The notes below the pieces were generated by a model. That model saw only the letters and a list, made by a program, of their open reading frames with translations. It searched no databases and had not been told where the DNA came from. Shown here piece by piece: positions 1 to 64,000 of a stretch of DNA of 64,000 bases. Made by a program: the position numbers and the translations under genes. Within the stretch, counting starts at the first letter, position 1. Each line of letters begins with the position of its first letter. The stretch is from Acidobacteriota bacterium (GTDB lineage: Bacteria; Acidobacteriota; Blastocatellia; Chloracidobacteriales; JADJPF01), in contig JACQZQ010000003.1 in assembly GCA_016213785.1 (NCBI GenBank), positions 62,001 through 126,000 of the forward strand, given 5' to 3'.

Positions 1-614
1 ATAATGCAGGTCGTTCCATTCGACGTGCTATTGAATCAAGTTATGATAGATTCCATGACTTTGAAAGAACTATGCAACTTAACTATTTTGGTGCATTACG
101 TCTTACAATGGGCTTGCTGCCTAAAATGGTTCAACAAAAACGAGGCCAAGTTATTAACATTTCATCAATAGGTGTTTTAACAAATGCTCCAAGGTTTTCA
201 GCTTATGTAGCTTCAAAATCAGCACTTGATGCTTGGACTCGTTGTGCTGCATCTGAGTTTGTTGATGTAGGAATAAAATTTACTACTATTAATATGCCTT
301 TAGTTAGAACCCCTATGATTGCACCTACTAAACTATATAAAAATGTTCCTGCTCTTTCACCTGAAGAAGCAGCAGCTTTAGTAACAGAAGCTATTGTTTA
401 TAAACCTGTTCGTATTGCAACAAGACTTGGGGTTTTTGGAGAGGTATTGCATGCTTTAGTTCCAAAGATTGCACAAATTGTTATGAATACTAGTTTTCGT
501 ATGTTCCCTGACTCTGATGCCGCAGCAGCAAAGAAAGATGGTGATAAAAAGCCTTCTCAAATGACTACAGAACAAATTGCACTCCAAGAATTACTACGCG
601 GAATTCACTTCTAG
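1..614 (+). CDS. SDR-family reductase, C-terminal part (5' end outside window)
   Basis: This short-chain dehydrogenase/reductase gene enters the window already open: the frame of the internal ATG at 72 is open back to base 3 and encodes an NAG motif followed by a [17 protein letters not shown] stretch. The Rossmann SDR core shows the catalytic Ser in INISSIGV and the YVASK catalytic Tyr/Lys pair. From memory the NAGRSIRR and [12 protein letters not shown] segments strongly resemble the C-terminal reductase domain of mycobacterial AcrA1-type fatty acyl-CoA reductases, so the whole protein may be a longer multidomain enzyme reducing fatty acyl-CoA with NADPH; the N-terminal part cannot be seen. 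It ends in a TAG at 612-614, just before a perfect 14-bp hairpin shared with the convergent aminotransferase gene. SDR assignment is firm; the substrate is inference. Confidence 0.85.
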
Positions 615-633
615 ACGTTTTTAACGAATAAAA

Positions 634-670
634 AATTTAGGAGCTAGATATTTTACCTAGCTCCTAAATT
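634..670. terminator. Hairpin between convergent genes
   Basis: A perfect 14-bp inverted repeat (634-647 with 657-670, 9-nt loop) lies between the convergent SDR and aminotransferase genes. Read on the minus strand it is followed by a run of T, so it most likely terminates the aminotransferase transcript; on the plus strand the T-run is weaker but it may act in both directions. Confidence 0.8.
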
Positions 671-710
671 ACTTAAAACTTAAATTTTATTTTAACTAAT
701 ATTTTTATAG

Positions 711-2060
711 TTAGTTAGATTGTTGGGCAGCACCAAGAGCTTCATCAAAAATACGAAGTGCCGTGTCAACATCATATTCATCAATAATTAATGGCGGAGA
801 AAATCTTATAGTACTTTCTCCTGCACCTTGTAAGATTAAACCTCGCTTAAATGCTTCTACTTCAACTCTATCGCGTAATTTAGCATCAGGTTTATTTGTC
901 TCTTTATCTGAAACTAGCTCTACACCTATCATTAAACCTAAACCACGAACATCAAAAACTATGTTTGAGTATTTTTCTGCAATAGGTTTTAAGCCTTCTA
1001 ATAAACGCTCGCCCATTTTACGGGAATTTTCAAGTATTCCATTTTCTAAAAGCTCAAAGGTTTTTAATGCTGAAGCAATAGCTACAGGATTTCCACCAAA
1101 AGTTGAAGCATGTGCACCTGGATGCCAGTTCATAATATCAGCCTTAGCAACTGTAGCAGATAGAGGTAAACCTGATGCAATTCCTTTTGCTAAACAAAGA
1201 ATATCAGGAACAACACCTGTATGTTCACAAGCATACATTTTGCCTGTACGACCCATTCCAGCTTGGACTTCATCTGCTATTAATAGAATTCCATAGCGAT
1301 CACATAAAGCACGTAATTCATGTAAGAAATTAGCTGGAGGAACAACATAACCACCTTCACCTTGAACGGGTTCAACAACTATTGCTGCTACTTCATCTGG
1401 AGGAACTGTAGTCTTAAATAGTCTATCTTCAATCATTTTAATAGATTCCATCGCGCAATCCTCTGGGCTACCTTTATACCTTTTAGGATGTGGATAAGGA
1501 ACATGTGTTACGTCTAGAGCTTGACGACCAAAGCCTAAACGTTGAGTACTACGAGAACTTGTTAAAGATAAAGCGCCTAGAGTACGACCATGAAAGCTAT
1601 TAAAGAAAGCAATAAATTTATGACGACGACGTGAAAACATAGCAAGTTTAAGGGCTGTTTCTATTGCCTCTGCCCCAGAGTTGCCAAAATGTACACGTTT
1701 AGGATAATTTCCTGGTGTAGTTTCTTCTAGTTTCTTTGCTAAATCAGTAATAGATTCAAAATAATAATCTGTGCTTGAGATATGAACAAAATCAGATGAT
1801 TGTTCACTAATAGCTTTAAGAATTTCAGGATGAGCATGTCCTGTAGCAAGAACTGCTACACCTGCATTAAAGTCTAAAAACATATTTCCATCTACGTCTT
1901 CAATCACACTACCCCGACCACGTTTGATTACGAGTGGATAAGTGCGTGTATAACTTGGAGAAATATATCGAGCATCTTTTTCTAAAATAGTTTTGGCTTT
2001 TGGGCCAGGTAGTTCTGTTTTAATTAATGGAGCACGAAACTCTTTTGCAATACTAGTCAT
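711..2060 (-). CDS. Class III PLP aminotransferase, acetylornithine/4-aminobutyrate aminotransferase family
   Basis: This is a 449-residue fold-type I PLP enzyme that moves an amino group, probably from the omega position of ornithine, lysine, GABA or a related compound, to 2-oxoglutarate. Visible family marks are NSGAEAIETALK around residue 127, the phosphate-binding SFHGRT near 155, VVEPVQGEGG near 228, the PLP-nitrogen-binding Asp in IADEVQAG (about 263) and the Schiff-base lysine in LAKGIASG (about 292). Length is normal for the group. A strong ribosome site (AAAAGGAGA) precedes the ATG. It stands alone on the minus strand, ending at a bidirectional hairpin. Exact substrate cannot be fixed: this subgroup includes archaeal-type omega-aminotransferases annotated as GabT, and no arginine or GABA genes are adjacent, so no gene symbol is given. 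Confidence 0.9.
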   Translation of the reverse strand: MTSIAKEFRAPLIKTELPGPKAKTILEKDARYISPSYTRTYPLVIKRGRGSVIEDVDGNMFLDFNAGVAVLATGHAHPEILKAISEQSSDFVHISSTDYYFESITDLAKKLEETTPGNYPKRVHFGNSGAEAIETALKLAMFSRRRHKFIAFFNSFHGRTLGALSLTSSRSTQRLGFGRQALDVTHVPYPHPKRYKGSPEDCAMESIKMIEDRLFKTTVPPDEVAAIVVEPVQGEGGYVVPPANFLHELRALCDRYGILLIADEVQAGMGRTGKMYACEHTGVVPDILCLAKGIASGLPLSATVAKADIMNWHPGAHASTFGGNPVAIASALKTFELLENGILENSRKMGERLLEGLKPIAEKYSNIVFDVRGLGLMIGVELVSDKETNKPDAKLRDRVEVEAFKRGLILQGAGESTIRFSPPLIIDEYDVDTALRIFDEALGAAQQSN

Positions 2061-2476
2061 AAAATTCTCCTTTTAGATCTCTTAGATCTTAAAAATAAAA
2101 GTAATAAATAGACATATCTCTAGCTTTTTCCAAAAGAAAAATGTCTAAGGCTAAGTTAGTTGAAGTTATTGGATTTACAAGATTTACAAGATTTAGAAGA
2201 TTTAGGAGAATTTAAGATTAGTCACCAAAGAGGCTAGCACGGATTTCTTGAGGATTAAAAATAGTAAAGAAACTATTTAATTTTTTTTGAAGAAATATTT
2301 GTTTATTTGACATAATTTTTATAGGAAAACTTTCAAATTGGTAGAACCATTATGCCTTAAACTTTTTTTGTTGCCAAGTAGGAGAAAGCCTAAAGCTCGT
2401 CATAAGTTTTTTAATAAAACAGATTTATCGCTAGGCTAAAAAGGCTTATTTATCTAAATCACAAAATATTTAGTCT
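2061..2476. other. Intergenic region with a 9-bp tandem repeat and two possible micro-ORFs
   Basis: Four degenerate copies of a 9-bp unit (gatttacaa/gatttagaa/gatttagga) run from 2172 to 2207. The repeat lies in a possible 24-codon plus-strand frame at 2141-2215 whose product would end in a basic Phe/Arg-rich tail, without a convincing ribosome site. On the minus strand, 2218-2313 is a possible 31-codon frame beginning MSNKQIFLQ. Neither has good translation signals, so I do not call them genes. The rest is AT-rich and holds nothing I recognise. Confidence 0.4.
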
Positions 2477-3736
2477 TTACCTGGTTTCTTCTGAAGTTAA
2501 AAAATATCTCCTTCTTTCAATTAATATTGCTGAGGCTATATTTGCATTAGTATGGTAAGTAGGTGCAAAAGGATAGTTTATATTGCAAAAAATTGCTTGC
2601 TTAGAAATGGGAGGTTTACTAGTTTTAGAAGCAGTTTTTTCTTGTGCAGGAGCTATAACCCTAACAATACGAAAACTTACTTGAGCCGTTCGTGTTGATT
2701 GGCTAGCAGATTGACGAGAAGTAACTTGACAGCTTTCTAAATCCTCTAACCAACTACCACCACGTATAACACGCTCATCACCTTTTTCAGGCCCATAAGC
2801 CTTTTGAGGTGGATTAGGGCTATATTCATAAAAATTAGGATCATACCAGTCATAACACCATTGAGCTACATTGCCCACTAAATCTTGTACACCAAAATTA
2901 TTAGCTGGTTGATAGCCTACTGCTTTAATAAAAAGTTTAGCTGCTTGTATTGTACTTTCACGATTATTGTTAACATTATAGTTTATTTTCTCTTTATCTA
3001 TCTTATCCCAAGGAAATAATCCCTCTTTTAACCCTCCACGAGCAGCATATTCCCATTCCGCTTCTGTTGGTAAACGGTAAGGATGAATTTTTTCTACATA
3101 TACTGGGGCAGATTCTTCACCATCTTCGTCTTCTATTTTTATTTTTTCTTTTATAGGCGCATTTTTAACAACAGAAGAAAGCCAAAAACAATAAGCCTGT
3201 GCATCTTCATAGCTAATCCAGATTACAGGGTAATTATCTCTACCTGGGCCTGCAAAGCTTTTCCAAGATATTTTATTTTTATTCTCAAACTCAGTAGGGT
3301 TTTCTTCTGCTTTAGTACGATATTTAGTTTCTGTAACAAATTGGGCAAATTGTTTATTAGTAATAGGGTATTTACTTATTTCAAAACTAGGAACTATAGT
3401 TAAGTGTGCTGGCCCATTATCGCTTTTACTATCTTTTAACCCCATCTGAAATTCTCCTCCAGTGAGTTGAACCATTTCAGGCATTTCTATTTTCAAAGGA
3501 GGTTTTTCTTTTATAACTGCGAGTGGAGGAACTACAGACAAGTTTCTTGCAGCAATTTTTTTAGTAAGATCTACTTTTGGCCTAATAAAAATTTCTGTTG
3601 CTGAGGAAGATTTAGAAGCAGAAATACGTGGAGCCGCTTGAGCAAAAGTAATGTAATTACAAGTTAATATTAAAGTTATGCTAAAGGCTAGTGATTTTAA
3701 TAGCGAGCTAGAGCAACTCTTAAGCGTACTAGTCAT
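2477..3736 (-). CDS. Exported formylglycine-generating-enzyme-like (SUMF1/FGE-sulfatase) domain protein
   Basis: The 419-residue product starts with a classic signal peptide (hydrophobic residues about 14-32, then AQA), so the domain acts outside the cytoplasm. The FGE-sulfatase fold is clear from TGGEFQMG, PITNKQFAQF, YRLPTEAEWEYAARGG, DLVGNVAQWCYDWYD and the closing RGGSWLED and SFRIVR segments. Genuine formylglycine-generating enzymes have a Cys pair just after RGGSW; here the first position is Glu and only one Cys (in ESCQ) remains, so oxygen-dependent sulfatase activation is unlikely and a binding or structural role is more probable. It has no DinB-like helical domain, so it is not an EgtB sulfoxide synthase although egtD lies just upstream. 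About 55 residues after the domain are unassigned. Confidence 0.85.
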   Translation of the reverse strand: MTSTLKSCSSSLLKSLAFSITLILTCNYITFAQAAPRISASKSSSATEIFIRPKVDLTKKIAARNLSVVPPLAVIKEKPPLKIEMPEMVQLTGGEFQMGLKDSKSDNGPAHLTIVPSFEISKYPITNKQFAQFVTETKYRTKAEENPTEFENKNKISWKSFAGPGRDNYPVIWISYEDAQAYCFWLSSVVKNAPIKEKIKIEDEDGEESAPVYVEKIHPYRLPTEAEWEYAARGGLKEGLFPWDKIDKEKINYNVNNNRESTIQAAKLFIKAVGYQPANNFGVQDLVGNVAQWCYDWYDPNFYEYSPNPPQKAYGPEKGDERVIRGGSWLEDLESCQVTSRQSASQSTRTAQVSFRIVRVIAPAQEKTASKTSKPPISKQAIFCNINYPFAPTYHTNANIASAILIERRRYFLTSEETR

Positions 3737-4179
3737 AGTAAATCCTCCAAAAGCTATAAAAAATTAATAAAAAGCTATAAAAAATTAATAAAAATTTGAT
3801 GAAATTTGATAAAACTTGATACTAAATACTCAGTAAACTAAAAAAGCATAGATTCTTAATTTTTAAGCCCCAAGGGAGCGAAATATTTGTAGCCCAGTGC
3901 CTAAGCGCTCGGGTTTTGAGTTAGTTAGCTCTTCAAGCCCCAGCGGGGTGACATAATAAGTATTCTAAGCTATTTTTTTATTCTTTCTCCGCTTTGCGGC
4001 TTTTTCTTCTAATTCACTACATTCCAAGGGTTTACACCTTTGGTTACAATTATGTCGCCCCTTTGGGGCTTGGGAGATAAGAATTTAGTCTTACTTACTT
4101 TACGTTGTACTAAAAATTCACCAATAAATTTTTCTCAAAATAATCTTTTTTTGTCAATAAGGCATTTTAAGAAAGGGGT
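3737..4179. repeat. Palindromic repeat cluster (REP-like) and 21-bp tandem duplication
   Basis: Directly upstream of the FGE-like gene a 21-bp unit (aagctataaaaaattaataa plus a) is repeated perfectly at 3751-3771 and 3772-3792. Further on, an aagcccc...gggg unit followed by a cgacataat-like tail appears three times: plus strand at 3865 and 3935, and inverted at 4049-4071. Two of the copies are followed by GTA.CC...GGGTTT-type second palindromes (about 3889-3915 and, inverted, 4021-4049). This looks like a nested REP/MITE-like palindromic element. No transposase frame is present. GC content is visibly higher than the flanking DNA. Confidence 0.65.
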
Positions 4180-5139
4180 TTATTTTTTTACTAATAAATA
4201 ATGAACACTAAACAATTTAGATGGGTCTGTCCATACTTTGGTTGGAACAAAATTTGCTTTTTTTGCTAAATCTTGAAATTCTTTAATTTCATATTTGTAA
4301 GAGTTTTCTGTATGTATATTTTCCTTTTCTTCTATTTTAATTTCTATATTATCAATATTTACTACTTGATTTTTAAGACTTAAAATATGCATTTCTATAC
4401 ATCCATCTTTTTCATTATAAAAAGCTTTATGAGAAAAATTTGATAAATCAAAATTAGCATTCAAATTACTATTTATTCGTACTAAAAGATTTAGGTTAAA
4501 TTCAGCAGTTATACCTTTTTTATCATTATAAGCAGCATTAAGTATTTTTATATCTTTTTTTAAGTCAACTCCAATTAATAACCCATCGCCTTGATTTAAC
4601 ATATTTGAAGTATTAATAAGTAGTTTTTCAGCATCTTTATGATCTAAATTTCCAATAGTTGAGCCAGGAAAAAAAACTACTTTTTTTGCAAAATTAACAT
4701 CTACTTCAGGTAGTTTTAGAGCTTTAGTGTAATCTGCGCAAACAGCAATAATTTCTAGGTCTGGATAATCTTTAGATAACTCTTTAGCATCAGCAAAAAG
4801 ATAGTCTTTAGAAATATCTATGGGCATATATGCTAAAGGTTTATCAAGCATATTTAATAAAAGTCTAATTTTTTGACTACCACCACTTCCATATTCAATC
4901 ACTAAAGCATTTCTACCAACTAACTCACGAATTTCTTCTTTGTATTTTTCAAATATAGATAGTTCTGTACGAGTTGGATAATATTCTTCTAATTCACAAA
5001 TTTGGCTAAATAATTCTGAACCTCTAGAATCATAGAAAAATTTACAAGGTAATTGTTTAGGCGTTTTGTTTAGCCCAAAAATTACCTCATCTCGAAAATT
5101 TTCTAACTTAGGGTGAAAGTCATGTAGTATTAGACCCAA
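4180..5139 (-). CDS. egtD: EgtD, L-histidine N-alpha-methyltransferase (ergothioneine biosynthesis)
   Basis: EgtD trimethylates the alpha-amino group of histidine to hercynine with three S-adenosylmethionine molecules, the first committed step of ergothioneine synthesis in the cytoplasm. The 319-residue length is typical. The N-terminal FFYDSRGSELFSQI and EEYYPTRTE, the SAM-binding EYGSGGSQK (about 82-90), FFPGSTIGNLD (about 156-166, its Asn matching the histidine-binding Asn of the mycobacterial enzyme) and the C-terminal TENSYKY, where Glu and Ser match the selectivity residues, all fit. The reading frame begins with TTG behind AAAGGGAAA. It follows the solute-binding gene by 34 bases and probably shares its transcript. 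No EgtB (DinB plus FGE) or EgtC/EgtE gene is in the window; the neighbouring FGE-domain protein is exported and lacks DinB. Confidence 0.92.
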   Translation of the reverse strand: MGLILHDFHPKLENFRDEVIFGLNKTPKQLPCKFFYDSRGSELFSQICELEEYYPTRTELSIFEKYKEEIRELVGRNALVIEYGSGGSQKIRLLLNMLDKPLAYMPIDISKDYLFADAKELSKDYPDLEIIAVCADYTKALKLPEVDVNFAKKVVFFPGSTIGNLDHKDAEKLLINTSNMLNQGDGLLIGVDLKKDIKILNAAYNDKKGITAEFNLNLLVRINSNLNANFDLSNFSHKAFYNEKDGCIEMHILSLKNQVVNIDNIEIKIEEKENIHTENSYKYEIKEFQDLAKKANFVPTKVWTDPSKLFSVHYLLVKK

Positions 5140-5173
5140 AATATTTCCCTTTCTTTAATATATTTTTCTTAAT

Positions 5174-6382
5174 TTACCTTGTAGCTTGAGAACGCTGCCA
5201 AAGAGCAATTAAGTTATTTATAACCTCAGCTTTTGGAGGATCACAAGTTGAACCTGGCTCAATTTTTAACCCATATTTTTCATACATAGTAAATGGACTT
5301 TCTGGAAACTTGATAGGAACATTAGGATTAGCAGGGCGAAATCCATGCACTAAAGATTGCTTCTGTATAGGTTCACTAAGTAAAAAATTTAAAAATAACT
5401 CTGCTGCTGCTCTATGTTCTTTACTACTCCAAGTAGCATCAATGATATAGTAAGGATTATCACTCCACATATTTTGTCTAGGATAGACTACACGAAGTTC
5501 TCCCCACCGACCTTGAGCATTTTTTAATTGATCAATAGCTACATTTTCATAAACAAATACAGCATCAAAGGATGAAGGCCCTTTTAATACCATTTCTTTC
5601 ATCATTGTTCCTGTGCTATCAGCCAAACCATTAACCCCTTTTTCAAGCCCTAACATCCAATCTTGAAACTTAGAATCTAAAATATCTTTTAAGCCTAGAG
5701 CTTTAGTTTTATTAGTATAATCATATCCCATAAGTACTAAAGTCATAAGCCCGCTATTAGATTTACTAGGGTGAGTGTGTCCAACCTTAAAAAGCCCCCA
5801 TTCAGGTTTATTAGCAAGAGTTGCCCAGCCTCCTTTTTCTTTTAATGCGGCTTCTATAGTGGTAAATGTTAGGTTTTGCTTTTTTGATATAAAAGCTTGA
5901 TAACGTTCATCCCACATTACAAATACCATAGGAGTAAGCGCTAGACTTTCTTCTTTAAATATTGGGTTATTGCTATATTTAACTTGCCAATCTTGTATAA
6001 AGGTTTCCTTATAAAGCGAGCTAGCAGGCGACCAAACATGGATTTTATTATCACCTGCTACTAAAGCTTGTGCCCCTTCTTGAGAACCTTTAGGAATAAG
6101 GTTTATTTTAATTTTTTCTCCATCAGGAGTTTTAGCAAATTCTTGTGCTGCCCACTCAAGCCAAGTCTTCTTTTCTGTTCCATAGGCGATGCCTATTTCA
6201 ATAGTATTACCCTTCCATTGATTAGAACTACTTGAGTTAGAGTTTTTAGGGTCATTTGGGCTATTACCTGGGTCAGATGAATTTGATGGCTTTGCTAAAA
6301 AATAATACCCACCAGCAAGACACCCAACAATTACTATTAAAATAACTAGTTTACCAACAAAAGGCATTTTATCTTCTGCCAT
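5174..6382 (-). CDS. Membrane-anchored extracytoplasmic solute-binding protein
   Basis: The 402-residue product has a short cytoplasmic start, one hydrophobic segment (about 11-30) ending in an IVGC sequence that could be a lipobox, and a Ser/Asn/Pro-rich linker. The rest is an ABC-type bacterial extracellular solute-binding fold: IEIGIAYGTEKKTW, VWSPASSLYK, LALTPMVFVMW, WGLFKVGHTHP, SNSGLMTLV and a YYIIDATWSS segment. It is a clear paralogue of the next gene upstream (shared GTEK/GSEK-W, PEWG, GHTHP, SNSGL), but lacks that protein's VWA domain. The two are separated by 29 bases and presumably co-transcribed, with egtD following. No permease or ATPase is adjacent, so it may sense or scaffold rather than import. 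Ligand unknown. Confidence 0.85.
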   Translation of the reverse strand: MAEDKMPFVGKLVILIVIVGCLAGGYYFLAKPSNSSDPGNSPNDPKNSNSSSSNQWKGNTIEIGIAYGTEKKTWLEWAAQEFAKTPDGEKIKINLIPKGSQEGAQALVAGDNKIHVWSPASSLYKETFIQDWQVKYSNNPIFKEESLALTPMVFVMWDERYQAFISKKQNLTFTTIEAALKEKGGWATLANKPEWGLFKVGHTHPSKSNSGLMTLVLMGYDYTNKTKALGLKDILDSKFQDWMLGLEKGVNGLADSTGTMMKEMVLKGPSSFDAVFVYENVAIDQLKNAQGRWGELRVVYPRQNMWSDNPYYIIDATWSSKEHRAAAELFLNFLLSEPIQKQSLVHGFRPANPNVPIKFPESPFTMYEKYGLKIEPGSTCDPPKAEVINNLIALWQRSQATR

Positions 6383-6411
6383 AAATTATTCTCCTAAGTA
6401 AACTTAAAGAG

Positions 6412-8097
6412 TTAAAAGAAAGTAGAAATTTCCTTAAATACAGCTTGAATATTTTCTGGTGTTCCTTTGTATGACTTGGCCTGTGTCGCATCAGCAATAG
6501 ACTTTAATATATCTTCTTTTGCATCAGCCCCATAAGCAATAGTAAAAACTCTAATAGTGTTTTTCTCATTATCAAAACGAATGTCTTCCAATAGTTTTTG
6601 AAGCTTTATATAACGGCTATCTGTATCTGCACCATCAGTTAAAACAACAATTGCAGAAATTTTACCTTCTTTAGGGTTTTGTAACATATATTGATGGGCT
6701 GCACTAATTGAATCATAAAGTGCTGTACCTCCAGCAGGAAAGAAACCTTGCACCGTATTAAGCGCGCTTTGACGGTCTTTTTCCATAAGTAAATCTTTTC
6801 CTGACCACCCATATGCAGTATTAAAAGGCAAAATAGATAAATAATCTTTATCTCCTAGTATACTAATTAACTGTTTGGCTCCTTCTTTAGCATTAGACAT
6901 TCGGTTTTGTTCTTTCATACTGCCAGATGTATCAAAAACTAAAATAATATTAGAGTGTTTTTTATGCTGTTTCCAAAGATTAATAATACTATCCATCACT
7001 TCTACAGAAGGCACTTGAAGTATAGTCTTAGGCTCTTTAGAATCTACACCATGTGCTTCATCAATTGGTGAAGTAACTGCAATATTAGGATCTCCAGGGT
7101 GAAAACCATATTTTAAGGTCTTTTCTTGTTGCAAGCGATCAAGTAAAAATTTGATATAAGCTTTTGCTGCTTCTTGATGTTCTTGACTTACCCATTCTCT
7201 TTCAACAATACCTATAGGATGGTCACTCCAAAAGGTTCCTTCCTTAGGATAAATTGCTACTATTGGAAGCGGCAACTTATATTGAGGTGAATAAGAATCA
7301 ATTACATTATTTTCATATAAAACAGCAGCACTTAAATATGCAGGGCCATTAGCAAACATTTTTGAACTAAAAAAACCTGTAGAAGTACCATAATGAACTA
7401 CTGCTTGCTCAATACCTGCTAAATAATTACTAGTTTTAGGGTTATCTATATCAGCTTTAGCTAAATCCGCAGTTTTTCCGGTAGCAGCATAAATTGTAGC
7501 AAATAAAGAGATTAACCCACTATTACTATATTCTGGGTGAGTATGCCCAAACTGAAAGCGTCCCCACTCAGGATGACCATAAGCTGCCCATCCTTGAGGA
7601 TTACGAGCTAAGTCTAGAATTTCTGCCCATCCAATAGGCTTTTTACCCCACCCTATAGCCTCCGCCATTGGTTTCCACATAGCTATTACTACAGGAGAAA
7701 GCATTAATGTCTCTGTATTGCCAACAATATTTTTATTTGTTTTAGCTTGAGATTGAGAGTTGCCTATTTTAATAAAAGCCTCAGATGCAGGGCTAACAAT
7801 ATGGGTTTGACGACTATTATTAAGTATTTCAGCTATACAATCTCCTGAACCCATTGCAATAGCATTAACCGTAATTTTTTTACCATTGCTAATTTTTGTA
7901 TTAGAAGAATTAAATACTTGGGTTACATCTTTAATCCAATCTTCTTTTTCTGATCCATAAGTAAAAGTTAACTCAATAGTGTTTTGATCAACTTTTTTCT
8001 GATCATTATTTTTATCACTCTCTTGTGGCTCACATGCCACTAGAGCTAGTGATAATATAAGCAACATACAAAAAATATAAAACAGTTTATGTAACAT
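6412..8097 (-). CDS. Lipoprotein with solute-binding domain and C-terminal VWA domain
   Basis: The 561-residue product opens with a lipoprotein signal: a hydrophobic run to LALVAC, so Cys22 would be lipidated and the protein held on the periplasmic or outer face. Residues about 40-375 form a solute-binding fold like its downstream paralogue (TYGSEKEDW, VSPASEAF, PEWGRFQFGHTHP, SNSGLISL). From about residue 382 a von Willebrand A domain follows with an intact MIDAS: DTSGSM, the Thr in PAGGTALYDS and Asp in VLTDGADTDS. VWA domains with MIDAS bind divalent metal and a protein partner. Together the pair could be a ligand-gated surface assembly; this is inference. A long untranscribed gap lies upstream, so this is the probable first gene of a VWA-SBP, SBP, egtD transcript. 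Confidence 0.88.
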   Translation of the reverse strand: MLHKLFYIFCMLLILSLALVACEPQESDKNNDQKKVDQNTIELTFTYGSEKEDWIKDVTQVFNSSNTKISNGKKITVNAIAMGSGDCIAEILNNSRQTHIVSPASEAFIKIGNSQSQAKTNKNIVGNTETLMLSPVVIAMWKPMAEAIGWGKKPIGWAEILDLARNPQGWAAYGHPEWGRFQFGHTHPEYSNSGLISLFATIYAATGKTADLAKADIDNPKTSNYLAGIEQAVVHYGTSTGFFSSKMFANGPAYLSAAVLYENNVIDSYSPQYKLPLPIVAIYPKEGTFWSDHPIGIVEREWVSQEHQEAAKAYIKFLLDRLQQEKTLKYGFHPGDPNIAVTSPIDEAHGVDSKEPKTILQVPSVEVMDSIINLWKQHKKHSNIILVFDTSGSMKEQNRMSNAKEGAKQLISILGDKDYLSILPFNTAYGWSGKDLLMEKDRQSALNTVQGFFPAGGTALYDSISAAHQYMLQNPKEGKISAIVVLTDGADTDSRYIKLQKLLEDIRFDNEKNTIRVFTIAYGADAKEDILKSIADATQAKSYKGTPENIQAVFKEISTFF

Positions 8098-8504
8098 TAC
8101 TTACTCCATTGTTTAGGGACATTGTTTTAGCTTTTAATATTAACTTAATGTAAATAGTTAAAGTTAGAAGTAAATTTTAATTACTAGTTTAATAATTATA
8201 TTTTTTTATATATCATATCTATATCATATCAAAGCTACTATACTACTAGTTGTAACTTAAATGTAACTAATAAGTGAAAGAAATTTTACTTGACTAAAAA
8301 ATTTAATAAGTCAAATAGCAGGACTAAATAGCATTTCTATATTTAGCAAAAATAAAAAGCTAGACATTAGCAGTAGTTCAACTTATCCTTTCTTGACATT
8401 AAAACAGGTTAATGTCACCATATTGACATTTCTAGCCTGTCTTAACTAAAAGGCTCTCTTTTAATTTTTTATTAATCAAACAACATAGGAGGGATAGCAC
8501 TATT
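8098..8504. other. AT-rich intergenic region with a palindromic operator-like site
   Basis: Most of this stretch is AT-rich and featureless. Its last part carries a perfect inverted repeat, TGACATTA at 8394-8401 and TAATGTCA at 8410-8417 with an 8-base spacer, and a third TGACATT at 8424-8430. Two of these overlap TTGACA, a good -35 hexamer, so the site looks like a regulated promoter for the small gene at 8505; the -10 element is not obvious. Confidence 0.45.
8394..8430 (+). promoter_or_regulatory. Candidate operator/promoter upstream of small membrane protein
   Basis: An 8-bp perfect inverted repeat (TGACATTA / TAATGTCA) plus an extra TGACATT half-site one helical turn and a half away. TTGACA hexamers at 8393-8398 and 8423-8428 suggest a -35 element embedded in a repressor or activator site. 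The binding protein is unknown. Confidence 0.35.
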
Positions 8505-8633
8505 GCCAGAGCTTTTTCTGAGCTTTTGTGCTAAAGGCTTTATGGTATTTTATATAGTTTTAGCGTCTTTAGTGATAATGGTGGTTGTACTTTTAGTAGA
8601 GATTTTTTATGCAGTAAAAGCTAAGATCTAGTA
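8505..8633 (+). CDS. Small single-pass membrane protein (42 aa), hypothetical
   Basis: A frame of 42 codons opens with TTG ten bases after AGGAGG and ends at TAG 8631-8633. It could also start at ATG 8544. The translation begins MPELFLSFCAKG and then contains one uninterrupted hydrophobic helix (MVFYIVLASLVIMVVVLLVE) followed by a basic tail (VKAKI), the usual orientation cue for a single-span inner-membrane protein with its C-terminus in the cytoplasm. An 11-bp hairpin follows immediately and overlaps the stop codon. The combination of ribosome site, membrane helix, upstream palindromic site and terminator argues for a real gene. I do not recognise the family; size resembles small regulatory membrane peptides. 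Confidence 0.55.
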
Positions 8634-8648
8634 AAATCTTAGCTTTAG
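8619..8648 (+). terminator. Hairpin terminator after small membrane protein
   Basis: Perfect 11-bp stem AAAGCTAAGAT (8619-8629) with ATCTTAGCTTT (8638-8648), 8-base loop containing the stop codon of the small frame. The trailing T-run is short, so strength is uncertain. Confidence 0.6.
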
Positions 8649-8797
8649 TTAATTATAAAACCTTGTAAAATACGTAAGTATAAACATTATTCTGGCAAAA
8701 CATATTTTTTAGTTGCAAAATTAGCGCTTAAGATGCTTGACATAAAAGAGGTGCTTCTGTAGAGTAAGCACTTCGCAATAAAACGTATTAGCAAAAC

Positions 8798-8871
8798 CGG
8801 GGAGTGGCGTAGTCTGGTAACGCGCTTGGTTTGGGACCAAGAGACCGGTGGTTCGAATCCACTCTCCCCGA
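8798..8871 (+). tRNA. tRNA-Pro (anticodon TGG)
   Basis: Cloverleaf is complete: acceptor CGGGGAG with CTCCCCG, anticodon stem CTTGG/CCAAG around loop TTTGGGA giving anticodon TGG, and T-arm GTGG-TTCGAATC-CCAC. Discriminator base A, CCA not encoded. Confidence 0.95.
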
Positions 8872-8887
8872 TCAAACCTTAGAATTT

Positions 8888-8961
8888 GCGCCCATAGCTC
8901 AGCAGGATAGAGCAACGGCCTTCTAAGCCGTAGGTCTGTGGTTCGAATCCACATGGGCGTA
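8888..8961 (+). tRNA. tRNA-Arg (anticodon TCT)
   Basis: Acceptor GCGCCCA pairs with TGGGCGT (a terminal G-U pair), anticodon stem ACGGC/GCCGT surrounds loop CTTCTAA with anticodon TCT, T-arm TGTGG-TTCGAATC-CCACA. It follows tRNA-Pro by 16 bases, so the two are a tandem transcription unit. CCA not encoded. Confidence 0.95.
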
Positions 8962-9356
8962 TAAAAGAATTATATAACTTACCTAAATTATCTTATCTTA
9001 ATCAAAATCATCTTATACTAAACACTTTACCTACTCCAATAAATAAACAAAACTTATAACACCAAATAACAAATTCATCCCAGACTAGAAGTTAAACACT
9101 GCTTCACTAAAAACTCACATATTGGCACATCAACTTCCAACATGCGCGAGCGTCTATTAATTGAATTTTACAGTCTGGACTAGGAGCATAAGGCTCAATC
9201 AAACTTGGAAATCATATGTTGTAAACACAAACGCGAGCCATTTTTTGTAAACGCGATTTGGCATTTTAATATATTTTTTAAGATAATATACTTCAACACA
9301 CTGTTACATAATCTTCTATATGCTAAAAACCTTATCTGGAAAGGGGTTTTAACCCA
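8962..9356. other. Intergenic region between tRNA-Arg and the ATPase pair
   Basis: AT-rich with two imperfect direct repeats containing TTGTAAAC and AACGCG (about 9221-9236 and 9246-9257), which may be a binding site upstream of the ATPase gene. I found no repeat of the tRNA-Arg 3' end that would mark an attachment site, and no integrase. Confidence 0.4.
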
Positions 9357-10700
9357 ATGCCTCAAAATTGGACAGAAATTAGAAATACTTTTTCTCCTCA
9401 AGAATCTGTGCCTCCTCATCAATTAGATAAATGGTTTGTTGAACGGTTAAATAGTCCTATAGATACATTTGTTGAGTTACTTTCACCTAATACGAATCCA
9501 GAAAGGCATATTTTAGTAGGACAGCCTGCTAGCGGTAAAAGTTCAGAACTAACAAAACTTGCTGCTGAACTCAAAAAACAACATGATTCTTTGGTTGTAA
9601 GATTTGATTTGGTTAATAACCTAGATGTTGAAAGAGCTAACCCTATTGAAATAATTTTTTTGATGGGTGCAGCAATTTTTAAGTCAGCTACTCTTGAACT
9701 GCCTTCTGCAACTCAGCCTGACAGAAGTTTGTTAGATGAATTACAAAAAGGGCTAGAATCTATTGTTCATACTTACACTGACAATAAAGAATTTAGTTTA
9801 GACTTAAATAAGCTATTAGAAGGATTGGTGGTTTTTAGTGGAGCTACTTTTGCTGGAGCAGTTGGGGCAGTTGCAGTAAAAGGTATCTATGATAAGCTTA
9901 AAGACAACTTTCGTTTTGTATCAAGTACTAATACTCAAATAGCTCGTAAATTAGAAGTAGAACCAAGTGTTGAAGTTTTAATACAGATTCTAAATAAGAT
10001 TATTGATGATGTACATTTTAAGTCAAATCGCTCAGTAGTAGTATTAATGGATGGATTAGACAAATTAAGAGATTTAGAGGTAATTGAGACAAATTTTTTA
10101 AATAATAAATTCTTAAATGGCCCCAAATGTCATATAGTTTATACAGGCCCACTAGATCTTTACTATTCTCCTGCTTTTGGAGAAGTTCGTTCCCGTTTTA
10201 ATATAGTTCCTTTTGCTCATATCAAATTACATGATCGGGGTGACTCAAATTTAACCTATCCTGACGGATTTTCTTTTATGAAAAAAGTTGTGGAGCGTAG
10301 GTTAAATTCCTTACATTTAGAAATGAATGATATAATAGAGCCTATGGCTCTTAATACTATTATTAAAGGGAGCGGCGGGGTTATGCGTGATTTTATTCGT
10401 CTAATTCAAAGTGCTGCCCTACAAGCCCAAGTAGCTAAAAAGGAAAAAATAGAAATACAAGAAGCTGTAAAAGTGCTTAATGAACTTCGTCGCCAATTAA
10501 AGGCTCAGCTTACACCTGATTATGAAGAAATCTTAGATGAAGTTCGGCACACCAATCGACGTGTAGCTGATAAAGACGGGCGTGGAGATAAATGCGATCT
10601 AATGTTACGTAATGATTTAGTCTTAAACTATGTTAATGATGATATTTGGTTTGATGTTCATTCTGCTTTAACCAATGAACCTTGGAAAATCCCTACTTAA
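9357..10700 (+). CDS. P-loop ATPase, first gene of an ATPase/NACHT pair
   Basis: The 447-residue product has a Walker A loop GQPASGKS at about 55-62 and Walker B VVVLMDGLDKL at about 227-237. A GSGGVMRDFIRLI segment near 338-350 resembles the region after the core in AAA/STAND ATPases that read substrate or partner state. Residues about 157-177 are Gly/Ala/Val-rich and hydrophobic and could insert in or lie against a membrane. Start is the ATG after AAAGGGG. The gene lies nine bases ahead of a NACHT ATPase on the same strand, so both proteins are almost certainly made together. I recognise this as a recurrent type of ATPase partner but know no assigned function; a conflict or immune signalling role is inference from the NACHT partner and the position next to tRNA genes. 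Confidence 0.75.
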   Translation: MPQNWTEIRNTFSPQESVPPHQLDKWFVERLNSPIDTFVELLSPNTNPERHILVGQPASGKSSELTKLAAELKKQHDSLVVRFDLVNNLDVERANPIEIIFLMGAAIFKSATLELPSATQPDRSLLDELQKGLESIVHTYTDNKEFSLDLNKLLEGLVVFSGATFAGAVGAVAVKGIYDKLKDNFRFVSSTNTQIARKLEVEPSVEVLIQILNKIIDDVHFKSNRSVVVLMDGLDKLRDLEVIETNFLNNKFLNGPKCHIVYTGPLDLYYSPAFGEVRSRFNIVPFAHIKLHDRGDSNLTYPDGFSFMKKVVERRLNSLHLEMNDIIEPMALNTIIKGSGGVMRDFIRLIQSAALQAQVAKKEKIEIQEAVKVLNELRRQLKAQLTPDYEEILDEVRHTNRRVADKDGRGDKCDLMLRNDLVLNYVNDDIWFDVHSALTNEPWKIPT

Positions 10701-10709
10701 TAGAAATTT

Positions 10710-13040
10710 ATGTCCGAAGAACGTGACCTGTTAGAACAAATAACCCTACTAGAAGCTTATTTGCTATCTGGGCCAAATTGTCTACTTATAGTTGCTACAT
10801 CTGATAATGATATAGAAAAAGGGATTTCTGAGGAAATTAAATTAAGAATAGAAAGAGAAGTTTCTGTAAACACTTTTACTTATAGCTCAAACTCTATTGA
10901 CGAACTAAGCCTATCACAGCAATTAAGCAACCTCCCAAAACCCTCTAGGCGTTCGGTTTTGTTTGTGTTTGGTCTTGATGATTTGCCTAAAGATTCACGA
11001 AATATTGCAATTAACGCTCTAAATTGGGGTAGAGAAACATTAAAGTGGGCTGGTTATTCTGTAGTTCTTTGGGTAAGACTTGGAACACCTCCAGAGTTAG
11101 GAAACCGTGCCCCAGATTTTTTTTCTTGGCGTAGCGATGTTTTTGAATTTGATTTAGCTAAGAACGAAAAAGACCATAAGCAAATATTTGCTCAATTAAG
11201 GCTATTAGCAACATTAGATTCAGATCTAGATGAGCTACGTAAGAATTATTGTAATTACGTAATCCAACAGCAAGATAAGATTGGGTTTCAAGGCTTTGTA
11301 ACAGGTATTGACACAAGGTTTTCTTTAGAACAAGTATTTGTCCCGCTTACTTTATCAAACGTCTATAAACCCCATTTTCCTAGCTTATTAGAGAGTTCTC
11401 CGTTACCTACAATAGAAAATTTACGAACACTTTATGTTCAAGAACTTAAAGAAGAAATTAATCTTAAAGATGCACTCAAACATAAAAAAATAGTTTTATT
11501 GGGGAAATCGGGTTCAGGTAAAACTACTATTTTGAGCTATTTAGCTGTGAGTTTGGCTAAAGATATATTAAATAAACAAAATACACTTGATTTAGAAGTG
11601 CCGCTTTTACCTATCATAGTTTGGCTACCTATTTTGAAAGATGAATTGCAAACCTATCAAACAAGTAATGTAGTGGAATTAGAAAACTTGTTAGTTTTAT
11701 ATTTTGTTAAGCAAAATTTGCAAAATCTATCAAAACTATTTGCTAATGTGTTTGAGAAACAAAGAGCAATGATTTTATTAGATGGGTTTGATGAAATAAC
11801 TTATAAAGAGCAAATAATTTTAACAGGTCTGATTTCTAATTTTATAAAAAAGTATCCTTTAACATACTTAATCGTTACAGGTCATCGATTTGCTTTTAAC
11901 AAAAAAGTATTTTTAGAAGAGTTTGCTATATTAAAAATCAACCCACTAAATAGTTTTACTATAAAACAGTTTGTTCAAAAATGGTCTTTTGCATATGAAT
12001 CAATAAACTCAGTACCTAGTAGAATGGAGGAACAAACAAAACTTCGGGCAAATAGCCTTTTAGTTGCGCTAAATCTACCTAAACTTTTGAGTCTTGCTTA
12101 TAGCCCTATGATGTTGACCCTATTAGTTCTGTTTCGTAGTAGAATAGCTAGGTTACCTATCTATAGCAGTATAAAGCTCTACTATCAAGATTATGTAAGA
12201 GTAATTATTAAAGCTTTTATAATAGATAGTGAAAAATCTATTAGTACATTTTCCTTGCAACAAATAAAATACTTAAAAAATGAAACATTTTTGTTTGAAA
12301 TATTTGCCTATGTTGCTTTTTTAGTGCAAATAGAAAGAAAAAGATTCTTTACTTATAACAAACTAGAAATTAGCATAAAAGATTTTTTAATGGATTATGA
12401 AGGTCTTCAAAATAATGAAGCTGAAATATTAGCTCAAGGTCTTGCAAAAATAGTTACAAAGCATATAAAGCTTATAAACCGATCCTTAAATTTATTTTAC
12501 TTTGTACACACAAACATCCAAAAATATTTAGTATCTTATTATTTAACAACTGTACTTAGTAAGCGTGGTCAAAATTTTATAACTTATTACCAACAACTAA
12601 GAGACTCTATTTACTTACCTCAATGGCAGGAAATTATTGTATTTACAGTCACCAGTTTAAGTAAAGAAGAAGCACAGGATCTTATAAAACAAATCCTTAA
12701 TGCACATAATAATTTTGATAGTTTTTTTGAAAACTTAGCAGAACTAAAACAAAGTGAGTTAGATAGCGAAAAACGAAAAAATATCTGTTACTCTATTGCT
12801 AACCTTTTATTAGCTGGATATTGTGTAAAAGAAGAAGAAATTAATGCCTCCTTAGGCTTAGTAGTCTTGAAAAGAAAAATTCAAGAGGCTCTTGTTAAAC
12901 TATGGTATGAAATACCTAATATCCCATTCTCCCTTCTTGAAACCCCAGAAAGTTATATTACTCACGAGTATATAATAGGGTCACTACATGAACTTTTAAT
13001 AGAATCAGAGGCTTTTGATTTAATAGAAAACAAAAGCTAG
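10710..13040 (+). CDS. NACHT-type STAND ATPase, second gene of the pair
   Basis: The 776-residue product has three parts. Residues 1-150 form an alpha/beta region (LLIVAT near 25, RSVLFVFGLDDLP near 81, WAGYSVVLWVRL near 113) ending in the striking APDFFSWRSDVFEF motif (about 134-147), a degenerate or regulatory NTPase-like domain. Residues about 200-215 hold the SLEQVFVPL lead-in commonly seen before NACHT domains. The NACHT core has Walker A GKSGSGKT (265-272), Walker B MILLDGFDEI (354-363) and a sensor segment LIVTGHRF (387-394). The C-terminal 370 residues are helical without clear TPR, WD or leucine-rich repeats, so no ligand-sensing repeat is recognisable. NACHT ATPases in bacteria act as oligomerising switches, many antiphage; that role here is inference. 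No nuclease or TIR effector is fused. Confidence 0.8.
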   Translation: MSEERDLLEQITLLEAYLLSGPNCLLIVATSDNDIEKGISEEIKLRIEREVSVNTFTYSSNSIDELSLSQQLSNLPKPSRRSVLFVFGLDDLPKDSRNIAINALNWGRETLKWAGYSVVLWVRLGTPPELGNRAPDFFSWRSDVFEFDLAKNEKDHKQIFAQLRLLATLDSDLDELRKNYCNYVIQQQDKIGFQGFVTGIDTRFSLEQVFVPLTLSNVYKPHFPSLLESSPLPTIENLRTLYVQELKEEINLKDALKHKKIVLLGKSGSGKTTILSYLAVSLAKDILNKQNTLDLEVPLLPIIVWLPILKDELQTYQTSNVVELENLLVLYFVKQNLQNLSKLFANVFEKQRAMILLDGFDEITYKEQIILTGLISNFIKKYPLTYLIVTGHRFAFNKKVFLEEFAILKINPLNSFTIKQFVQKWSFAYESINSVPSRMEEQTKLRANSLLVALNLPKLLSLAYSPMMLTLLVLFRSRIARLPIYSSIKLYYQDYVRVIIKAFIIDSEKSISTFSLQQIKYLKNETFLFEIFAYVAFLVQIERKRFFTYNKLEISIKDFLMDYEGLQNNEAEILAQGLAKIVTKHIKLINRSLNLFYFVHTNIQKYLVSYYLTTVLSKRGQNFITYYQQLRDSIYLPQWQEIIVFTVTSLSKEEAQDLIKQILNAHNNFDSFFENLAELKQSELDSEKRKNICYSIANLLLAGYCVKEEEINASLGLVVLKRKIQEALVKLWYEIPNIPFSLLETPESYITHEYIIGSLHELLIESEAFDLIENKS

Positions 13041-13190
13041 TTAACTAAAATACTCAAAATAACTTGGAAATCTTTTTCTATAAGGGTTTGATAGTGTTTT
13101 AAGTTTTACTTATTATCTAAATCATTAGCTGCTTAACCAAGTTTTATAATATATTATTTGTCTATTTGTCTGTCTATGTCAGGGGAAATT

Positions 13191-16100
13191 ATGTCTAGGT
13201 TAAATCTGCGTAACTTATTTTCTATAGATAACTTGCGTAAAAAACTAATAATCTCCTCGCTTTTAATAATGGCTTTTGTTGCTTTAATAATAGGTTTATT
13301 AGCTGCCTATGTAAGAAGTGAAAAGTTTAATCAATTTGTTATTTCGCAAATAAAAGCTAGTGCTCCTTTATATGGACTACGTGTTGAAATAGAAGGCTTT
13401 GGTTTTAGCTTAAATCCCAGCCAAGCAAAATTAAAAAATCTTAAAGTTTTTAATAAAAAAACAGATGAGCTATTACTTGAAACAGAGCAAACAGAGCTAA
13501 ACCTTGAAATTATTGACCTTTATGCCCTTAAACTTAAACGCAAAGTAATATTAAAAGAATTAAATCTTAAAGGCTTAAAGCTTTTTTTAGAGTTTAGCCC
13601 TAATGGTAGAAATAGTCTTATAGGCATAGATGCGCCTAATAAGAATGATTCTAGCAGTTCTAGCACTATTGAAATTGATAGTTCAGTCTTACAAATAACG
13701 ATTACTGATAGTAGTCTATCCTTAAAAGATAATATAAATAGTATTGACCTTAAGCTAGATAAGCTTGGGATAGATGCTAGATTAAAAACTACTACTCAAG
13801 TAGAGGTAAAAGTAAAAGCTGAAGGTGGACTTTCTTATAAAGATTACAACGCTAAAATAGACTCTATTTTAATTGATGGAATATTTAGCGACCAAGGTTT
13901 AGAACTCCAGCCAAGTTTTTTTGTAACCAATTTAGGGAAAATAGAACTCAAAGGAGAGCTAAAAGATTGGAAAAAACTAGAGCATAAGCTAGAAATTCAA
14001 GGCCAAACAGAAAATTTAGATGTTGCTGACCTAAAAATAAAAGGCCAAAGTGCTTTTCAAGGAAAAATTGTTGGTGATAAAAATTCATCTTGCTTAAGTG
14101 GAAACTTAAGTGTAGCTGACCTAAAAGTGGCTGAAAGTCATCTTGTAGGGTTAGAAGTCGTTAATTTAGAACTTATTACAGGGACAAGGTTTGATTTAGC
14201 TACGCAAAAAATTAAACTTGAGTCAATTAATGTAAACCCAATAAATGCAAAAAATATAGAGATTCCTACACTAAAGGGAAGTTTTTCAAATAATAGCTTC
14301 GAGTTTGTTTTACCAAAACTATCAACTAGTTCAATGACTGCACCTAAGAGCCAAATAAGTGGTATTGAGCTAAAAGATATAAACTTAAAGCTTTTGGATA
14401 AAAATTTAGAAACTAGTGTTAAACAAGCTTTAATTGCAAATGTCGTAGTCCCAAACACTAAAGTAAATTCTATAAAACTAGCTCAATTAACTGCTCAAAT
14501 AACAGGCTCTAATTATAATATAAAAAGTGACTTAGCTATATCACAAGCAATATTTAATAATATTCAAGCAGATGAGATTAATAGTAAGCTCTTTTTAGAA
14601 AATAATATCCTTACGCTTTCAAAACTAAGGACAAATTTACTAGGAGGTCAAGCTAGTCTAGATGCTGAAATTGCTTTATCTGGTAAATCAATTTCTCGTT
14701 TGCAAACTAATTTTGAACAAATTAATAGTGCTGAGCTTGGTAAATTATTCCAAAAAGAGCCTTTACCAATTACAGGATTAATTAAAGGTAACAGCGAGTT
14801 AACATGGCCTGGAATTGATTTTCTTCAAGCAAGCGGAGAGCTAAAAGCCAATATTCAAGGGCAAACAACAGATACTGATAAATTACCGCTTACCGCTCAA
14901 CTAATTGCACAAGCCCAAACTGGCAAAATAAATATTAAACCCTTAACTGCTAAATTAGGTAGCACTGATATATTTTTACAAGCAATGGTTTTTCCAAAAA
15001 CTAAGACCATTACAGCAGATTATCAGGTGAAGTCTACTAGTTCTCAGGAGTTATTTTTACTTGCTAAGAACTTAAAATTGCTTGACCAAAAAATTCTAGA
15101 CTATAAAGCTGAACTATCAGGAAACTTAATTGTTAAAGGACAATTAAATGGTACATTTGACAAACTCTTGATTAATAACGCCTTTCAAGCAAGTAATGTG
15201 GGTTTTCAAGGTAATAAATTCCAAAATCTAGTTGGTAAGCTTGAATTAACCCCTGAAGATATTAAGCTTGATATAAGTAATTTATTAGATATTCAAGGTG
15301 GTATGCTTAAGGCTACTTATCAGGGAAAAGCTAATGACCTAGTTAATACAGGTAACTTAAAAGCAGATTTCCAAGATTTTTACTTAGAACTTTATCAACA
15401 GCCTGAAAATAAAGAACTTTTTGTTGGTAAAATTAATGGTAGCGCAGAAATTACTAATCTAAGCGAAAATGGAGAGGCAAGAGCACAACTTAAATTAAAT
15501 AATGTGAAGGTTGGTGGGCAACTCGTTGATTCTGCACAAGTTGAACTTTTTCTAATAAATCAACTTGCTGAACTTACTATTAGTTCTCTAGAACTAGCTT
15601 CGGCTAAAATTAATGGTAAAGGTACTTTAAGCTTAAAAACAAAAGACTTTAGCTTTCAAGGGCAAGTTAAGGATTTAGAACTTGCTAAATTAACTACGGA
15701 TTCAGCATTAGCTGGAATAGTAAATTCTAATCTTCAAATAAATGGTAACATCAATGATCTAAATAATTTACAGCTATCTTTACAAGCTGAGTCTAAAAAT
15801 TTACAAACCCCTACAACTGAATTAGGCCAACTTTCTTTAATTGCTAAGTCTGATAATCAAGGTCGTATTCGTACAGAAATAATTTCCTATTTAATTCCAA
15901 CAAAACCACAAAAAATCTTAGCTATAATTTCCACAAATAAAACGGGTTATCCTATAGAAATAGAGAGCGAGCTATCAGAGTTGGATATTGCACTCTTAAT
16001 GGCTGCTTTTAAGGTTGATACTAAAGGAATGGTTAATAGCAAGCTCTCAGCAAAAATTGCTATTAAAGGTAATATTCTTAATAATAAAGATGAGTTTAGC

Positions 16101-19100
16101 TTGGATAACTTCCAAGGCAATATCCTTCTCACATCTGCTAATGTAAAGCTTTCTGACCAACTACTTAATATTGAAACCCCATGTAATATTACTCTTGAGC
16201 AAGGTAAATTATGTTTAGAGCGAATACGAGTTTTTAGTGATAGCTCAGATATAACTCTTAATGGTCAGCTTGCTTTAACTGGAAATAATACTTTAGAGCT
16301 TGCCACTAATGGCGCTATTAATTTGGCTCAGTTTTCTAGTTTAATCCCTAATAGTTCACTTACTGGGGTTGTGAAAATTGATAGCAAATTAACGGGGACG
16401 GTTAATAAGCCTAATTTATCTGGTAATTTAATGCTTAGCAATTTAGCTTTTTCACGCCAAGATTTACCTATAGAGTTTAGAAATGGTAATGGTTTAATTA
16501 AATTAAATAACGATAAGATTTTTCTAGACAATTTTTCTATAAGGGCAAATGATGGAGAAGTTACAAGTTCTGGACAAGTTAATCTAAAAGGTTTTGATAT
16601 TGCTAATTTACAACTAAAACTTGATGCTAAAGATATAAACTTAATTTATCAATCTGTTGCAATGACTCTAAAAGCAGATGTTTTACTAGAAGGAACTCCA
16701 GCAGATGCAGTAGTTAAAGGAAATGTTAAGGTTTTAGAGGCTATTTATTCAAAACCCTTTGATACAAGCTTATTAAATAGTTCTGTTAGTATTGATGATG
16801 GAACTAAAAGCCTTTTTTCTCCAAGGCTTGATATTAATATTGATGCTAACGAATCCATTATTGTACGTAATCCACAAATTGATACTGTTGCTTCAGCGTC
16901 AATAAGTTTAGGAGGCCAACTTACAAACCCTAATTTAACAGGTCGAATCTCCTTAGAAGGTGGGACTGTTACTCTACGTAAACAACGGTATGATATTACA
17001 CAGGGATTTCTAGATTTACCTGGAGGGATTTTAGTTCCAACCATAGACCTATTAGCAGAAGGCGAAGTTAGCACTTATAGGGTTTTTATTCGTTTTACAG
17101 GGCCAATTGATCAAATAGACTTGGATCTAGAGTCTGAGCCAAACCTGACACGTACAGAAATATTAGCTTTAATTACTACAGGTCGAACCGAGTTAGGTGG
17201 AGGAGAAAACCAAGATTTAACAACTACTGGGCTTAACACAGGGGCTAATTTAATAGCCCAAGAGTTTATTTCTAAGCCCTTTGGCCGTAAAGCAGAACAA
17301 TTTTTAGGGCTAAATCAATTTCAAGTTGATCCAGTAATTCGCCCAAATGAAAACCCTTCTGCTCGTTTAACTTTGGGTAGAGAAATTATCCCTAAGCTTT
17401 CCTTTACTTATTCAACCAGCCTTTCTAGCAGTAAAGACCAAACCATTGCACTTGAATATAAACTCTCAAACCGATTTTCTTCATTGTTTACTTTTACTCA
17501 AGGGGGTGGGACATCTACTAAAGGTAATACTAAAGATAGTGATTATACTTTTGAAATACGTGGGCGAGAGCGCTTTTCACTCAGTGGAAAAGGCAATCTA
17601 GAGAAAAACGCTACACTCTCAACTATGACTAGCTTTAAGCCTTTAAGTTTTCCAAACGCTGAGGTTATTATAGATAAACCAGATGATATAAAGATTAGTA
17701 GTGATACTCTAAGAGATTTATTACCTATTAAGCGACAAACCTTTAGTAGTCCGCTTGCTAGACTTGGACAAGAAAACCTAACTAATTATTTACAAGAAAA
17801 AGGCTATTTTTTTGCTAAAGTTACCACAAGTTGCGAGCCTTTTGATTGCCAAGGCTCAGACTTAAAAGTCCATTATAAAATTGAACCAGGCACTCGTTAT
17901 GAGGTTAGACAAATATCTATTACAGGAACAAACTTAATCTCTCCTGTTAGTGTTATTAGCCAATTACAATCAAAACAGAAAAGCTTTGTTGGCAAGTTCC
18001 CTATTTTAGGTAGTTTACCATTTGTAGGGGGATTAGCTGATGGTATAACCAGCAATGAACGATTACGCCAAGATAGCGACTTAATTCGCCAACAAGTTAT
18101 TGACTTAGGCTATCGTCAAGCTACTGTGTCTTATAACTATAATGTTGATAGCGATGGACGAGGGCTAAGAATAAACTTTAGTGTTCAAGAAGGAGCAATT
18201 AGCCGAATAAGTCAAATAGACTTACTTGGAGTAAATAGCTTAAGTAAAGAAGAATTAAGACAAGAAATCCCTATTAATTTAGGTGATCCTTTTATCCCTT
18301 CTAGACCTCGTGAAGTAGCCCAAAAGTTAGTAGATTATTATGCCCAGCAAGGCTATTTAGATGCAAAAATTGATCTAGAAATAGAACAAATGCCTAATAA
18401 TAATGTTAAGCTAATTTATCAAATTAATGAAGGATCAATAGCAACTGTTGGTAATATTGCATTTATAGGAACTGCTGGAATTAATGAAAAAGCCTTAAGT
18501 CGGTTTATTGAGCTAAAGCTAGGTGATGTAATCACCAATAGAAAGTTACAGCAGTTGCAAAAAGATCTTTATGCTACAGGGAATTTCCGAGAAATCCAAA
18601 TTCTTACAATCCCTGGAATAGGGCTAAACCCAACAGATAGACAGGTTTTAATTAAACTAACTGAAGCTAAACCCTTACTTTTAGTTTATGGGTTTGGATT
18701 TTCTAGCGATGATGGGCCAAGAGGCTCTTTAGAGTTAAGTAATACAGATATTCTAAATAGAATTAATAGCGCATCCTTACGTTTACGCTTAGGTAAACGC
18801 GAGCAAACAGTACAATTACAGTTTACCGATCAACGCCCATTTGGTAGCAGATGGTCAACTACTATTTCGACACTTTATAGCCGACTTACAGAATTAAGTG
18901 CTAATAATCAGCAAATTAGCAATGTTGATCAGACAAACTTAAATAACACAACTAATATTGGGTTAAATCGGTTCTTAACCTTTGTACAAACAGAGCGCCG
19001 CTTAACTAATCAAACTCTAATAAGATTTCGTTATAATTTTGAGATTAATAAACTGACTAATTTAGATGATACTCAATCTAATGCATTTGCTGAGACTTCA

Positions 19101-19820
19101 CGAATTACACGAATTGCTACATTATCTATTGGTGCTGCTTATGATAAGCGTGATAATCCAATTAACCCAACCAAAGGACAGTTTTTAAGCCTTGATTATT
19201 CAATAGCTTCTCGTATATTGGGCGGAAATGAATCCTTTAATAAGATTAGTACTAATTACCAGTACTACGCTAAAACAAAAGATTCTTTCCCTATTCCCTT
19301 TATAAATCGCTCTACAATAGCATTTTCTTCTAGAATAGGCTTAGCCGCACCTTTTGAAATCCGTTCACGCCGAGGGGATGGAATTATTAGAGATTCTGAT
19401 AGGCTTTTACCCTTTAGTGAGCGGTTTCGTAGTGGAGGCGCTACCACCTTGCGAGGTTTTGAATTTGAACAAGCAGGGCCACAGGCTATTACCGAAGTAG
19501 GAAATAATGCTGCACGCTTAATTCCCTTAGGCGGAGATGCTTTAGTAGTGTTTAATTTAGAACTTCGTTATCCAATTTCTAGACGCTTACAGCTAGTCCC
19601 ATTCTATGATTTAGGTAATGTTTTTTCTCGTGTTAAGGATATTAGTTTTCGTAAAATGACTAACACTCTAGGCTTAGGTTTAAGGTTTAATACTCCTATT
19701 GGCCCAATAGGGGTTGATTATGGTTATTTACTTGACCCACAATCCTTTACTACTCCTAATGGTGGAATTTTAAGGCAACGCCAAGGAGTTATACATATTA
19801 AATTTGGGCAGTCTTTCTAA
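13191..19820 (+). CDS. TamB-TamA (Omp85) fusion protein
   Basis: One 2209-codon frame joins two proteins normally encoded separately. The ATG at 13191 follows AGGGGA; an upstream TTG and ATG in frame are less likely. An N-terminal membrane helix (about 22-45) is followed by more than 1200 residues of AsmA/TamB-like beta repeats and a TamB C-terminal (DUF490) domain: GRISLEGGTVTLR, ITQGFLDLPGG, YRVFIRFTGPIDQIDLDL, ILALITTGR and LTLGREIIPKLSFTYS (residues about 1250-1450). From about residue 1500 come POTRA-like modules (NYLQEKGYFFAKV, YRQATVSYNY, LVDYYAQQGYLDAK), then an Omp85 barrel with FRSGGATTLRGFEFEQAGP and a C-terminal Phe as expected for outer-membrane insertion. The polypeptide would therefore span from inner to outer membrane and serve outer-membrane protein or lipid transport and assembly. 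Confidence 0.92.
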   Translation: MSRLNLRNLFSIDNLRKKLIISSLLIMAFVALIIGLLAAYVRSEKFNQFVISQIKASAPLYGLRVEIEGFGFSLNPSQAKLKNLKVFNKKTDELLLETEQTELNLEIIDLYALKLKRKVILKELNLKGLKLFLEFSPNGRNSLIGIDAPNKNDSSSSSTIEIDSSVLQITITDSSLSLKDNINSIDLKLDKLGIDARLKTTTQVEVKVKAEGGLSYKDYNAKIDSILIDGIFSDQGLELQPSFFVTNLGKIELKGELKDWKKLEHKLEIQGQTENLDVADLKIKGQSAFQGKIVGDKNSSCLSGNLSVADLKVAESHLVGLEVVNLELITGTRFDLATQKIKLESINVNPINAKNIEIPTLKGSFSNNSFEFVLPKLSTSSMTAPKSQISGIELKDINLKLLDKNLETSVKQALIANVVVPNTKVNSIKLAQLTAQITGSNYNIKSDLAISQAIFNNIQADEINSKLFLENNILTLSKLRTNLLGGQASLDAEIALSGKSISRLQTNFEQINSAELGKLFQKEPLPITGLIKGNSELTWPGIDFLQASGELKANIQGQTTDTDKLPLTAQLIAQAQTGKINIKPLTAKLGSTDIFLQAMVFPKTKTITADYQVKSTSSQELFLLAKNLKLLDQKILDYKAELSGNLIVKGQLNGTFDKLLINNAFQASNVGFQGNKFQNLVGKLELTPEDIKLDISNLLDIQGGMLKATYQGKANDLVNTGNLKADFQDFYLELYQQPENKELFVGKINGSAEITNLSENGEARAQLKLNNVKVGGQLVDSAQVELFLINQLAELTISSLELASAKINGKGTLSLKTKDFSFQGQVKDLELAKLTTDSALAGIVNSNLQINGNINDLNNLQLSLQAESKNLQTPTTELGQLSLIAKSDNQGRIRTEIISYLIPTKPQKILAIISTNKTGYPIEIESELSELDIALLMAAFKVDTKGMVNSKLSAKIAIKGNILNNKDEFSLDNFQGNILLTSANVKLSDQLLNIETPCNITLEQGKLCLERIRVFSDSSDITLNGQLALTGNNTLELATNGAINLAQFSSLIPNSSLTGVVKIDSKLTGTVNKPNLSGNLMLSNLAFSRQDLPIEFRNGNGLIKLNNDKIFLDNFSIRANDGEVTSSGQVNLKGFDIANLQLKLDAKDINLIYQSVAMTLKADVLLEGTPADAVVKGNVKVLEAIYSKPFDTSLLNSSVSIDDGTKSLFSPRLDINIDANESIIVRNPQIDTVASASISLGGQLTNPNLTGRISLEGGTVTLRKQRYDITQGFLDLPGGILVPTIDLLAEGEVSTYRVFIRFTGPIDQIDLDLESEPNLTRTEILALITTGRTELGGGENQDLTTTGLNTGANLIAQEFISKPFGRKAEQFLGLNQFQVDPVIRPNENPSARLTLGREIIPKLSFTYSTSLSSSKDQTIALEYKLSNRFSSLFTFTQGGGTSTKGNTKDSDYTFEIRGRERFSLSGKGNLEKNATLSTMTSFKPLSFPNAEVIIDKPDDIKISSDTLRDLLPIKRQTFSSPLARLGQENLTNYLQEKGYFFAKVTTSCEPFDCQGSDLKVHYKIEPGTRYEVRQISITGTNLISPVSVISQLQSKQKSFVGKFPILGSLPFVGGLADGITSNERLRQDSDLIRQQVIDLGYRQATVSYNYNVDSDGRGLRINFSVQEGAISRISQIDLLGVNSLSKEELRQEIPINLGDPFIPSRPREVAQKLVDYYAQQGYLDAKIDLEIEQMPNNNVKLIYQINEGSIATVGNIAFIGTAGINEKALSRFIELKLGDVITNRKLQQLQKDLYATGNFREIQILTIPGIGLNPTDRQVLIKLTEAKPLLLVYGFGFSSDDGPRGSLELSNTDILNRINSASLRLRLGKREQTVQLQFTDQRPFGSRWSTTISTLYSRLTELSANNQQISNVDQTNLNNTTNIGLNRFLTFVQTERRLTNQTLIRFRYNFEINKLTNLDDTQSNAFAETSRITRIATLSIGAAYDKRDNPINPTKGQFLSLDYSIASRILGGNESFNKISTNYQYYAKTKDSFPIPFINRSTIAFSSRIGLAAPFEIRSRRGDGIIRDSDRLLPFSERFRSGGATTLRGFEFEQAGPQAITEVGNNAARLIPLGGDALVVFNLELRYPISRRLQLVPFYDLGNVFSRVKDISFRKMTNTLGLGLRFNTPIGPIGVDYGYLLDPQSFTTPNGGILRQRQGVIHIKFGQSF

Positions 19821-19868
19821 GGCTGAAAATTGTCTTTTAAGCAATATCATTATAAGGAATCTAAGATA

Positions 19869-20465
19869 ATGAGTTATAAAGATTTTACAATCAATAGTTT
19901 GAAAGAAAAATTTAAGCTAAATTTTTTTTATGATGTGTGTTTATTCCCAGAAATAGTAGAGTATAAAATCCCAGATTACTTAAAGTTGTTATTGGAGCGA
20001 TATATTTTTTTAGCTTTAGCTATTGATACAGAAAAGGCTCGGTCAGAATACATTATTGCGCCTGTTTTAGGTGAATTAAAATGGAATTATAAAAATAAGA
20101 TTAGTTTGTTTTCCGGTAATGTGTTCAATGTGGATGAAAAATTAGGTTTAACAGGAATTTGTGATTATTTAATATCCCGCACACCTGAACAATATACAAT
20201 TACTGCCCCTATTATTATTTTGGTAGAAGCTAAAAATGACAACATTAAAAGCGGTGTTCCTCAGTGTGTTGCAGAAATGGTTGCAGCTCAAATCTTTAAT
20301 CAAAACCAAAATAATTCTGTAGAAGATATTTATGGAGTTGTGTCTACTGGTACTAACTGGAAATTTCTTAAACTTTCTGGGAGCAATCTATATGTTGATG
20401 TTATTGAGTACTATATAGATACCCCTGAAAAAATCTTGGGCATTTTATCTGCAATAACTAATTAA
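19869..20465 (+). CDS. PD-(D/E)xK nuclease-like protein of unknown function
   Basis: I chose the ATG at 19869 (MSYKDFTINSL), the conserved beginning of this family as I remember it from cyanobacteria and other bacteria; an in-frame start 39 bases earlier gives 13 more residues. The 198-residue product has a restriction-endonuclease-like core: EKARSEYIIAPVLGEL, Asp in LTGICDYLISR, then IILVEAKNDNIKSG as a (D/E)xK strand and QCVAEMVAAQ as the following helix. The last third (GVVSTGTNWKFLKL, YVDVIEYYI) matches the same family. Function is not established; the fold suggests DNA or RNA cleavage, or a decayed structural version. It sits directly upstream of an attC-like hairpin and opposite a restriction-modification pair, so a mobile cassette origin is plausible. 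Confidence 0.75.
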   Translation: MSYKDFTINSLKEKFKLNFFYDVCLFPEIVEYKIPDYLKLLLERYIFLALAIDTEKARSEYIIAPVLGELKWNYKNKISLFSGNVFNVDEKLGLTGICDYLISRTPEQYTITAPIIILVEAKNDNIKSGVPQCVAEMVAAQIFNQNQNNSVEDIYGVVSTGTNWKFLKLSGSNLYVDVIEYYIDTPEKILGILSAITN

Positions 20466-20473
20466 TAGAAAAA

Positions 20474-20534
20474 ATGCCGAACAAGTGTTGTAGCGGACTC
20501 GGGAAGTCAGCTTGCCGTTGAACTTGGCGTTATT
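20474..20534. other. GC-richer imperfect hairpin, attC-like recombination site (tentative)
   Basis: Between the nuclease-like gene and the restriction gene is a short GC-richer sequence with GCCGAACAAG at the left and GAACTTGGCGTTA at the right. CAAGT pairs with ACTTG, and a central AGCgGAC / GTCaGCT stem forms an imperfect foldback. This is the general look of integron attC sites (GCCTAAC...GCGGAC...GCTGAAC...GTTAGGC), but the outer core boxes are degenerate (GCCGAAC and GTTATTT), so it may be a decayed site or a different repeat. Confidence 0.4.
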
Positions 20535-20537
20535 TGC

Positions 20538-21284
20538 TTATTCTTTTTTAGAAACAAAATCTATTAGTTTTGCCCAATCAATTTTATGATCAGTAAGAAA
20601 GTCTCTCATAAACTCTGCTGTCATTTCATTTAGTTTTTTTACATAAGCCTCTTTAAATTTTTCATCTTTTTTCTTTGCTTCAAAGTCGATTGGTTCAATA
20701 AGTTTTCGGTAAAGCTCTAAGTCTCCTGAAATAAACCCCCAAAATTCTTGCCCACAATATTTATAATAAGTTTTGTCTGGGTCAGGGTCTTGTTTAAAAC
20801 TCTGACGTTCTTTGCCATAAATACAACCGTTAACTGCAATTATTTCCATTTCAATATATTGCTTGCGTAGTTCTAGACGAGCTAGCTTAAAGTTATTTTT
20901 CATTTGCGCTAACTGGTCGCTATTTCCCCAATTTGGACCCGATTTAATTCCAACAAGAAAATATTGATTATTTCGCTTAAATTCTAAATCGATACTCTTG
21001 AATTTGGATTTAATACCTTGATCAACATTTTTTGATATAAAGATAGCAAGATTCTCTAACAATCCTCCAAACATAGTTTCTTCTTGGGCTGACAAATAAG
21101 CATCAAGTATCCCTCTAACTAAATCAGCTGGGATTTCTATATTTTTTGCTTTGAATAGATAAGGGTTTTTTCTTCTTAAGACTTCTAATAAGTTTAGTTC
21201 AAGAAGTTTACTTAATCGTTGTTCGTAAAAACGAGATACTACATCATCTGAAAGATACTGATAAATTTTTTGATAATCAAACAT
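20538..21284 (-). CDS. Type II restriction endonuclease, PmeII-like
   Basis: The product (248 residues from the preferred ATG at 21284, one base after the methyltransferase stop; a TTG at 21302 would add six) carries RKNPYLFKAKNI, LVRGILDAYLSAQEE, SIDLEFKRNN and VGIKSGPNWGN segments that I recall from PmeII-type and related restriction enzymes. The IDLEF Asp/Glu followed about 15 residues later by GIKSGPNWG is the PD-(D/E)xK core with Lys retained but Gly at the usual acidic position two before it, a variation seen in some restriction families. It cuts the DNA sequence that its partner methylates; the recognition sequence cannot be read from sequence alone. The tight methylase-then-nuclease order lets modification precede cleavage. 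Confidence 0.8.
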   Translation of the reverse strand: MFDYQKIYQYLSDDVVSRFYEQRLSKLLELNLLEVLRRKNPYLFKAKNIEIPADLVRGILDAYLSAQEETMFGGLLENLAIFISKNVDQGIKSKFKSIDLEFKRNNQYFLVGIKSGPNWGNSDQLAQMKNNFKLARLELRKQYIEMEIIAVNGCIYGKERQSFKQDPDPDKTYYKYCGQEFWGFISGDLELYRKLIEPIDFEAKKKDEKFKEAYVKKLNEMTAEFMRDFLTDHKIDWAKLIDFVSKKE

Positions 21285-21285
21285 A

Positions 21286-22128
21286 TTAAATTGTAGACTC
21301 AAATAAACTAAGTTGGGATGATTCTTTTTCTAACAAAGATTTTGCTAACTGAAAATATTGCTCTGAAATTTCAATGCCTAAATAATGTCGGGACAACTGT
21401 ATTGCTGCTAAAGCAGTTGTTCCTGAGCCTAAAAATGGGTCTAAAATAATATCTCCAGGTTGGCTAAAAAGATTAATAAACCATTTAGGTAGATCTATTG
21501 GAAAAGCTGCACTATGGGCTTTATTAGCACATTCTGTTGCTAAGTAAAGTACATTTGTAGGGTAAACTTTGTCTCTTCCAACCCAATTACTAACATTCTT
21601 TCCAAACCCACTACCGACTTTAGAATTATCTCTAAGCTTATCTGTTTCACTAAGATTTTTTAGCCTAGCTTTTGCCCAATCTCCTACAGGAACCATCACA
21701 GAATCTTGATACATATTAAATTGCTTGCTTTTATTAAATTGTAGTAATCTTTCCCAGGCATCCCTAAAACGATTAGGCCATTTTCCAGGATGACAATTTT
21801 TCTTATGCCAGATAAATTCCTCTGTCCATAACCACCCCTGCTTTCTCATAGCCAGAATTAGTTCTAAAACATAAGTATGCCGCTGTGCATTAACTACCTT
21901 TTCTTTAATATTAATTATAAAAGTGCCTGTTGGTTTAAGTACTCTAAAAAGCTGTTCAGAAATTGGTAAAAACCATTCTACATAGGCATCAGGAGCAATT
22001 CCTCCATAACTATTAGCTCGTTGATCTGCATAAGGTGGAGAGGTAATTATTAGATCTACAAAAGAGTTAGGGCAACTAGACAATATTTCTAAACAATCTC
22101 CTTGATAAATAGAATCTTTGAGTAACAT
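21286..22128 (-). CDS. Site-specific DNA methyltransferase (SPPY type, probably N4-cytosine)
   Basis: The 280-residue enzyme transfers a methyl group from SAM to an exocyclic amino group within its DNA target. The catalytic motif IV is TSPPYAD (about residues 29-35), typical of N4-cytosine enzymes, although some N6-adenine enzymes share it. The SAM-binding motif I DPFLGSGTT lies near the C-terminus, and the order catalytic-then-SAM defines the beta class. LFRVLKPTGTFIINIKE and GIEISEQYFQLA are the expected flanking motifs. A clean AGGAG ribosome site precedes the ATG. It is the first gene of a two-gene restriction-modification operon and protects host DNA from the nuclease that follows. Confidence 0.92.
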   Translation of the reverse strand: MLLKDSIYQGDCLEILSSCPNSFVDLIITSPPYADQRANSYGGIAPDAYVEWFLPISEQLFRVLKPTGTFIINIKEKVVNAQRHTYVLELILAMRKQGWLWTEEFIWHKKNCHPGKWPNRFRDAWERLLQFNKSKQFNMYQDSVMVPVGDWAKARLKNLSETDKLRDNSKVGSGFGKNVSNWVGRDKVYPTNVLYLATECANKAHSAAFPIDLPKWFINLFSQPGDIILDPFLGSGTTALAAIQLSRHYLGIEISEQYFQLAKSLLEKESSQLSLFESTI

Positions 22129-22199
22129 TTAATAGCTCCTAACTTAGGTGAATCTAGTTGGTTTAACTTAGCTTTAGCCTATAAACTCATTTTACTACG

Positions 22200-23849
22200 C
22201 TATTGAGACAAATATTTAGAATCATTGCCAATATAATAAATCCAGATTTTTCCATAAGGTGTATCAGGAATTTCTACCATCAAACTAATTTTTCTTTTAG
22301 CATTTTCTCCTAGGTCTTCGGCTAGGGCAAAAAGCTTTCTTTTCTGACGCTTATCACAAATAAAAGCATATTGTTCTTGTGGAAATTCTCCAGTTAAAAC
22401 TTGCTTGGTTAAACGACGAGAAAAAGCTCTATAATCATCACGTCCTTTTATTGCAAATAAATGCCAATAGTTAGGAATACCTATAGGTACTAAATCAGGA
22501 CTAACATTTTTATATAAATCGCTCACTAGCTGGTTATACTTAGTAGGCTCAAGAGTAAGTAAATATTTTTGATATTTATAAACTAATATTGCTGCTCCAC
22601 TTAAGTAAATAAAGGCTAACACTCCTATTAAAAGTAAAATAGCACGAGACACTAGAAGCTTTTCATCATAGAGTTCTTCTTTACTTTCTATAGAGAAAAA
22701 CTTTCTTAGTTCTGGTGTCCAAGAAACTATTTTCCAAAAGAGTGATGCTCCCATAATCCCTATAGCTAAAGCAAACCAGCTTGTTAAATGTGGTAAATAG
22801 GAATGAGTCTTATTACTAACTTGTGTAGCAAAAAATACTGCTGTCCATAAAATTGCTGTAAATGAAAAAATATAAGGAGTTGTATTTAAGGGCTGTTTTT
22901 GTAAAATTTGTTTTGTAAGGGAAAATAATAGGTAAAGTAATGCTATGATTGTAAAGGCTTTAAAAAATATTACAGCTTGATTAGTAGTCATAAACATTGC
23001 ACCATCATCCCAAGCTAAATAGCGTTTTGGCTCAGCTAAAATATTTGCCCATATTCCTGAAGAAGTCATCCCCTTAGTTCGTCCCTTAGCAAAGGTATTC
23101 CATTGAGCTAAGTAGACTTCTTTATTTATATAGCAATAGATGGCATAGGGTAGGGCAATAATATTTATGCTAACTGCGACTATCCAAGGCTCTAGCTTAA
23201 TTATCATTCGCCAACCATAGTCAATAAAAAGCCAAATTGCTAAAAGGATGATTATGTATAATCCATTAAGGTGAGAAAGTGCTGAAAGAGGTGCAAGCAA
23301 GCCTGAAATAAAGAGCCAAATACGAGCATGATTAACATTTGTTGGTAAAAGATATTTTGCTTTTAAGTAGGAAAACGTAGCTGCTAAAGCAAAGAAAATA
23401 GAAGTAAAGTCATTACGCAAAAACCTGCTGCCAGTAAAATAGTTGTTGTCACAAACTAAAAATGTAATTGCAATGATTGCCGCAACTCTACCTCCCCAAA
23501 ATCGGCCAATTAAATAAACTAAAAGTAGTACCCCTGAACTTAAAGTTAAATTAAAAAGTCTTGCTTGCAGCATCCCAAAACCAAAGCACTTAAACCAAAG
23601 TGCTAAGAGATAAGTAAAAACAGGGTCGGTAAAAATTCTTTCTCCTAATTCATTCCCAAAATGCCTAAACATAGGCATAGCCATTTGGCCTGTTTTAAGT
23701 ATTTCAAATGCTGGTTGCATTAGCCAAGGTTCATCTTTCCAAGGCGCGGGATGAAAAGAGATTTTTTGTGCAGCTAAGAGAAAAAATCCTCCTATAACTA
23801 AACTTACTAGTAGGATTTCGATTAGTAAATCTCGATGCAAAAACTTCAT
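22200..23849 (-). CDS. GT39/ArnT-like membrane glycosyltransferase
   Basis: The 549-residue protein has one N-terminal transmembrane helix followed by the WKDEPWLMQPAFEILKTG segment with the Asp-Glu pair typical of the first periplasmic loop in ArnT/PMT-type (GT-C) enzymes, then about ten further hydrophobic helices (for example residues 90-125, 175-235, 290-340, 400-425) and a C-terminal soluble domain of about 110 residues. Such enzymes take a sugar from a polyprenyl-phosphate donor and attach it to a periplasmic acceptor. It is the last gene of a five-gene minus-strand cluster with an EamA-type flippase candidate, DegT aminotransferase, ArnC-like transferase and methyltransferase, nine bases after the methyltransferase. 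Acceptor (lipid A, glycan or protein) is unknown. Confidence 0.85.
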   Translation of the reverse strand: MKFLHRDLLIEILLVSLVIGGFFLLAAQKISFHPAPWKDEPWLMQPAFEILKTGQMAMPMFRHFGNELGERIFTDPVFTYLLALWFKCFGFGMLQARLFNLTLSSGVLLLVYLIGRFWGGRVAAIIAITFLVCDNNYFTGSRFLRNDFTSIFFALAATFSYLKAKYLLPTNVNHARIWLFISGLLAPLSALSHLNGLYIIILLAIWLFIDYGWRMIIKLEPWIVAVSINIIALPYAIYCYINKEVYLAQWNTFAKGRTKGMTSSGIWANILAEPKRYLAWDDGAMFMTTNQAVIFFKAFTIIALLYLLFSLTKQILQKQPLNTTPYIFSFTAILWTAVFFATQVSNKTHSYLPHLTSWFALAIGIMGASLFWKIVSWTPELRKFFSIESKEELYDEKLLVSRAILLLIGVLAFIYLSGAAILVYKYQKYLLTLEPTKYNQLVSDLYKNVSPDLVPIGIPNYWHLFAIKGRDDYRAFSRRLTKQVLTGEFPQEQYAFICDKRQKRKLFALAEDLGENAKRKISLMVEIPDTPYGKIWIYYIGNDSKYLSQ

Positions 23850-23857
23850 AATATAAA

Positions 23858-24481
23858 TTATGTCCGGTAGGTATAAATCGTAAACTCATAAAGCGGATAG
23901 TCGTGACGAAGATTAACACGACGGCTTAAATTATGTCGGCAGAAGTTAAAATAAAATGTAGGGTCTGCATAATAAAGCCGATCAACCCGAAAATCTACTT
24001 GGTCAGTCATCATATTAAAAGCTAGGCCAAATCTAGCATATTGATAGATCCTAGCTATCATATTTTGACAAAACTCTGACCATTCTTTATCGCTATTATT
24101 TGCACGCAAGTGAAATAGACCACAACAAATTACATAATCAAAAAGTGGTTTAGTTGGTGGAGGTTCACTTAAAATATCTAACAGGGCAAATTCAGCTTGA
24201 GGAAGTCGTTTGCTAGCAGTTGAGATCATTCCTGGCGTTATGTCTATTCCTTTATAGTGTTTGGGTTTAAGGTCATTTTCCTCTAAGAAATTATAAAAAT
24301 GACCAACTCCACAAGCTACATCAAGTATACTTTTTTCTTTAAGTGGAGCAATTTGGCTAAGAATTTCAAAGCGTTTATATTGCGATTCTTGCCCGTTATA
24401 ATCAACACCTTGGGCTGAATCACCGTGTTTAGATAAACAATTTTCAAAATAATCTATGACGTTCTGTTTTAGTTGCTGCAT
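23858..24481 (-). CDS. Class I SAM-dependent methyltransferase in sugar-modification cluster
   Basis: The 207-residue product has the Rossmann SAM-binding motif ILDVACGVGHFYNFL (about residues 48-62), acidic loop GIDITPGMI and the post-core FDYVICCGLFHL. Length and order fit a stand-alone class I methyltransferase. It starts inside the end of the upstream ArnC-like gene (38-base overlap) and is followed after nine bases by the GT39 gene, so it is translationally coupled to both. By context it probably methylates the sugar or the nucleotide- or lipid-linked intermediate made by this cluster, perhaps the amino group installed by the DegT enzyme; the target is inference. Confidence 0.85.
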   Translation of the reverse strand: MQQLKQNVIDYFENCLSKHGDSAQGVDYNGQESQYKRFEILSQIAPLKEKSILDVACGVGHFYNFLEENDLKPKHYKGIDITPGMISTASKRLPQAEFALLDILSEPPPTKPLFDYVICCGLFHLRANNSDKEWSEFCQNMIARIYQYARFGLAFNMMTDQVDFRVDRLYYADPTFYFNFCRHNLSRRVNLRHDYPLYEFTIYTYRT

Positions 24482-25445
24482 AAGAATCCTGAGTTAAATC
24501 TGGTTGACTTGAGTAAATCTCCCCAATTACATAGTAAGGGCGGCCTTTTAATTCTCTATAAATTCTTGCAATATATTCTCCAATAATCCCTAAAAAAAGT
24601 AATTGAATACCTGCTAAAAAAGTAATTCCAACAAATAATGATGTATAACCTTCAACGCTAACCCCACCAAGAACACGTAGGATTGCCATATAAGTGGCTA
24701 AAATAATACTTGCTAGTGCAAGTAGCGAACCAGCAATGCTAGCAGCACGCAAAGGAAAATCAGAAAAACCAATTAACATATCTAAGGTTAGATATAAGAG
24801 CTTCCATATGTTGTATTTAGATTCGCCTGATACTCTGTTGTCATGTCTAACTACAACCCCAGAATGAGAAAACCCAAGCCAGAGCATCATTATAGAAGTA
24901 TCATATTGCTGTTCTTTAATATTATTAAGGGTTTGGGCTACTTTGCGGTGAATAATACGAAATCCGCTAATCATATCAGAAGGGACTTTAACCCCTAGCA
25001 TTTTTTCTGTTAGCCAAATAACAAAATTTGAGCCAAACATTCGCCATCCAACGTCTTCACGACCTGCACGAATTCCATAAACAACATCAATACCTTCAAG
25101 GAATTTTTCATAAAGTGGAATAATTTCCTCTGGAGGGTTTTGCAGGTCTGCATCAATTAAAACTATTGCTTCGCCTTTCACACGATGAAGTGCTGCAACA
25201 ATTGCTGGGTGTTGACCAAAATTACGAGCTAGTTTTATTATAGTAACTTGGCTATCTTTTTCTTGAATTTTTTGAAGAGTTTTTAAGCTATTATCTGAAC
25301 TCCCATCATCAACAAAGAAAATTTCATAAGGCTTACCTATATTTGTTAGAGTTGTTGTTAATCGCTTATGTAGCTCTAACAAATTATCTTCTTCATTAAA
25401 AACAGGGACAATTATAGAGATTGCAATTTGACTTTGTAAAAACAT
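24444..25445 (-). CDS. ArnC/GtrB/DPM1-like polyprenyl-phosphate glycosyltransferase (GT2)
   Basis: The 333-residue enzyme has the GT2 nucleotide-sugar fold: SIIVPVFNEEDNL (about 9-21), FFVDDGSSDNS, KLARNFGQHPAI, the metal-binding DADLQNPPEE, SGFRIIHRKV, and two C-terminal transmembrane helices (about 230-255 and 265-295) followed by GEYIARIYRELKGRPYYVI. This exact plan is that of ArnC, GtrB and bactoprenol-linked transferases, which load a sugar on undecaprenyl phosphate at the inner face of the cytoplasmic membrane. It is seven bases downstream of the DegT gene and overlaps the methyltransferase start. The sugar is not known; an aminosugar is suggested by the upstream aminotransferase. Confidence 0.9.
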   Translation of the reverse strand: MFLQSQIAISIIVPVFNEEDNLLELHKRLTTTLTNIGKPYEIFFVDDGSSDNSLKTLQKIQEKDSQVTIIKLARNFGQHPAIVAALHRVKGEAIVLIDADLQNPPEEIIPLYEKFLEGIDVVYGIRAGREDVGWRMFGSNFVIWLTEKMLGVKVPSDMISGFRIIHRKVAQTLNNIKEQQYDTSIMMLWLGFSHSGVVVRHDNRVSGESKYNIWKLLYLTLDMLIGFSDFPLRAASIAGSLLALASIILATYMAILRVLGGVSVEGYTSLFVGITFLAGIQLLFLGIIGEYIARIYRELKGRPYYVIGEIYSSQPDLTQDSYAATKTERHRLF

Positions 25446-25452
25446 TTTATTT

Positions 25453-26580
25453 TTATTTCTTAAAAATTTTTCTCACAGTTTCTATTATATAATTAACTTC
25501 CTCATCTGTGAGTTTAGAATAAAGTGGTAAAGTAATAGTGCTACTACCAATTCTTTCTGCAACAGGAAAACTTCCAGGTAAAAAGCTGTACTCTTCTTTA
25601 TAAAACTTTAATAAGTGAATTGCTCGGTAATTTACTGCAACATTAATTCCTGCTGATTGGAGTTCAAACATTTTTTCATCTCGTACTTTAGGATCAACCC
25701 AAATAGTAAATAGATGACGAGCGCTTTTAGTATTAGGCAGTACTTTAGGGTAGCTTACTCCTGGTAAATCCATAAAAGCTTTTTCATAACGTTGACAAAT
25801 TTCTTCTCTACGAGATAAATATTCTTCAACCCTTGCAAGTTGTGGAATTAATAATGCTGCTTGAACATTACTTAAATTATATTTCCAGCCTAGTAATTCC
25901 ATATCCCAATGTTGATAACGACCATGATAGCGATCAGCAGCAGAACGACTCATTCCATGAAGTGAGAGTTTACGAAGTAATTCGTCTAAGTTTTTATCTC
26001 TAATACCGATTGCTCCGCCTTCACCACAAGTTATACTTTTAGTTGCATAAAAGCTAAAACAAGCAGCATCGCCAAGTTGACCAGGGCGATAGCCATCACG
26101 AACACTTTCTAGGGAGTGTGCCGCGTCTTCTATTATTTTAAGCTCATATTTATCAGCTATTTGCCTTAGTGCTTTCATATCGCACATATGCCCATAAAGA
26201 TGTACAGGTAAAATAGCTTTAGTTTTATCTGTAATAGCTTTTTCAGCTAAATTAACGTCTAAATTACCTGTTGTTGGTTCTACATCAACAAAAACAGGCT
26301 TTGCTCCTGCGTGTAAAATAGTGTTAGCTGTAGCAATAAAAGTAAGAGGAGTTGTTATAACTTCATCGCCTGGGCCAATGTTTAAGGCTAGTAGGGCTAA
26401 ATGTAGTGCAGCCGTACAACTCATTAACCCAATAGTTGAAGCAATACCTAAGTAACTTGCTAGGTTTTTTTCAAACTCATAAGTTAGTTCTCCAGTTGTA
26501 AGAAAAATTGAATCTAGTGCGCTTAACAGTTTTTCTTTTTCAGCCTTGCCAATATTATGACGATAAAACTCTATTTTCAT
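25453..26580 (-). CDS. DegT/DnrJ/EryC1/StrS (ArnB-like) sugar aminotransferase
   Basis: The 375-residue PLP enzyme transfers an amino group, usually from glutamate, to a keto group on a nucleotide-linked sugar. Family marks are GLMSCTAALHLAL, GDEVITTPLTFIATAN, FVDVEPTTGNLD, IEDAAHSLESV, the Schiff-base Lys in SFYATKSITCGEGGA, and the MELLGWKYNLSNVQAALLIPQL segment. It is close in length and layout to ArnB. Four bases separate it from the small EamA-type gene upstream and seven from the ArnC-like gene downstream, so it belongs to a tight cluster. Because no sugar dehydrogenase/decarboxylase (ArnA) is near, its keto-sugar substrate must be made elsewhere in the genome. Confidence 0.92.
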   Translation of the reverse strand: MKIEFYRHNIGKAEKEKLLSALDSIFLTTGELTYEFEKNLASYLGIASTIGLMSCTAALHLALLALNIGPGDEVITTPLTFIATANTILHAGAKPVFVDVEPTTGNLDVNLAEKAITDKTKAILPVHLYGHMCDMKALRQIADKYELKIIEDAAHSLESVRDGYRPGQLGDAACFSFYATKSITCGEGGAIGIRDKNLDELLRKLSLHGMSRSAADRYHGRYQHWDMELLGWKYNLSNVQAALLIPQLARVEEYLSRREEICQRYEKAFMDLPGVSYPKVLPNTKSARHLFTIWVDPKVRDEKMFELQSAGINVAVNYRAIHLLKFYKEEYSFLPGSFPVAERIGSSTITLPLYSKLTDEEVNYIIETVRKIFKK

Positions 26581-26584
26581 TCTT

Positions 26585-26950
26585 TTATTGTGACCTCGAA
26601 ATCAAATAAACTCCTAGGCAAATTGCTAAAATACCTAATATACGAGTTAAGTTTATTTGTTCTTGAAAAATAATTGCTGAGAAAATCATTACAAAAACAA
26701 AATTTAGGCTAGTAAAAGGATAAGCAAAACTTAGTTCTAAACGAGATACTGCAAAAATCCAAGAAAGTGATGCAACAAAGGCTAAAAAAAAGCCTCCAAT
26801 AATATAAAAATTTAGCATTGCTTTTACTAGAAATACTGTACCTTCTTGCAGTGTAGCGGGCATTTCGCCCAATGAGTTAGTAGCGTGTTTAAACATTAGC
26901 TGTCCAACAACTGTACATAAAATAGTAATAAAAATTGCTAAATAAGTCAT
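26585..26950 (-). CDS. Small four-helix EamA/SMR-type transporter (ArnE/ArnF-like flippase candidate)
   Basis: The 121-residue protein consists of four hydrophobic helices (about 1-20, 45-68, 73-95, 100-117) with GQLMFKHA near the start, SFAYPFTSLNFVFV in the third helix and GILAICLGVYLI in the fourth, the pattern of half-size EamA proteins. In the arn pathway ArnE and ArnF are such proteins and are thought to flip the lipid-linked aminosugar to the periplasmic side. Only one is present here, so it would act as a homodimer or with a partner elsewhere. It is the first gene of the cluster. Confidence 0.8.
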   Translation of the reverse strand: MTYLAIFITILCTVVGQLMFKHATNSLGEMPATLQEGTVFLVKAMLNFYIIGGFFLAFVASLSWIFAVSRLELSFAYPFTSLNFVFVMIFSAIIFQEQINLTRILGILAICLGVYLISRSQ

Positions 26951-27054
26951 AAATTTATTATTATAGATTTATTGGTTTAACCCTCTTAGAACTTGATTAA
27001 GGATTTTTGATAATATCTCAGGGATTTATTGCTGAGCAATTTTAAAGCGCACTT

Positions 27055-30000
27055 TTAACGCGGGTAAAATCCTGGAGCAAGCATTTCAGTTATTTGAGGA
27101 ATATTCTTAATTTTTTGACTAGACATCCAATATTCTGCAAGTCTTATAAGCTCTTTACCCTCATCACCATTAATTAATTGGCCTAGTCTATAATTAGTAG
27201 CGGCTTGATAAAGTGCCATGTCTATATCTTGAAAATTCTTTTTAGCCAGTTTAAGAAAATCGATTGCTTTATCTTTTTGATTTCTATTAAATGCTATAGC
27301 AGCAAGTAAAAGATAAGAAAAAGCATTTCCTGATGTAACTTTTTCTTTAAGTAATTTCCAAGCGTCTTGCTCGGCCATTTTTAATAAATTTTTAGGCTCT
27401 TTAGAGTTTTTAATACAAGCTAGAGCGCTTCTAGCACGAAGATGAAGCATTTCAACAACAGAGTTTTGTACTTCTAAAAGCAACCCTTTTTTCATTGGCG
27501 ACCATTGAGAATTAATTAAATTTAATGCATCTTCTGCTTTATTATCATAGATTTCTACTTGCGCTTGCCCAAGAAGTGCCCAATAATGCTGAAGGTGAAA
27601 ACCGGTTGCTGTCCATTTTGAAATTGCTATTTTAATTTGATTTCTTGCTTCTGTTGGATTATCTGCAATTAGTGGTGGCACATAGGAAAGAGCCGTTCCT
27701 AAGCCAGTAATAGCATATATATCACCTCTTTCTTCAGCTTGTTTAATAAGCCCAGGTAAGCGTTCACATAATCTATTTAATTCTCCTAGGTAAAGTAGAG
27801 CACGAGAAGAAAAAAAGTGAGAGCTATCAAGTTCCCAAGGCACTCCCTTACATTGTTGGCTTAAAACAACTACAGCTTGCTCTAGATTTTGATAAGCTCT
27901 TAGCCATTTGCCGCTTAAAAAATAAGCTATCCCACTCATCAAATAGAACATGCCATTAGTATGAGGGTTATTAATAGACAATATTATTTTTTTAGCTTTT
28001 TCTAAAAGCATTTCAGTGCGTTTTCTTGTTTTTGTTCCTCCTATGGATGAAAAACCCGCTTCTAAAATTATGGCTCTTGCAACTCTATAAGGTTCGCCTG
28101 TAGAAAGTGCTAAGAGCATATGTTTACACTGAAAATTTGCTCCTCGGATTGTATCAACTACTGCTAAACCTATGGCTGCCGACCAACAAGTATCAATCTT
28201 TAATAATTCTAAGCGAGGGATTTCGCTTTCTTTTCTTGGAGTAAATTCTAAACCTCTAAGCCTAATCTGCAAACGTTTTAGTAATAATGGAATTAAGGCA
28301 CGAAGCGGGCTACTAGCAAGTTTTAGGTTTACTGAACTAAGAACTTTACTTAATACTGATAACCCTTCATCAATTAAGCCACCAAATAAGAATTGTTCTG
28401 CTGCACGGCGTTTAAGTTCTAAAGCATCTTCTTTAGAAGAGTATTCTGCGGCTGCTAGAAAAGCTTTGGCTGCTTCTGTGCTACGACCTGCATTTACTAA
28501 AGCATTACCAAGCTTTATTTCTACTGAAGCGATTTGATAGGCTTGTTGCTGGCTAGTAAAAAGTCCTAATACTTGTTTATAGAGTTCTATTGCGTGGTCA
28601 AAAGCTAGGGCTTGTGCTGCTTGGTCGGCTCCTTTAAGAGCATACTCTGCTACTTTTTCTTTTTCTCCTGCTCCAGAAAAATGCATTGCTAAAGACTCAG
28701 GATCGGCTTGACCGCTTTGTTCTAACGCTATTGCAAGGCTGTTATGGAGTTCTTTACGTTGGGCACTTGTAAAATTTTTAAGTAGCGTTTCTCTAACACG
28801 ATCATGATAGATTTCTAGAAATTCAACTTGTTCTCTCTCTCTACGCCGAATCATATGATTAGAGCGTAAGAAAGCAAGCGCTGTTTGTTCATCGTTTTCT
28901 AAACTTGCTGCTTGTTTAGCAATACTACGAATTAAAGGCTGACCTGCTAAGGCAAGAATTTGTAATAACCGCTGAGCGCTCATAGGCAGTTGAGCCACAC
29001 GGGTTAAAATAACTTCTTCTAAGGTTAGGTCTGTAGAAATATCTGTAATATTACTAGAGTCAATTTGTGAGTACCGTATAAGCTCATCAATAAAAAAAGG
29101 GTTTCCTCCAGACTCTCTAACCATTTTTTCCATTTGCTCAGAAGAAATATTTTGTTGTGTCTCAGAAAGTGTAGAAATTAGTTCTGTTGCTTCTTCACTA
29201 GAAAGTTGTTCTACATAAATCTTCTTGAGATCAACATTATCAGAGTGTTGCAAGGAGAAAAGCTTTTTGAGTATTAAACTGCTTTCTTCTTCTTCACTAC
29301 GATAAGTAATAAGTAATGTTATTGCTAGTGGATTGGGTGGGCTAATTAATTCTGCAAGTAAAGCAATACTATCTAAATCACCCCATTGAAGATCGTCTAT
29401 AAATAAAACCAAGGGTTTTTGCCTTGCTAGTTGATTAAGTAATTCTCTTAGAGCAATAAAAGCTCTACGCCTAAGTTCTTGAAAATCAGGAAAATCCAGT
29501 ACAGGCCGTTCAATACTAGCAATTGCTGTTACTTGCATTAAAACAGGAAAAAGTCTTGCTATAAGTAAAATATCCTCAGGCAGTAAGCTTTGAATTTCTT
29601 TACTAGGTAAAGCTTTTAGGTATTGGCTAAGATTATCAACCACACTATCAAATGCTTTATATGGAACAGATTCTTGCTCATAGCAACGGCCAGATAAAAT
29701 TATAAGGTTTTTTTCTTTGTGTTTAATATTAGTTAAAAAATGGCGGACTAAAGCTGTTTTTCCCATTCCAGAATGCCCAAGAACATAGCAGATTACAGTC
29801 TTTCCTGTTTTAGCAATTTGAAAAGCTTCATAAAGCTGCTTTAAGTGAGAATCGCGCCCTACTAAAGCAGTTGGACTAGAGCCAAGTGTAATAACATTAT
29901 GGCCTTGGGTTTTAGGCTTTATTCCTAGTGATAAAAGGATTTCTCGGCTATTTGGACGATCTTGGATATTACGTTTTAGTAATTGATGGCATAAATCAAC

Positions 30001-30858
30001 TAAATCTTGTGGAAGGTCTTTAGTTAATCTATTTGGTATTGTAGGGTCATAACGTAGTTTTTCCCTTAGTACATTGCCAAATATGCTATCAAAAGGGAGT
30101 TCACCTGTTAAAGCTTCAAAGAGCATTACTCCAACGCTATACCAATCACTAGATTCTGACAAATTTTTACCAAGACATTGCTCAGGAGACATATAATCAG
30201 GTGTACCAAAAAACTCTTGCTGATTTTTACTCTCAGAGACTTGTGTTACTAAACCAAAATCTAATATAACTAAACGCTCTTCATTAGTGATTAATACATT
30301 AGATGGTTTTAAGTCACAATGTAGCTTTTCATTGTTATGTAAGGCATAAACACCTGAAACAAGTTGTTTTAATGCTGAGCGCAAGCGTTCTATATTAAGT
30401 AGTTCATTAGATAAACTAGTGGGTTTAGTTATAAATTTTGGTGGTGAATTATCTTCTTTTTCTAGGGTTTGGCGATTATCGCTTTTATTAGAAAAAGTAT
30501 TTGTTCCAATTTTTTCTGTACGAGGATTGTCTGAATTAGCATTTAATCCGCGAACATACTCAGAAAAACTTACTCCAGGAACTAATTCCATAGTAAAAAA
30601 CCACAGGTCTTTTTCTGATAAAAGCTCATAAAGAGTAACTAAATTAGGATGGGTGATATCAGCTAGAGAGCGGAATTCTTGCTTAAATCGGTAAATAGAG
30701 CTAGCTTCAGTTTTGTTTAAGAGTTTAAGCGCGACCTCTGAGAGTCGTTCTTGGTCATAAACTTGGTAGACAACACCAAAGCCGCCAACACCTAAACGGC
30801 GACGAACTAAAAAACGTTTTGTGCCAGTAAACTCTGTTCCTATGGGTGTGCTTTGCAT
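27055..30858 (-). CDS. Ser/Thr protein kinase fused to AAA ATPase and TPR-like repeats
   Basis: The 1267-residue regulator begins with a Hanks-type kinase (about 14-310): glycine loop GVGGFG, Lys45, catalytic loop HCDLKPSN (His-Cys-Asp in place of the usual His-Arg-Asp, which marks non-RD kinases not needing activation-loop phosphorylation), DFG at about 200 and GTPDYMSPEQ. A 50-residue hydrophilic insertion (about 103-150) interrupts it. A VGRDSHLKQL segment leads into an AAA_16-type ATPase with Walker A GHSGMGKT (361-368) and Walker B LVLFIDDLQWGD. The remaining half is TPR-like helical repeats. This PknK-like plan couples a signal, ATP switching and partner binding to phosphorylation. It stands alone, transcribed away from tRNA-Asn's region. 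Confidence 0.93.
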   Translation of the reverse strand: MQSTPIGTEFTGTKRFLVRRRLGVGGFGVVYQVYDQERLSEVALKLLNKTEASSIYRFKQEFRSLADITHPNLVTLYELLSEKDLWFFTMELVPGVSFSEYVRGLNANSDNPRTEKIGTNTFSNKSDNRQTLEKEDNSPPKFITKPTSLSNELLNIERLRSALKQLVSGVYALHNNEKLHCDLKPSNVLITNEERLVILDFGLVTQVSESKNQQEFFGTPDYMSPEQCLGKNLSESSDWYSVGVMLFEALTGELPFDSIFGNVLREKLRYDPTIPNRLTKDLPQDLVDLCHQLLKRNIQDRPNSREILLSLGIKPKTQGHNVITLGSSPTALVGRDSHLKQLYEAFQIAKTGKTVICYVLGHSGMGKTALVRHFLTNIKHKEKNLIILSGRCYEQESVPYKAFDSVVDNLSQYLKALPSKEIQSLLPEDILLIARLFPVLMQVTAIASIERPVLDFPDFQELRRRAFIALRELLNQLARQKPLVLFIDDLQWGDLDSIALLAELISPPNPLAITLLITYRSEEEESSLILKKLFSLQHSDNVDLKKIYVEQLSSEEATELISTLSETQQNISSEQMEKMVRESGGNPFFIDELIRYSQIDSSNITDISTDLTLEEVILTRVAQLPMSAQRLLQILALAGQPLIRSIAKQAASLENDEQTALAFLRSNHMIRRREREQVEFLEIYHDRVRETLLKNFTSAQRKELHNSLAIALEQSGQADPESLAMHFSGAGEKEKVAEYALKGADQAAQALAFDHAIELYKQVLGLFTSQQQAYQIASVEIKLGNALVNAGRSTEAAKAFLAAAEYSSKEDALELKRRAAEQFLFGGLIDEGLSVLSKVLSSVNLKLASSPLRALIPLLLKRLQIRLRGLEFTPRKESEIPRLELLKIDTCWSAAIGLAVVDTIRGANFQCKHMLLALSTGEPYRVARAIILEAGFSSIGGTKTRKRTEMLLEKAKKIILSINNPHTNGMFYLMSGIAYFLSGKWLRAYQNLEQAVVVLSQQCKGVPWELDSSHFFSSRALLYLGELNRLCERLPGLIKQAEERGDIYAITGLGTALSYVPPLIADNPTEARNQIKIAISKWTATGFHLQHYWALLGQAQVEIYDNKAEDALNLINSQWSPMKKGLLLEVQNSVVEMLHLRARSALACIKNSKEPKNLLKMAEQDAWKLLKEKVTSGNAFSYLLLAAIAFNRNQKDKAIDFLKLAKKNFQDIDMALYQAATNYRLGQLINGDEGKELIRLAEYWMSSQKIKNIPQITEMLAPGFYPR

Positions 30859-31087
30859 TTTTGGGATTAAAATTTAAGGTTTATTAAATTACATTGTCGC
30901 AGGTTTTAAGATTTATGATAAGAAAAAAATATTAGAAATAAAAAAATTTTGGGTAGTAAATTTTGATTTTTGTTTAATATAGTTTTAGGTGTTATTACTA
31001 GTGTTAGGTTTAGTTAAGGTTTAGATTTTAATGTAGTTGAGTAGAAAAAAGCCACTAAACATTAAGTTTAATGGCTTTATTCTTAAA

Positions 31088-31159
<72 letters not shown>

Positions 31160-31247
31160 ATATATAACTTTTGTGTTTTCCTCAAAAGGAAGCGCAATAA
31201 TAGCGGGTGTTTAGCCTTCTAGTCAACTTTTTTTCCCGGGTTTTAAA

Positions 31248-31436
31248 CTATTTTTTTCCACCTAGTTTATTCCATATTTGATCACGTTCTAGCTTTTTTA
31301 CTAACTCTAAGGATTCTAATAAGCGATCTTTGACTACTAACCAATCAGGGTAAGTGTTTGTGTCTAAAGCTATTTCTACTTCTACTAAAATATTATGCAT
31401 TTTATTATGGAGATTTTCTAAGTCTTTGTTTGACAT
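31248..31436 (-). CDS. Small acidic/basic coiled hypothetical protein (62 aa)
   Basis: A 62-codon frame predicted to be almost entirely helical, with heptad-like Leu/Val spacing (LENLHNKMHNILVEV, LLESLELVKKLE) and a PDWLVVKD turn in the middle. It has ordinary codon use for this genome but only a weak ribosome site. It lies between a terminator of the glycine decarboxylase operon and tRNA-Asn. Family and function unrecognised. Confidence 0.5.
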   Translation of the reverse strand: MSNKDLENLHNKMHNILVEVEIALDTNTYPDWLVVKDRLLESLELVKKLERDQIWNKLGGKK

Positions 31437-31458
31437 AAAGGTTTTTCTTATAGAAGGA

Positions 31459-31485
31459 AAAAGCCACCCTTAAAAGATGGCTTTT
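31459..31485 (-). terminator. Terminator of the glycine cleavage operon
   Basis: AAAAGCCA (31459-31466) pairs with TGGCTTTT (31478-31485); read on the minus strand the stem runs into five T. It lies 25 bases beyond the gcvPB stop, before the small hypothetical gene. Confidence 0.75.
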
Positions 31486-31509
31486 AAGTTATTTTATTAG
31501 TGTTAAAAA

Positions 31510-33024
31510 CTATTTTTCTTCTGATTTTGTAGCTTGCCAACGTAGAACTGGGTTGCGTGCTGCGGCTACTTCATCAAAACGACCTACTCTAGTTGTATGA
31601 GGCGCATGTTTTAGCATTTCTGGATTTTCTTGAGCTTCTTTATCAATAGACTTCATTGCATCAATGAATAAATCCATTTCCTCACGGCCTTCGCTTTCTG
31701 TTGGTTCAACCATAAGAGAACCTGGCACAATTAATGGAAATGACATTGTAGGAGGATGAAAACCATAATCTATCAACCTTTTAGCTATATCTCCATTAGT
31801 GATACCATATTTTTTCTGACGCTTATCAGAAAAAATAACTTCGTGCATTATTTTTCCTTCATAAGGAATTTCATAAATGTCACGTAAGTGATGAGCTATA
31901 TAGTTAGCATTTAATACTGCTGTTTCTGTATTCTCTCTTAAGCCCTCTGAGCCAAGAGTGAGCATATAACAGACAGCACGAAGTACTACGCCAAAATTAC
32001 CATAAAAAGCCCTAATACGGCCAATAGATTGAGGTCGGTTATAATCTAGTACAAATTTACCATCTTGTTTAATAACCATTGGAGAGGGTAGATAAGGAGC
32101 AAGTTCTTTAGTAACCGCTACTGGCCCAGCACCAGGCCCACCACCGCCATGAGGGGTAGACATAGTTTTATGAAGATTCATATGCATTACATCTACACCC
32201 ATATCTCCAGGACGGGCAACAGCGCAAAGAGCATTCATATTTGCCCCATCCATATAGACTAGACCGCCACGCTCGTGCATTAGCTTACAAATTTTCTCTA
32301 TATTTTCCTCAAATAAGCCTACAGTATTAGGATTAGTAAGCATTAAGGCAGCTACACTATCATCCATTCTTTTTTCTAATTCAGCTAAATCTGTAAGTCC
32401 TCGTTCATTGGAGCGGATACCTTCAACTGTATAGCCACAAATAGCAGCTGTAGCTGGGTTTGTACCATGTGCAGAATCAGGAATTAAAACCTTTTTACGT
32501 GCATCACCACGACAGGCAAGTAGTGCACGAATCATCATAATCCCAGTCATTTCCCCATGTGCGCCTGCCGCAGGTTGAAGGGTTACAGCAGCCATTCCAG
32601 TAATTTCTGCAAGTAGTTGTTCAGCTAAATAAATGACTTCTAAACACCCTTGAGCAGACTCTTCTGGAAGAAGTGGGTGTGCTGTAGCAAAACCTTCTAG
32701 CCGAGCAACCAATTCATTTATTTTAGGGTTATATTTCATTGTACAAGACCCTAAAGGAAACATTCCTGTGTCTGTACCATAGTTCCAGGTAGAAAGACGT
32801 GTAAAATGTCTAACTACATCTGGTTCAGCAAGTTCTGGCATATTTGCTAAATCATCAGTACGTAAATACTTAGAGTTAACTAGCTCGTTTACTTCTGTTG
32901 TTGGAACGTCTATTTTAGGTAGTTTATAGCCTACAGCACCAGACCTTGAGCGTTCAAAAATCAGAGATTCATTTTGGCTAATATGAGTTCGGACTTTCTT
33001 TATACGACTGTTATCGTTAGACAT
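31510..33024 (-). CDS. gcvPB: Glycine dehydrogenase (decarboxylating) subunit 2
   Basis: This is the C-terminal half of the two-subunit P-protein of the glycine cleavage system, which decarboxylates glycine and passes the aminomethyl group to lipoyl-GcvH. The 504-residue chain has KTELP-like N-terminal residues replaced by the usual IFERSRSGAVGYKLP, then MFPLGSCTMKYNPK, AAGAHGEMTGIM, IPDSAHGTNPATA, and the PLP-binding Lys in MHMNLHKTMSTPHGGGGPG. GRFDEVAAARNPVLRW at the end is typical. It follows gcvPA after 17 bases with its own ATG. Split gcvPA/gcvPB is usual in many anaerobes, Firmicutes, Acidobacteriota and relatives, whereas Proteobacteria mostly have one fused gcvP. Confidence 0.96.
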   Translation of the reverse strand: MSNDNSRIKKVRTHISQNESLIFERSRSGAVGYKLPKIDVPTTEVNELVNSKYLRTDDLANMPELAEPDVVRHFTRLSTWNYGTDTGMFPLGSCTMKYNPKINELVARLEGFATAHPLLPEESAQGCLEVIYLAEQLLAEITGMAAVTLQPAAGAHGEMTGIMMIRALLACRGDARKKVLIPDSAHGTNPATAAICGYTVEGIRSNERGLTDLAELEKRMDDSVAALMLTNPNTVGLFEENIEKICKLMHERGGLVYMDGANMNALCAVARPGDMGVDVMHMNLHKTMSTPHGGGGPGAGPVAVTKELAPYLPSPMVIKQDGKFVLDYNRPQSIGRIRAFYGNFGVVLRAVCYMLTLGSEGLRENTETAVLNANYIAHHLRDIYEIPYEGKIMHEVIFSDKRQKKYGITNGDIAKRLIDYGFHPPTMSFPLIVPGSLMVEPTESEGREEMDLFIDAMKSIDKEAQENPEMLKHAPHTTRVGRFDEVAAARNPVLRWQATKSEEK

Positions 33025-33041
33025 TTAATACTCCTGAACAT

Positions 33042-34373
33042 TTATTGCAGTAAAGCAACTAAAGCATCAATTTCTGCTCTGGTGTTTTGTTCTGTTACAC
33101 AAACTAGTAAGGCATTTGTCATATCAGGATAGTAATTAGATAGTGGCAAGCCTGCTACTATGTTATGAGAGGTTAGGCTTTTAACAATTTCTGCTGCTGG
33201 GCGAGGGGTTTTTACTACAAACTCATTAAATCTAGGGGCAGAAAATAAAAGGCTATAGCCTTCTAGAGAAGAAATTGCTTGGGCTGCATAAGCGGCTTTT
33301 TGTAGGTTTTGCAGGGCTACTTCTTGGAGTCCTCGTCTACCCATAGTTGATAGGTAGACAGTTGCCATAAGCATAAATAAGCCTTGGTTGGTACAAATAT
33401 TTGAGCTAGCTTTTTCTCTGCGAATATGTTGTTCACGTGTTGCAAGTGTGATAACAAAACCTCGGTTGCCATAAGTATCTTGGGCTTGACCTATTAATCT
33501 ACCGGGCATTTGGCGTTGATATTGAGCACGACTAGCAAAAATACCCAAATAAGGCCCACCATAACTAGGAGCTATTCCAAAGGCTTGACCTTCTGCTACA
33601 ACAATATCAGCACCACAATCTCCAGGGCTACGTAGTAGCCCCCATGAAATAGGTTCAGTAGTTACACTAATAAGTAGTGCTCCAGCCTTATGAGCTTTTT
33701 CTGCGGCTAGTTCTAGGTCTTCTATAGAGCCAAAGAAATTAGGTGATTGAATAATGACTGCGGTGGTTTGATCGTTTATATCAAGGCTATCTAAGGCTGT
33801 TTGGCCGCTAGTACCAAAAGCAATTGTTTCAAGTGTCATTCCTGTACTTTTTAGATAAGTCTCAAGTACTTGGCGATACTCAGGGTGAAGAGCTTGGGAA
33901 ATAGCTACTTTTTTACGGCGATTAATACGATTAGCCATTAATACAGCTTCGGCTAAAGCTGTTGAGCCATCGTACATTGAGGCATTTGCTACTTCCATTC
34001 CTGTTAAAAAGCAAATCATACTTTGAAATTCAAAGATTGCTTGAAGTGTGCCTTGAGCTATTTCTGGCTGGTAAGGTGTATAGGTTGTATAGAATTCAGA
34101 ACGAGAAATAAGAGTATCAATTATTACTGGGCGAAAATGGTTATAGACTCCTGCTCCCAAAAATGAAGTAGAAGAATTAGGGTCAATATTGCGTGCTGCT
34201 AGATTTTTGAAGAATTTTATCAGTTCAGACTCAGCATAAGCTGGAGGGAGATTAAGAGGTTTATCAAGTCGTAGATGTGCTGGGATACTGGTAAAAAAGT
34301 CTTCTATGGATTGCACGCCCATTTCCGCAAGCATTTTAGCTCGTTCCTCAGCGGAGTTTGGGATGTAACGCAT
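33042..34373 (-). CDS. gcvPA: Glycine dehydrogenase (decarboxylating) subunit 1
   Basis: This is the N-terminal half of the P-protein, partner of GcvPB in the alpha2beta2 enzyme. The 443 residues begin MRYIPNSAEERAKMLAEMG, then SFLGAGVYNHFRP, YTPYQPEIAQGTLQAIFEFQ, GMEVANASMYDGSTA and SSNICTNQGLF, all hallmarks of subunit 1. The ribosome site AAAGGT precedes the ATG. A 10-bp hairpin (34399-34423) occupies the 60-base gap from gcvH. Confidence 0.96.
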   Translation of the reverse strand: MRYIPNSAEERAKMLAEMGVQSIEDFFTSIPAHLRLDKPLNLPPAYAESELIKFFKNLAARNIDPNSSTSFLGAGVYNHFRPVIIDTLISRSEFYTTYTPYQPEIAQGTLQAIFEFQSMICFLTGMEVANASMYDGSTALAEAVLMANRINRRKKVAISQALHPEYRQVLETYLKSTGMTLETIAFGTSGQTALDSLDINDQTTAVIIQSPNFFGSIEDLELAAEKAHKAGALLISVTTEPISWGLLRSPGDCGADIVVAEGQAFGIAPSYGGPYLGIFASRAQYQRQMPGRLIGQAQDTYGNRGFVITLATREQHIRREKASSNICTNQGLFMLMATVYLSTMGRRGLQEVALQNLQKAAYAAQAISSLEGYSLLFSAPRFNEFVVKTPRPAAEIVKSLTSHNIVAGLPLSNYYPDMTNALLVCVTEQNTRAEIDALVALLQ

Positions 34374-34398
34374 GGATAGTACCTTTCTTTATTTTAAT

Positions 34399-34423
34399 GG
34401 GAACCAATTATTTATTGGTTCCC
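34399..34423. other. Operon-internal hairpin between gcvH and gcvPA
   Basis: Perfect 10-bp stem GGGAACCAAT (34399-34408) with ATTGGTTCCC (34414-34423), 5-base loop. No T-run follows on the minus strand, so it is not a standard terminator; it could set the relative level of gcvTH and gcvP messages by stabilising 3' ends or by partial attenuation. Confidence 0.55.
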
Positions 34424-34433
34424 AAGCAAAAGA

Positions 34434-34826
34434 TCAATTTCTATTTTCGCTTAGAAAATCTTCATATTCAGCGGCAGACATTAAAGCGTCTATTTCTGAA
34501 GGATTTTCTATTTTTAATGTTATCATCCAGCCCTCACCATAAGGGTCGTTATTGACATGTTCTGGAGAGTCATTTAAAGCCTCATTTACTTTTTCTATAG
34601 CCCCGGAAATGGGCATGAAAATTTCACTAACAGCTTTTACAGATTCAACAGAACCAAAAGAATCATTTTGTGCTAACTTTTCGCCTACCTTAGGTAATTC
34701 AACATATACAATGTCACCTAATTCGGCTTGAGCAAAGTGTGTTATTCCCACTGTTGCTGAAGTTCCATCAACACGCACCCACTCATGGTCTTTTGTATAA
34801 AGTAAATTATCTGGATAATCAGCCAT
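34434..34826 (-). CDS. gcvH: Glycine cleavage system H protein
   Basis: GcvH is the lipoyl carrier that shuttles the aminomethyl intermediate from the P-protein to GcvT and is then reoxidised by dihydrolipoamide dehydrogenase. The 130-residue product shows YTKDHEWVRVDG, GITHFAQAELGDIVYVELP and the lipoylation site GSVESVKAVSEIFMPISG, where the Lys of ESVKA carries lipoate. Length and start (GCGGAGG before the ATG) are normal. It follows gcvT by 34 bases. The L-protein gene is not in the window. Confidence 0.97.
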   Translation of the reverse strand: MADYPDNLLYTKDHEWVRVDGTSATVGITHFAQAELGDIVYVELPKVGEKLAQNDSFGSVESVKAVSEIFMPISGAIEKVNEALNDSPEHVNNDPYGEGWMITLKIENPSEIDALMSAAEYEDFLSENRN

Positions 34827-34860
34827 TATTTATGCCTCCGCTAGTAGTAATTTTATAATA

Positions 34861-35958
34861 TTATTTCTTACGTTTATAAAAAGGGGTTTCAATTACACGT
34901 GCAGCGACATCACGCCCACGTACTTGAACAGAAAACTCTGTACCAATAGCTGTTTTATCTATTGGTAAATAAGCTAGGCCAATATTTTTCTTAAGAAAAG
35001 GAGAAGGACTACCAGAAGTCACTTTTCCTACTTCTTGACCATCAATAAAAACTGGATAGCCATCACGAACTGGAACACGATCTAGGACTTCAAAGCCAAC
35101 TATTTTACGGCTTAAGCCTTTTTCTTTTTGTTCAGCTAAAATATCTCGCCCTAAAAAATCACCTTTAGCAAGCTTTACTATCCATCCTAAATCAGCCTCA
35201 AGAACGGTAGTTGTATCATCTACATCATTTCCATAGAGCATCATTTTAGCTTCTAGACGTAAAGTGTTACGTGCTGCAAGTCCGGCAGGTATAATCCCAA
35301 GAGGCTCACCTTGTTCTAAGATCTTATTCCAAACTCTTTCAGCTTCATCTGGTAAGCCATAGATTTCAAAGCCATCTTCACCAGTATAACCTGTACGAGT
35401 TAGTAAAACAGGAATATTGCTAAAACTGCCTTCCTTAAACCAATAATATTTAATAGTACTAAGGTCAATGTCAACTAGAGGTTGAAGGATTTCTAGGCTA
35501 CGTGGGCCTTGAATGGCTATTTGAAAATATTTATCACTAGTATTTCTAACATCTACATCTAAACCTTTAGATTGAGAGACTATCCAATCAAAATCTTTAT
35601 CAACATTAGAAGCATTTACACATAAAAAGAAATACTCTAAATTAAAGCGATGAACTAGCATATCATCGACAAAAGTCCCTTTTGGAGTCATTAGTGCAGT
35701 ATAGTGGATTTGATTATCTGAGAGTTTGCTAGCATCATTACAGCTAATAAGTTGAACTAGTTTTAATGCATCAGCCCCTTTAATTTCTATTTCTCCCATA
35801 TGGCTAACATCAAATAGTCCGGCTGCTGTGCGAACAGCTAGGTGTTCAGGGATTGTTCCTGAGTATTGGACTGGCATATCCCAACCAACAAAATCAACCA
35901 TTTTAGCCCCTAAAGCACGATGAGCTTTGTTAAGCGGAGTTTGTTTGATATTTGTCAA
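34861..35958 (-). CDS. gcvT: Aminomethyltransferase (glycine cleavage T protein)
   Basis: GcvT transfers the methylene group from aminomethyl-lipoyl-GcvH to tetrahydrofolate and releases ammonia. The 365-residue chain has FVGWDMPVQYSGTIPEH, GLFDVSHMGEI (the folate-site region), LTRTGYTGEDGFEIY, ARNTLRLEAKMMLYGND and ETPFYKRKK at the end, all characteristic. The start codon is TTG, chosen because an AAGGAGG ribosome site lies seven bases upstream and MTNIKQTPLN matches the family start. That ribosome site pairs perfectly with CTCCTT overlapping the start codon (35958-35972). It is the first gene of gcvT-gcvH-gcvPA-gcvPB. Confidence 0.96.
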   Translation of the reverse strand: MTNIKQTPLNKAHRALGAKMVDFVGWDMPVQYSGTIPEHLAVRTAAGLFDVSHMGEIEIKGADALKLVQLISCNDASKLSDNQIHYTALMTPKGTFVDDMLVHRFNLEYFFLCVNASNVDKDFDWIVSQSKGLDVDVRNTSDKYFQIAIQGPRSLEILQPLVDIDLSTIKYYWFKEGSFSNIPVLLTRTGYTGEDGFEIYGLPDEAERVWNKILEQGEPLGIIPAGLAARNTLRLEAKMMLYGNDVDDTTTVLEADLGWIVKLAKGDFLGRDILAEQKEKGLSRKIVGFEVLDRVPVRDGYPVFIDGQEVGKVTSGSPSPFLKKNIGLAYLPIDKTAIGTEFSVQVRGRDVAARVIETPFYKRKK

Positions 35959-35972
35959 AGGAGTGCCTCCTT
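35958..35972 (-). promoter_or_regulatory. Ribosome site of gcvT folded into a perfect hairpin
   Basis: On the minus strand AAGGAG (the Shine-Dalgarno) and CTCCTT form a perfect 6-bp inverted repeat with a 3-base loop, the second arm touching the TTG start. In the folded state initiation of gcvT would be hindered, so translation may be tuned. Confidence 0.5.
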
Positions 35973-36158
35973 AGGCTGTAAAATGTGGATTAGTTTAGCA
36001 ATTAGTGATAACAAAAACAGAAGCTAACACAATGGTTTTGGCTGCGTCAAGGCAGCCAAGAAGACTATAATTGTCTAAAAAGATAGCAAGAAAGATAGCA
36101 AGTTTTCCTTGATTAAATAATCATTTAAAGTTATCACCTAAGTGTTTTGTAAGTTGCA
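35973..36158. other. Divergent intergenic region between gcvT and the plus-strand exported protein
   Basis: Contains a GGCTGC/GCAGCC hairpin (36040-36057) and short AAGATAGCAAG direct repeats near 36080-36101. No glycine riboswitch-like sequence is visible in either strand. Promoters for both divergent units must lie here. Confidence 0.4.
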
Positions 36159-36235
36159 ACCTTAGAGAAAACCTTTGGCATCCAAAGACCGATTTTAAGC
36201 CGGTAAATACCTAAATTATAAAAATCTCTTTTGGT
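36159..36235 (+). promoter_or_regulatory. Structured 5' leader with three-way-junction potential (riboswitch candidate)
   Basis: Outer stem ACC-TTA-GAGA (36159-36168) pairs with TCTC-TTTT-GGT (36225-36235). It encloses hairpin CTTTGG-cat-CCAAAG (36173-36187) and hairpin ACCG...CGGT (36188-36204). The layout is that of a small aptamer directly ahead of the ribosome site of the exported protein at 36260. There is a distant resemblance to GEMM (cyclic-di-GMP-I) in AAACC...AAGCC...CTAAA, but the first loop is not a GNRA tetraloop, so I do not assign a class. Confidence 0.35.
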
Positions 36236-36259
36236 CTAATAACTATTTTGGAGGAAAAA

Positions 36260-36730
36260 ATGATAAGTCAATTTGTAAAGAAAATAGGTGGAATTTTCTT
36301 AGTAGTAGCTTTAATTGCTGGTTGTGTTACTTTAGCTTTTGCTTTAGATCCAAAAGGCCGACCTAAGGGTATGGGGCCAAATGCTGCTAGTGGTTATTAT
36401 GTTTGGCAAGATGATAAGGGTTGGCACTTACGTGCTATTTCTGGTAATCAAGCTCGTAAATTTGAAGGTGAAATTACTTGCGATGGTGGCTCAATAAATG
36501 AATTAAAACAATATCGTGATGAAGCTGCAAATTGGTTTACTCAACAAGGAAACAAAATCAAAATTAACCTAAATACAGATAAAAATATTGATGGACTAGA
36601 TTTTCAAGTAAATGGTGGAAGCCTTACTTTTGATTTGCGTGTAGATGATCGCTCAGATGCAACATTTGTTCGTGTTGGTTCTGCTAGTGAAAACCCTTCA
36701 GGAATACCTTTTACTCTTCAAATAAAATAA
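36260..36730 (+). CDS. Small exported protein of unknown function
   Basis: The preferred ATG at 36260 follows GGAGG by five bases; a TTG at 36248 overlaps that ribosome site and is rejected. The 156-residue product has an N-terminal signal: basic start, hydrophobic IFLVVALIAGC. LIAGC is a valid lipobox, and AFA-LD shortly after is a possible signal peptidase I site, so it is either a lipoprotein or a secreted protein. The mature part (SGYYVWQDDKGWHLRAIS, FEGEITCDGG, LDFQVNGGSLTFDLRVDD) is predicted mostly beta. I do not recognise the family. It has its own strong terminator and a structured leader, so it is an independently regulated unit. Confidence 0.8.
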   Translation: MISQFVKKIGGIFLVVALIAGCVTLAFALDPKGRPKGMGPNAASGYYVWQDDKGWHLRAISGNQARKFEGEITCDGGSINELKQYRDEAANWFTQQGNKIKINLNTDKNIDGLDFQVNGGSLTFDLRVDDRSDATFVRVGSASENPSGIPFTLQIK

Positions 36731-36787
36731 GTTTAGAAATAGTTAATAAATTTAGAAATAAATTAAAAATTTATTAAGAAGAAAGTA

Positions 36788-36814
36788 AAATGCAGGTTAA
36801 ATGCCTGCATTTTT
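36788..36814 (+). terminator. Intrinsic terminator after exported protein
   Basis: Perfect 9-bp stem AAATGCAGG (36788-36796) and CCTGCATTT (36804-36812), followed by T residues to 36814. It ends the monocistronic unit starting at 36260. Confidence 0.9.
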
Positions 36815-36926
36815 GCTTTCTTTTATAATAAGCCCTAGCTTGTTAGACAATAAATTTATGTTATAGTTAGAGAAATATTTATCACGCCCTATCAGATTTA
36901 CCTATTATAAAATACTAGCGTTTATT

Positions 36927-39900
36927 ATGACTATAGGAGATAAACTTTCCAACAAAGCAGAACTTGAGATTCAAGCCAAAAAGCTTGAGTCTAAGAATTT
37001 GACAGGTAATCAGTTATTGGTCTTATATGATTCTACTATAGCGCGTCTTTATAACTCTGATAAAATCTCAGAACGTTTTGTAGGCCGAGATGATGAGCTA
37101 AGTAAGTTAAATAATTGTGCTAGAATGGCTTTAAGAGGCCAAGGTAAACCAGTTTTTATTATTGGTGATCCTGGAATAGGAAAAACAGAACTTGTTAATC
37201 AGTTTTTTAACTCTAAAACATTACCAGAACTACAAGGAAATACTCAAAAAAATATATTAGCAGGACGTTATTTTGATATAGGGAAAAATAACTCCTATAA
37301 GGTTTTCTTAGATGGGTTTTACAGAACAATCTCTTTAGTAGAAAAACAGAACCCAACAGATGAAATACTTAAGAAAATAAAAAGGCTTTCTAATTCTTTA
37401 CAAGAAATAAAAGATCTTTCCTCAAGTTCTTTTTTACAAGAAAGTGATAAAGAAAAGACTAAATATAAGAGTTTTGAATTACTTGCACAAAACTATGAGT
37501 TTTTATGCTCAATTTTTCCTGTAGTCCTATTTTTAGACGACCTACAATGGGCTGATGAACTAGGGCTAGAATTTCTTGCTTATTTAATTAGAGCTATGCA
37601 AGGAAAGCCTCTTTTTATTGTTTGTACAGTTAGAGAAAGAGAACTATTTGTAGAAAATCATCCACTTAGAACTTGGATGCGTAGTATGAGCCGTTATAAT
37701 TCCTATGAACAAATTAAACTACGCCCTTTTACTGAAAGCGAAACAGAAGTTTTAATAAATAAAATTTTCTCTGTACATAGTTTTACTGAAGCTATTATTT
37801 CTAAATTACATAAAGAAACAGGAGGCAATCCCTATTACCTAATAGAAATTATTAGGCAGTTAATTGAAGATGAGAAAATACGTTGGGAGGCAGGTGTTTG
37901 GCAATCAGATACACTAGATGAAGTGCAATTGCCTAACTCATTAGTTGACCTAATAGAACTACAACTTGCTAGGCTTTCTGAAGATGCTTTAGGAATTTTT
38001 CAACAAGCTGCCGTAATAGGAGAGGATTTTTCCTTTCAACTACTTCAACTTATAACAGAAATAGATGAGAAAAAATTAACTACAGCTTTAGTTGAAGGGT
38101 TAAAACAATTTCTTATTCGAGAAGAACCACCCTCTTTATCAAACAATTCTGAAAGATATGCTTTTAGATATAATACTACTCGTAAAGTTTTATATGAAAA
38201 ATTATTAGTTAGAGAACGAAAGTCCTACCATAGTAAATTAGCAAAAATCCTAGAAGAGGGAAAAATAGACATAAGTGATTTTGATGAAGGTAATATAGCT
38301 TATCATTATTTACAGGGCGCAGATACCTTAAAAGCCTTTAATTGGTCTGTTAGGGCTGCTACTAGCGCTTGTAGCAAATTTACTTTTGATAAGGCTAGAG
38401 ATTTTTTTGAATGGGCAACCAAAGCCCTAGATTCCTTAGAAAAAGCTAATCGCTTACCTAATGATTTAGACTTAGGACATTATTATTGTACTTATGGTCA
38501 ATATAAAACCTCTATTGCTGAATATGAAGATGCAATAAAATACTTAAAGCTATCTCAAACTATATTTCAAAAAATTGGAGAAAAAGAAAAAGAGGCTGAA
38601 AGTTTAGTTTCTATAGGAAATTGCTTAAGACAAACTTCGTCTCTAGGAGAGGCGTTAGAATCCTATTCTCAGGCTTTAGATATATTGCGTGAGATAGATA
38701 ATTCTAAATTAATATGGGTAACAGCTTATGGTGCTGCTCAATGTGAGGCAGATTTAGAGCATTTTGATTTAGCAATAAAATTCTTAAAAGAAGCTTTAGA
38801 AAATTTAGATAAACTTGTAAAAAGGGGTTTAGAGCGAGAGAAAGAACAGTTAGAAAGCTCCAAAAATGAAATAAAAAACCTACTTGTAAAGCTTCAAGAG
38901 AAAACAGCTAAAAAGCCCTCTATTGAACAAAAGAAACTTTCTGAAACAGAAACAACAATTTGCCAGCCTAACACCCCTTTAGAAAAATCTTCTCATTTAG
39001 TTGAAGTGATAGCTTCACCTTTAGAAGTGTTTAAGAACTGTGCTTTAGAATTTAAAAACCTACATAATACTAGTAACATACTTAGTAAACTTTCTAGATC
39101 TCAATTTGATCCTCCTCGTGTAGTAGGCTTAATTTTTAGCCAACTTAAACAACTTAAAGTTAAGCTACAAACCTTTGATCCCTTAACAGCTAATACTCAA
39201 CTAGAGATTATTGAAAAACAGCTTAATGAATATCGAATTTGGCTTAAGAGAATAAACGATACTCTCCCCCCTTATACTCTTCGTCAATATCTTGACCAAG
39301 GAATTTTGCTTCAAGAAGAAATGCTTCAACTAGCTAGGTTTATTATTACCATAAGATCAGATGCAAATGATGATAAGATCAAGCTAGAAATATTACTTGG
39401 CAGAGCGCTAGAAATAGAAGTAGATCGCCATCATATAATTACAGATCTTTTTCCAGTAGGGTTTACTTTTCTACAAATCTCTGAAGATGAGCCAGCACTA
39501 GTTACTTTACAGGAAGTTTTTTCTGAGTGGGATAGAGTCCAAAACTATAGCGAAGTGATGGAAACTAACCTTTTAGCCAAAGTTAAACAAGCAAAAGGTG
39601 GGCTAGGTAATTTCTTTTGGCATCCTCAAGTACTTACAATTATAGTAGAAATAAATCTTAAGCAAGATTTTAAGATCAAAGAATTAATTGAGATTGAGCA
39701 AAAAGAAGTAGGTGTTATTTGTGAAAAATTAATTAAAGCAGGGATAAAAACTCTACCTCGTCAAGGTCAAGTAGGAGCACTTGATCTTGAAGCAGCACGT
39801 CGAATGGTTGAACGGGCTAGAGAGCTTGTTAATAATAACCATGAAAATAACCGCTCAGGTTTAATGATGTTGGCTGAAATAGGCAGACTACTTAGGGCTT

Positions 39901-40778
39901 ATCTTAAAGAGCAGAATGCACTTAGAAAAGTAGAGAATCAAACTAAACCTGATAAAGAAAAACCCTATGAACCAGTAGAAGACTTTAAGCCACAACCTAC
40001 TATTTCAGATACAACAAATATAGCAAAGCCAATTTTTTCCCAACAACCTCAAGTTACTCAAGTCTTTATTGCTTCTCCTGTTCCTAGCAGCCAACTCCCA
40101 CCACAAGCAAAACCTGCTACACCAAATAATGTAAAAACAGGTAATTTAGCAGAACAATTTAGCCAAATGGCTAATAAACAAATGGAGCAAATAAATCCAA
40201 TAAATCCAATAAATCCAATAAACCCAATAAACCCAATAAATTCAATAAATCAAGAGTCTTTTGATTTAAGTAAAACATTTGCTGGTAATAATTCACATGA
40301 GATAGTTTTACAAAGCCGTTTAGCAGAGATTTGTATTCTTCTTGCAACTAAACTTAGGGATGTTCCTGTAAAAGTTCTTCAACTTAAGCGCTCCCAACTT
40401 ACCTTAGCCTCTTGGGAAGTAGAGGCGTTACTTTCTGATAATGAATCTTTAAGCCTAGAAGTAAAAAGACAGGATTCTTTAATGCGTCGTGCTATAGCTA
40501 TGTTAGCAGAAATGCAAGAAGTAGGCGTTTCTTTTAGAGAACTTTCTTCTTCTGGTAAGCAAAAAGAATTGGAAGAAGCTTTTAGTAGAGCAAATTATTT
40601 TTTAGAACAAGCTAAAATTACAGCTAATGACCTTGAAATGCAATCACATAGCGAGCGCGATAGAGGGCAATACCCTAAAGCTCAAAACCTAGCTGCTACA
40701 CGTCAAAAATTAATTAGTACACACCAATTACTTTCTAGCATTATCGCTTGGCTTAAAAAAGAAAAACAAGTATCTTAA
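36927..40778 (+). CDS. Giant AAA_16 ATPase with TPR repeats and uncharacterised C-terminal region
   Basis: The 1283-residue protein begins with a short helical lead, then ERFVGRDDELSKL, Walker A GDPGIGKT (about 81-88) and Walker B VVLFLDDLQWADE (about 198-210), an AAA_16/STAND-type switch ATPase. HYLQGADTLKAFNW, EYEDAIKYLKLSQTIF and EALESYSQALDILREI (about 460-620) are TPR units. A charged coiled region follows. The C-terminal 600 residues match nothing I recognise; a KQAKGGLGNFFWHPQV segment near 892 and a helical end are visible, separated by a low-complexity linker of seven INP-type repeats (about 1088-1108). Unlike the kinase at 27 kb it has no kinase or DNA-binding domain. Likely a scaffold or regulator; function unknown. 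Confidence 0.85.
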   Translation: MTIGDKLSNKAELEIQAKKLESKNLTGNQLLVLYDSTIARLYNSDKISERFVGRDDELSKLNNCARMALRGQGKPVFIIGDPGIGKTELVNQFFNSKTLPELQGNTQKNILAGRYFDIGKNNSYKVFLDGFYRTISLVEKQNPTDEILKKIKRLSNSLQEIKDLSSSSFLQESDKEKTKYKSFELLAQNYEFLCSIFPVVLFLDDLQWADELGLEFLAYLIRAMQGKPLFIVCTVRERELFVENHPLRTWMRSMSRYNSYEQIKLRPFTESETEVLINKIFSVHSFTEAIISKLHKETGGNPYYLIEIIRQLIEDEKIRWEAGVWQSDTLDEVQLPNSLVDLIELQLARLSEDALGIFQQAAVIGEDFSFQLLQLITEIDEKKLTTALVEGLKQFLIREEPPSLSNNSERYAFRYNTTRKVLYEKLLVRERKSYHSKLAKILEEGKIDISDFDEGNIAYHYLQGADTLKAFNWSVRAATSACSKFTFDKARDFFEWATKALDSLEKANRLPNDLDLGHYYCTYGQYKTSIAEYEDAIKYLKLSQTIFQKIGEKEKEAESLVSIGNCLRQTSSLGEALESYSQALDILREIDNSKLIWVTAYGAAQCEADLEHFDLAIKFLKEALENLDKLVKRGLEREKEQLESSKNEIKNLLVKLQEKTAKKPSIEQKKLSETETTICQPNTPLEKSSHLVEVIASPLEVFKNCALEFKNLHNTSNILSKLSRSQFDPPRVVGLIFSQLKQLKVKLQTFDPLTANTQLEIIEKQLNEYRIWLKRINDTLPPYTLRQYLDQGILLQEEMLQLARFIITIRSDANDDKIKLEILLGRALEIEVDRHHIITDLFPVGFTFLQISEDEPALVTLQEVFSEWDRVQNYSEVMETNLLAKVKQAKGGLGNFFWHPQVLTIIVEINLKQDFKIKELIEIEQKEVGVICEKLIKAGIKTLPRQGQVGALDLEAARRMVERARELVNNNHENNRSGLMMLAEIGRLLRAYLKEQNALRKVENQTKPDKEKPYEPVEDFKPQPTISDTTNIAKPIFSQQPQVTQVFIASPVPSSQLPPQAKPATPNNVKTGNLAEQFSQMANKQMEQINPINPINPINPINPINSINQESFDLSKTFAGNNSHEIVLQSRLAEICILLATKLRDVPVKVLQLKRSQLTLASWEVEALLSDNESLSLEVKRQDSLMRRAIAMLAEMQEVGVSFRELSSSGKQKELEEAFSRANYFLEQAKITANDLEMQSHSERDRGQYPKAQNLAATRQKLISTHQLLSSIIAWLKKEKQVS
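40191..40253 (+). repeat. In-frame 9-bp tandem repeat (Asn-Pro-Ile units)
   Basis: Seven units of ATAAAyCCA type, the last two diverged, encode a repeated Ile-Asn-Pro linker in the large ATPase. Because the unit is nine bases, changes in number alter length but not frame. Confidence 0.9.
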
Positions 40779-41122
40779 ACTATTTATTTACTTAGATTTC
40801 AGTGAAAATCTTACCTAGTAAGTAGCTTTACATTGAATGAATAATATTCATTTAATATAACTTGTGTATTTTCAATATGTTAAATATTTTATAAAACCAT
40901 TTGTATACTGATTATACAAGTCTAAGCAATTTAATAGCCAAGAAATAAAAATACAAGGTTATCTTGGCTTGCTAATCTATTAAAAATACATATAGTTAAG
41001 CGAAGATGAAAAGCCTTAAAAGTTTTTAATATTTAATGGCACAGATTTTGTTGTAAATAAAAACACATAAAACAAAAATCAATATAGAAATTTAATAAAT
41101 TTTCAAGGTAGGACTAAATAAA
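40779..41122. other. AT-rich promoter region with two palindromes
   Basis: Two perfect palindromes lie here: AATGAATA-A-TATTCATT (40836-40852) and TTGTATA-ctgat-TATACAA (40901-40919). Both have operator geometry upstream of the peptidase gene. The ribosome site AAGGTAGGA precedes the gene at 41123. Nothing coding is seen. Confidence 0.45.
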
Positions 41123-42790
41123 ATGCGTAGTTCATTAAGATCTAGGATAAAAGCTTTAACTGCTGCAATGCTATTTTTTAGCGCTAGTTATGCAATTAAT
41201 GCAGAGTTTCAAAAAGATTCAAATAAGTTTCAATCTCTCCCAATAGAAGGAAACCTTTTAGTAGAAGGTAGTCCAGCTATTGATGTAAATAGCCATTGGC
41301 AAAGTTTTACTCGCCGCAGTCAATCAAGAATTGGTGTAAATTGGCATCCTCAAATAGGCACAGCCGAAGCTCTTTTTGGTAAGCTAGCTTCTTTAGATAT
41401 TGCTTCTGAAAAAAATGCTCGTAAGTTTTTAGCAGAAAATAGAATGCTTTTTAAGATGAGCCAAGATCTTAGTGATTTAACCTTAACACGTGATTTCCAA
41501 ACACCTTTGGGAAGTCATTTTGTTTTTCAACAAAAATATCAAGACATCCCTGTTTATGGCGCTCAAACCAGTGTCCATTTTAATCAACAAGCTGAAATTG
41601 TTGCAGTTAATAATGCCTATCTTCCTAATATTAATCTAGCTTCTGTAACCCCAAATATTAGTAAAGAAGATGCTTTGCAGGTTGCTGGACTTGAACTTAA
41701 AGTAGCTAATCTTAGTGAAGCTACCAGTGAATTAGTAGTTTATCCTTATAATGATACAATTGCTTTAGCTTGGCATATTAATATTCCTACTTCACGTCAT
41801 ACTTGGGAACTTTTTATTGATGCCCAAAGAGGTGGATTATTAGGCGAAATAAAAGATATTAACCGCTATGTTAATGGTACAGGGAAAGTATTTAATGTAA
41901 ATGCTGTTGTTGCTACTCGTAATAATGGCTTAAGAGATAATAATAATGCTGATTCTGCCGTACCAAGCAGTGCTTATAGCACAGTCACTTTACAAGGACT
42001 TGTTGGAAATGGCTTTCTAGATGGTCAATATGCTTCAAGTAAAAATACTAAGAAACGTGTTTCTAACTCAAGCAACAGTTTTATTTATACACGTAGCAGC
42101 GATGGTTTTAGCGAAGTTATGGTTTATCATTTTATAGACTATACTCAACGCTATATTCAAAGCTTAGGTTTTACTAACATAAACAACCGCCAGATTGCAT
42201 ATACAGTAAATTCATCCCGTGCAGATAATTCTTTTTATTCACCTAGTTCAAAATCCTTAAACTTCGGAACAGGTGGTGTGGATGATGCAGAAGATGCAGA
42301 AGTAGTTTTTCATGAGTATGGTCACTCTATCCAAGATAATCAAGTGCCAGGATATGGTTCTAGTAGAGAAGGTGGAGCAATGGGTGAAGGTTTTGGAGAT
42401 TATTTAGCTGGTAGTGTTGGTGCTCAACTAAGTGGAGGTTTTCAAGATGTTTGTGTTGCTGAATGGGATGCTACTTCTTATAGCAGCGCTAATCCTCCAT
42501 GTTTACGTCGTTTAGATAGCACTAAACATTATCCTGAAAGCGTTGTAAATGAAGTTCATGCTGATGGAGAAATGTGGTCAGCCGCTTTATGGCAAATTCG
42601 TGCTTCCATAGGCGCTTCAAGGGCAGATAAAGTTATTTTACAATCCCACTTTTTACTTACTTCTAGTGCTAACTTTAGCCAAGGTTCAAACGCAATTGTT
42701 ACTGCTGCTATAAACTTAGGCTATACTTCTACAGAAGTAAATAACATTAGAACAATCTTACGTAATCGCGGTTTTAATGTAACAGCATAA
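41123..42790 (+). CDS. Secreted zinc metallopeptidase, fungalysin (M36)-like
   Basis: The 555-residue product has a signal peptide (about 1-27, ending INA), an FTP-type propeptide region (about 85-170: GSHFVFQQKYQDIPVYG, VHFNQQAEIVAVNNAY) that inhibits the enzyme until cleaved, a short linker and a catalytic domain with the zinc-binding HEYGH at about 397-401 preceded by DAEVVF, and a downstream Glu in MGEGFGDYLAG as the likely third ligand. EVHADGEMWSAALWQI further on is the usual helix after the active site. This order is that of M36/fungalysin or the broader M4-like gluzincins. It should digest protein outside the cell. It ends before a strong bidirectional terminator and has a long regulatory upstream region. 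Confidence 0.88.
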   Translation: MRSSLRSRIKALTAAMLFFSASYAINAEFQKDSNKFQSLPIEGNLLVEGSPAIDVNSHWQSFTRRSQSRIGVNWHPQIGTAEALFGKLASLDIASEKNARKFLAENRMLFKMSQDLSDLTLTRDFQTPLGSHFVFQQKYQDIPVYGAQTSVHFNQQAEIVAVNNAYLPNINLASVTPNISKEDALQVAGLELKVANLSEATSELVVYPYNDTIALAWHINIPTSRHTWELFIDAQRGGLLGEIKDINRYVNGTGKVFNVNAVVATRNNGLRDNNNADSAVPSSAYSTVTLQGLVGNGFLDGQYASSKNTKKRVSNSSNSFIYTRSSDGFSEVMVYHFIDYTQRYIQSLGFTNINNRQIAYTVNSSRADNSFYSPSSKSLNFGTGGVDDAEDAEVVFHEYGHSIQDNQVPGYGSSREGGAMGEGFGDYLAGSVGAQLSGGFQDVCVAEWDATSYSSANPPCLRRLDSTKHYPESVVNEVHADGEMWSAALWQIRASIGASRADKVILQSHFLLTSSANFSQGSNAIVTAAINLGYTSTEVNNIRTILRNRGFNVTA

Positions 42791-42838
42791 AATTACTTAA
42801 ATAGCTGTTTAACCAAAATTAACCAAAAGTTACTAATA

Positions 42839-42866
42839 AAAACCCAGCAGATTTCTGCTGGGTTTT
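42839..42866. terminator. Bidirectional terminator between convergent peptidase genes
   Basis: A perfect 12-bp stem AAAACCCAGCAG / CTGCTGGGTTTT with a 4-base loop, T-rich on the plus side (GGTTTTATTTTTATTGG) and A-rich on the left, serves both the M36-like and S41 genes. Confidence 0.93.
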
Positions 42867-42870
42867 ATTT

Positions 42871-45162
42871 TTATTGGCTTACCACTTCAATAGCTTTTTC
42901 TAAAAACTCATCTCGTTTTTCAGCTACACCTTTAAGTGTTCTAGATACTGGAATTGTTGGCTTTATCCCTACTCCATGGTGTTGAGAGCCATCATGTTTA
43001 AGAACTTTCATTCCTGTCCAAACTACTGTGTAATCTCCTAGTAATTTTATAGGGTTAATGTTTCCATTAGTACCTGCTGTAGTTGCGCCCACGATTTCAG
43101 CTAGTTTATAAGCTTCTACAACACCCATATAAGATTCAGCATAACTAATTGCCCGACCATCTGTAATAAAAGCAGTTTTAGCTTTTAGTCTTGGTGATTT
43201 TGGTTCTAATTTCCAACGACCATCAGTATTAAATTCTTTCATATTTTGGTGATCAGGGGTTGAAACTATGGGTATATTCCATCTAGCTGATTCTATAGGT
43301 TGATCAGTTAAATGATGAAGAATTACTGCGGAAATTTGATTAGGATAGCCGCGTAGGTCAAAAATTATTCCCTTAGCTTTTTCTAATTTAGGTAAGGCTT
43401 GGGTAAAGTCTGCATCTGTAATTCTATCTATATCCAAGTAGAAAATCCCTGGTTTAACTTCAGCAACTTTTTCTGGTCTTTGTTCTTTGATTAAGTAAAA
43501 ATTATCGGTTCTTTTTAGGGAAATAGTCTTTTTCTCTTTATTAATGGTTTGGACTTCTAAAGTAACTTGGGAAGACTCTTTTCCTGATAAAATACTTCTT
43601 AAAGCATTAAAGCGTTTCCATTGAGGAGTAGGGCTAGAAATCATAGCTTCTTTTTCTGCTAAAAGCTCTTTAGATGCTTTACCATCCACAGAAATAATAA
43701 TATCGCCTGCTTGTAAACCTTGAGTATCTTTATTAGGTTCTAGATCTGTTATAACTAACTTTTCTTCTATCCAATCGCATAGCACTGGCGGAGCAAAAAA
43801 GTTTTGTTCTCCAGCATAACCAACACCTCCATGACCATCTTGAAGATCTGCAATCATTAGGCTTAGAGTTTTTGCAAAAGCTGAAGCATCTTTGTCATTA
43901 GCTGCTGAGACTAAAGTTTTTTCTAAAGTTTTAGCCCAGTCTACTTTAACTACATCAAAATATGGGTAAAAATGCTGCATTATATTCCAACTTACAATTA
44001 CATCTGCTAGCCTAGTTGAACGATCATTTCCAGAATATTTTATTAAAGAATCTGTATCGCTTTTGCTATTAGAGTTTATATGGGGTAGAGTGCCTTTTTC
44101 ATCAATAAATAAAGCTGTTGGAACTATACAAGATAATCCCGCTCCTAAATCACCAATAAAAGGTTTACTTGGATCTGGAGTTTTATCTGAAATGGGTTCT
44201 TGTTTTCTAAAACTCCTATAGGGAGAAAAATTATTTTGTTTAGTACTTCCAAAACCCGTGTGTTGCCAATAAGTTATTTTTGCATTAGAGGTTTGGGTTT
44301 TTAATTCAGCAGATAATTCAGGCTTGTTTGAGGTTGGAAAAACTTTTACAGTTGGGGCAATTGGAGCAAAAATAGAATTTAGTCTTTCTGCTAATTCTGT
44401 ATTATTTTTGGCTTCTTCAACCACCTTAATATTTTTAACTGCAAAGCCGTCCCAATTAATATTGGCAGCTTCGTCACTAGGGTGAAAATGACGTACATAG
44501 CCAAATAGCTTAGTAAATGCCATTACATTTGTTAACCCTTGTTCAGTTAATGGCCTAGCAGGTTCTTTTAAGTAAGTAAGCTGGCCTATTTCCTCAAAAG
44601 AAACTTCATCTAACCAAGCTTTACCTTTACCTAAAAGGAGCATCCCAAAATTTATGCTTTGAGCATTTTGATCAATATCAGCAACTATTTCATAAGGCTT
44701 CCATTCAGAGGAGTAAATTGGCCTATCACCCATATTATCAAAGAAACCTATGGTATTTTCGTTAAGATTTACACGAAACCAAAGTTGAGCACGTCCTCCA
44801 CTATCACTATTAATTTTTACTGAACCACGAAATTTAACACGTTTTCCACGAAAGGCCGTTGCATCAATACTCTGCATTACATTTCCAAAATTTTCTGGAG
44901 AAACTTCTCCATCATTAAATACCACAGCACATCGTTTTCCTGATTTTGGGGTTTCTTCAACTAATTTAACTAAATATCCTTTGCCAGGTGATCGCCAATC
45001 CTTAGGTATTTCTCCGACTTGGCCTTCTTCCAAATCTAGATTTAGCGGTTTTTCATTAAGAGAAGGGGTTTGTTTTTTATCTTGAAAGGCTTTTGTTTTA
45101 TATCCTAAAGATATGAGCAGCATTAAAGAGAGAGTTATTAAAATTAAAGTGTTTTTTTTCAT
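42871..45162 (-). CDS. Secreted S41-family peptidase with PDZ domain
   Basis: The 763-residue product starts with a membrane-targeting segment (residues 5-20). An N-terminal beta region (about 45-200: RVKF-type RGSVKINSDSGGRAQLWFRV, PYEIVADIDQNA) resembles a carbohydrate-binding-like jelly roll. Next is a helical VMAFTKLFGYVRHFHPSDE block and further ADVIVSWNIMQHFYPYFDVVK typical of this S41 subgroup, a PDZ-like part (LQAGDIIISVDGKAS, about 480-540), then the protease core: GIIFDLRGYPN and the nucleophile region AFITDGRAISYAES, with the Ser in SYAES as likely catalytic residue and GATTAGTNGN after it. Such enzymes cut C-terminal regions of periplasmic or outer-membrane proteins; substrate unknown. 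Confidence 0.9.
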   Translation of the reverse strand: MKKNTLILITLSLMLLISLGYKTKAFQDKKQTPSLNEKPLNLDLEEGQVGEIPKDWRSPGKGYLVKLVEETPKSGKRCAVVFNDGEVSPENFGNVMQSIDATAFRGKRVKFRGSVKINSDSGGRAQLWFRVNLNENTIGFFDNMGDRPIYSSEWKPYEIVADIDQNAQSINFGMLLLGKGKAWLDEVSFEEIGQLTYLKEPARPLTEQGLTNVMAFTKLFGYVRHFHPSDEAANINWDGFAVKNIKVVEEAKNNTELAERLNSIFAPIAPTVKVFPTSNKPELSAELKTQTSNAKITYWQHTGFGSTKQNNFSPYRSFRKQEPISDKTPDPSKPFIGDLGAGLSCIVPTALFIDEKGTLPHINSNSKSDTDSLIKYSGNDRSTRLADVIVSWNIMQHFYPYFDVVKVDWAKTLEKTLVSAANDKDASAFAKTLSLMIADLQDGHGGVGYAGEQNFFAPPVLCDWIEEKLVITDLEPNKDTQGLQAGDIIISVDGKASKELLAEKEAMISSPTPQWKRFNALRSILSGKESSQVTLEVQTINKEKKTISLKRTDNFYLIKEQRPEKVAEVKPGIFYLDIDRITDADFTQALPKLEKAKGIIFDLRGYPNQISAVILHHLTDQPIESARWNIPIVSTPDHQNMKEFNTDGRWKLEPKSPRLKAKTAFITDGRAISYAESYMGVVEAYKLAEIVGATTAGTNGNINPIKLLGDYTVVWTGMKVLKHDGSQHHGVGIKPTIPVSRTLKGVAEKRDEFLEKAIEVVSQ

Positions 45163-45271
45163 TTTATTACCACCTTAAAAGTGTAGAAAAATTTCTTTAA
45201 TATAAAGGCGAGGATCTAAGAAATTTTATGTCAAGTTTTTCCGGTTTGATGGGCAGAAGCTAAAACTCAAA

Positions 45272-47944
45272 CTATTTTTGTATATTATTTATTGCTCGTT
45301 GTGCTGCTGCACGTACTGTATCAGCACGATCGCTTTTTACAAGCTGCTCTAAAATACCAACTACAGAATTATCACCTAATACGGCTAAAGCTTCAGCCGC
45401 ATTAGCTCTAACTGTATCTTCCTTATCAGAAAGCGCTGCTACTAAAGCAGGGGCTGATTCCCTTAGTCCAAGGGCTTTTAAGGCTAGGGCAGCTGCAGCA
45501 CGTTTTTTAGGAGATGTCTTTGATTGAAGTGAATCTAGGACTTGTGGTAGGGCTGCTTGGCCTAGTCTTCCTAAAGCATTGGCTGCACTTGCTCTAACAA
45601 TAAAGCGTTCATCATCTAAAGCTAAAACCATTGGTTCAACAGCTCTTTGATCGCCTATTTCAGCCAAAACTGTTACAGCTAAAACCCTTATAGATTCATC
45701 TGGATCCGCTAAAAGACGACATAGTGTTTCTACAGAGTCTTTACCAATAATAGCTAAAGCTCTAGCAACTCCATAGCGATTAGCTCCACGCATATCTTTC
45801 TTTAGCGCTTCAGCCATAGGATTAACTGCGGCTACACCCATTTTACTTAATGCTTGACAAGAATAATAACGAACAGGAGCAGCAGGGTCTCCTAAAAGAG
45901 GAATTAAAGCTGTAATAGCACTCTCTGGTTGTAGATGCCCTAAGACTCTAGAGGCTTGTGCTCTAGCACGCCAATTTCGTGAAGATAGAGTTTTAATTAA
46001 AGCTGGAGTAGCTTTATTAGAAGAGAGTTTAATTAAAGAATCTGCTGCTAATGCTCCTAAGGCTACATCATAACTGGTTAGCATTTTTACTAGAGACTCT
46101 GTTGCTTTTTCATCACCTAAGTCTCCTAATGCTAATGCAGCCGTTGCCCTAATAGGTGCATTTTCATCATCTAAAGCAGCAATTAGGCTATCTGTTGCAC
46201 GACTATCTTTTAGTTTTGCTAATGCTTTAATACTTTCTAATCGGGTTAGAATTTCTTTATCATTTACAGCAGTAATTAAAAGAGGTACAAGCTCTTTTAT
46301 CCCCATTCGGCCAGCTAAACTAGCCGCATCAGCACGAGTACGCCAGTCAGAGGATTGGAGTTTGGTTGAAAGAGTATCTATATTAATACCTAAGACTCTT
46401 AAAGAGTCGATTGCAGCAACTCTTACATTAGGATTTGGATCTTCAAGTAGTATAATTAAAGGCTCAATTGCTGCACGATCGCCAAAGCCTCCTAACGCCT
46501 GTGCTGCTTCGCTTCTTACTTGTGGATCACGATGACCTAAAGCGGCTACTAATGGTTCTAAGCTAGAAGGAATACCTAATTGAGCTAACCAGCGAGTAGC
46601 AGCCTTAGGAGTTTGCCAACTAGGGCTTTTTCCATTTCTAATTGTCTGAGATAAATTATCAATAGTTACTCCCATCTTATTTAATGCTAGGTCTATTATA
46701 GGTCGTGTTTGACCTTGGGGGTCTTTACGAGCGCGAAATAATAGGTCAATAGTCTCTACTTGCTCAAAAGTTGAGATTGCTTTGGTTAAAGCTTCTGCTA
46801 TTTCTCGGTCACGAGTTAAAAGTAAATGTTCAATTAAAATAGAAGGGATTTTTAAGTTACGCGTCCTAGCAAGTGATTCAATCGCAACTAGTTGGATTCT
46901 AAGGTCTTCATCTTTAAGTAAAGTTTTAAGAGTCTCTATTACTTTTTCATTCGGTAAATTGCCTAAAGTAGGGATAATTTGAAAAATAAGCTTTTCATCT
47001 CTAGGGCTTTCTGATTTAGCTGTCTCTAAGAGCTTAATTAATCTATCTACTGCCCTTAAGTCATTTGCTTGGCATAAAATATCAATAAGTTGGCGTTTAG
47101 TAGATAAATTTACTTGGTCTAAATCTAAACTAGATAAAATACTATTAAGAGATTCTTTTTCCCCAAAATGGTAAAGTGCACTAGAAAAAATATCTTTAGT
47201 ATCTGGTTTTAAGTCTCTTGCAGCAATTAGACGATTAATGGCTTTGGGATCATTTAGTTTTACTAATAAAAGCGCTACTTCCCATCGCACATTTAGATCC
47301 TCATCTGTTAGAAGTGGAGCAAGATAGTCTATTGTTTTAGAATCAGGGATTAAACTAATTGCTTTGGCTGTTTGTTCACGTACAAAAGCATTTTTATCTA
47401 AGCGCATTTCATAGAGTAAGTTAAGAGAATCTTTAACAAAAGCTTGCTCCAAAGGGTATTTTTGGCTAGAAATATCAGCAATTGCTAAGACTGCATTACC
47501 ACGAACAAAAAAATAGCTATCTTGAGTTGCTTTAACGATTTCGGGTAGTAAGCTAGAACGTTTTTCTTGTGAAAGAGTAGAGATTAGTTGCAAAGCACGA
47601 GAGCGAATTAGCCAGTCAGCATCTTTTAATGCACGAGCTATAAAATTATTTAATTCAGGATGCTTTGCTTCGCTTAGCTTATTTAGAGCGTCAAAACGCT
47701 CTTCATAAGTTGGAGCATCAAATTGTTTTATTGGATCAGAAAATATATTTAATAAGTTTAGATTCAACTCTGGTTTAGCTTCGGGTTTAGGTTCAACTTT
47801 AGATTCAGTCTTGGACTGAAGTTTATTAGCCTTACTATTTTTTTTAGCTTTATTTTGAGATAAAACAGGATTAGTAGCTAGAAATAGAATAGCTAGAATA
47901 AGTAAAGAAAAATATTTAATTGTTGATTTGTTTCCAATTTCCAT
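45272..47944 (-). CDS. Exported HEAT-repeat protein
   Basis: The ATG at 47944 (MEIGNKSTIKYF) is preferred to a TTG at 47956. The 890-residue product has a signal peptide (hydrophobic YFSLLILAILFLATN) and a Lys/Glu/Pro-rich linker, then about twenty or more HEAT/PBS-lyase-type repeats with the pattern LRxEAAxALGxLGDxRAIEPL, for example VRSEAAQALGGFGDRAAIEP and IRATAALALGDLGDEKATES. The repeats form an extended superhelix that binds other proteins; there is no enzymatic domain visible. It overlaps the end of the upstream HEAT gene by 29 bases, so the two are coupled and probably form one complex outside the cytoplasm. Confidence 0.88.
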   Translation of the reverse strand: MEIGNKSTIKYFSLLILAILFLATNPVLSQNKAKKNSKANKLQSKTESKVEPKPEAKPELNLNLLNIFSDPIKQFDAPTYEERFDALNKLSEAKHPELNNFIARALKDADWLIRSRALQLISTLSQEKRSSLLPEIVKATQDSYFFVRGNAVLAIADISSQKYPLEQAFVKDSLNLLYEMRLDKNAFVREQTAKAISLIPDSKTIDYLAPLLTDEDLNVRWEVALLLVKLNDPKAINRLIAARDLKPDTKDIFSSALYHFGEKESLNSILSSLDLDQVNLSTKRQLIDILCQANDLRAVDRLIKLLETAKSESPRDEKLIFQIIPTLGNLPNEKVIETLKTLLKDEDLRIQLVAIESLARTRNLKIPSILIEHLLLTRDREIAEALTKAISTFEQVETIDLLFRARKDPQGQTRPIIDLALNKMGVTIDNLSQTIRNGKSPSWQTPKAATRWLAQLGIPSSLEPLVAALGHRDPQVRSEAAQALGGFGDRAAIEPLIILLEDPNPNVRVAAIDSLRVLGINIDTLSTKLQSSDWRTRADAASLAGRMGIKELVPLLITAVNDKEILTRLESIKALAKLKDSRATDSLIAALDDENAPIRATAALALGDLGDEKATESLVKMLTSYDVALGALAADSLIKLSSNKATPALIKTLSSRNWRARAQASRVLGHLQPESAITALIPLLGDPAAPVRYYSCQALSKMGVAAVNPMAEALKKDMRGANRYGVARALAIIGKDSVETLCRLLADPDESIRVLAVTVLAEIGDQRAVEPMVLALDDERFIVRASAANALGRLGQAALPQVLDSLQSKTSPKKRAAAALALKALGLRESAPALVAALSDKEDTVRANAAEALAVLGDNSVVGILEQLVKSDRADTVRAAAQRAINNIQK

Positions 47945-50525
47945 AAACTTGCCCAACTTGTACTGCGGTGTTATTAACAGGGTTAGTACGCACTACGCCT
48001 GTTTCATCCATAAAAAACGAACGCTCGCCGCTTTCGCCATATTTAATTGGAGTAGCAATTATAAAGAATCGTGCAGGACGTTTAGCGGTTGCTTGGCTAA
48101 TATAAAGCGTTATTTCATAGCCATTACTTTCACCCTTTGCTAAATCTTCTTCTAATTTTGACTCTGAAACTAGTGTTTGTAGGTCAACATAGCTACCATT
48201 TTTACTTGAAAAGAGGTTTTGCTCTTTTAGTATTTTTGCTAGTAAATTAACAATTGCTGCTTCGTTTTTAGCTACAAAATTAGGTTTAGTTAAAGGGGGT
48301 GTAGGTTTTACAATCTCTGTTTCTTCAACTTTAGCTACTTCATTATCTGGTAAAGGATTGTTCTTAGGGGCTTTAGTTATAGGACTAGTGGTTTTAACTT
48401 CAGGCTTTGGTTCTAAACTCTCATTTTTAGCAATTTCTGGTTTTACTACAGGTTTTTCATTACTAGCATTATTAACTATACTTGGTGAAATAGTTGTAGG
48501 TAAAGAGTTTGTAGAAGAGTTTGTAGAAGAGTTTGTAGAAGAGTTTGTAGAAGAGTTTGATGGCTTAGAAGGGTTATTACTAGCTGTTAAGTCTACGCTA
48601 CTAGGATTTTCTACTGTAGCTTGAGGTGGACTAGGCATATTGCTTAATGTGTTAGCAGATGTAAGAGGAACATCATTAACACGGTTAGTAGTTGTAAGAG
48701 AATTATTAGATGTAGCTGGTGAAGGTGGTAGAGGAGTTTGTGTTGGATTGGTTTTTATTGTTGATAAATTAGAATTGCGAGTCTCAACACTAGCAATAGT
48801 ATTATTATCAGATAAAACCTTAGGTGGTTCATACTTAGGCACACCAATTAAAGCTAAAGCTTCTCCAGCTTTTAAGCGTACCTGTTCATTTTGATCTGCA
48901 AGAGCTTGGCGAAGAGCTGGAACTGCTTTAAGATCGCGGCTACGGCCTATTAATAAAGCTGCTAAAACCCTCATTTCGCTACTAGAGTCTTTTAATGCTG
49001 CAATTAGACTATCTGCTGAGGCTGCATCAGCTAGAATTGATATAAGTAGCAGAGCTTGTTGGCGAGTAGCTAAATCATTGTCTGTTAAAGAGTTTGTTAA
49101 TTGATTTCTAGCCTCAAGACCAGCTTCCTTAAAAAATAATGATAAACTTGGGCGTAAATCAGGGATACTTGCTAAGTCCACTTGAGCCATTAGCTTAAGA
49201 ATAGCTCTTAGTGATTCAGGTTGATGTATTTGGCCTAGAGCAATAGCAGCTAAATTTCTTAATTCTAATGATTTACCTTGAAATACTTCTATAAGAGGAT
49301 CAATTGATTTTGTTGCACCAAGTTTAGCAAGAGAATTAATTGCCGCACCTTTTACACGTTGGTCGCTATCAGTTTTTACTAAATTAGCAATAGGGTCAAA
49401 GGCTCTTTCATCACCAATACGGCTTAATGCATCTATGGTGGCTTTTCTTGTGTTGCTATCAGGGTCAGAAAGGGTTTGAATTAATGGATCCACAGCGCGT
49501 TTATCCCCAATTTTTCCTAAGGCTATAACACTATTGGTTCTAGCAACACGGTCTTTATCTTGAAGCGTATCAATTAAGATTGGTAAAGCGCGTTTATCCC
49601 CAATTGTTCCTAAAGAATCAATAGCACGGTTTTTTACACGGCTATCATCTAAATGTACTGCATCCATTAAAGGTTCAACCGCTTGACGATCTCCTAGACG
49701 ACCAAGTGAATAGGCTGCATTTGTTCTAACAAATTGGTCAGGATCTCCTAAGGCTTCAATTAAAGGGCGAACGGCACGAATATCATTATTACGGCCTAAG
49801 GATTCTGCGGCAGCAGAACGTACTAAGCGATCGCTATCTTTTAGGGCTTCAATTAAAGCTAGAGTTGCAGTTTCTCCGCCTGTTTGGCCTAGAGCTACAG
49901 CCGAAGCAGTACGAACATAGTTATTAGGGTCTTTTAGGGCTTTAACTAAGGCTTCAGATGCTTGACGATCTCCAATACGACCTAAAGCTTCTGCTGCGGC
50001 TGTACGTACTTGAGATTCTGCATCTTTAAGTAAAAGGGTAGTTAAACTAGTAATTGCACTAGTATCTCCAATACGACCTAGAGCACCAGCAGCAGCTGAG
50101 CGAGGATAGACATCTGTGTCATTTAATGTAGAGAATAGAGCTTGAATTGCTTTTGCATCGGCAATACGTCCAAGTGCTACAGCCGCACCACCTCGGACTT
50201 CAGAGCTTGGGTTACGCAGCATTTCTATTAAAGCATCAACAGCCAATTTAGCTTTTAATTCACCTAAAGCTATAGCAGAGGCAGCGCTAACAAATTGATC
50301 GGAATCTCTAAGAGCACCAATTAATCCAGCAATAGCTTGTTCATCGCCAAGACGACCAAGGTCTTCGGCTGCTTTACGACGAACACGGCGATCCTCAGAA
50401 CGCAAGTCTTTTAATAATTGGACTCGACGAGTTTCTGTATTTTGTTGGCAAAAAGAATAAATAGGAGTTGCTAACAGGAGGGTTAACAAAATAAACACAC
50501 ATAAAATAGCTTTTTGTGTTTTCAT
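47916..50525 (-). CDS. Exported HEAT-repeat protein with Ser/Thr-rich linker and pilin-like C-terminal domain
   Basis: The 869-residue product has a signal peptide (about 8-27), then some sixteen regular HEAT repeats (about 30-560; units such as RTAAAEALGRIGDRQASEAL and VRSAAAESLGRNNDIRAV). A disordered Ser/Thr/Asn/Pro linker of about 150 residues follows, with four exact NSST units encoded by a 12-bp DNA repeat at 48505-48552. The last 110 residues (LKEQNLFSSKNGSYVDLQTL, SNGYEITLYISQATAKRPAR, FFMDETGVVRTNP) resemble the globular C-terminal domain of type IV pilin-like/GspG-like proteins in which a FFxDETGxxR motif recurs. No N-terminal prepilin helix is present. Function unknown; a binding scaffold presenting a pilin-like head is my reading. 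Confidence 0.82.
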   Translation of the reverse strand: MKTQKAILCVFILLTLLLATPIYSFCQQNTETRRVQLLKDLRSEDRRVRRKAAEDLGRLGDEQAIAGLIGALRDSDQFVSAASAIALGELKAKLAVDALIEMLRNPSSEVRGGAAVALGRIADAKAIQALFSTLNDTDVYPRSAAAGALGRIGDTSAITSLTTLLLKDAESQVRTAAAEALGRIGDRQASEALVKALKDPNNYVRTASAVALGQTGGETATLALIEALKDSDRLVRSAAAESLGRNNDIRAVRPLIEALGDPDQFVRTNAAYSLGRLGDRQAVEPLMDAVHLDDSRVKNRAIDSLGTIGDKRALPILIDTLQDKDRVARTNSVIALGKIGDKRAVDPLIQTLSDPDSNTRKATIDALSRIGDERAFDPIANLVKTDSDQRVKGAAINSLAKLGATKSIDPLIEVFQGKSLELRNLAAIALGQIHQPESLRAILKLMAQVDLASIPDLRPSLSLFFKEAGLEARNQLTNSLTDNDLATRQQALLLISILADAASADSLIAALKDSSSEMRVLAALLIGRSRDLKAVPALRQALADQNEQVRLKAGEALALIGVPKYEPPKVLSDNNTIASVETRNSNLSTIKTNPTQTPLPPSPATSNNSLTTTNRVNDVPLTSANTLSNMPSPPQATVENPSSVDLTASNNPSKPSNSSTNSSTNSSTNSSTNSLPTTISPSIVNNASNEKPVVKPEIAKNESLEPKPEVKTTSPITKAPKNNPLPDNEVAKVEETEIVKPTPPLTKPNFVAKNEAAIVNLLAKILKEQNLFSSKNGSYVDLQTLVSESKLEEDLAKGESNGYEITLYISQATAKRPARFFIIATPIKYGESGERSFFMDETGVVRTNPVNNTAVQVGQVYGNWKQINN
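48505..48552 (-). repeat. In-frame 12-bp tandem repeat (NSST units)
   Basis: Four perfect copies of a 12-bp unit (GAGTTTGTAGAA on the plus strand) encode Asn-Ser-Ser-Thr repeats on the minus strand within the linker of the HEAT/pilin-like protein. Copy number variation would lengthen or shorten the linker without a frame change. Confidence 0.92.
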
Positions 50526-50573
50526 AACCAGCCTCTTTATTTAAATTTAGGTATAATCAATAAATCGTAATAA

Positions 50574-51056
50574 TTAATTTGTTGGTTTAATCGGGGCTTC
50601 TTCTTTTTCTCGTTTTTCCAAATAGTCATGCATATCAGTTATTTGTGCAGGACGGTCTAGATTTCCTACTAGTAGATTACGGACTTTTTTAGGTAGAAAA
50701 AAGCTTGCTAAATTGGAAATAGTTGTTACTAAAGACTTAATATTAGTCTCACCCTCCCAATGCTCTTGAACAACATCATCTGAAGCACGATTGATTAACC
50801 TAAGCAAAGCAATTGCAACTAGGTAAGTATCATCTACTTGACCAATAAAAGGAAATATATCAGGAATAAAATCTAGAGGAGTAATTACATACACAATTAC
50901 AGCTAATAAAACAGCTTTATCTGCCTTAGACACCCTTGAATCAGCAATTAGGCGGTACATTAATTTAACAAGGTTAGGTAAGAATGTAATTAGTGAACGC
51001 ATCCAGGATCGGGCTTGTTTACGGTCTTTAGGATCGTAGGGAATTACGTTCGACAT
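50574..51056 (-). CDS. DUF1232 (YkvA-type) membrane protein
   Basis: The 160-residue protein has the DUF1232 core VIVYVITPLDFIPDIFPFIGQVDD (read as two parts, about 53-76), one or two membrane-associated helices and hydrophilic ends. The PLDFIPD motif is nearly invariant in the family. Its biochemical role is not established. It is the fourth gene of a run on the minus strand, downstream of the GT39-like and TMTC-like membrane proteins and upstream of the HEAT proteins. Confidence 0.85.
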   Translation of the reverse strand: MSNVIPYDPKDRKQARSWMRSLITFLPNLVKLMYRLIADSRVSKADKAVLLAVIVYVITPLDFIPDIFPFIGQVDDTYLVAIALLRLINRASDDVVQEHWEGETNIKSLVTTISNLASFFLPKKVRNLLVGNLDRPAQITDMHDYLEKREKEEAPIKPTN

Positions 51057-51098
51057 TTTGTTAACTCCTTAAAGTAAATTTTTTTTATTGTAAATTAG

Positions 51099-52943
51099 TT
51101 AAAACGCTTTACCAATAGGTTCAGATAATTCACTAATTAGAATAAAATCAATATTAGCAAGTTTTCGCTTAGGAGTTAAAGGGACTTGGCTTGGTAGATC
51201 AAAAAAAGAAGGCTCAGGATAAATAGGTAGCGGCTCTCCTTTAAGAATAAACTGTATTACAGTATTAGTTTGAGGCGAACCTTTATCTATTACTAAATCT
51301 CCTTTTGCTTCGGCTAAATATAGCTCTTCACCAGATTCTGATGTAAAAACAGTAAAATTAGTAGAGATTTTCTTTACGCTATGCTCAATAGTTCTATCTG
51401 TAGCATAAAACTTGGTTTGTTTTACTAGTGTATGAACAGTCAATGGTTTTAGTGGATTAAAGTTATTTATAAATCCGCAATCTTGGCAAAGATTACGATT
51501 TAATACTACGTGCGAACCCACTGCATTTTTATACATAAACTCTTCTGTGTAATTAAAATAGCATGGCCGTTCAAGATAAAAACTTAGCCCATTGGAAAAT
51601 AAATTAAAGAAAAAGAACTTTTCTGGTATGGAAAAGTAAAAATTAAATGGCGCAATAGTGTAATAACTCCCAACCCAAAAAACAGGTTCATTTGGTGAAA
51701 GCCTTGGTTTAAGAATTTTTGCTAGAGTATGCCCTACAGGACGAGTATAGCTTTTATCCCAAAGCCTATTAAGTTCTTTATGTGTAGTTAATAAAGGTGC
51801 AGTTAATAAAGAAAGTGAAAATACTACAAGTAGCCCTTTACGTAAGGCAAAATGATGTTCTCTTAAAAGCTGGTCTAAATATTGCCAAACCACCATTAAA
51901 CCTAATGAAAAGAAGTAATAAATGGGAGGGAAAATAACAAGCAAATATCTAGCTTCTTTCCAAGCTACTTGCACAACTAAAGAATATGCTAGGAAGACTC
52001 CCCAAAACCAAAGTAGAAATAGCCAATCTAATTTTCCTTTTCTATGAAAAGCCTTAAACATTCCAACTAGTGAGACTAAAAGCACAGGAGCCGTAATAAA
52101 ATGAAATAGATAATTAAACTCTCTACCAAATAAAGCTAAAATAGAGTCACTCGGTCTTTTTTCTTTAACACCCCAAAATTGTTCAATTAACCGCGCTGAA
52201 ACTTCGTTGTAAGCCTCTATTAAATTAATATTTGCTCCAATAGTTACAGAAACATAGTGAAAAAGCACTAATACAAAAGCAGAGGCTATAGCTACAATCG
52301 CCCAATTTTTAATTAACTTTGCCCAATTACCTCTCTGTGTGATAACTGCATAAAGAATACCTACTATACTTAATGGGGCTAGTTGATAGCGTAAGCTTAG
52401 GAGTGCTCCTAATGTAACACCTACGAGTAAATAATTTTCTCTAAGCACAAAACGCCAAAAAAGGAAGATTAGTAGACAAGCAAAGACTTCGGGCATTAAA
52501 AAAATCCAGTAGTGCAAAAATAATGCATTAAAAGCAAGCCCTAAAGTAGCAAGCATTGCATAATGAGGAGGAAGGCTAGTGCGAATCATCCACCAAAACA
52601 TTAGTACAACAGAAAAACCAGAAATAATCATTAAAAAATATGGAAATTTTTCAAAGAAAATAGGTAAGTCTAAAAACTTACTTAAAAATGCTATAGGAAT
52701 AAGTAATATAGGGAAAAATGGAGGACGATTTATATCATAACGAGTATGAATCCCAACCCACTCTTTAGCATTATTAAGATATTCAAAACTATCATAAAAG
52801 TGTACATTACACCTAATAGCAAGCATAATTAAGTAAATTAAAAGTATAGCTAAAATACCTAAGCCAAATTTTTCTACTCTATATAAAGGAAGAGGTGTTT
52901 CTATATTAGGATCTACACTTATATCTGGATTTATAGTTGACAT
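51099..52943 (-). CDS. GT39-like integral membrane glycosyltransferase
   Basis: The 614-residue protein has about eleven hydrophobic helices within the first 390 residues (for example 28-48, 92-118, 130-165, 215-235, 275-300, 310-330, 335-360) and a soluble C-terminal part. The first periplasmic loop NVHFYDSFEYLNNAKEW and INRPPFFPILLIP match the Asp-containing loop of PMT/ArnT-type (GT-C) enzymes. Such enzymes use a lipid-linked sugar. It starts five bases after the TMTC-like gene and so is co-transcribed. The acceptor is unknown, although the neighbouring TMTC-like enzyme suggests protein O-glycosylation in the same unit. Confidence 0.82.
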   Translation of the reverse strand: MSTINPDISVDPNIETPLPLYRVEKFGLGILAILLIYLIMLAIRCNVHFYDSFEYLNNAKEWVGIHTRYDINRPPFFPILLIPIAFLSKFLDLPIFFEKFPYFLMIISGFSVVLMFWWMIRTSLPPHYAMLATLGLAFNALFLHYWIFLMPEVFACLLIFLFWRFVLRENYLLVGVTLGALLSLRYQLAPLSIVGILYAVITQRGNWAKLIKNWAIVAIASAFVLVLFHYVSVTIGANINLIEAYNEVSARLIEQFWGVKEKRPSDSILALFGREFNYLFHFITAPVLLVSLVGMFKAFHRKGKLDWLFLLWFWGVFLAYSLVVQVAWKEARYLLVIFPPIYYFFSLGLMVVWQYLDQLLREHHFALRKGLLVVFSLSLLTAPLLTTHKELNRLWDKSYTRPVGHTLAKILKPRLSPNEPVFWVGSYYTIAPFNFYFSIPEKFFFFNLFSNGLSFYLERPCYFNYTEEFMYKNAVGSHVVLNRNLCQDCGFINNFNPLKPLTVHTLVKQTKFYATDRTIEHSVKKISTNFTVFTSESGEELYLAEAKGDLVIDKGSPQTNTVIQFILKGEPLPIYPEPSFFDLPSQVPLTPKRKLANIDFILISELSEPIGKAF

Positions 52944-52948
52944 GGGTT

Positions 52949-54976
52949 TTAATTTTTCAGTCTTTCTTTAAGGCTAGCTAGGTTTTTACTAGCATTAATG
53001 TAGTTTTGGTCTACTTCTAAAGCTTTTTCAAACTCTTGGAGTGCTTCATTGTAGCGTTGTAACTGACTATAAGCTACACCTAAATTATTATATAGCTCAG
53101 CTAATAAGATATTTTTTGGCTCAGAAGTCTTTGCTAGATTTATTGCTTTAAGAAATTCATTAGCCGCCTCTTGAAATTGTCCTTCATTAAGTAAAGCTTT
53201 TCCATAAAAATTATAAGTAATAATATTATTTGGTTCTGATAAAGTAGCAAGATAAAAATACTTTAAAGCTTCTTGAGGTTTATTTAAGCTAGTTAGTATT
53301 ATTGCTAGATTATATTGTGCCTCAGCAAAATTAGGTTTTAGCTCTATGGCTTTTTCTAATTGAGTTTTAGCCTCATTAAGATTACCAGATTCAGCTAAAA
53401 TAACAGCTAGTTCTTGATTAAGTAATGCATCAGGTAACGATAGCTCGATTGCACGCCTAAATGACTTTATTGATTGGGGATAATCTTTACGCTTATGATA
53501 AATTCTTGCCAAATTTAGATAAATATAACTTTGTGCTGGGTCTTCTTTAGGAAAAATTTTAATAGCCTGATTAAATAAGTCTAGTGCTTCATCGTATCGA
53601 CCTTGAAGATAGTAAACATTACCTAACATCCCTTTAGGTGTAGCTTGACTAGGGGCTATGTCTATAGCGCGTTTAAGCTCTTTTTCTGCAAGTAAAAAAT
53701 TTCCTTCACCTGCGTAAATAAGTGCTCTTGCCCCTATTGCTTTAGTATTACTAGGAGCAACTCTTACTAGTGATTCTATGTAGTTTCTACTATTTAACCA
53801 ATCAATATTACGCTTGTAACATATTGCTATAGAGCTTATTACAAATATTAAACAAAGTATAATTGATAAATATTTATTATAGTTACTAATTGAGTAAAGT
53901 GCTAAAGCTATTAATAAGCAGATACTTATAGAAGGAAAATATAATAAGCGTTCTGCCATTAAAATGCCTGTAGGAATAAAAATATTAGATACTAAACTCA
54001 TAGTCACAAAGAAAAATAAAATAGCAAAAGCACTAAATCTTTCTCTTTTAATTAACCAGCAACCTAGGCAAAAAATAGAAGCTATTAGGCTTAAAGAAAA
54101 AACTACTGATAGATTAAGGCTAGATGTTTTGGGGATTTGGCTAAAATCATAATCTCCTGCTAAATTAATAGGTAAGATTAATAGCTGAAAATACTTAGTA
54201 AAAGCTAAAGACATTGTAAAAAATCGGGTGGTAAAATCAATATTTCGCCAGTAAAGCCAAGTCTCAGGTACTCCTAAATTATTTAGTACCAAAAAGCGAA
54301 TTAATAAATAAATTAAAGCTAAAGCTAAATAACCACTATAGGCTTTTAATAAACTCTTAATTTGTAATATCCAATTTTTCCAATCTTTACAGAGGTCTGA
54401 TAAAATTAAAACTCCTATTAACGTAATTCCACTTTCTTTAGCTATTAGAGAAAGAAAATAGAAAGCTAATGAAAAAGGGTAATAGCGAGAGTTTTCTTTA
54501 CTAAGTAAATAGCTAATCCAAGAAAGAAGAGCAAAATTAGCAGTAAGAAGTTCAGCACGACCAGAAATATTACTTACAGCCTCGGTATGAATTGGGTGGA
54601 CAGTAAATATTATTGCAGTAAATAAAGCTAACTTATTAATTTGACTATAGTGATTTACTAACCAGTAGATCATTAGGCTATTAGCTATATGTAGTAATAT
54701 ATTAACTAAATGATAGCCCCAAGGGTTAAGACCATTTAGAAAGTAATTAAAGGCATAGGTTAGAGAAGTAAGAGGTCTATATAGGCCATTAGGGTAATGA
54801 TCTCCCCAATAATTGCTGATAAAGAGTTTAGGCAGAGTAGAAAAACTTTTAATTAGTTCATGTTCAACAATAGTAAAGCGATCATCAACAACAAAATCTC
54901 CTCCTAAAACATTCCAAAAACATAAAAATGCCAATACAAAAATTAGTAAAGTTACAAAACGATTATTAATAGACAT
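52949..54976 (-). CDS. TMTC-like GT-C membrane protein with TPR tail
   Basis: The 675-residue product combines a polytopic membrane half (residues 1-390, about ten helices) with a soluble half of seven or more TPR units (about 405-675; LLAEKELKRAIDIAPSQATP, AQTQLEKAIELKPNFAEA-type, YNEALQEFEKALEVDQNY). FVVDDRFTIVEHE, GLYRPLTSLTYAFNYFLNG and the very conserved FTVHPIHTEAVSNISGRAE are signatures of the TMTC family. In animals these proteins attach O-mannose to cadherins; in bacteria related proteins are widespread but their acceptors are mostly unknown. The Asp-Asp in VVDDRF is the likely catalytic pair. The GT39-like gene follows by five bases. Confidence 0.88.
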   Translation of the reverse strand: MSINNRFVTLLIFVLAFLCFWNVLGGDFVVDDRFTIVEHELIKSFSTLPKLFISNYWGDHYPNGLYRPLTSLTYAFNYFLNGLNPWGYHLVNILLHIANSLMIYWLVNHYSQINKLALFTAIIFTVHPIHTEAVSNISGRAELLTANFALLSWISYLLSKENSRYYPFSLAFYFLSLIAKESGITLIGVLILSDLCKDWKNWILQIKSLLKAYSGYLALALIYLLIRFLVLNNLGVPETWLYWRNIDFTTRFFTMSLAFTKYFQLLILPINLAGDYDFSQIPKTSSLNLSVVFSLSLIASIFCLGCWLIKRERFSAFAILFFFVTMSLVSNIFIPTGILMAERLLYFPSISICLLIALALYSISNYNKYLSIILCLIFVISSIAICYKRNIDWLNSRNYIESLVRVAPSNTKAIGARALIYAGEGNFLLAEKELKRAIDIAPSQATPKGMLGNVYYLQGRYDEALDLFNQAIKIFPKEDPAQSYIYLNLARIYHKRKDYPQSIKSFRRAIELSLPDALLNQELAVILAESGNLNEAKTQLEKAIELKPNFAEAQYNLAIILTSLNKPQEALKYFYLATLSEPNNIITYNFYGKALLNEGQFQEAANEFLKAINLAKTSEPKNILLAELYNNLGVAYSQLQRYNEALQEFEKALEVDQNYINASKNLASLKERLKN

Positions 54977-55039
54977 ATTTTTATATTATTAGTCTAGAAA
55001 AATGCTAGAAAGATAATAGACGAAAATACTATAAGTTTA

Positions 55040-57832
55040 TTAGAACTTAAGATTTTCTTTAGCACGTTTTGCCAATATGTGATTAGGTACTATTTCTAGA
55101 GCTTTCTCAAACATTTGATAAGCTTGTTTAAACATATTCATTCTTTGGTAAAGTAGCCCTAATTCAACATGATAATCAGGGTTTCTTGGTTCAAGCTCAA
55201 TTGCTCTAGCAAATAGGTCTCTTGCTTTAGAGTAGTCATTTAAGTGGAGTAAGGTTCTAGCTAAAAACATTTTATATTCAGCATTTTGTGGTGCTACTTC
55301 TGTTGCAGCCTGAAAAGCATAATAAGCTTGCTTATAATCATAAGCTTGATAATACTTTACTCCTTTTTCAAACATACTTTGAGCGGCATTTGTTTGTATG
55401 TTAGGTCTATCCTTAAAAGCGTTTAGATTACGTGTTTCAACTATAGGTGTAGTTACTTTTCTATAACTATCATTAGTAGATGAAGGAGCATAACTAATAG
55501 CAGGTCTAGAATCATTTTTAGTTTGTTGAAAAGCTCTATCTTTAGGCAATTCATTTGTTTGTGGTAATTTAACAGATCTAAAACGATCATAATTTTGTCT
55601 AGTAATAGGGTTAATCAGTACACGATAAGCTTCTGAGATACGAGTAAAGATTTTTTCTAAATCATTACGAAGACTTAAATTATATTTGGCTAATTGACTA
55701 TGATGGTCTGGATGAAATTTTTGGGATTGAATTGTATAAGCTTGTTTAATTTCCTCATCTGTAGCATTACGTGTTAAGTTTAGCAAAGCATAGTAGTTAG
55801 TATTTTCTAAGTTAGTTAAAACATTTTCTACTTCATAACAAAAAGTAGCAGCGCTCTGCATATCAAAAGCAGGTGTTTGAGGCTTACGGTTAACAATTAT
55901 TTGAGAAATAGACACTGCTTCTTCATCTTCATTTACTATTTCTTCTTTAACCCACTCAAGCAACCCTACGGCAAGTAGTCCACAAAGTGTTCTAATAGTT
56001 TCATCTTCTGGTAATCCTCCCATTGAGAGAATTTCCTCTATTGAACGGGCATTCTCAATACGTGAAACTATAAAAGCTTCTTTAGGGTTAAGATTAATAG
56101 ACTGGTAAAGTAGAATAGGGTCTTTAGTAACACATACTTTCCAGCGAAAATCACCTAGCCACTTTTTTATTAAGTCAATATTTTTAATTCTACGTAACCC
56201 TTCAAAAATAATATCTGCTGTAGAGATGGAAAGTTTAATAGAGCTTTTTCTAGGGGTTTCTCTACGAATTTCATATTTTCCGCTTTCCCAAGAAAATAGC
56301 GAGTAAGTAATTTCACAAAATTGTTCAGAAATTAAGGTTTTTAAGTCTTCAGGAGAAATCCAACCACCTTTAATTAAAGCCGTTCCAAAACGTAAACTCT
56401 TCTCTTTCATTACCTTAGAAACACTATCAAAGGTTTGTTTATTTATACGGCCAACCTTAAGCATTACTTCGCCAAAACCATCTTCTTCTAAAGAGCTTTT
56501 AGCATAAATAATTGCACCTTGTTCAAAATAAAGTGTTTTAGTAGCTATAATACTTAGACAAGAAAGTCTACCGCTTAGGCGTTCTCTATGGATACGTCTA
56601 AGCAGAAAAGGAAATGGCATATCCTGAAATTGTCCTACTTCATCTGCTGGTTGGTCTACTACATCAAAACCTTGGGATTCGCTTAAACTACCAAAAGCAA
56701 AACTACCAGAATTTTCTGCTATGCTATTAATAGGAGAAGTCCAATTTTCTATTGGAGGAACATCTTTAGGTAAAAAGGCTTTAGGCTGTTCTAAAACAGC
56801 TTGAACAACAGGTTTTGGTGCTTGTTGAACAACCTTTTCTGGCGGTCTATTTTCTCTAAAATTATTATTGGTTTCGGGTAGGATTTTTGTAGAAGTAGGA
56901 TCAATTGGAAAAGCTCCAGATTTTCTAGAAAATTGTGCTACTAATTTTTGTACTCTACGTTTAAGCTCAGCCGCACTTTTTAGTCGCCTAGTTAAATCTA
57001 CTAGTAAAAGATGTGTAAGTAATTCAGCAAATCCCCAACTTACTTCTACTTGTGCCTCCCATTCCATATGTTTAGTAGTATGGTTAAACATTTTACTTGG
57101 GTGTATTCCTGTTAGTAAGTAAAGTATTGTTGCTCCAACAGCATAAAGATCGCTTTGTGTTACTGGAGAACCTATTATTTGTTCTGGAGGAGCATAGCCT
57201 GGAGAACCTATTAGGGTTTGATAACTAGTCTTTGCGCTTGCAGCCTGATAAACAGCGCCAAAATCAATTAATTGAATTTTTCCATTTTCATGACGCATTA
57301 AATTTTGAGGCTTAATATCTCGGTGAATTATTGAAGGGTTTTGATTATGTAAATACTCAAGTATATCTGAGAGTTCTAATAATACTTCACAGGCTTCTTG
57401 TTCGCTAAAAGTTTTTTTACGGCTTTTTAGTTCATCATAAAGAGTTTGTCCAGGAATCCAATCTTGGACTAAGTAAGAATAGCCCCCTTCTGCAAAATAG
57501 GCATAAAGTTTAGGGATGCCAGGATGTTGCAGGTTTAATAATACTTTAGCTTCTCTTTGAAAAAGGCGTTCTGCTGTTACAGCAGGATCTTCTTCAGATT
57601 CATCAGGAGTTTCTGTAATATGAGGAAAAAGTTCTTTTAGTACACGGTATTCTCCAAAGCAATCTGTATCCTTAACTAAATAAGTTATGCCAAATCCCCC
57701 TTTACCAATCATTCTTTCTATTTCATAACGATTACGTAAAACTAGATTTGCATATAATCCACGACAATTTGAACAGCGCCCAGTAGCATTTGGTCTAATA
57801 TCAGCACAGCGGGGATTAGAGCATTTTGTCAT
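55040..57832 (-). CDS. Zinc-ribbon Ser/Thr kinase fused to PATAN (DUF4388), J domain and TPR
   Basis: The 930-residue regulator has five parts in order. A zinc ribbon (Cys4, Cys9, Cys20, Cys23) as in SpkB-type kinases; a Hanks kinase (about 36-300: GKGGFG, Lys66, HRDIKPQN at 170-177, DFG at 190, GSPGYAPPEQ); a Pro-rich linker; a PATAN/DUF4388 region (about 404-530: FLLRRIHRERLSGRLS, KTLYFEQGAIIYAKSS); a DnaJ J domain (about 677-745) with the HPD triad at about 707; and three TPR units (about 810-925). Kinase, chaperone recruitment and partner binding in one chain suggests it phosphorylates or remodels a protein assembly, possibly via DnaK. It has a good AGGAG start and is the first gene of a minus-strand run. 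Confidence 0.92.
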   Translation of the reverse strand: MTKCSNPRCADIRPNATGRCSNCRGLYANLVLRNRYEIERMIGKGGFGITYLVKDTDCFGEYRVLKELFPHITETPDESEEDPAVTAERLFQREAKVLLNLQHPGIPKLYAYFAEGGYSYLVQDWIPGQTLYDELKSRKKTFSEQEACEVLLELSDILEYLHNQNPSIIHRDIKPQNLMRHENGKIQLIDFGAVYQAASAKTSYQTLIGSPGYAPPEQIIGSPVTQSDLYAVGATILYLLTGIHPSKMFNHTTKHMEWEAQVEVSWGFAELLTHLLLVDLTRRLKSAAELKRRVQKLVAQFSRKSGAFPIDPTSTKILPETNNNFRENRPPEKVVQQAPKPVVQAVLEQPKAFLPKDVPPIENWTSPINSIAENSGSFAFGSLSESQGFDVVDQPADEVGQFQDMPFPFLLRRIHRERLSGRLSCLSIIATKTLYFEQGAIIYAKSSLEEDGFGEVMLKVGRINKQTFDSVSKVMKEKSLRFGTALIKGGWISPEDLKTLISEQFCEITYSLFSWESGKYEIRRETPRKSSIKLSISTADIIFEGLRRIKNIDLIKKWLGDFRWKVCVTKDPILLYQSINLNPKEAFIVSRIENARSIEEILSMGGLPEDETIRTLCGLLAVGLLEWVKEEIVNEDEEAVSISQIIVNRKPQTPAFDMQSAATFCYEVENVLTNLENTNYYALLNLTRNATDEEIKQAYTIQSQKFHPDHHSQLAKYNLSLRNDLEKIFTRISEAYRVLINPITRQNYDRFRSVKLPQTNELPKDRAFQQTKNDSRPAISYAPSSTNDSYRKVTTPIVETRNLNAFKDRPNIQTNAAQSMFEKGVKYYQAYDYKQAYYAFQAATEVAPQNAEYKMFLARTLLHLNDYSKARDLFARAIELEPRNPDYHVELGLLYQRMNMFKQAYQMFEKALEIVPNHILAKRAKENLKF

Positions 57833-58279
57833 TTCGAAAAACTCCTAAACTTTTAACTACTTTATTAATTAATTAATTGTTTGTTTTGTTAGGTAAAAGA
57901 AGACCTATTTTACAGCAAAATTATAAATTTTAATAATTTACTAATAGTTTTGTGATTATTGTAAATATTAAGTATACTTCAAAATTTTTCTAATAGCTCA
58001 AATTTTATATTTTTATTTAGGTTAATTATTTGCTTACACTATAAAAATCGCAAATTTATACCTAAACCCTTAAAATATTTCCTACAAAATATCACCTATC
58101 TTTAACTAAATATTTTTCGTATTTCGGTTAAGTCAAAAATTATTTGCTACTCGCTATTTTTTCGTTATTAAAACTTATTGTAGTAAAAACGATGTTTTTT
58201 TACGATAAATATTTAGGGTTTGATAAATAAAGGAGTTAACATTTTATTATGAAAATCTCTAAATTAGAGTTTAGGCTAC
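57833..58279. other. AT-rich intergenic region
   Basis: Mostly A/T with a weak 7-bp foldback GTAAAAA / TTTTTAC (58183-58203). This region must hold the promoter for the kinase operon and the end of the trans-sulfuration operon. A 15-codon frame at 58249 after AGGAG is too short to call. Confidence 0.4.
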
Positions 58280-58702
58280 TTAGGCTATATCAATAAATCG
58301 GGCGCGAATTTCTGGAGAGGGAATCATACAGCTATCATATTTCCCAAAGACTTTGTAACGGTTACGAGCAAATAAATCATAAAGAAAATCACGAATAGGT
58401 TTAGGTATAATTTGAGCTATTTGAAAAATTTTCCAAATCCCTCCTAAATGCTTAGTAATTTGTAATATAGCATCAGAACGGACAAAAATTTGTTCCCTTC
58501 CATTAGAGTTTGCCTCTAAGATCACTACAGAATCAATATTTTCAAGCTCTTTATGGCGAAGTTTGGCGCTATTGCCAAACTCGCCTTGTAGAGGAGCAAA
58601 TTTTATTACTCCCTTTTTATCTAATTTAATTATTATTTGTACCGATTGAGAACAAAAACCACAGACTCCATCATAAAGCATTATAGGGGAATGGTTATTC
58701 AT
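58280..58702 (-). CDS. DCC-family thiol-disulfide oxidoreductase-like protein (DUF393)
   Basis: The 140-residue product (ATG at 58702; a TTG at 58738 inside the preceding gene is less likely) begins NNHSPIMLYDGVCGFC: Asp-x-x-Cys-x-x-Cys is the DCC motif of DUF393. VQIIIKLDKKGVIKFAPLQ and IFVRSDAILQITKHLGG are the other conserved blocks. The two Cys would allow thiol-disulfide chemistry in the cytoplasm; substrate unknown. It is the last gene of a four-gene minus-strand unit, 13 bases after the trans-sulfuration gene. Confidence 0.85.
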   Translation of the reverse strand: MNNHSPIMLYDGVCGFCSQSVQIIIKLDKKGVIKFAPLQGEFGNSAKLRHKELENIDSVVILEANSNGREQIFVRSDAILQITKHLGGIWKIFQIAQIIPKPIRDFLYDLFARNRYKVFGKYDSCMIPSPEIRARFIDIA

Positions 58703-58715
58703 AAGTAAGCTTAAG

Positions 58716-59873
58716 TTAACTTTCCAGTGCTTGTTCAAAATCTAAAATTAAATCTTCTGTTGCCTCAATTCCAACAGATAAACGAATTAGAGAATCACTA
58801 ATTCCTATTTTTTCTCTATCTTCTTTTGATAATCCAGCATGAGAGGTTTTTGAGGGTAGGGTAACTAGAGTCTCTACTCCTCCTAAACTAGGTGCTTTTA
58901 CTGGAATTGTTAGGTTTTTAATAAATTTGGTTGTTACTTCAACCCCACCTTTTAACTCAAAACTCATCATCCCACTAAAACCATTAAAAAGCTCTTTGGC
59001 TCTTTGATAATTAGGGTGGGTTTCAAGTCCAGGATAATTAACTTTTGCTACTTTTGGATGAGAGGCTAGGAATTGAGCTATTTTTAACGCACTCTCATTT
59101 TGATGTTTAACTCTTAGTGCTAGAGTTTTAACACCTCTATGAAGTAGAAAAACAGCATGTGGATCTAATGAGCCTCCAAGATGGTTAAGTTTATGAGTAA
59201 TTTTTTCAACTAAGGCTTTAGATCCTATAATTGCTCCTGCTACTAAGTCTGAATGTCCATTTAAGTACTTAGTACAACTATGAAGTGTAATATCAAAACC
59301 AAATTCTGAAGCTCTAAAATTGATTGGACTAGCAAATGTATTATCTATCATAGAAACTAAATTATGCTTACGAGCAAACTCTACAGTAGCTTTTAGGTCT
59401 GCTACCTCAAGTAAAGGGTTACTCATAGCTTCAACATAAATTGCTTTAGTATTTGGCTTTAGCTTACTTAACCAGCTACTAGGATCATTTCCATCAATAA
59501 AATCATAGCTAATTCCAAAGCCTTCTAGGTCTTTGGTAACAAAGTCATGAGTGCCGCCATAAAGACAATTTTGTGCTAGTAAATGATCGCCTGTTTTTAA
59601 GAGTGTTAGAAAAGCCGTTGTAATTGCAGCCATCCCGCTAGAAGCTATTTGGGCAGATTCACCACCTTCTAAGGCTGCTAGTTTTTTGCTTAGTACAATA
59701 TGATTAGGTGTATTATTTAGTCTTATATATCTGACATCGTGATAACTGGTTTCTCCTGCATATTCAAACATTGCAGTTTGAAAGATTGGCATACTTACAG
59801 CACCATCAATTCTTGGCTCAGGTTCGCCAGAATGGATAATTTTTGTTTCTAGTTTTAGAGAATCTTTTTTCAT
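58716..59873 (-). CDS. Cys/Met metabolism PLP enzyme (cystathionine gamma-synthase/lyase type)
   Basis: The 385-residue fold-type I PLP enzyme acts on sulfur amino acids or their O-acyl-homoserine precursors. Family marks are KIIHSGEPEPR near the start, YIRLNNTPNH, AQIASSGMAAI (PLP ring region), MIDNTFASPINF, and the Schiff-base Lys in SCTKYLNGHSD. SLGGVETLVTLPSKTSHAGL and IRLSVGIEATEDLILD complete the pattern. Whether it is a synthase, a lyase or methionine gamma-lyase cannot be told from these motifs, so no symbol is assigned. It follows the HD-like gene after 18 bases and precedes a thiol-redox protein. Confidence 0.92.
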   Translation of the reverse strand: MKKDSLKLETKIIHSGEPEPRIDGAVSMPIFQTAMFEYAGETSYHDVRYIRLNNTPNHIVLSKKLAALEGGESAQIASSGMAAITTAFLTLLKTGDHLLAQNCLYGGTHDFVTKDLEGFGISYDFIDGNDPSSWLSKLKPNTKAIYVEAMSNPLLEVADLKATVEFARKHNLVSMIDNTFASPINFRASEFGFDITLHSCTKYLNGHSDLVAGAIIGSKALVEKITHKLNHLGGSLDPHAVFLLHRGVKTLALRVKHQNESALKIAQFLASHPKVAKVNYPGLETHPNYQRAKELFNGFSGMMSFELKGGVEVTTKFIKNLTIPVKAPSLGGVETLVTLPSKTSHAGLSKEDREKIGISDSLIRLSVGIEATEDLILDFEQALES

Positions 59874-59891
59874 TAGAGAAAATCCTTAATC

Positions 59892-60560
59892 TTATTTTGA
59901 AAGTATTTCTATTTCTTTAGTAATATTTTGTCGCGCTATCTTGTCTAATTTTGCCATTTCACCTGAGAAAAATATATGTTCACGTGCTAAGAAGTTACCA
60001 AGCACTGTTTTACGGCTACGCCTATAAAGAAAATATGGAACCCAAGAATATTCTTTTCTAATTGCTTGATAATAAGCCTGATAGATTTCAGGACTTGCCC
60101 CTAAAATGCCTAAATCTAGGTCTAAAAATAGTTTTCCATCACTTGTTAAAGCATTTGCATTATGGGTTTTTGTAGCAATTATCATTTTCTCAACTGTTTC
60201 AATAATAGCATTAGGAACTTGCATCTCTCCTAATGCTTTAATAGCAAGCTCAGCACTTTTTTCTTCATTATTGCTACGCTTAGTATTATAAATTATGTCA
60301 TGAAACCAAATAGCAAAACATACTGTACCATACTCTTGAAAGGAACTTTTTAGTTTTTCTGCATTTTCAAGTAAAGAATAAATATGTGTTAAATTATGAT
60401 AAAATCGCTTTTTTTCAGAGTACTTTTCTACTATTATCTGAAAGTATTTTTCAGATATTTCTTTAGAAATTTTATACTCTGTAGTTAAACTATTCCATTT
60501 TTCTTTAAGAGATTCTATTTTTACTTTATCAAATGCAAAAAAATTATCATTAATACTCAT
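59892..60560 (-). CDS. HD-like predicted metal-dependent phosphohydrolase
   Basis: The 222-residue product has RFYHNLTHIYSLL, FAIWFHDIIYNT and LDLDLGILGA blocks. YHN-x-x-H followed by WFHD is the divergent HD signature of a family annotated as predicted metal-dependent HD phosphohydrolases (often mislabelled as NMDA receptor subunits). The His and Asp residues should bind metal. FLYRRSRKTVLGNFLAREHIF near the end is also typical. Substrate unknown. It lies between amidohydrolase and trans-sulfuration genes with short gaps (23 and 18 bases). Confidence 0.85.
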   Translation of the reverse strand: MSINDNFFAFDKVKIESLKEKWNSLTTEYKISKEISEKYFQIIVEKYSEKKRFYHNLTHIYSLLENAEKLKSSFQEYGTVCFAIWFHDIIYNTKRSNNEEKSAELAIKALGEMQVPNAIIETVEKMIIATKTHNANALTSDGKLFLDLDLGILGASPEIYQAYYQAIRKEYSWVPYFLYRRSRKTVLGNFLAREHIFFSGEMAKLDKIARQNITKEIEILSK

Positions 60561-60583
60561 AAAGTTAATAAATTAAATTTTAG

Positions 60584-62335
60584 TTATTGTTTATAAACTA
60601 CTTCGCCTCCAATAACAGTCATAACACATTTAGTTTTAGGAATTTCACTAACTGGTATTTTCATAATATCGGCTGAAAGTACTGTTAAATCTGCTAATTT
60701 GCCTACTTCAATTGAACCTTTAATATTTTCTTCAAAAGCTGCATAAGCTGCCCAAAGAGTAAACATCTTTAATGCTTCTTCTCTAGAAACAGCTTCTTCT
60801 TCGTGCCAACCTTCACCAGAAAACCCTTTTAAGTCTTTTCTAGCTACTGCTGCATAAAATTCAATCATTGGCTCACCTCGTTCTACTGGAGCATCTGAAC
60901 CAGCAGGGATAATAGCCCCTGTTTTAATTAGGCTTTTCCAAGCATAAGCACCTTTTAAGCGGTCAACCCCTACTCGTCTAGGTGCAAAATGTAAATCACT
61001 AATAGCATGTGATGGTTGCATTGATGGAATAATACCTAATTTAGCAAACCTAGGAATATCATTAGGATTAACAATCTGAGCATGTTCTATTCTCCAACGA
61101 GGTTCAGATAATTTTCTTTCTTTAATTGGGATACTTTGAAACAGCCTCTCATAAATATTAAGAATTTCCCTATTAGCGCGATCTCCTATAGCATGTGTTT
61201 GTATTTGAATGCCTTTTTTTAGTGCATCAGTAAACATAGGGATAAGGTCGCTTTCTTTTTTGGTTAAAAAGCCTGAAGTTTCTTTTGCATCAGCATAAGG
61301 TTCTAGGAGTGCAGCCCCTCTTGAACCAAGCGCACCATCAAAAGAAACTTTTATTGTCCTAACAGTTAATTTATTACCAAACTCCCCGATAATTGGGCCT
61401 TCTTCTATTAAACGGTTTGAATCGGTGGTTGGCCCATAAACAGCAGTATAGATACGTAGCTTGATTTTATTTTCTTGATATAGTTTTTTTAGTCTTGCTA
61501 TTTCTTCATAACTACCACCAGCATTTTGAATTTGACACCAACCTAGTTCAACACTACGTTTAGAGCCTATCATAAGCGAGTTTAGCTTTTCTTCTTCTGT
61601 TTGTTCAGGAATATGTTTAGTAACTAAAAGCTGTGCCGAGTCTAGTAACATTCCTGTCGCACTACCACTTTTTTTATCTCTAAGTATTTCTCCACCAAAA
61701 GGATTAATTGTATTTTTATCAATCCCTGCAATTTTTAATGCTTGAGAGTTAACCACTGCACCATGTCCATCAGCACGATCTAAAAAAACAGGGTTATTAG
61801 GTGAGACTCTATCTAAGTCCTCATTTGTCGGAAAAACAGGAGGTTGCCAAAAAGTTTCAATCCACCCACGTCCAACAATCCATTTACCCTTAGGCGTGCG
61901 GTCAACTTCTGCTTTAAGCTTTGCTAACATTTCTGAAAGGCTTGAAACCCCTTCTAAATTAAGCATTACTTCTCTATCACCTACGCCTGATAAATGATAA
62001 TGACCATCTGTCATACCTGGAACAACTGTACTACCTTTTAGATCCAGTACTTGAGTACCAGAATTTACATAAGTTTTAGCTTGGTCATTCGTACCAACAA
62101 AAATAATTTTACTATCCTTTACAGCTATGGCTTCAGCCTTAGGTTGTTTATCTGAAACCGTGTAGATATTGCCATTATAAAAAACTATATCAGCAACATT
62201 AGTTTTGTCAGTTTTGTCAGTTTTGTCAGTTTTGTCAGTTTTGTCAGTTTGTGCATTAGAACCATTAGTTCCAAAGTAGACAAAAGTTATAGAGAAAAAG
62301 CTAGCAAGTATTAATAAAGTAAATAAACGGGTCAT
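60584..62335 (-). CDS. Exported amidohydrolase, YtcJ-like (amidohydrolase_3)
   Basis: The 583-residue product has a signal peptide (about 4-28), a Thr-Asp-Lys repeat linker (five TDK units from a 9-bp DNA repeat at 62201-62245), then an amidohydrolase-fold beta/alpha barrel: NGNIYTVSD, VVPGMTDGHYHLSG, where the His-x-His pair binds metal (here HYH in the expected HxH site), QTHAIGDRAN, RIEHAQIV, PAGSDAPVERGEPM. The C-terminal IEVGKLADLTVLSADI closes the composite domain. YtcJ-like enzymes hydrolyse amide or similar bonds; the substrate is unknown. It is the first gene of the minus-strand unit with the HD-like gene following by 23 bases. Confidence 0.9.
   Translation of the reverse strand: MTRLFTLLILASFFSITFVYFGTNGSNAQTDKTDKTDKTDKTDKTNVADIVFYNGNIYTVSDKQPKAEAIAVKDSKIIFVGTNDQAKTYVNSGTQVLDLKGSTVVPGMTDGHYHLSGVGDREVMLNLEGVSSLSEMLAKLKAEVDRTPKGKWIVGRGWIETFWQPPVFPTNEDLDRVSPNNPVFLDRADGHGAVVNSQALKIAGIDKNTINPFGGEILRDKKSGSATGMLLDSAQLLVTKHIPEQTEEEKLNSLMIGSKRSVELGWCQIQNAGGSYEEIARLKKLYQENKIKLRIYTAVYGPTTDSNRLIEEGPIIGEFGNKLTVRTIKVSFDGALGSRGAALLEPYADAKETSGFLTKKESDLIPMFTDALKKGIQIQTHAIGDRANREILNIYERLFQSIPIKERKLSEPRWRIEHAQIVNPNDIPRFAKLGIIPSMQPSHAISDLHFAPRRVGVDRLKGAYAWKSLIKTGAIIPAGSDAPVERGEPMIEFYAAVARKDLKGFSGEGWHEEEAVSREEALKMFTLWAAYAAFEENIKGSIEVGKLADLTVLSADIMKIPVSEIPKTKCVMTVIGGEVVYKQ
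62201..62245 (-). repeat. In-frame 9-bp tandem repeat (Thr-Asp-Lys units)
   Basis: Five exact copies of AGTTTTGTC (plus strand) encode Thr-Asp-Lys repeats just after the signal peptide of the amidohydrolase. The repeat changes linker length without a frame change. Confidence 0.93.
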
Positions 62336-62424
62336 TTTCTATTTTTCCTTGTTTGTTACATTATAGACCAAGAAATTTGGTATTGTTTAAGTCCCATCAG
62401 AGGCAATTGATAAGAGCTTAGAAG

Positions 62425-62450
62425 ATGTTCCCGAGTTATGTTCCCGAGTT
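62425..62450 (+). repeat. 13-bp tandem duplication in intergenic DNA
   Basis: ATGTTCCCGAGTT is repeated exactly twice (62425-62437 and 62438-62450) and begins a third time (ATGTT). It lies in the divergent promoter region between the amidohydrolase and the Tat-signal protein and may be a direct-repeat binding site or simple slippage. Confidence 0.75.
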
Positions 62451-62532
62451 ATGTTAAAGATATTTTATCTTTTATGTTACAGTGTAGAGAAATAATTCTC
62501 AAGGCTTAAGCTTAGTTTATAGGGTAATAGTG

Positions 62533-62844
62533 ATGTCAAAAGAAACTGCTAATAAATCTCGCCGAAACTTTACTAAACGTCTAGCCCTTGTAGCTAGTGC
62601 TCCAATACTTACAACCTATTGTGCTAATTCAATACCTACAGATAACCAAAATGTAGAAAAGACTCTTGCTAAATCAGCAAAAGGGCTTATAGACGTAATC
62701 CAAGCTAGTTATGGACAAAATATTAATAAAGATGATTTGCCAAAAATTCAATCAGTTATTGAGCGAAATCTAACAATGGCTGAAAAAATAAGGCAGTTTA
62801 AGCTAAAAAATAGCGATGAACCTGCAACAATTTTTTATGCGTAA
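62533..62844 (+). CDS. Small Tat-signal protein of unknown function
   Basis: The ATG at 62533 is preferred to an adjacent GTG. The 103-residue product has a twin-arginine signal SRRNFTKRLALVASAPIL followed by a short mature part predicted mostly helical (KSAKGLIDVIQASYG, IQSVIERNLTMAEKIRQF). Tat signals mark proteins exported folded, often with a cofactor or carried with a partner. It precedes an amidase by 33 bases on the same strand, so it may be that enzyme's partner or share its regulation. The amidase itself starts without an evident signal peptide. Family not recognised. Confidence 0.75.
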   Translation: MSKETANKSRRNFTKRLALVASAPILTTYCANSIPTDNQNVEKTLAKSAKGLIDVIQASYGQNINKDDLPKIQSVIERNLTMAEKIRQFKLKNSDEPATIFYA

Positions 62845-62877
62845 TTAGTTGTCTTTAATTGGGTTGGAGAAAAATTT

Positions 62878-64000
62878 ATGCAAATCACAAATGAGACTTT
62901 ATTTTCTTCTTTAAGAGAGCTAGCTGAGCTAATTCGTAGCCAGAAACTTACCTCTACTGCTTTAACCGAAGCCTATTTAGCAAGACTAGAAAAGTTTGGT
63001 GAGCAATTAGGTGCAGTAGTTACTATTACAAAGGATTTAGCACTTAAACAGGCTCAAAGGGCTGATGAAGAGATAAAAGCTGGTAAATATAAAGGGTTAC
63101 TTCATGGTATTCCTTATGGAGTGAAGGATTTGCTTGCAACAAAAGGAATTCCTACTTCTTGGGGTGCAACTCCTTATAAAGACCAGGTTTTTGACTATGA
63201 TGCGACTCTAGTAAAAAAGCTTACTGAAGCAGGAGCAGTTTTAATTGCTAAACTTGCAATGGTAGAACTAGCAGGAGGTTTTGGCTACAACAATGCAGAT
63301 GCGTCATTTACTGGAGCAGGGCGAACCCCTTGGAATAAAGATTTTTGGTCTGGAGGTTCCTCTTCTGGTTCTGGTGCTGCTGTATCTGCTGGACTAGTAG
63401 CTTTTGCTATAGGCTCAGAAACTTCTGGCTCAATAATTTGTCCTGCCTCATTTTGTGGTGTAGCAGGTTTACGGCCTACTTATGGGCGTGTAAGCCGCTA
63501 TGGCGCTATGGCTTTATGTTGGACATTAGATAAACTAGGCCCAATTTGTCGAACTGCTGATGATTGTGGAATTGTTTTATCTGCTATCTCTGGTATTGAT
63601 CCAATGGATGCTAGTAGTATAGATAAACCTTTTATTTATAATAATGTAGAGAACAACAAACGCTTTAAGCTAGGAATAATTAAAGATTCTTATAAAGATG
63701 CTCAAGCATCAGTTAAAGAAAATTTTACTAATGCTATAGCTGAACTAAGAAAATTTGCTGATGTTGATGCTTCAGTAGTTTTACCTGATATGCCTTTTTC
63801 TGAAGTAGTAAGCCTAATTGTTGAAGCAGAAGGAGCAAGTGCTTTTCGTGATTTAATAGAGAGTGGTCGAGGTAAAGAGCTTAGAGATCCTAATGATCGT
63901 TGGGGAGGTTTTTCTGGTACAGCAATTCTAGCTGTTGATTATATACAGGCTCTAAGATTAAGAGAACCTATGAAGCGAGCAATGGATGGACTTTATTCTA
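62878..64000 (+). CDS. Amidase (AS family), 3' end outside window
   Basis: A frame open from ATG 62878 (after GGAGA) to the window edge, at least 374 residues, encodes an amidase-signature hydrolase. The catalytic Ser-cisSer-Lys triad is visible: Lys in IPYGVKDLL, the cis-Ser in the Gly/Ser-rich SGGSSSGSGAAVSAG, and the nucleophilic Ser in GSETSGSI. FWSGGSSSG and CGVAGLRPTYGRVSRYGAM are standard. Enzymes of this family hydrolyse amides or serve as GatA in Glu-tRNA(Gln) amidotransferase; with no gatB or gatC adjacent and a Tat-signal gene upstream, a general amidase is more likely. The C-terminus is cut off by the window end. Confidence 0.9.
   Translation, partial: MQITNETLFSSLRELAELIRSQKLTSTALTEAYLARLEKFGEQLGAVVTITKDLALKQAQRADEEIKAGKYKGLLHGIPYGVKDLLATKGIPTSWGATPYKDQVFDYDATLVKKLTEAGAVLIAKLAMVELAGGFGYNNADASFTGAGRTPWNKDFWSGGSSSGSGAAVSAGLVAFAIGSETSGSIICPASFCGVAGLRPTYGRVSRYGAMALCWTLDKLGPICRTADDCGIVLSAISGIDPMDASSIDKPFIYNNVENNKRFKLGIIKDSYKDAQASVKENFTNAIAELRKFADVDASVVLPDMPFSEVVSLIVEAEGASAFRDLIESGRGKELRDPNDRWGGFSGTAILAVDYIQALRLREPMKRAMDGLYS

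What the first reader, a model, noticed from the sequence alone, without database searches (positions are those of the whole stretch)
13191..19820. TamB and TamA/BamA fused in one 2209-residue polypeptide
TamB (inner-membrane anchor, long beta groove) and TamA (POTRA plus Omp85 barrel) are normally separate proteins that interact. Here the frame is continuous from the N-terminal helix to the terminal Phe of the barrel. One chain would bridge both membranes and fixes the stoichiometry at 1:1, supporting the model in which TamB's C-terminus meets TamA POTRA domains.
Basis: partly seen in the sequence, partly recalled or inferred. Interest (0 to 1): 0.65.

Follow-up and report, generated by a model that had tools for sequence, protein, structure and literature searches.

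The report
TamB–Omp85 fusion: single-chain TAM
This Acidobacteriota (Blastocatellia) genome encodes in one 2209-residue chain what E. coli makes as two proteins, the periplasm-spanning groove TamB and its outer-membrane barrel partner; the fusion is real, conserved and selected, probably arose more than once in the phylum, and in some relatives is the only TamB left.

Summary
One frame (ATG 13191, preceded by AGGGG, to TAA 19820; 2209 aa) encodes an inner-membrane anchor, a full TamB β-groove with its own conserved C-terminal strand, a ~25-residue variable linker, four POTRA domains and a 16-strand Omp85 barrel. It is not an assembly error: the same architecture is one frame in ten other Blastocatellia genomes from several projects (two more are cut by contig ends), with purifying selection through the linker. 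The Omp85 half is neither TamA nor canonical BamA. It belongs to the Acidobacteriota TamB-partner Omp85s, which when separate have seven POTRAs and a signal peptide; the fusion lacks the signal peptide and three distal POTRAs. Trees of both halves agree on one origin for the Blastocatellia fusions. At least 18 other Acidobacteriota genomes carry similar fusions that do not form one clade with them (AU p=5e-88 and 3e-5), so fusion arose more than once, or was re-made after fission. In one family the fused gene is the only TamB; the window genome also keeps a separate tamB–omp85 pair and a canonical bamA. No natural TamB–Omp85 fusion was found in the papers searched. Function as a single-chain TAM is inferred, not shown.

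The parts
13191..19820 (+). tamB-omp85 fusion gene, 2209 aa, one frame, stop TAA
   Evidence: homologous single frames
13181..13185 (+). Shine-Dalgarno-like AGGGG, 5 bases before ATG 13191 (preferred to the in-frame TTG 13158)
   Evidence: sequence read directly
13224..13313 (+). N-terminal hydrophobic helix, residues 12-41 (inner-membrane signal anchor)
   Evidence: predicted helix 12-41; hydropathy maximum 3.09
13377..17138 (+). TamB beta-groove, residues about 63-1316, near-continuous strands
   Evidence: AF2 models; profile match to E. coli TamB of 9xdc, E 6e-12
16533..17504 (+). Pfam TamB (PF04357) domain, residues 1115-1438
17316..17582 (+). TamB C-terminal strands, residues 1376-1464, ending FEIRGRERFSL; last strand 1452-1464 has the highest mean conservation of the segments compared (0.85)
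17583..17660 (+). Linker, residues 1465-1490; variable in sequence, nearly constant in length, no signal-peptide-like stretch
17661..18668 (+). Four POTRA domains, residues 1491-1567, 1569-1668, 1670-1748, 1750-1826
   Evidence: own profile; E. coli BamA control gives 5; AF2 model
17832..17849 (+). Cysteines C1548 and C1553 in POTRA1, invariant in the Blastocatellia fusions aligned
18675..19817 (+). Omp85 barrel, residues 1829-2209, 16 strands, terminal Phe
19449..19460 (+). LRGF motif (residues 2087-2090) at the position of the Omp85 loop-6 (V/I)RGF signature
   Evidence: L2087, R2088, G2089, F2090 invariant; loop-6 assignment from knowledge of the family

Best explanation
It is a single-chain translocation and assembly module: TamB and its Omp85 partner as one polypeptide. 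Most likely the chain is exported by Sec through its N-terminal helix, which stays in the inner membrane as an anchor. The beta-groove then spans the periplasm, and the C-terminal barrel is inserted in the outer membrane by the separate canonical BAM. TamB's last strand, kept intact just before the linker, is proposed to pair in cis with the first barrel strand, as TamB and TamA pair in trans in E. coli. The tether would replace docking of TamB on the distal POTRAs, which would explain why the fused form lacks them. The groove would pass phospholipid and/or nascent barrel proteins to the barrel, as proposed for TAM. Shown here: gene structure, domains, conservation, selection, absence of the distal POTRAs and signal peptide, and sole-TamB status in some genomes. 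Inferred: export, cis hybrid barrel, transport function, absence of cleavage.
For: Single frame with both domains, also in ten other genomes. dN/dS 0.11-0.17 over the whole gene and 0.06-0.29 in the linker for four pairs of relatives. Linker of near-constant length without a signal peptide: best hydropathy 0.3-1.5, against 2.3-3.0 in separate Omp85 N-termini, so the barrel half could not be exported alone in the usual way. Highest mean conservation in TamB's last strand (0.85, 7 of 13 invariant), lowest in the linker (0.47, 1 of 36). POTRA count 4 in fused, 7 in every separate TamB-adjacent Omp85 searched, 5 in canonical BamA and in E. coli BamA as control. In family f7, eight genomes (G022, G026, G030, G037, G041, G047, G050, G054; G041 and G054 split by contig ends) have one TamB match, in the fused gene. 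AF2 model of 1050-2209: mean pLDDT 82, four POTRAs and a 16-strand barrel, closest to TamA (8us1, Z 27.1, rmsd 4.8 over 522) and BamA (9mge, Z 25.3, rmsd 8.1 over 647). Model of 1-1100: a helix followed by near-continuous strands. Profile matches both chains of the solved TamAB complex, 9xdc_A and 9xdc_B. Literature: TamB's last strand pairs with TamA strand 1 in cryo-EM (PMC12800296); TamA POTRA1 is needed for TamB binding (PMC4525385).
Against: No protein, localisation or activity data exist here. In the window genome the fused copy coexists with an unfused pair and has the longest branch of the fused clade (0.78 in the Omp85 tree, 1.32 in the TamB tree), so its role there may be specialised or relaxed. 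The strands at the end of TamB and the linker have moderate to low confidence in the model, so the cis hybrid barrel is not demonstrated; no coordinates were available to measure it.
Confidence: 0.75

Rival explanations
1. The fused chain is made but cut in the linker after export, giving an ordinary two-chain TAM; the fusion only guarantees co-expression and 1:1 supply.
For: The linker is the most variable stretch and lies outside both folded parts; nothing here shows an intact mature chain.
Against: Linker length is nearly constant (53-60 residues from the RxRxF motif to LLP) and the linker is under purifying selection (dN/dS 0.06-0.29); no shared cleavage-like motif is seen. Absence of the distal POTRAs fits a tether that stays.
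Confidence: 0.2
2. Lipid bridge only: the fused protein is a covalent inner-to-outer membrane phospholipid conduit of the AsmA/Vps13 type, and the barrel is an anchor and exit, not a folding catalyst.
For: A near-continuous beta-groove with a signal anchor and structural matches, all weak, to LPD-3 (Z 8.9), Vps13 N-terminus (Z 7.8) and TamB of 9xdc (Z 7.8). A barrel whose seam is permanently filled by TamB in cis would be less free for client proteins.
Against: The barrel is strongly conserved (106 of 381 columns invariant) including the loop-6 motif. PMC12800296 reports that both seam states occur in E. coli TamAB.
Confidence: 0.3
3. In the window genome the fused copy is a redundant or relaxed paralogue, and the unfused pair on contig C7 is the working TAM.
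For: Both are present; the window copy is the longest branch of its clade.
Against: The frame is intact over 6.6 kb with the family's invariant motifs; relatives with only the fused gene show that the architecture can carry the role.
Confidence: 0.15
4. Assembly or sequencing artefact joining two genes.
For: The window genome is a draft of 132 contigs.
Against: The same junction in ten other genomes from independent projects, with near-constant linker length and codon-level constraint.
Confidence: 0.01

Closest known systems
TamAB (TAM) of Enterobacteriaceae, e.g. E. coli TamA/TamB (PDB 9xdc)
   Same: Signal anchor, beta-groove, C-terminal strands and an Omp85 barrel with POTRAs; both halves match the two chains of 9xdc by profile.
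   Different: One chain in the order TamB then Omp85 (E. coli genes are tamA then tamB); 4 POTRAs instead of 3; Omp85 half not of the TamA family.
Acidobacteriota tamB-omp85 gene pair (TamB with a 'duplicated BamA' of up to seven POTRAs, Heinz et al. 2015, PMC4494059)
   Same: Same TamB and Omp85 families; the fused clade lies inside the Blastocatellia pairs in both trees.
   Different: Two genes, signal peptide on the Omp85, seven POTRAs. That paper mentions no fusion.
Borrelia BAM-TAM (BamA with TamB, no TamA; PMC13382580, PMC11361582)
   Same: A BamA-type Omp85 partners TamB; a hybrid barrel completed by TamB strands is modelled.
   Different: Two separate proteins; BamA with five POTRAs (from the papers).
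TamB-Omp85 fusions of other Acidobacteriota found here (L130-L136, L138-L141, L143-L149)
   Same: One frame with TamB then POTRA+barrel.
   Different: Five POTRAs in the four counted; not in one clade with the window's fusions.

Membership tests
TamB (PF04357) | TamB C-terminal domain above the curated cut-off | tested here: met
   127.8 bits against 22.4
TamB (PF04357) | N-terminal signal anchor to the inner membrane | tested here: met
   Predicted helix 12-41 and hydropathy 3.09; absence of cleavage not tested
TamB (PF04357) | Long beta-groove body | tested here: met
   AF2 models of 1-1100 and 1050-2209, mean pLDDT 81 and 82; 9xdc_B profile match
TamB (PF04357) | C-terminal strand resembling an outer-membrane-protein beta-signal | tested here: met
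   FEIRGRERFSL at 1454-1464, with invariant E, R, G, R, R, F, L; separate TamBs end there
TamB (PF04357) | Separate polypeptide ending at that strand | tested here: not met
   The frame continues into Omp85
TamA (NF047950 / PF17243) | TamA equivalog score and TamA-type POTRA1 | tested here: not met
   87.8 bits against a cut-off of 625; no PF17243 match
TamA (NF047950 / PF17243) | Three POTRA domains | tested here: not met
   Four
Canonical BamA (TIGR03303) | BamA equivalog score | tested here: not met
   258.9 bits against a cut-off of 297.15
Canonical BamA (TIGR03303) | Five POTRAs and grouping with the genome's own BamA | tested here: not met
   Four POTRAs; separate clade from canonical BamA
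Omp85 superfamily (PF01103) | POTRA repeats followed by a 16-strand barrel | tested here: met
   164 bits; model with 16 strands; Z 27.1 to TamA 8us1
Translocation and assembly module (system) | TamB acting with its Omp85 partner in outer-membrane biogenesis | not testable with these tools
   Both parts are present in cis; function needs experiments

The most novel reading that the evidence does not exclude
The fused protein is a self-contained, permanently assembled trans-envelope machine whose TamB strand completes its own barrel seam in cis. Acidobacteriota arrived at this design more than once, each time dispensing with distal POTRAs that the separate partner carries, which would mark those POTRAs as mainly a TamB docking platform.
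Probability: 0.4. Interest if true: 0.78.

Novelty: new variant of a known kind. Interest (0 to 1): 0.62.

Why it matters
How TamB works with its outer-membrane partner, whether the two stay together, and which POTRAs matter are open questions. A natural covalent TAM, conserved and in some genomes the only TamB, suggests that permanent 1:1 association is compatible with function and gives a single gene to purify, delete and image. The comparison of fused (4-5 POTRAs) with unfused (7 POTRAs) relatives is a natural deletion experiment on what the distal POTRAs do.

Tried and rejected
The 'open_frame_aa' column of the genome searches can bridge a stop: G382, G286 and G307 looked fused but are two genes in one frame separated by a stop, so every fusion counted here was re-read from DNA. 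The one genome-contig scan returned Acidobacteriota and one unfused pair in candidate division CSSED10-310, but it depends on two short patterns, so distribution outside the phylum is unknown. G001, of the same genus, shows no fused gene and no TamB-domain match, but it is an 87% complete draft of 840 contigs. In alignment A2 separate TamB C-termini were placed poorly against the fused ones; the end point was taken from local alignment instead. Some BamA barrels align from model residue 359, which might reflect TamB strands at the seam, but no coordinates were available, so it is not used as evidence. Fold matches of residues 1-1100 are weak and mixed.
Full report
OBSERVATION. The frame from ATG 13191 to TAA 19820 encodes 2209 residues without a stop. 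AGGGG at 13181-13185 supports ATG 13191 as the start over the in-frame TTG at 13158. Pfam places TamB at 1115-1438, POTRA repeats, and Omp85 at 1859-2209. The finding is confirmed as written, including the junction region.

NOT AN ARTEFACT. Ten other genomes of the same class have the same architecture as one open frame, re-read from their DNA (L007-L016, plus a second copy in G034, L040). Record titles name such loci as Blastocatellia or Acidobacteria MAGs from different projects. Two more genomes (G041, G054) have the gene cut by contig ends; in G041 the upstream contig runs through the linker into POTRA1. In a census of 162 genomes of the class, 153 have TamB; the fused ones are G000, G002, G014, G022, G025, G026, G030, G034, G037, G047 and G050, with G041 and G054 as split cases. 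For four pairs of relatives dN/dS is 0.11-0.17 over the whole gene and 0.06-0.29 within the linker, so the linker is translated and constrained (the linker values rest on about 45 codons each).

ANATOMY. Residues 12-41 form a predicted hydrophobic helix, followed by near-continuous strands (AF2 of 1-1100, mean pLDDT 81). The AF2 model of 1050-2209 (mean pLDDT 82, pTM 0.58) continues the groove, then shows moderate-confidence C-terminal TamB strands, a low-confidence linker, four POTRAs and a 16-strand barrel. The barrel part is closest to TamA 8us1 (Z 27.1, rmsd 4.8 over 522, model 521-1160) and BamA 9mge (Z 25.3, rmsd 8.1 over 647, model 441-1158). A profile of the family matches both chains of the solved TamAB complex 9xdc. 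TamB's own end is intact: separate TamBs stop at ...FxIRxRxRF, while the fused protein reads FEIRGRERFSL and goes on. Conservation is highest in this last strand (0.85; 7 of 13 invariant) and lowest in the linker (0.47; 1 of 36). The distance from the strand motif to the first POTRA's LLP motif is nearly constant (53-60 residues). The linker has no signal-peptide-like stretch (maximum hydropathy 0.3-1.5, against 2.3-3.0 at the N-termini of separate Omp85s), so an internally started barrel half could not be exported by Sec in the usual way.

WHAT THE OMP85 HALF IS. The genome has three Omp85 genes over the Pfam cut-off: the fusion, a partner next to a second tamB on contig C7, and one on C96. 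NCBIfam gives the fusion 258.9 bits for BamA (cut-off 297) and 87.8 for TamA (cut-off 625), while the C7 and C96 proteins pass as BamA. In trees the C96 type (canonical BamA) is a separate clade from the TamB partners, fused or not. A POTRA profile built here counts 5 in E. coli BamA (correct) and 5 in C96, 7 in every separate TamB-adjacent Omp85 searched (in two of them, L137 and L142, the first only weakly), 4 in the four window-type fusions and 5 in the four other fusions counted. It finds only 2 of the 3 known POTRAs of E. coli TamA, so it can miss divergent ones. Relative to the separate partners the fused proteins therefore lack the signal peptide and the two or three distal POTRAs. In E. 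coli, TamA POTRA1 is required for TamB binding (PMC4525385); a covalent tether would make such a docking domain dispensable. That link is inference.

EVOLUTION. TamB and Omp85 halves give agreeing trees in which the Blastocatellia fusions are one clade (support 100) inside the Blastocatellia separate pairs, next to the family f4 (Pyrinomonadaceae-like) pairs (99 and 98). In family f7, eight genomes with the fused gene have no separate TamB match; in f1 and f3 the fused and unfused forms coexist. A simple account is an old duplication of the pair, fusion of one copy, and differential loss; transfer between families is not excluded. In a sample of 396 Acidobacteriota genomes many TamB frames exceed 2000 aa; of twenty fetched outside the class, eighteen are genuine single frames with TamB and Omp85 and two are not. 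Forcing all fused proteins into one clade is rejected for the Omp85 half (p 5e-88) and the TamB half (p 3e-5). Long branches are present, and fission followed by re-fusion would give the same pattern; different POTRA numbers favour separate events.

MECHANISM. Best supported: a single-chain TAM, anchored in the inner membrane, grooved across the periplasm and ending in an outer-membrane barrel inserted by canonical BAM. The cryo-EM structure of E. coli TamAB shows TamB's last strand paired with TamA strand 1 in one of two states (PMC12800296), and a similar completion is modelled for Borrelia BamA-TamB (PMC13382580). The high conservation of that strand in the fusion, although it is no longer a C-terminus, suggests the same pairing in cis, the linker then leading back to the first POTRA. 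Whether the machine moves phospholipid, folds barrels or both is not decided here.

NOVELTY. Full-text searches and targeted reading of the main evolutionary and structural papers found no natural TamB-Omp85 fusion. The library lacks most subscription papers and bioRxiv, and domain-architecture databases could not be consulted, so this is absence from what was searched. It is a new variant of a known kind.

Noticed in passing
window 9357-13040 and 19830-22128: The fusion gene is flanked by defence-like genes: a NACHT NTPase (10710-13040), a PD-(D/E)XK-like 211-aa protein (19830-20465) and a type II restriction-modification pair with an EcoO109I-like nuclease (20538-21302) and a DNA methylase (21286-22128). 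In several family f7 relatives the fused gene instead lies beside a selB-like gene.
   Followed up: partly
L040 and L044 (genome G034, Bin_42R): One genome carries two different fused TamB-Omp85 genes.
   Followed up: partly
L064, L127, L137, L142: In several Acidobacteriota the separate tamB and omp85 genes lie in the same frame with only a stop codon and little else between them, a plausible starting point for fusion.
   Followed up: partly
window 17832-17849 (C1548/C1553); L048, L064: A cysteine pair in POTRA1 is invariant in the Blastocatellia fusions and has a counterpart in the f4-type separate Omp85s, but not in the other separate partners aligned.
   Followed up: partly
window 27055-30858 and 45272-47956: A Ser/Thr kinase-AAA ATPase protein (1267 aa) and an 894-aa protein made mainly of HEAT repeats.
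   Followed up: no
L060: A candidate division CSSED10-310 genome has an adjacent tamB-omp85 pair in the same order, unfused.
   Followed up: partly

Follow-up and report, generated by a model that had tools for sequence, protein, structure and literature searches.

The window, the 64,000-nucleotide stretch of DNA of a soil-type Acidobacteriota bacterium that was analysed, contains a run of five open reading frames (Table 1) which lie where the initial annotation had placed them, separated by gaps of 4, 7 and 8 bases and, in the case of the glycosyltransferase (GT2) and the methyltransferase (MT), overlapping by 38 bases. Each of the five products has at least one Pfam match above the curated cut-off. 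The arrangement is not a product of chance, because a second genome of the same genus (G011) retains all five genes in the same order at 84–96% identity, its GT-C gene being cut at a contig end. A scan for promoters and terminators gave chance-level results (26 against 23.8 expected, and 4 against 3.9 expected).

Table 1. Products of the five-gene cluster, numbered by position in the window
Product	Position	Strand	Length	Evidence
EamA/SMR-type half-flippase, ArnE/ArnF-like	26585..26950	(-)	121 aa	Pfam EamA 39.6 bits
DegT/DnrJ/EryC1/StrS sugar aminotransferase	25453..26580	(-)	375 aa	Pfam 394.6 bits
GT2 polyprenyl-phosphate glycosyltransferase, GtrB/ArnC type	24444..25445	(-)	333 aa	structure, NCBIfam and BLASTP matches
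Class I SAM-dependent methyltransferase (MT), family often beside WbqC	23858..24481	(-)	207 aa	Pfam Methyltransf_25 42.3 bits
GT-C/PMT-type integral membrane glycosyltransferase	22200..23849	(-)	549 aa	Pfam PMT 44.2, PMT_2 38.2 bits

The EamA protein shows homology to E. coli ArnE (BLASTP E=8e-6), falls below the NCBIfam cut-offs for both ArnF (49.1 bits, cut-off 99) and ArnE (35.3 bits, cut-off 92), and is the single protein of its kind within the run, where an ArnE/ArnF-type flippase would be a pair. The DegT enzyme possesses Lys181 in the PLP-lysine motif YATKSITCGEGG. Its NCBIfam scores are 335 bits to PseC (cut-off 423.5), 277.7 to ArnB (NF008658, cut-off 631) and 251.8 to the WecE type (cut-off 375), and by BLASTP it is nearer to E. 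coli ArnB (216 bits, 37% identity) than to WecE (164 bits). GT2 contains a DAD motif at residues 98–100; its nearest solved structures are GtrB sll0501 (234 bits) and then ArnC (198 bits), it is 36% identical to E. coli ArnC, and it too falls below the ArnC equivalog cut-off (NF007986, 210.6 of 529 bits). The GT-C protein carries Asp39-Glu40 near its N-terminus, a pair kept in all five ortholog sequences examined, and at E<=1 it matched no sequence in the PDB. It had been described as ArnT-like, which holds at the level of the GT-C/PMT class and no further: there was no NCBIfam ArnT-family match at E<=0.001, and BLASTP to E. coli ArnT gave E=0.70.

These genes had been read as an arn pathway lacking arnA and arnD, with a methyltransferase inserted. 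With the arn system of E. coli (pmrHFIJKLM), a pathway of antibiotic resistance, they share a DegT enzyme and an ArnC-type GT2, as well as a GT-C enzyme and a small flippase protein of EamA type, and the logic by which a sugar is loaded on polyprenyl phosphate, flipped and transferred. The genome search for arnA and arnD proposed in the initial annotation was run and proved negative in the approximately 96%-complete assembly. No ArnA was found among its three Formyl_trans_N (PF00551) proteins, none of which is fused to an SDR; they are a 204 amino acid stand-alone, PurN-like domain, a PurU-like protein with an ACT domain, and an Fmt-like protein whose adjoining ORF resembles, by eye, a peptide deformylase. 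Nor was an ArnD found, the sole Polysacc_deac_1 (PF01522) protein of this assembly being a 942 amino acid deacetylase-caspase-TPR fusion.

If the split pathway proposed below is correct, steps that seem to be missing can sit on another contig. On contig C21 of the same genome the genes of a WbqC protein (PF08889, 258.6 bits against a gathering score of 21.3) and an SDR lie 3 bases apart, and the 19 kb examined contained no match to another cluster gene. This SDR is 80% identical to that of a relative, G012. In G011 the WbqC-SDR pair, on a contig of 5.8 kb, is likewise flanked by other genes. In G013 (locus L022) WbqC, SDR, EamA, DegT, GT2 and MT form a single run in that order, and G012 (L025) has the same run ending inside MT at a contig end; in G010, which belongs to another family, the genes are on different contigs. 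Among these five genomes the genus of the window alone has GT-C linked to the run; in G010, G012 and G013 the two are unlinked. An LpxB-like gene, recognised by eye, is located 350 bases downstream of MT in G013 on the same strand.

The distribution of the genes was profiled for SDR, DegT, MT and GT-C across the 14 genomes of the order. Orthologs of the SDR (76–92% identity), DegT (67–88%, E<=1e-60) and MT (58–88%), together with full-length GT-C matches (33–84%), occur in the same five genomes; weaker GT-C matches (E<=0.001) are present in all 14. Four of the five belong to one family, and G010 therefore bears most of the independent weight. It is very improbable, in our view, that the genes are functionally separate neighbours, brought together by chance or by a recent grouping of generic envelope-sugar genes. 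Sugar genes do often cluster, the GT-C gene joins the run in one genus only and the genes are scattered in G010, all of which would fit such an explanation; against it stand the shared distribution, which persists despite the scattering, and the gaps of fewer than ten bases with one overlap.

The SDR points to the probable sugar. As a dTDP-glucose 4,6-dehydratase (TIGR01181, RmlB) it scores 335.5 bits, against 52 for ArnA; the RmlB cut-off of 365.1 bits is reached neither by this protein nor by those of G012 (350.5) and G013 (334.5). By BLASTP it matches RffG with 203 bits (37% identity) and ArnA with 65 bits. At the sites of ArnA Arg510 and Arg619, which we take to be the decarboxylase arginines, all five orthologs have Lys and His, whereas ArnA and the genome's own UXS-like protein have Arg. 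At the position of the catalytic Asp of RmlB it has Ser (STSEVYG as against STDEVYG), the same letters as in ArnA and UXS, and this Ser-Glu is found in five of five orthologs. A long-type RmlA is also encoded in the genome (450 bits, cut-off 320). Since the two decarboxylase arginines are absent, the sugar is probably a 4-amino-4,6-dideoxyhexose rather than L-Ara4N, and an ArnA-type decarboxylase is disfavoured as the first step. The arrangement resembles the RffG-RffH-WecE route of E. coli to dTDP-4-amino-4,6-dideoxyhexoses (Fuc4N/viosamine) in its RmlB-type SDR, its DegT aminotransferase and the RmlA that the genome encodes at another site. It differs in the replacement of the active-site Asp by Ser, in having WbqC and MT as partners, and in the probable fate of the product, which would be handled by a GT2 of the GtrB/ArnC type and a flippase of the SMR type instead of being added to a lipid-linked oligosaccharide with a Wzx flippase.

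A true 4-aminopentose pathway close to that of L-Ara4N, with an unfused decarboxylase, no formylation and lipid A as acceptor, seems unlikely. The closeness of the DegT enzyme to ArnB and the STSEVYG motif shared with ArnA would suit it, as would the LpxB-like neighbour in G013 and an LpxC encoded in the genome, because of which lipid A is likely to be made. It is opposed by the RmlB-like character of the SDR and its Lys and His residues, by the outcome of the searches for an ArnA formyltransferase and ArnD, and by the GT-C comparison with ArnT. The reading of the locus as an arn cluster with lost genes was rejected: arnA and arnD were not found, and the probable sugar-forming partner, beside WbqC on another contig, is of the 4,6-dehydratase type. 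Relative to arn the run has one SMR-type half-flippase and also includes a methyltransferase; the SDR, of RmlB type, and WbqC are at a separate locus; the GT-C enzyme is not recognisable as ArnT; and the cluster proteins miss the arn-specific NCBIfam cut-offs. What survives of the initial annotation, and is still the best reading, is a polyprenyl-phosphate-linked, methylated aminosugar exported to an envelope acceptor.

Nor is the methyltransferase an odd insertion. In 12 of the 16 MT-bearing genomes of a 396-genome sample of the phylum, this family is found no more than 2 kb from WbqC, and accidental insertion was rejected on account of this recurring neighbourhood. WbqC is encoded in 14 of the 16, against 2.8 expected (Fisher p=6.6e-10), and, when the order of the window is excluded, in 11 of 13 (p=8e-8), statistics which ignore phylogeny; it is absent from the remaining two. 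G018, G199 and G380 also have the order WbqC-GT2-MT, and so do three of the six plasmid regions with an MT gene that were read. One of these regions carries, close by, genes for RfbB, a thymidylyltransferase and a dTDP-4-amino-4,6-dideoxygalactose transaminase. In several phyla MT has WbqC as a neighbour.

We consider it fairly probable that a decorated 4-amino-4,6-dideoxyhexose is made by a pathway of seven genes, split in the genus of the window, of which the five cluster genes are the export half. The sequences themselves show gene content and order, the joined state in relatives, the shared distribution, fold classes and active-site motifs; all of the reactions, the order of steps three and four, the nucleotide and the acceptor are inferred. 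The SDR of C21 would oxidise and dehydrate an NDP-hexose, perhaps dTDP-glucose, to NDP-4-keto-6-deoxyhexose (step one), which the DegT enzyme would aminate at C4 to give NDP-4-amino-4,6-dideoxyhexose (step two). WbqC and the methyltransferase would then decorate the sugar (step three), and in the version that we prefer WbqC, with its BshC-like fold, would join the 4-amine to a carboxylic acid, whether an amino acid or another, and MT would methylate the attached group. GT2 would move the sugar onto polyprenyl phosphate (step four), the EamA/SMR protein would flip the lipid-linked sugar (step five), and GT-C would transfer it to an acceptor beyond the inner membrane, which may be lipid A, another glycan or a protein (step six). 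Covalent blocking of the 4-amine would replace the formylation and deformylation carried out by ArnA and ArnD in arn, and would be a second means of dealing with the amine when an amino sugar is linked to a lipid. Gtr-type modification systems (GtrA flippase, GtrB GT2, GtrC/II transferase) have the same three-step topology, and the GT2 is nearest to GtrB; here EamA replaces GtrA, and there are dedicated genes for aminosugar synthesis and decoration. The amino sugars carried by lipid A and by surface glycans determine charge, tolerance to antibiotics and recognition by phage or host.

The role proposed for WbqC derives from its predicted structure. The model of the G012 protein is confident (pLDDT 95.3), and VIA-align matched it to BshC (Z 14.4, rmsd 3.1, 219 of 233 residues aligned), the next match having Z 8.3. 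The modelled fold is thus BshC-like, a likeness of fold only: WbqC had no meaningful sequence match to any solved structure, the BshC family was not listed at E<=10 in a Pfam scan of 45 WbqC members, in which HMMER filters drop weak matches, and Foldseek gave no match at E<=0.001, its first rows by E-value being unrelated proteins. Because BshC couples cysteine to an amino sugar, the model suggests that WbqC acylates the 4-amine and that MT methylates the product. That a methyltransferase can act after BshC has a precedent in NmbA, which N-methylates the cysteine of bacillithiol (PMC12719100). Common to both systems are the WbqC fold and the pairing of such a protein with a methyltransferase; they differ in that no sequence match was detected, that WbqC has about half the length of BshC, and that another sugar and cellular role are proposed, and MT has no special likeness to NmbA, whose Z of 12.0 is equalled by many others. 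In literature searches the name WbqC appears, but a functional study was not evident from the titles, and PF08889 was not found; searches on viosamine, Acidobacteria lipid A, Arn genes, Qui4N, BshC and GtrB gave nothing on the present module among the matches listed. Excerpts on the Mimivirus R141/L136 UDP-viosamine route do not mention WbqC (PMC9614988), and those on class I synthetase-like ligases contain nothing on amino sugars (PMC2922099).

The best MT model, built from four sequences, has a class I fold at low confidence (pLDDT 66.4; four other models 37–44). Its structure gave no answer as to substrate, since many methyltransferase families tie, the sugar N-methyltransferases TylM1 and CalS10 being among many other matches. 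It is conceivable, though doubtful, that SDR and DegT yield an NDP-4-amino-4,6-dideoxyhexose which MT methylates directly, on N or O, WbqC acting otherwise, for example in aiding GT2 or on another sugar. TylM1 and CalS10 would be in keeping with this, as would L051, where a WbqC-GT2-MT run has beside it a WbqC-GT2 pair with no MT next to it, and the fact that 55 of the 69 genomes encoding WbqC, within the phylum sample, lack an MT match at 1e-15. So would the annotated plasmid regions, in which the gene directly after MT specifies an acetyltransferase in four of six cases and a 'transferase' in a fifth; one of these acetyltransferases, when checked, was of the hexapeptide type and could acylate the amine in place of WbqC. 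Weighing against direct methylation are a WbqC fold far nearer to BshC than to any other listed match and the proximity of MT and WbqC in several phyla. A broader proposal, less likely than not, is that WbqC proteins are widespread BshC-like ligases by which surface-sugar amines receive an amino acid or a related acid, that the partner MT methylates the attached group, and that bacteria of at least three phyla may thus decorate polyprenyl-linked amino sugars by the chemistry of N-methyl-bacillithiol. If the pathway inferred here is correct, it would assign a testable function to a family present in 69 of the 396 phylum genomes, members of which also occur in plasmid and IMG/VR records.

The window lies on contig C130 of a 6.4 Mb genome assembled in 132 contigs. 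ORF calls in the window bore out the five genes in the order, strand and close spacing claimed by the initial annotation, and Pfam assigned their products to EamA, DegT_DnrJ_EryC1 (DegT), Glycos_transf_2 (GT2), a class I methyltransferase (MT) and PMT/PMT_2 (GT-C). None of the five proteins scored high enough to pass the curated threshold of any arn family in NCBIfam. On direct comparison with the arn proteins of E. coli K-12, identity was 37% to ArnB and 36% to ArnC, the similarity to ArnE was weak and ArnT gave only E=0.70; the GT2 resembles GtrB, a polyisoprenyl-phosphate glycosyltransferase, more than it does ArnC. The arn (L-Ara4N) logic originally proposed for the cluster holds for the export steps, which resemble arn, but the cluster is no member of arn. 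ArnA and ArnD were looked for in the genome as well, and neither was found among the Formyl_trans_N and Polysacc_deac_1 proteins of the assembly, which is approximately 96% complete. One of the three Formyl_trans_N proteins is a stand-alone domain of 204 aa, another has an ACT domain and the third is encoded next to an ORF which by eye resembles peptide deformylase; these traits are typical of PurN, PurU and Fmt, respectively. The sole Polysacc_deac_1 protein (942 aa) is fused with caspase and TPR domains.

Coordinates of the cluster, its neighbours in the window and a second DegT-SDR pair
Feature	Location	Coordinates	Strand	Description
Five-gene cluster	window	26950-22200	minus	EamA half-flippase, DegT, GT2, MT, GT-C
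Type II restriction-modification pair	window	20538-22128	minus	directly downstream of the cluster; an EcoO109I-type endonuclease (PF14511, 256 bits) and an N6_N4 DNA methylase whose genes share 17 bases; methylase start 71 bases past the GT-C stop
Apparent TamB-TamA/BamA fusion	window	13158-19820		single 2220-aa ORF; TamB domain, POTRA repeats, C-terminal Omp85 barrel
Kinase-ATPase fusion	window	27055-30858	minus	upstream of the cluster; 1267 aa, Ser/Thr kinase and AAA-type ATPase domains
Second DegT-SDR pair (L008)	contig C91 of the window genome	111417-115133		DegT with 256.8 bits for PseC, below its cut-off; SDR motif STSEVFG

The pathway is real, conserved and split; its substrate and the chemistry of its decoration are predictions. 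Related genome G013 contains a single run, WbqC-SDR-EamA-DegT-GT2-MT, and G012 has the same run up to a contig end inside MT, the remainder of which is on another small contig. In the window genome WbqC and SDR are paired on contig C21 with 3 bases between them, and this SDR is 80% identical to that of G012 and 77% to that of G013. The missing step, probably the sugar-forming one, is encoded elsewhere in the genome, on C21. The 19 kb examined around the pair contained no other cluster match and, by eye, no sugar-type gene. In G011, of the same genus, the WbqC-SDR pair also lies between other genes, away from the five-gene run, which indicates that this genus has a split pathway. Since the best GT-C matches in G010, G012 and G013 are away from the run, the GT-C gene has joined the export half in this genus.

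Orthologs of MT, of DegT (E<=1e-60) and of SDR (at least 76% identity) occur in the same five of the 14 genomes of the order. Full-length GT-C matches (33–84% identity) are found in these five, and the other nine have partial matches only (26–29%). SDRs of the canonical RmlB-like kind, at 38–43% identity, are present in all 14. The survey of the order covered MT, DegT, SDR and GT-C, and WbqC in part of the 14 genomes. The shared distribution ties the parts of the pathway together; because four of the five genomes belong to one family, its independent weight comes mainly from G010, of another family, in which the genes are on different contigs except for an MT-WbqC pair.

In the phylum, MT (E<=1e-15) is present in 16 and WbqC in 69 of 396 genomes, the samples for the two being taken as one set since their genome labels agree. 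Both occur in 14 genomes against 2.8 expected (Fisher p=6.6e-10), and with the window's order left out WbqC is present in 11 of 13 MT genomes (p=8e-8), kinship being ignored in both tests. The tie is one-sided: MT travels with WbqC, and WbqC is often found without MT, which at E<=1e-15 is absent from 55 of the 69 WbqC genomes. MT lies within 2 kb of WbqC in 12 of the 16 MT genomes; the two form opposite ends of one run in G013 and are on separate contigs in the window genome. WbqC is absent from two of the 16 (G021 and G039).

The SDR scored 335.5 bits against the RmlB-type profile (cut-off 365.1) versus 52 against ArnA, and among E. coli proteins it matched RffG with 203 bits and ArnA with 65. 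Its motif, STSEVYG, places Ser at the Asp position of RmlB, as in ArnA and UXS. At ArnA positions 510 and 619, presumably the substrate-carboxylate and decarboxylation residues, Arg is found in ArnA and in the UXS-like protein of the window genome, Lys and Tyr in RffG, and Lys and His in all five SDR orthologs. We read these residues and the RmlB-like scores as those of a probable hexose 4,6-dehydratase whose catalytic pair is altered. A long-form RmlA is encoded on contig C120 (450 bits; cut-off 320), and dTDP-glucose should therefore be available. SDR and DegT together would yield an NDP-4-amino-4,6-dideoxyhexose. In NCBIfam the DegT ranks highest with PseC and next with ArnB, and direct comparison placed ArnB over WecE; the DegT enzyme by itself does not decide the sugar type. 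The pair at L008 perhaps represents a separate aminosugar pathway. Two more RmlB-like SDRs (L002 on contig C129, L006 on C97) have the odd active-site stretches STDEVGG and SSDQIGG.

An AlphaFold2 model of WbqC from G012 (45 sequences) had a pLDDT of 95.3. Foldseek gave no significant match in the PDB, the top rows by E-value being unrelated proteins; of the 50 matches listed, the two with the highest probability were nucleotidyltransferases, which we take to be of the HIGH type. Among 1000 Foldseek candidates, VIA-align found Bacillus subtilis BshC best (Z 14.4, rmsd 3.1, 219 of 233 residues), followed by a glutamyl-tRNA synthetase (Z 8.3); the tool warns that Z below 8 may carry little meaning. 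For the predicted fold, the BshC match is well separated from the rest and extends over almost all of the model; no sequence relationship between the two emerged from a search of solved structures or from a Pfam scan of 45 WbqC members (E<=10), in which filters drop weak matches. In the BshC reaction, the amine of glucosaminyl-malate receives a cysteine. In bacillithiol, the cysteine nitrogen is methylated by NmbA (PMC12719100). By analogy with BshC and NmbA, we tentatively suggest that WbqC would acylate the 4-amine, making an amide, and that MT would methylate the added group.

Thirteen plasmid records match MT. At least eight also have WbqC within approximately 6 kb, among the 30 WbqC records listed, two of the eight being Rhizobium plasmids with identical coordinates; in a ninth (Acuticoccus) an annotated WbqC adjoins MT. 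Of six MT-bearing regions examined (five alphaproteobacterial, one Bacteroidota), three have the order WbqC-GT2-MT and three an EamA half-flippase. A competing candidate for acylation of the amine, instead of WbqC, is the acetyltransferase adjoining MT on plasmids: one is annotated directly 3' of MT in four of the six regions, and the one checked has hexapeptide repeats. In Rhizobium sp. Q54 the corresponding gene is annotated "transferase", and in Acuticoccus the acetyltransferase is upstream of WbqC. The Q54 region also encodes rfbB, glucose-1-phosphate thymidylyltransferase and dTDP-4-amino-4,6-dideoxygalactose transaminase.

The acceptor for the sugar may be lipid A, for which the evidence is weak. 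The window genome encodes LpxC and therefore probably makes lipid A. In G013, a gene that by eye resembles lpxB follows MT on the same strand at a distance of 350 bases. GT-C enzymes are expected to have an Asp-Glu pair near the N terminus, and this is kept in all five ortholog sequences.

Four WbqC-MT plasmid records (L137, L138, L140 and L141) encode a protein of approximately 300 aa directly after the (acetyl)transferase; three of these have no Pfam match and one matches GH32N (27.9 bits; cut-off 22.1). One scan of IMG/VR revealed WbqC on 75 contigs (L062-L136), 20 of which gave an MT match by tblastn at 1e-5, a number that may include generic methyltransferases.
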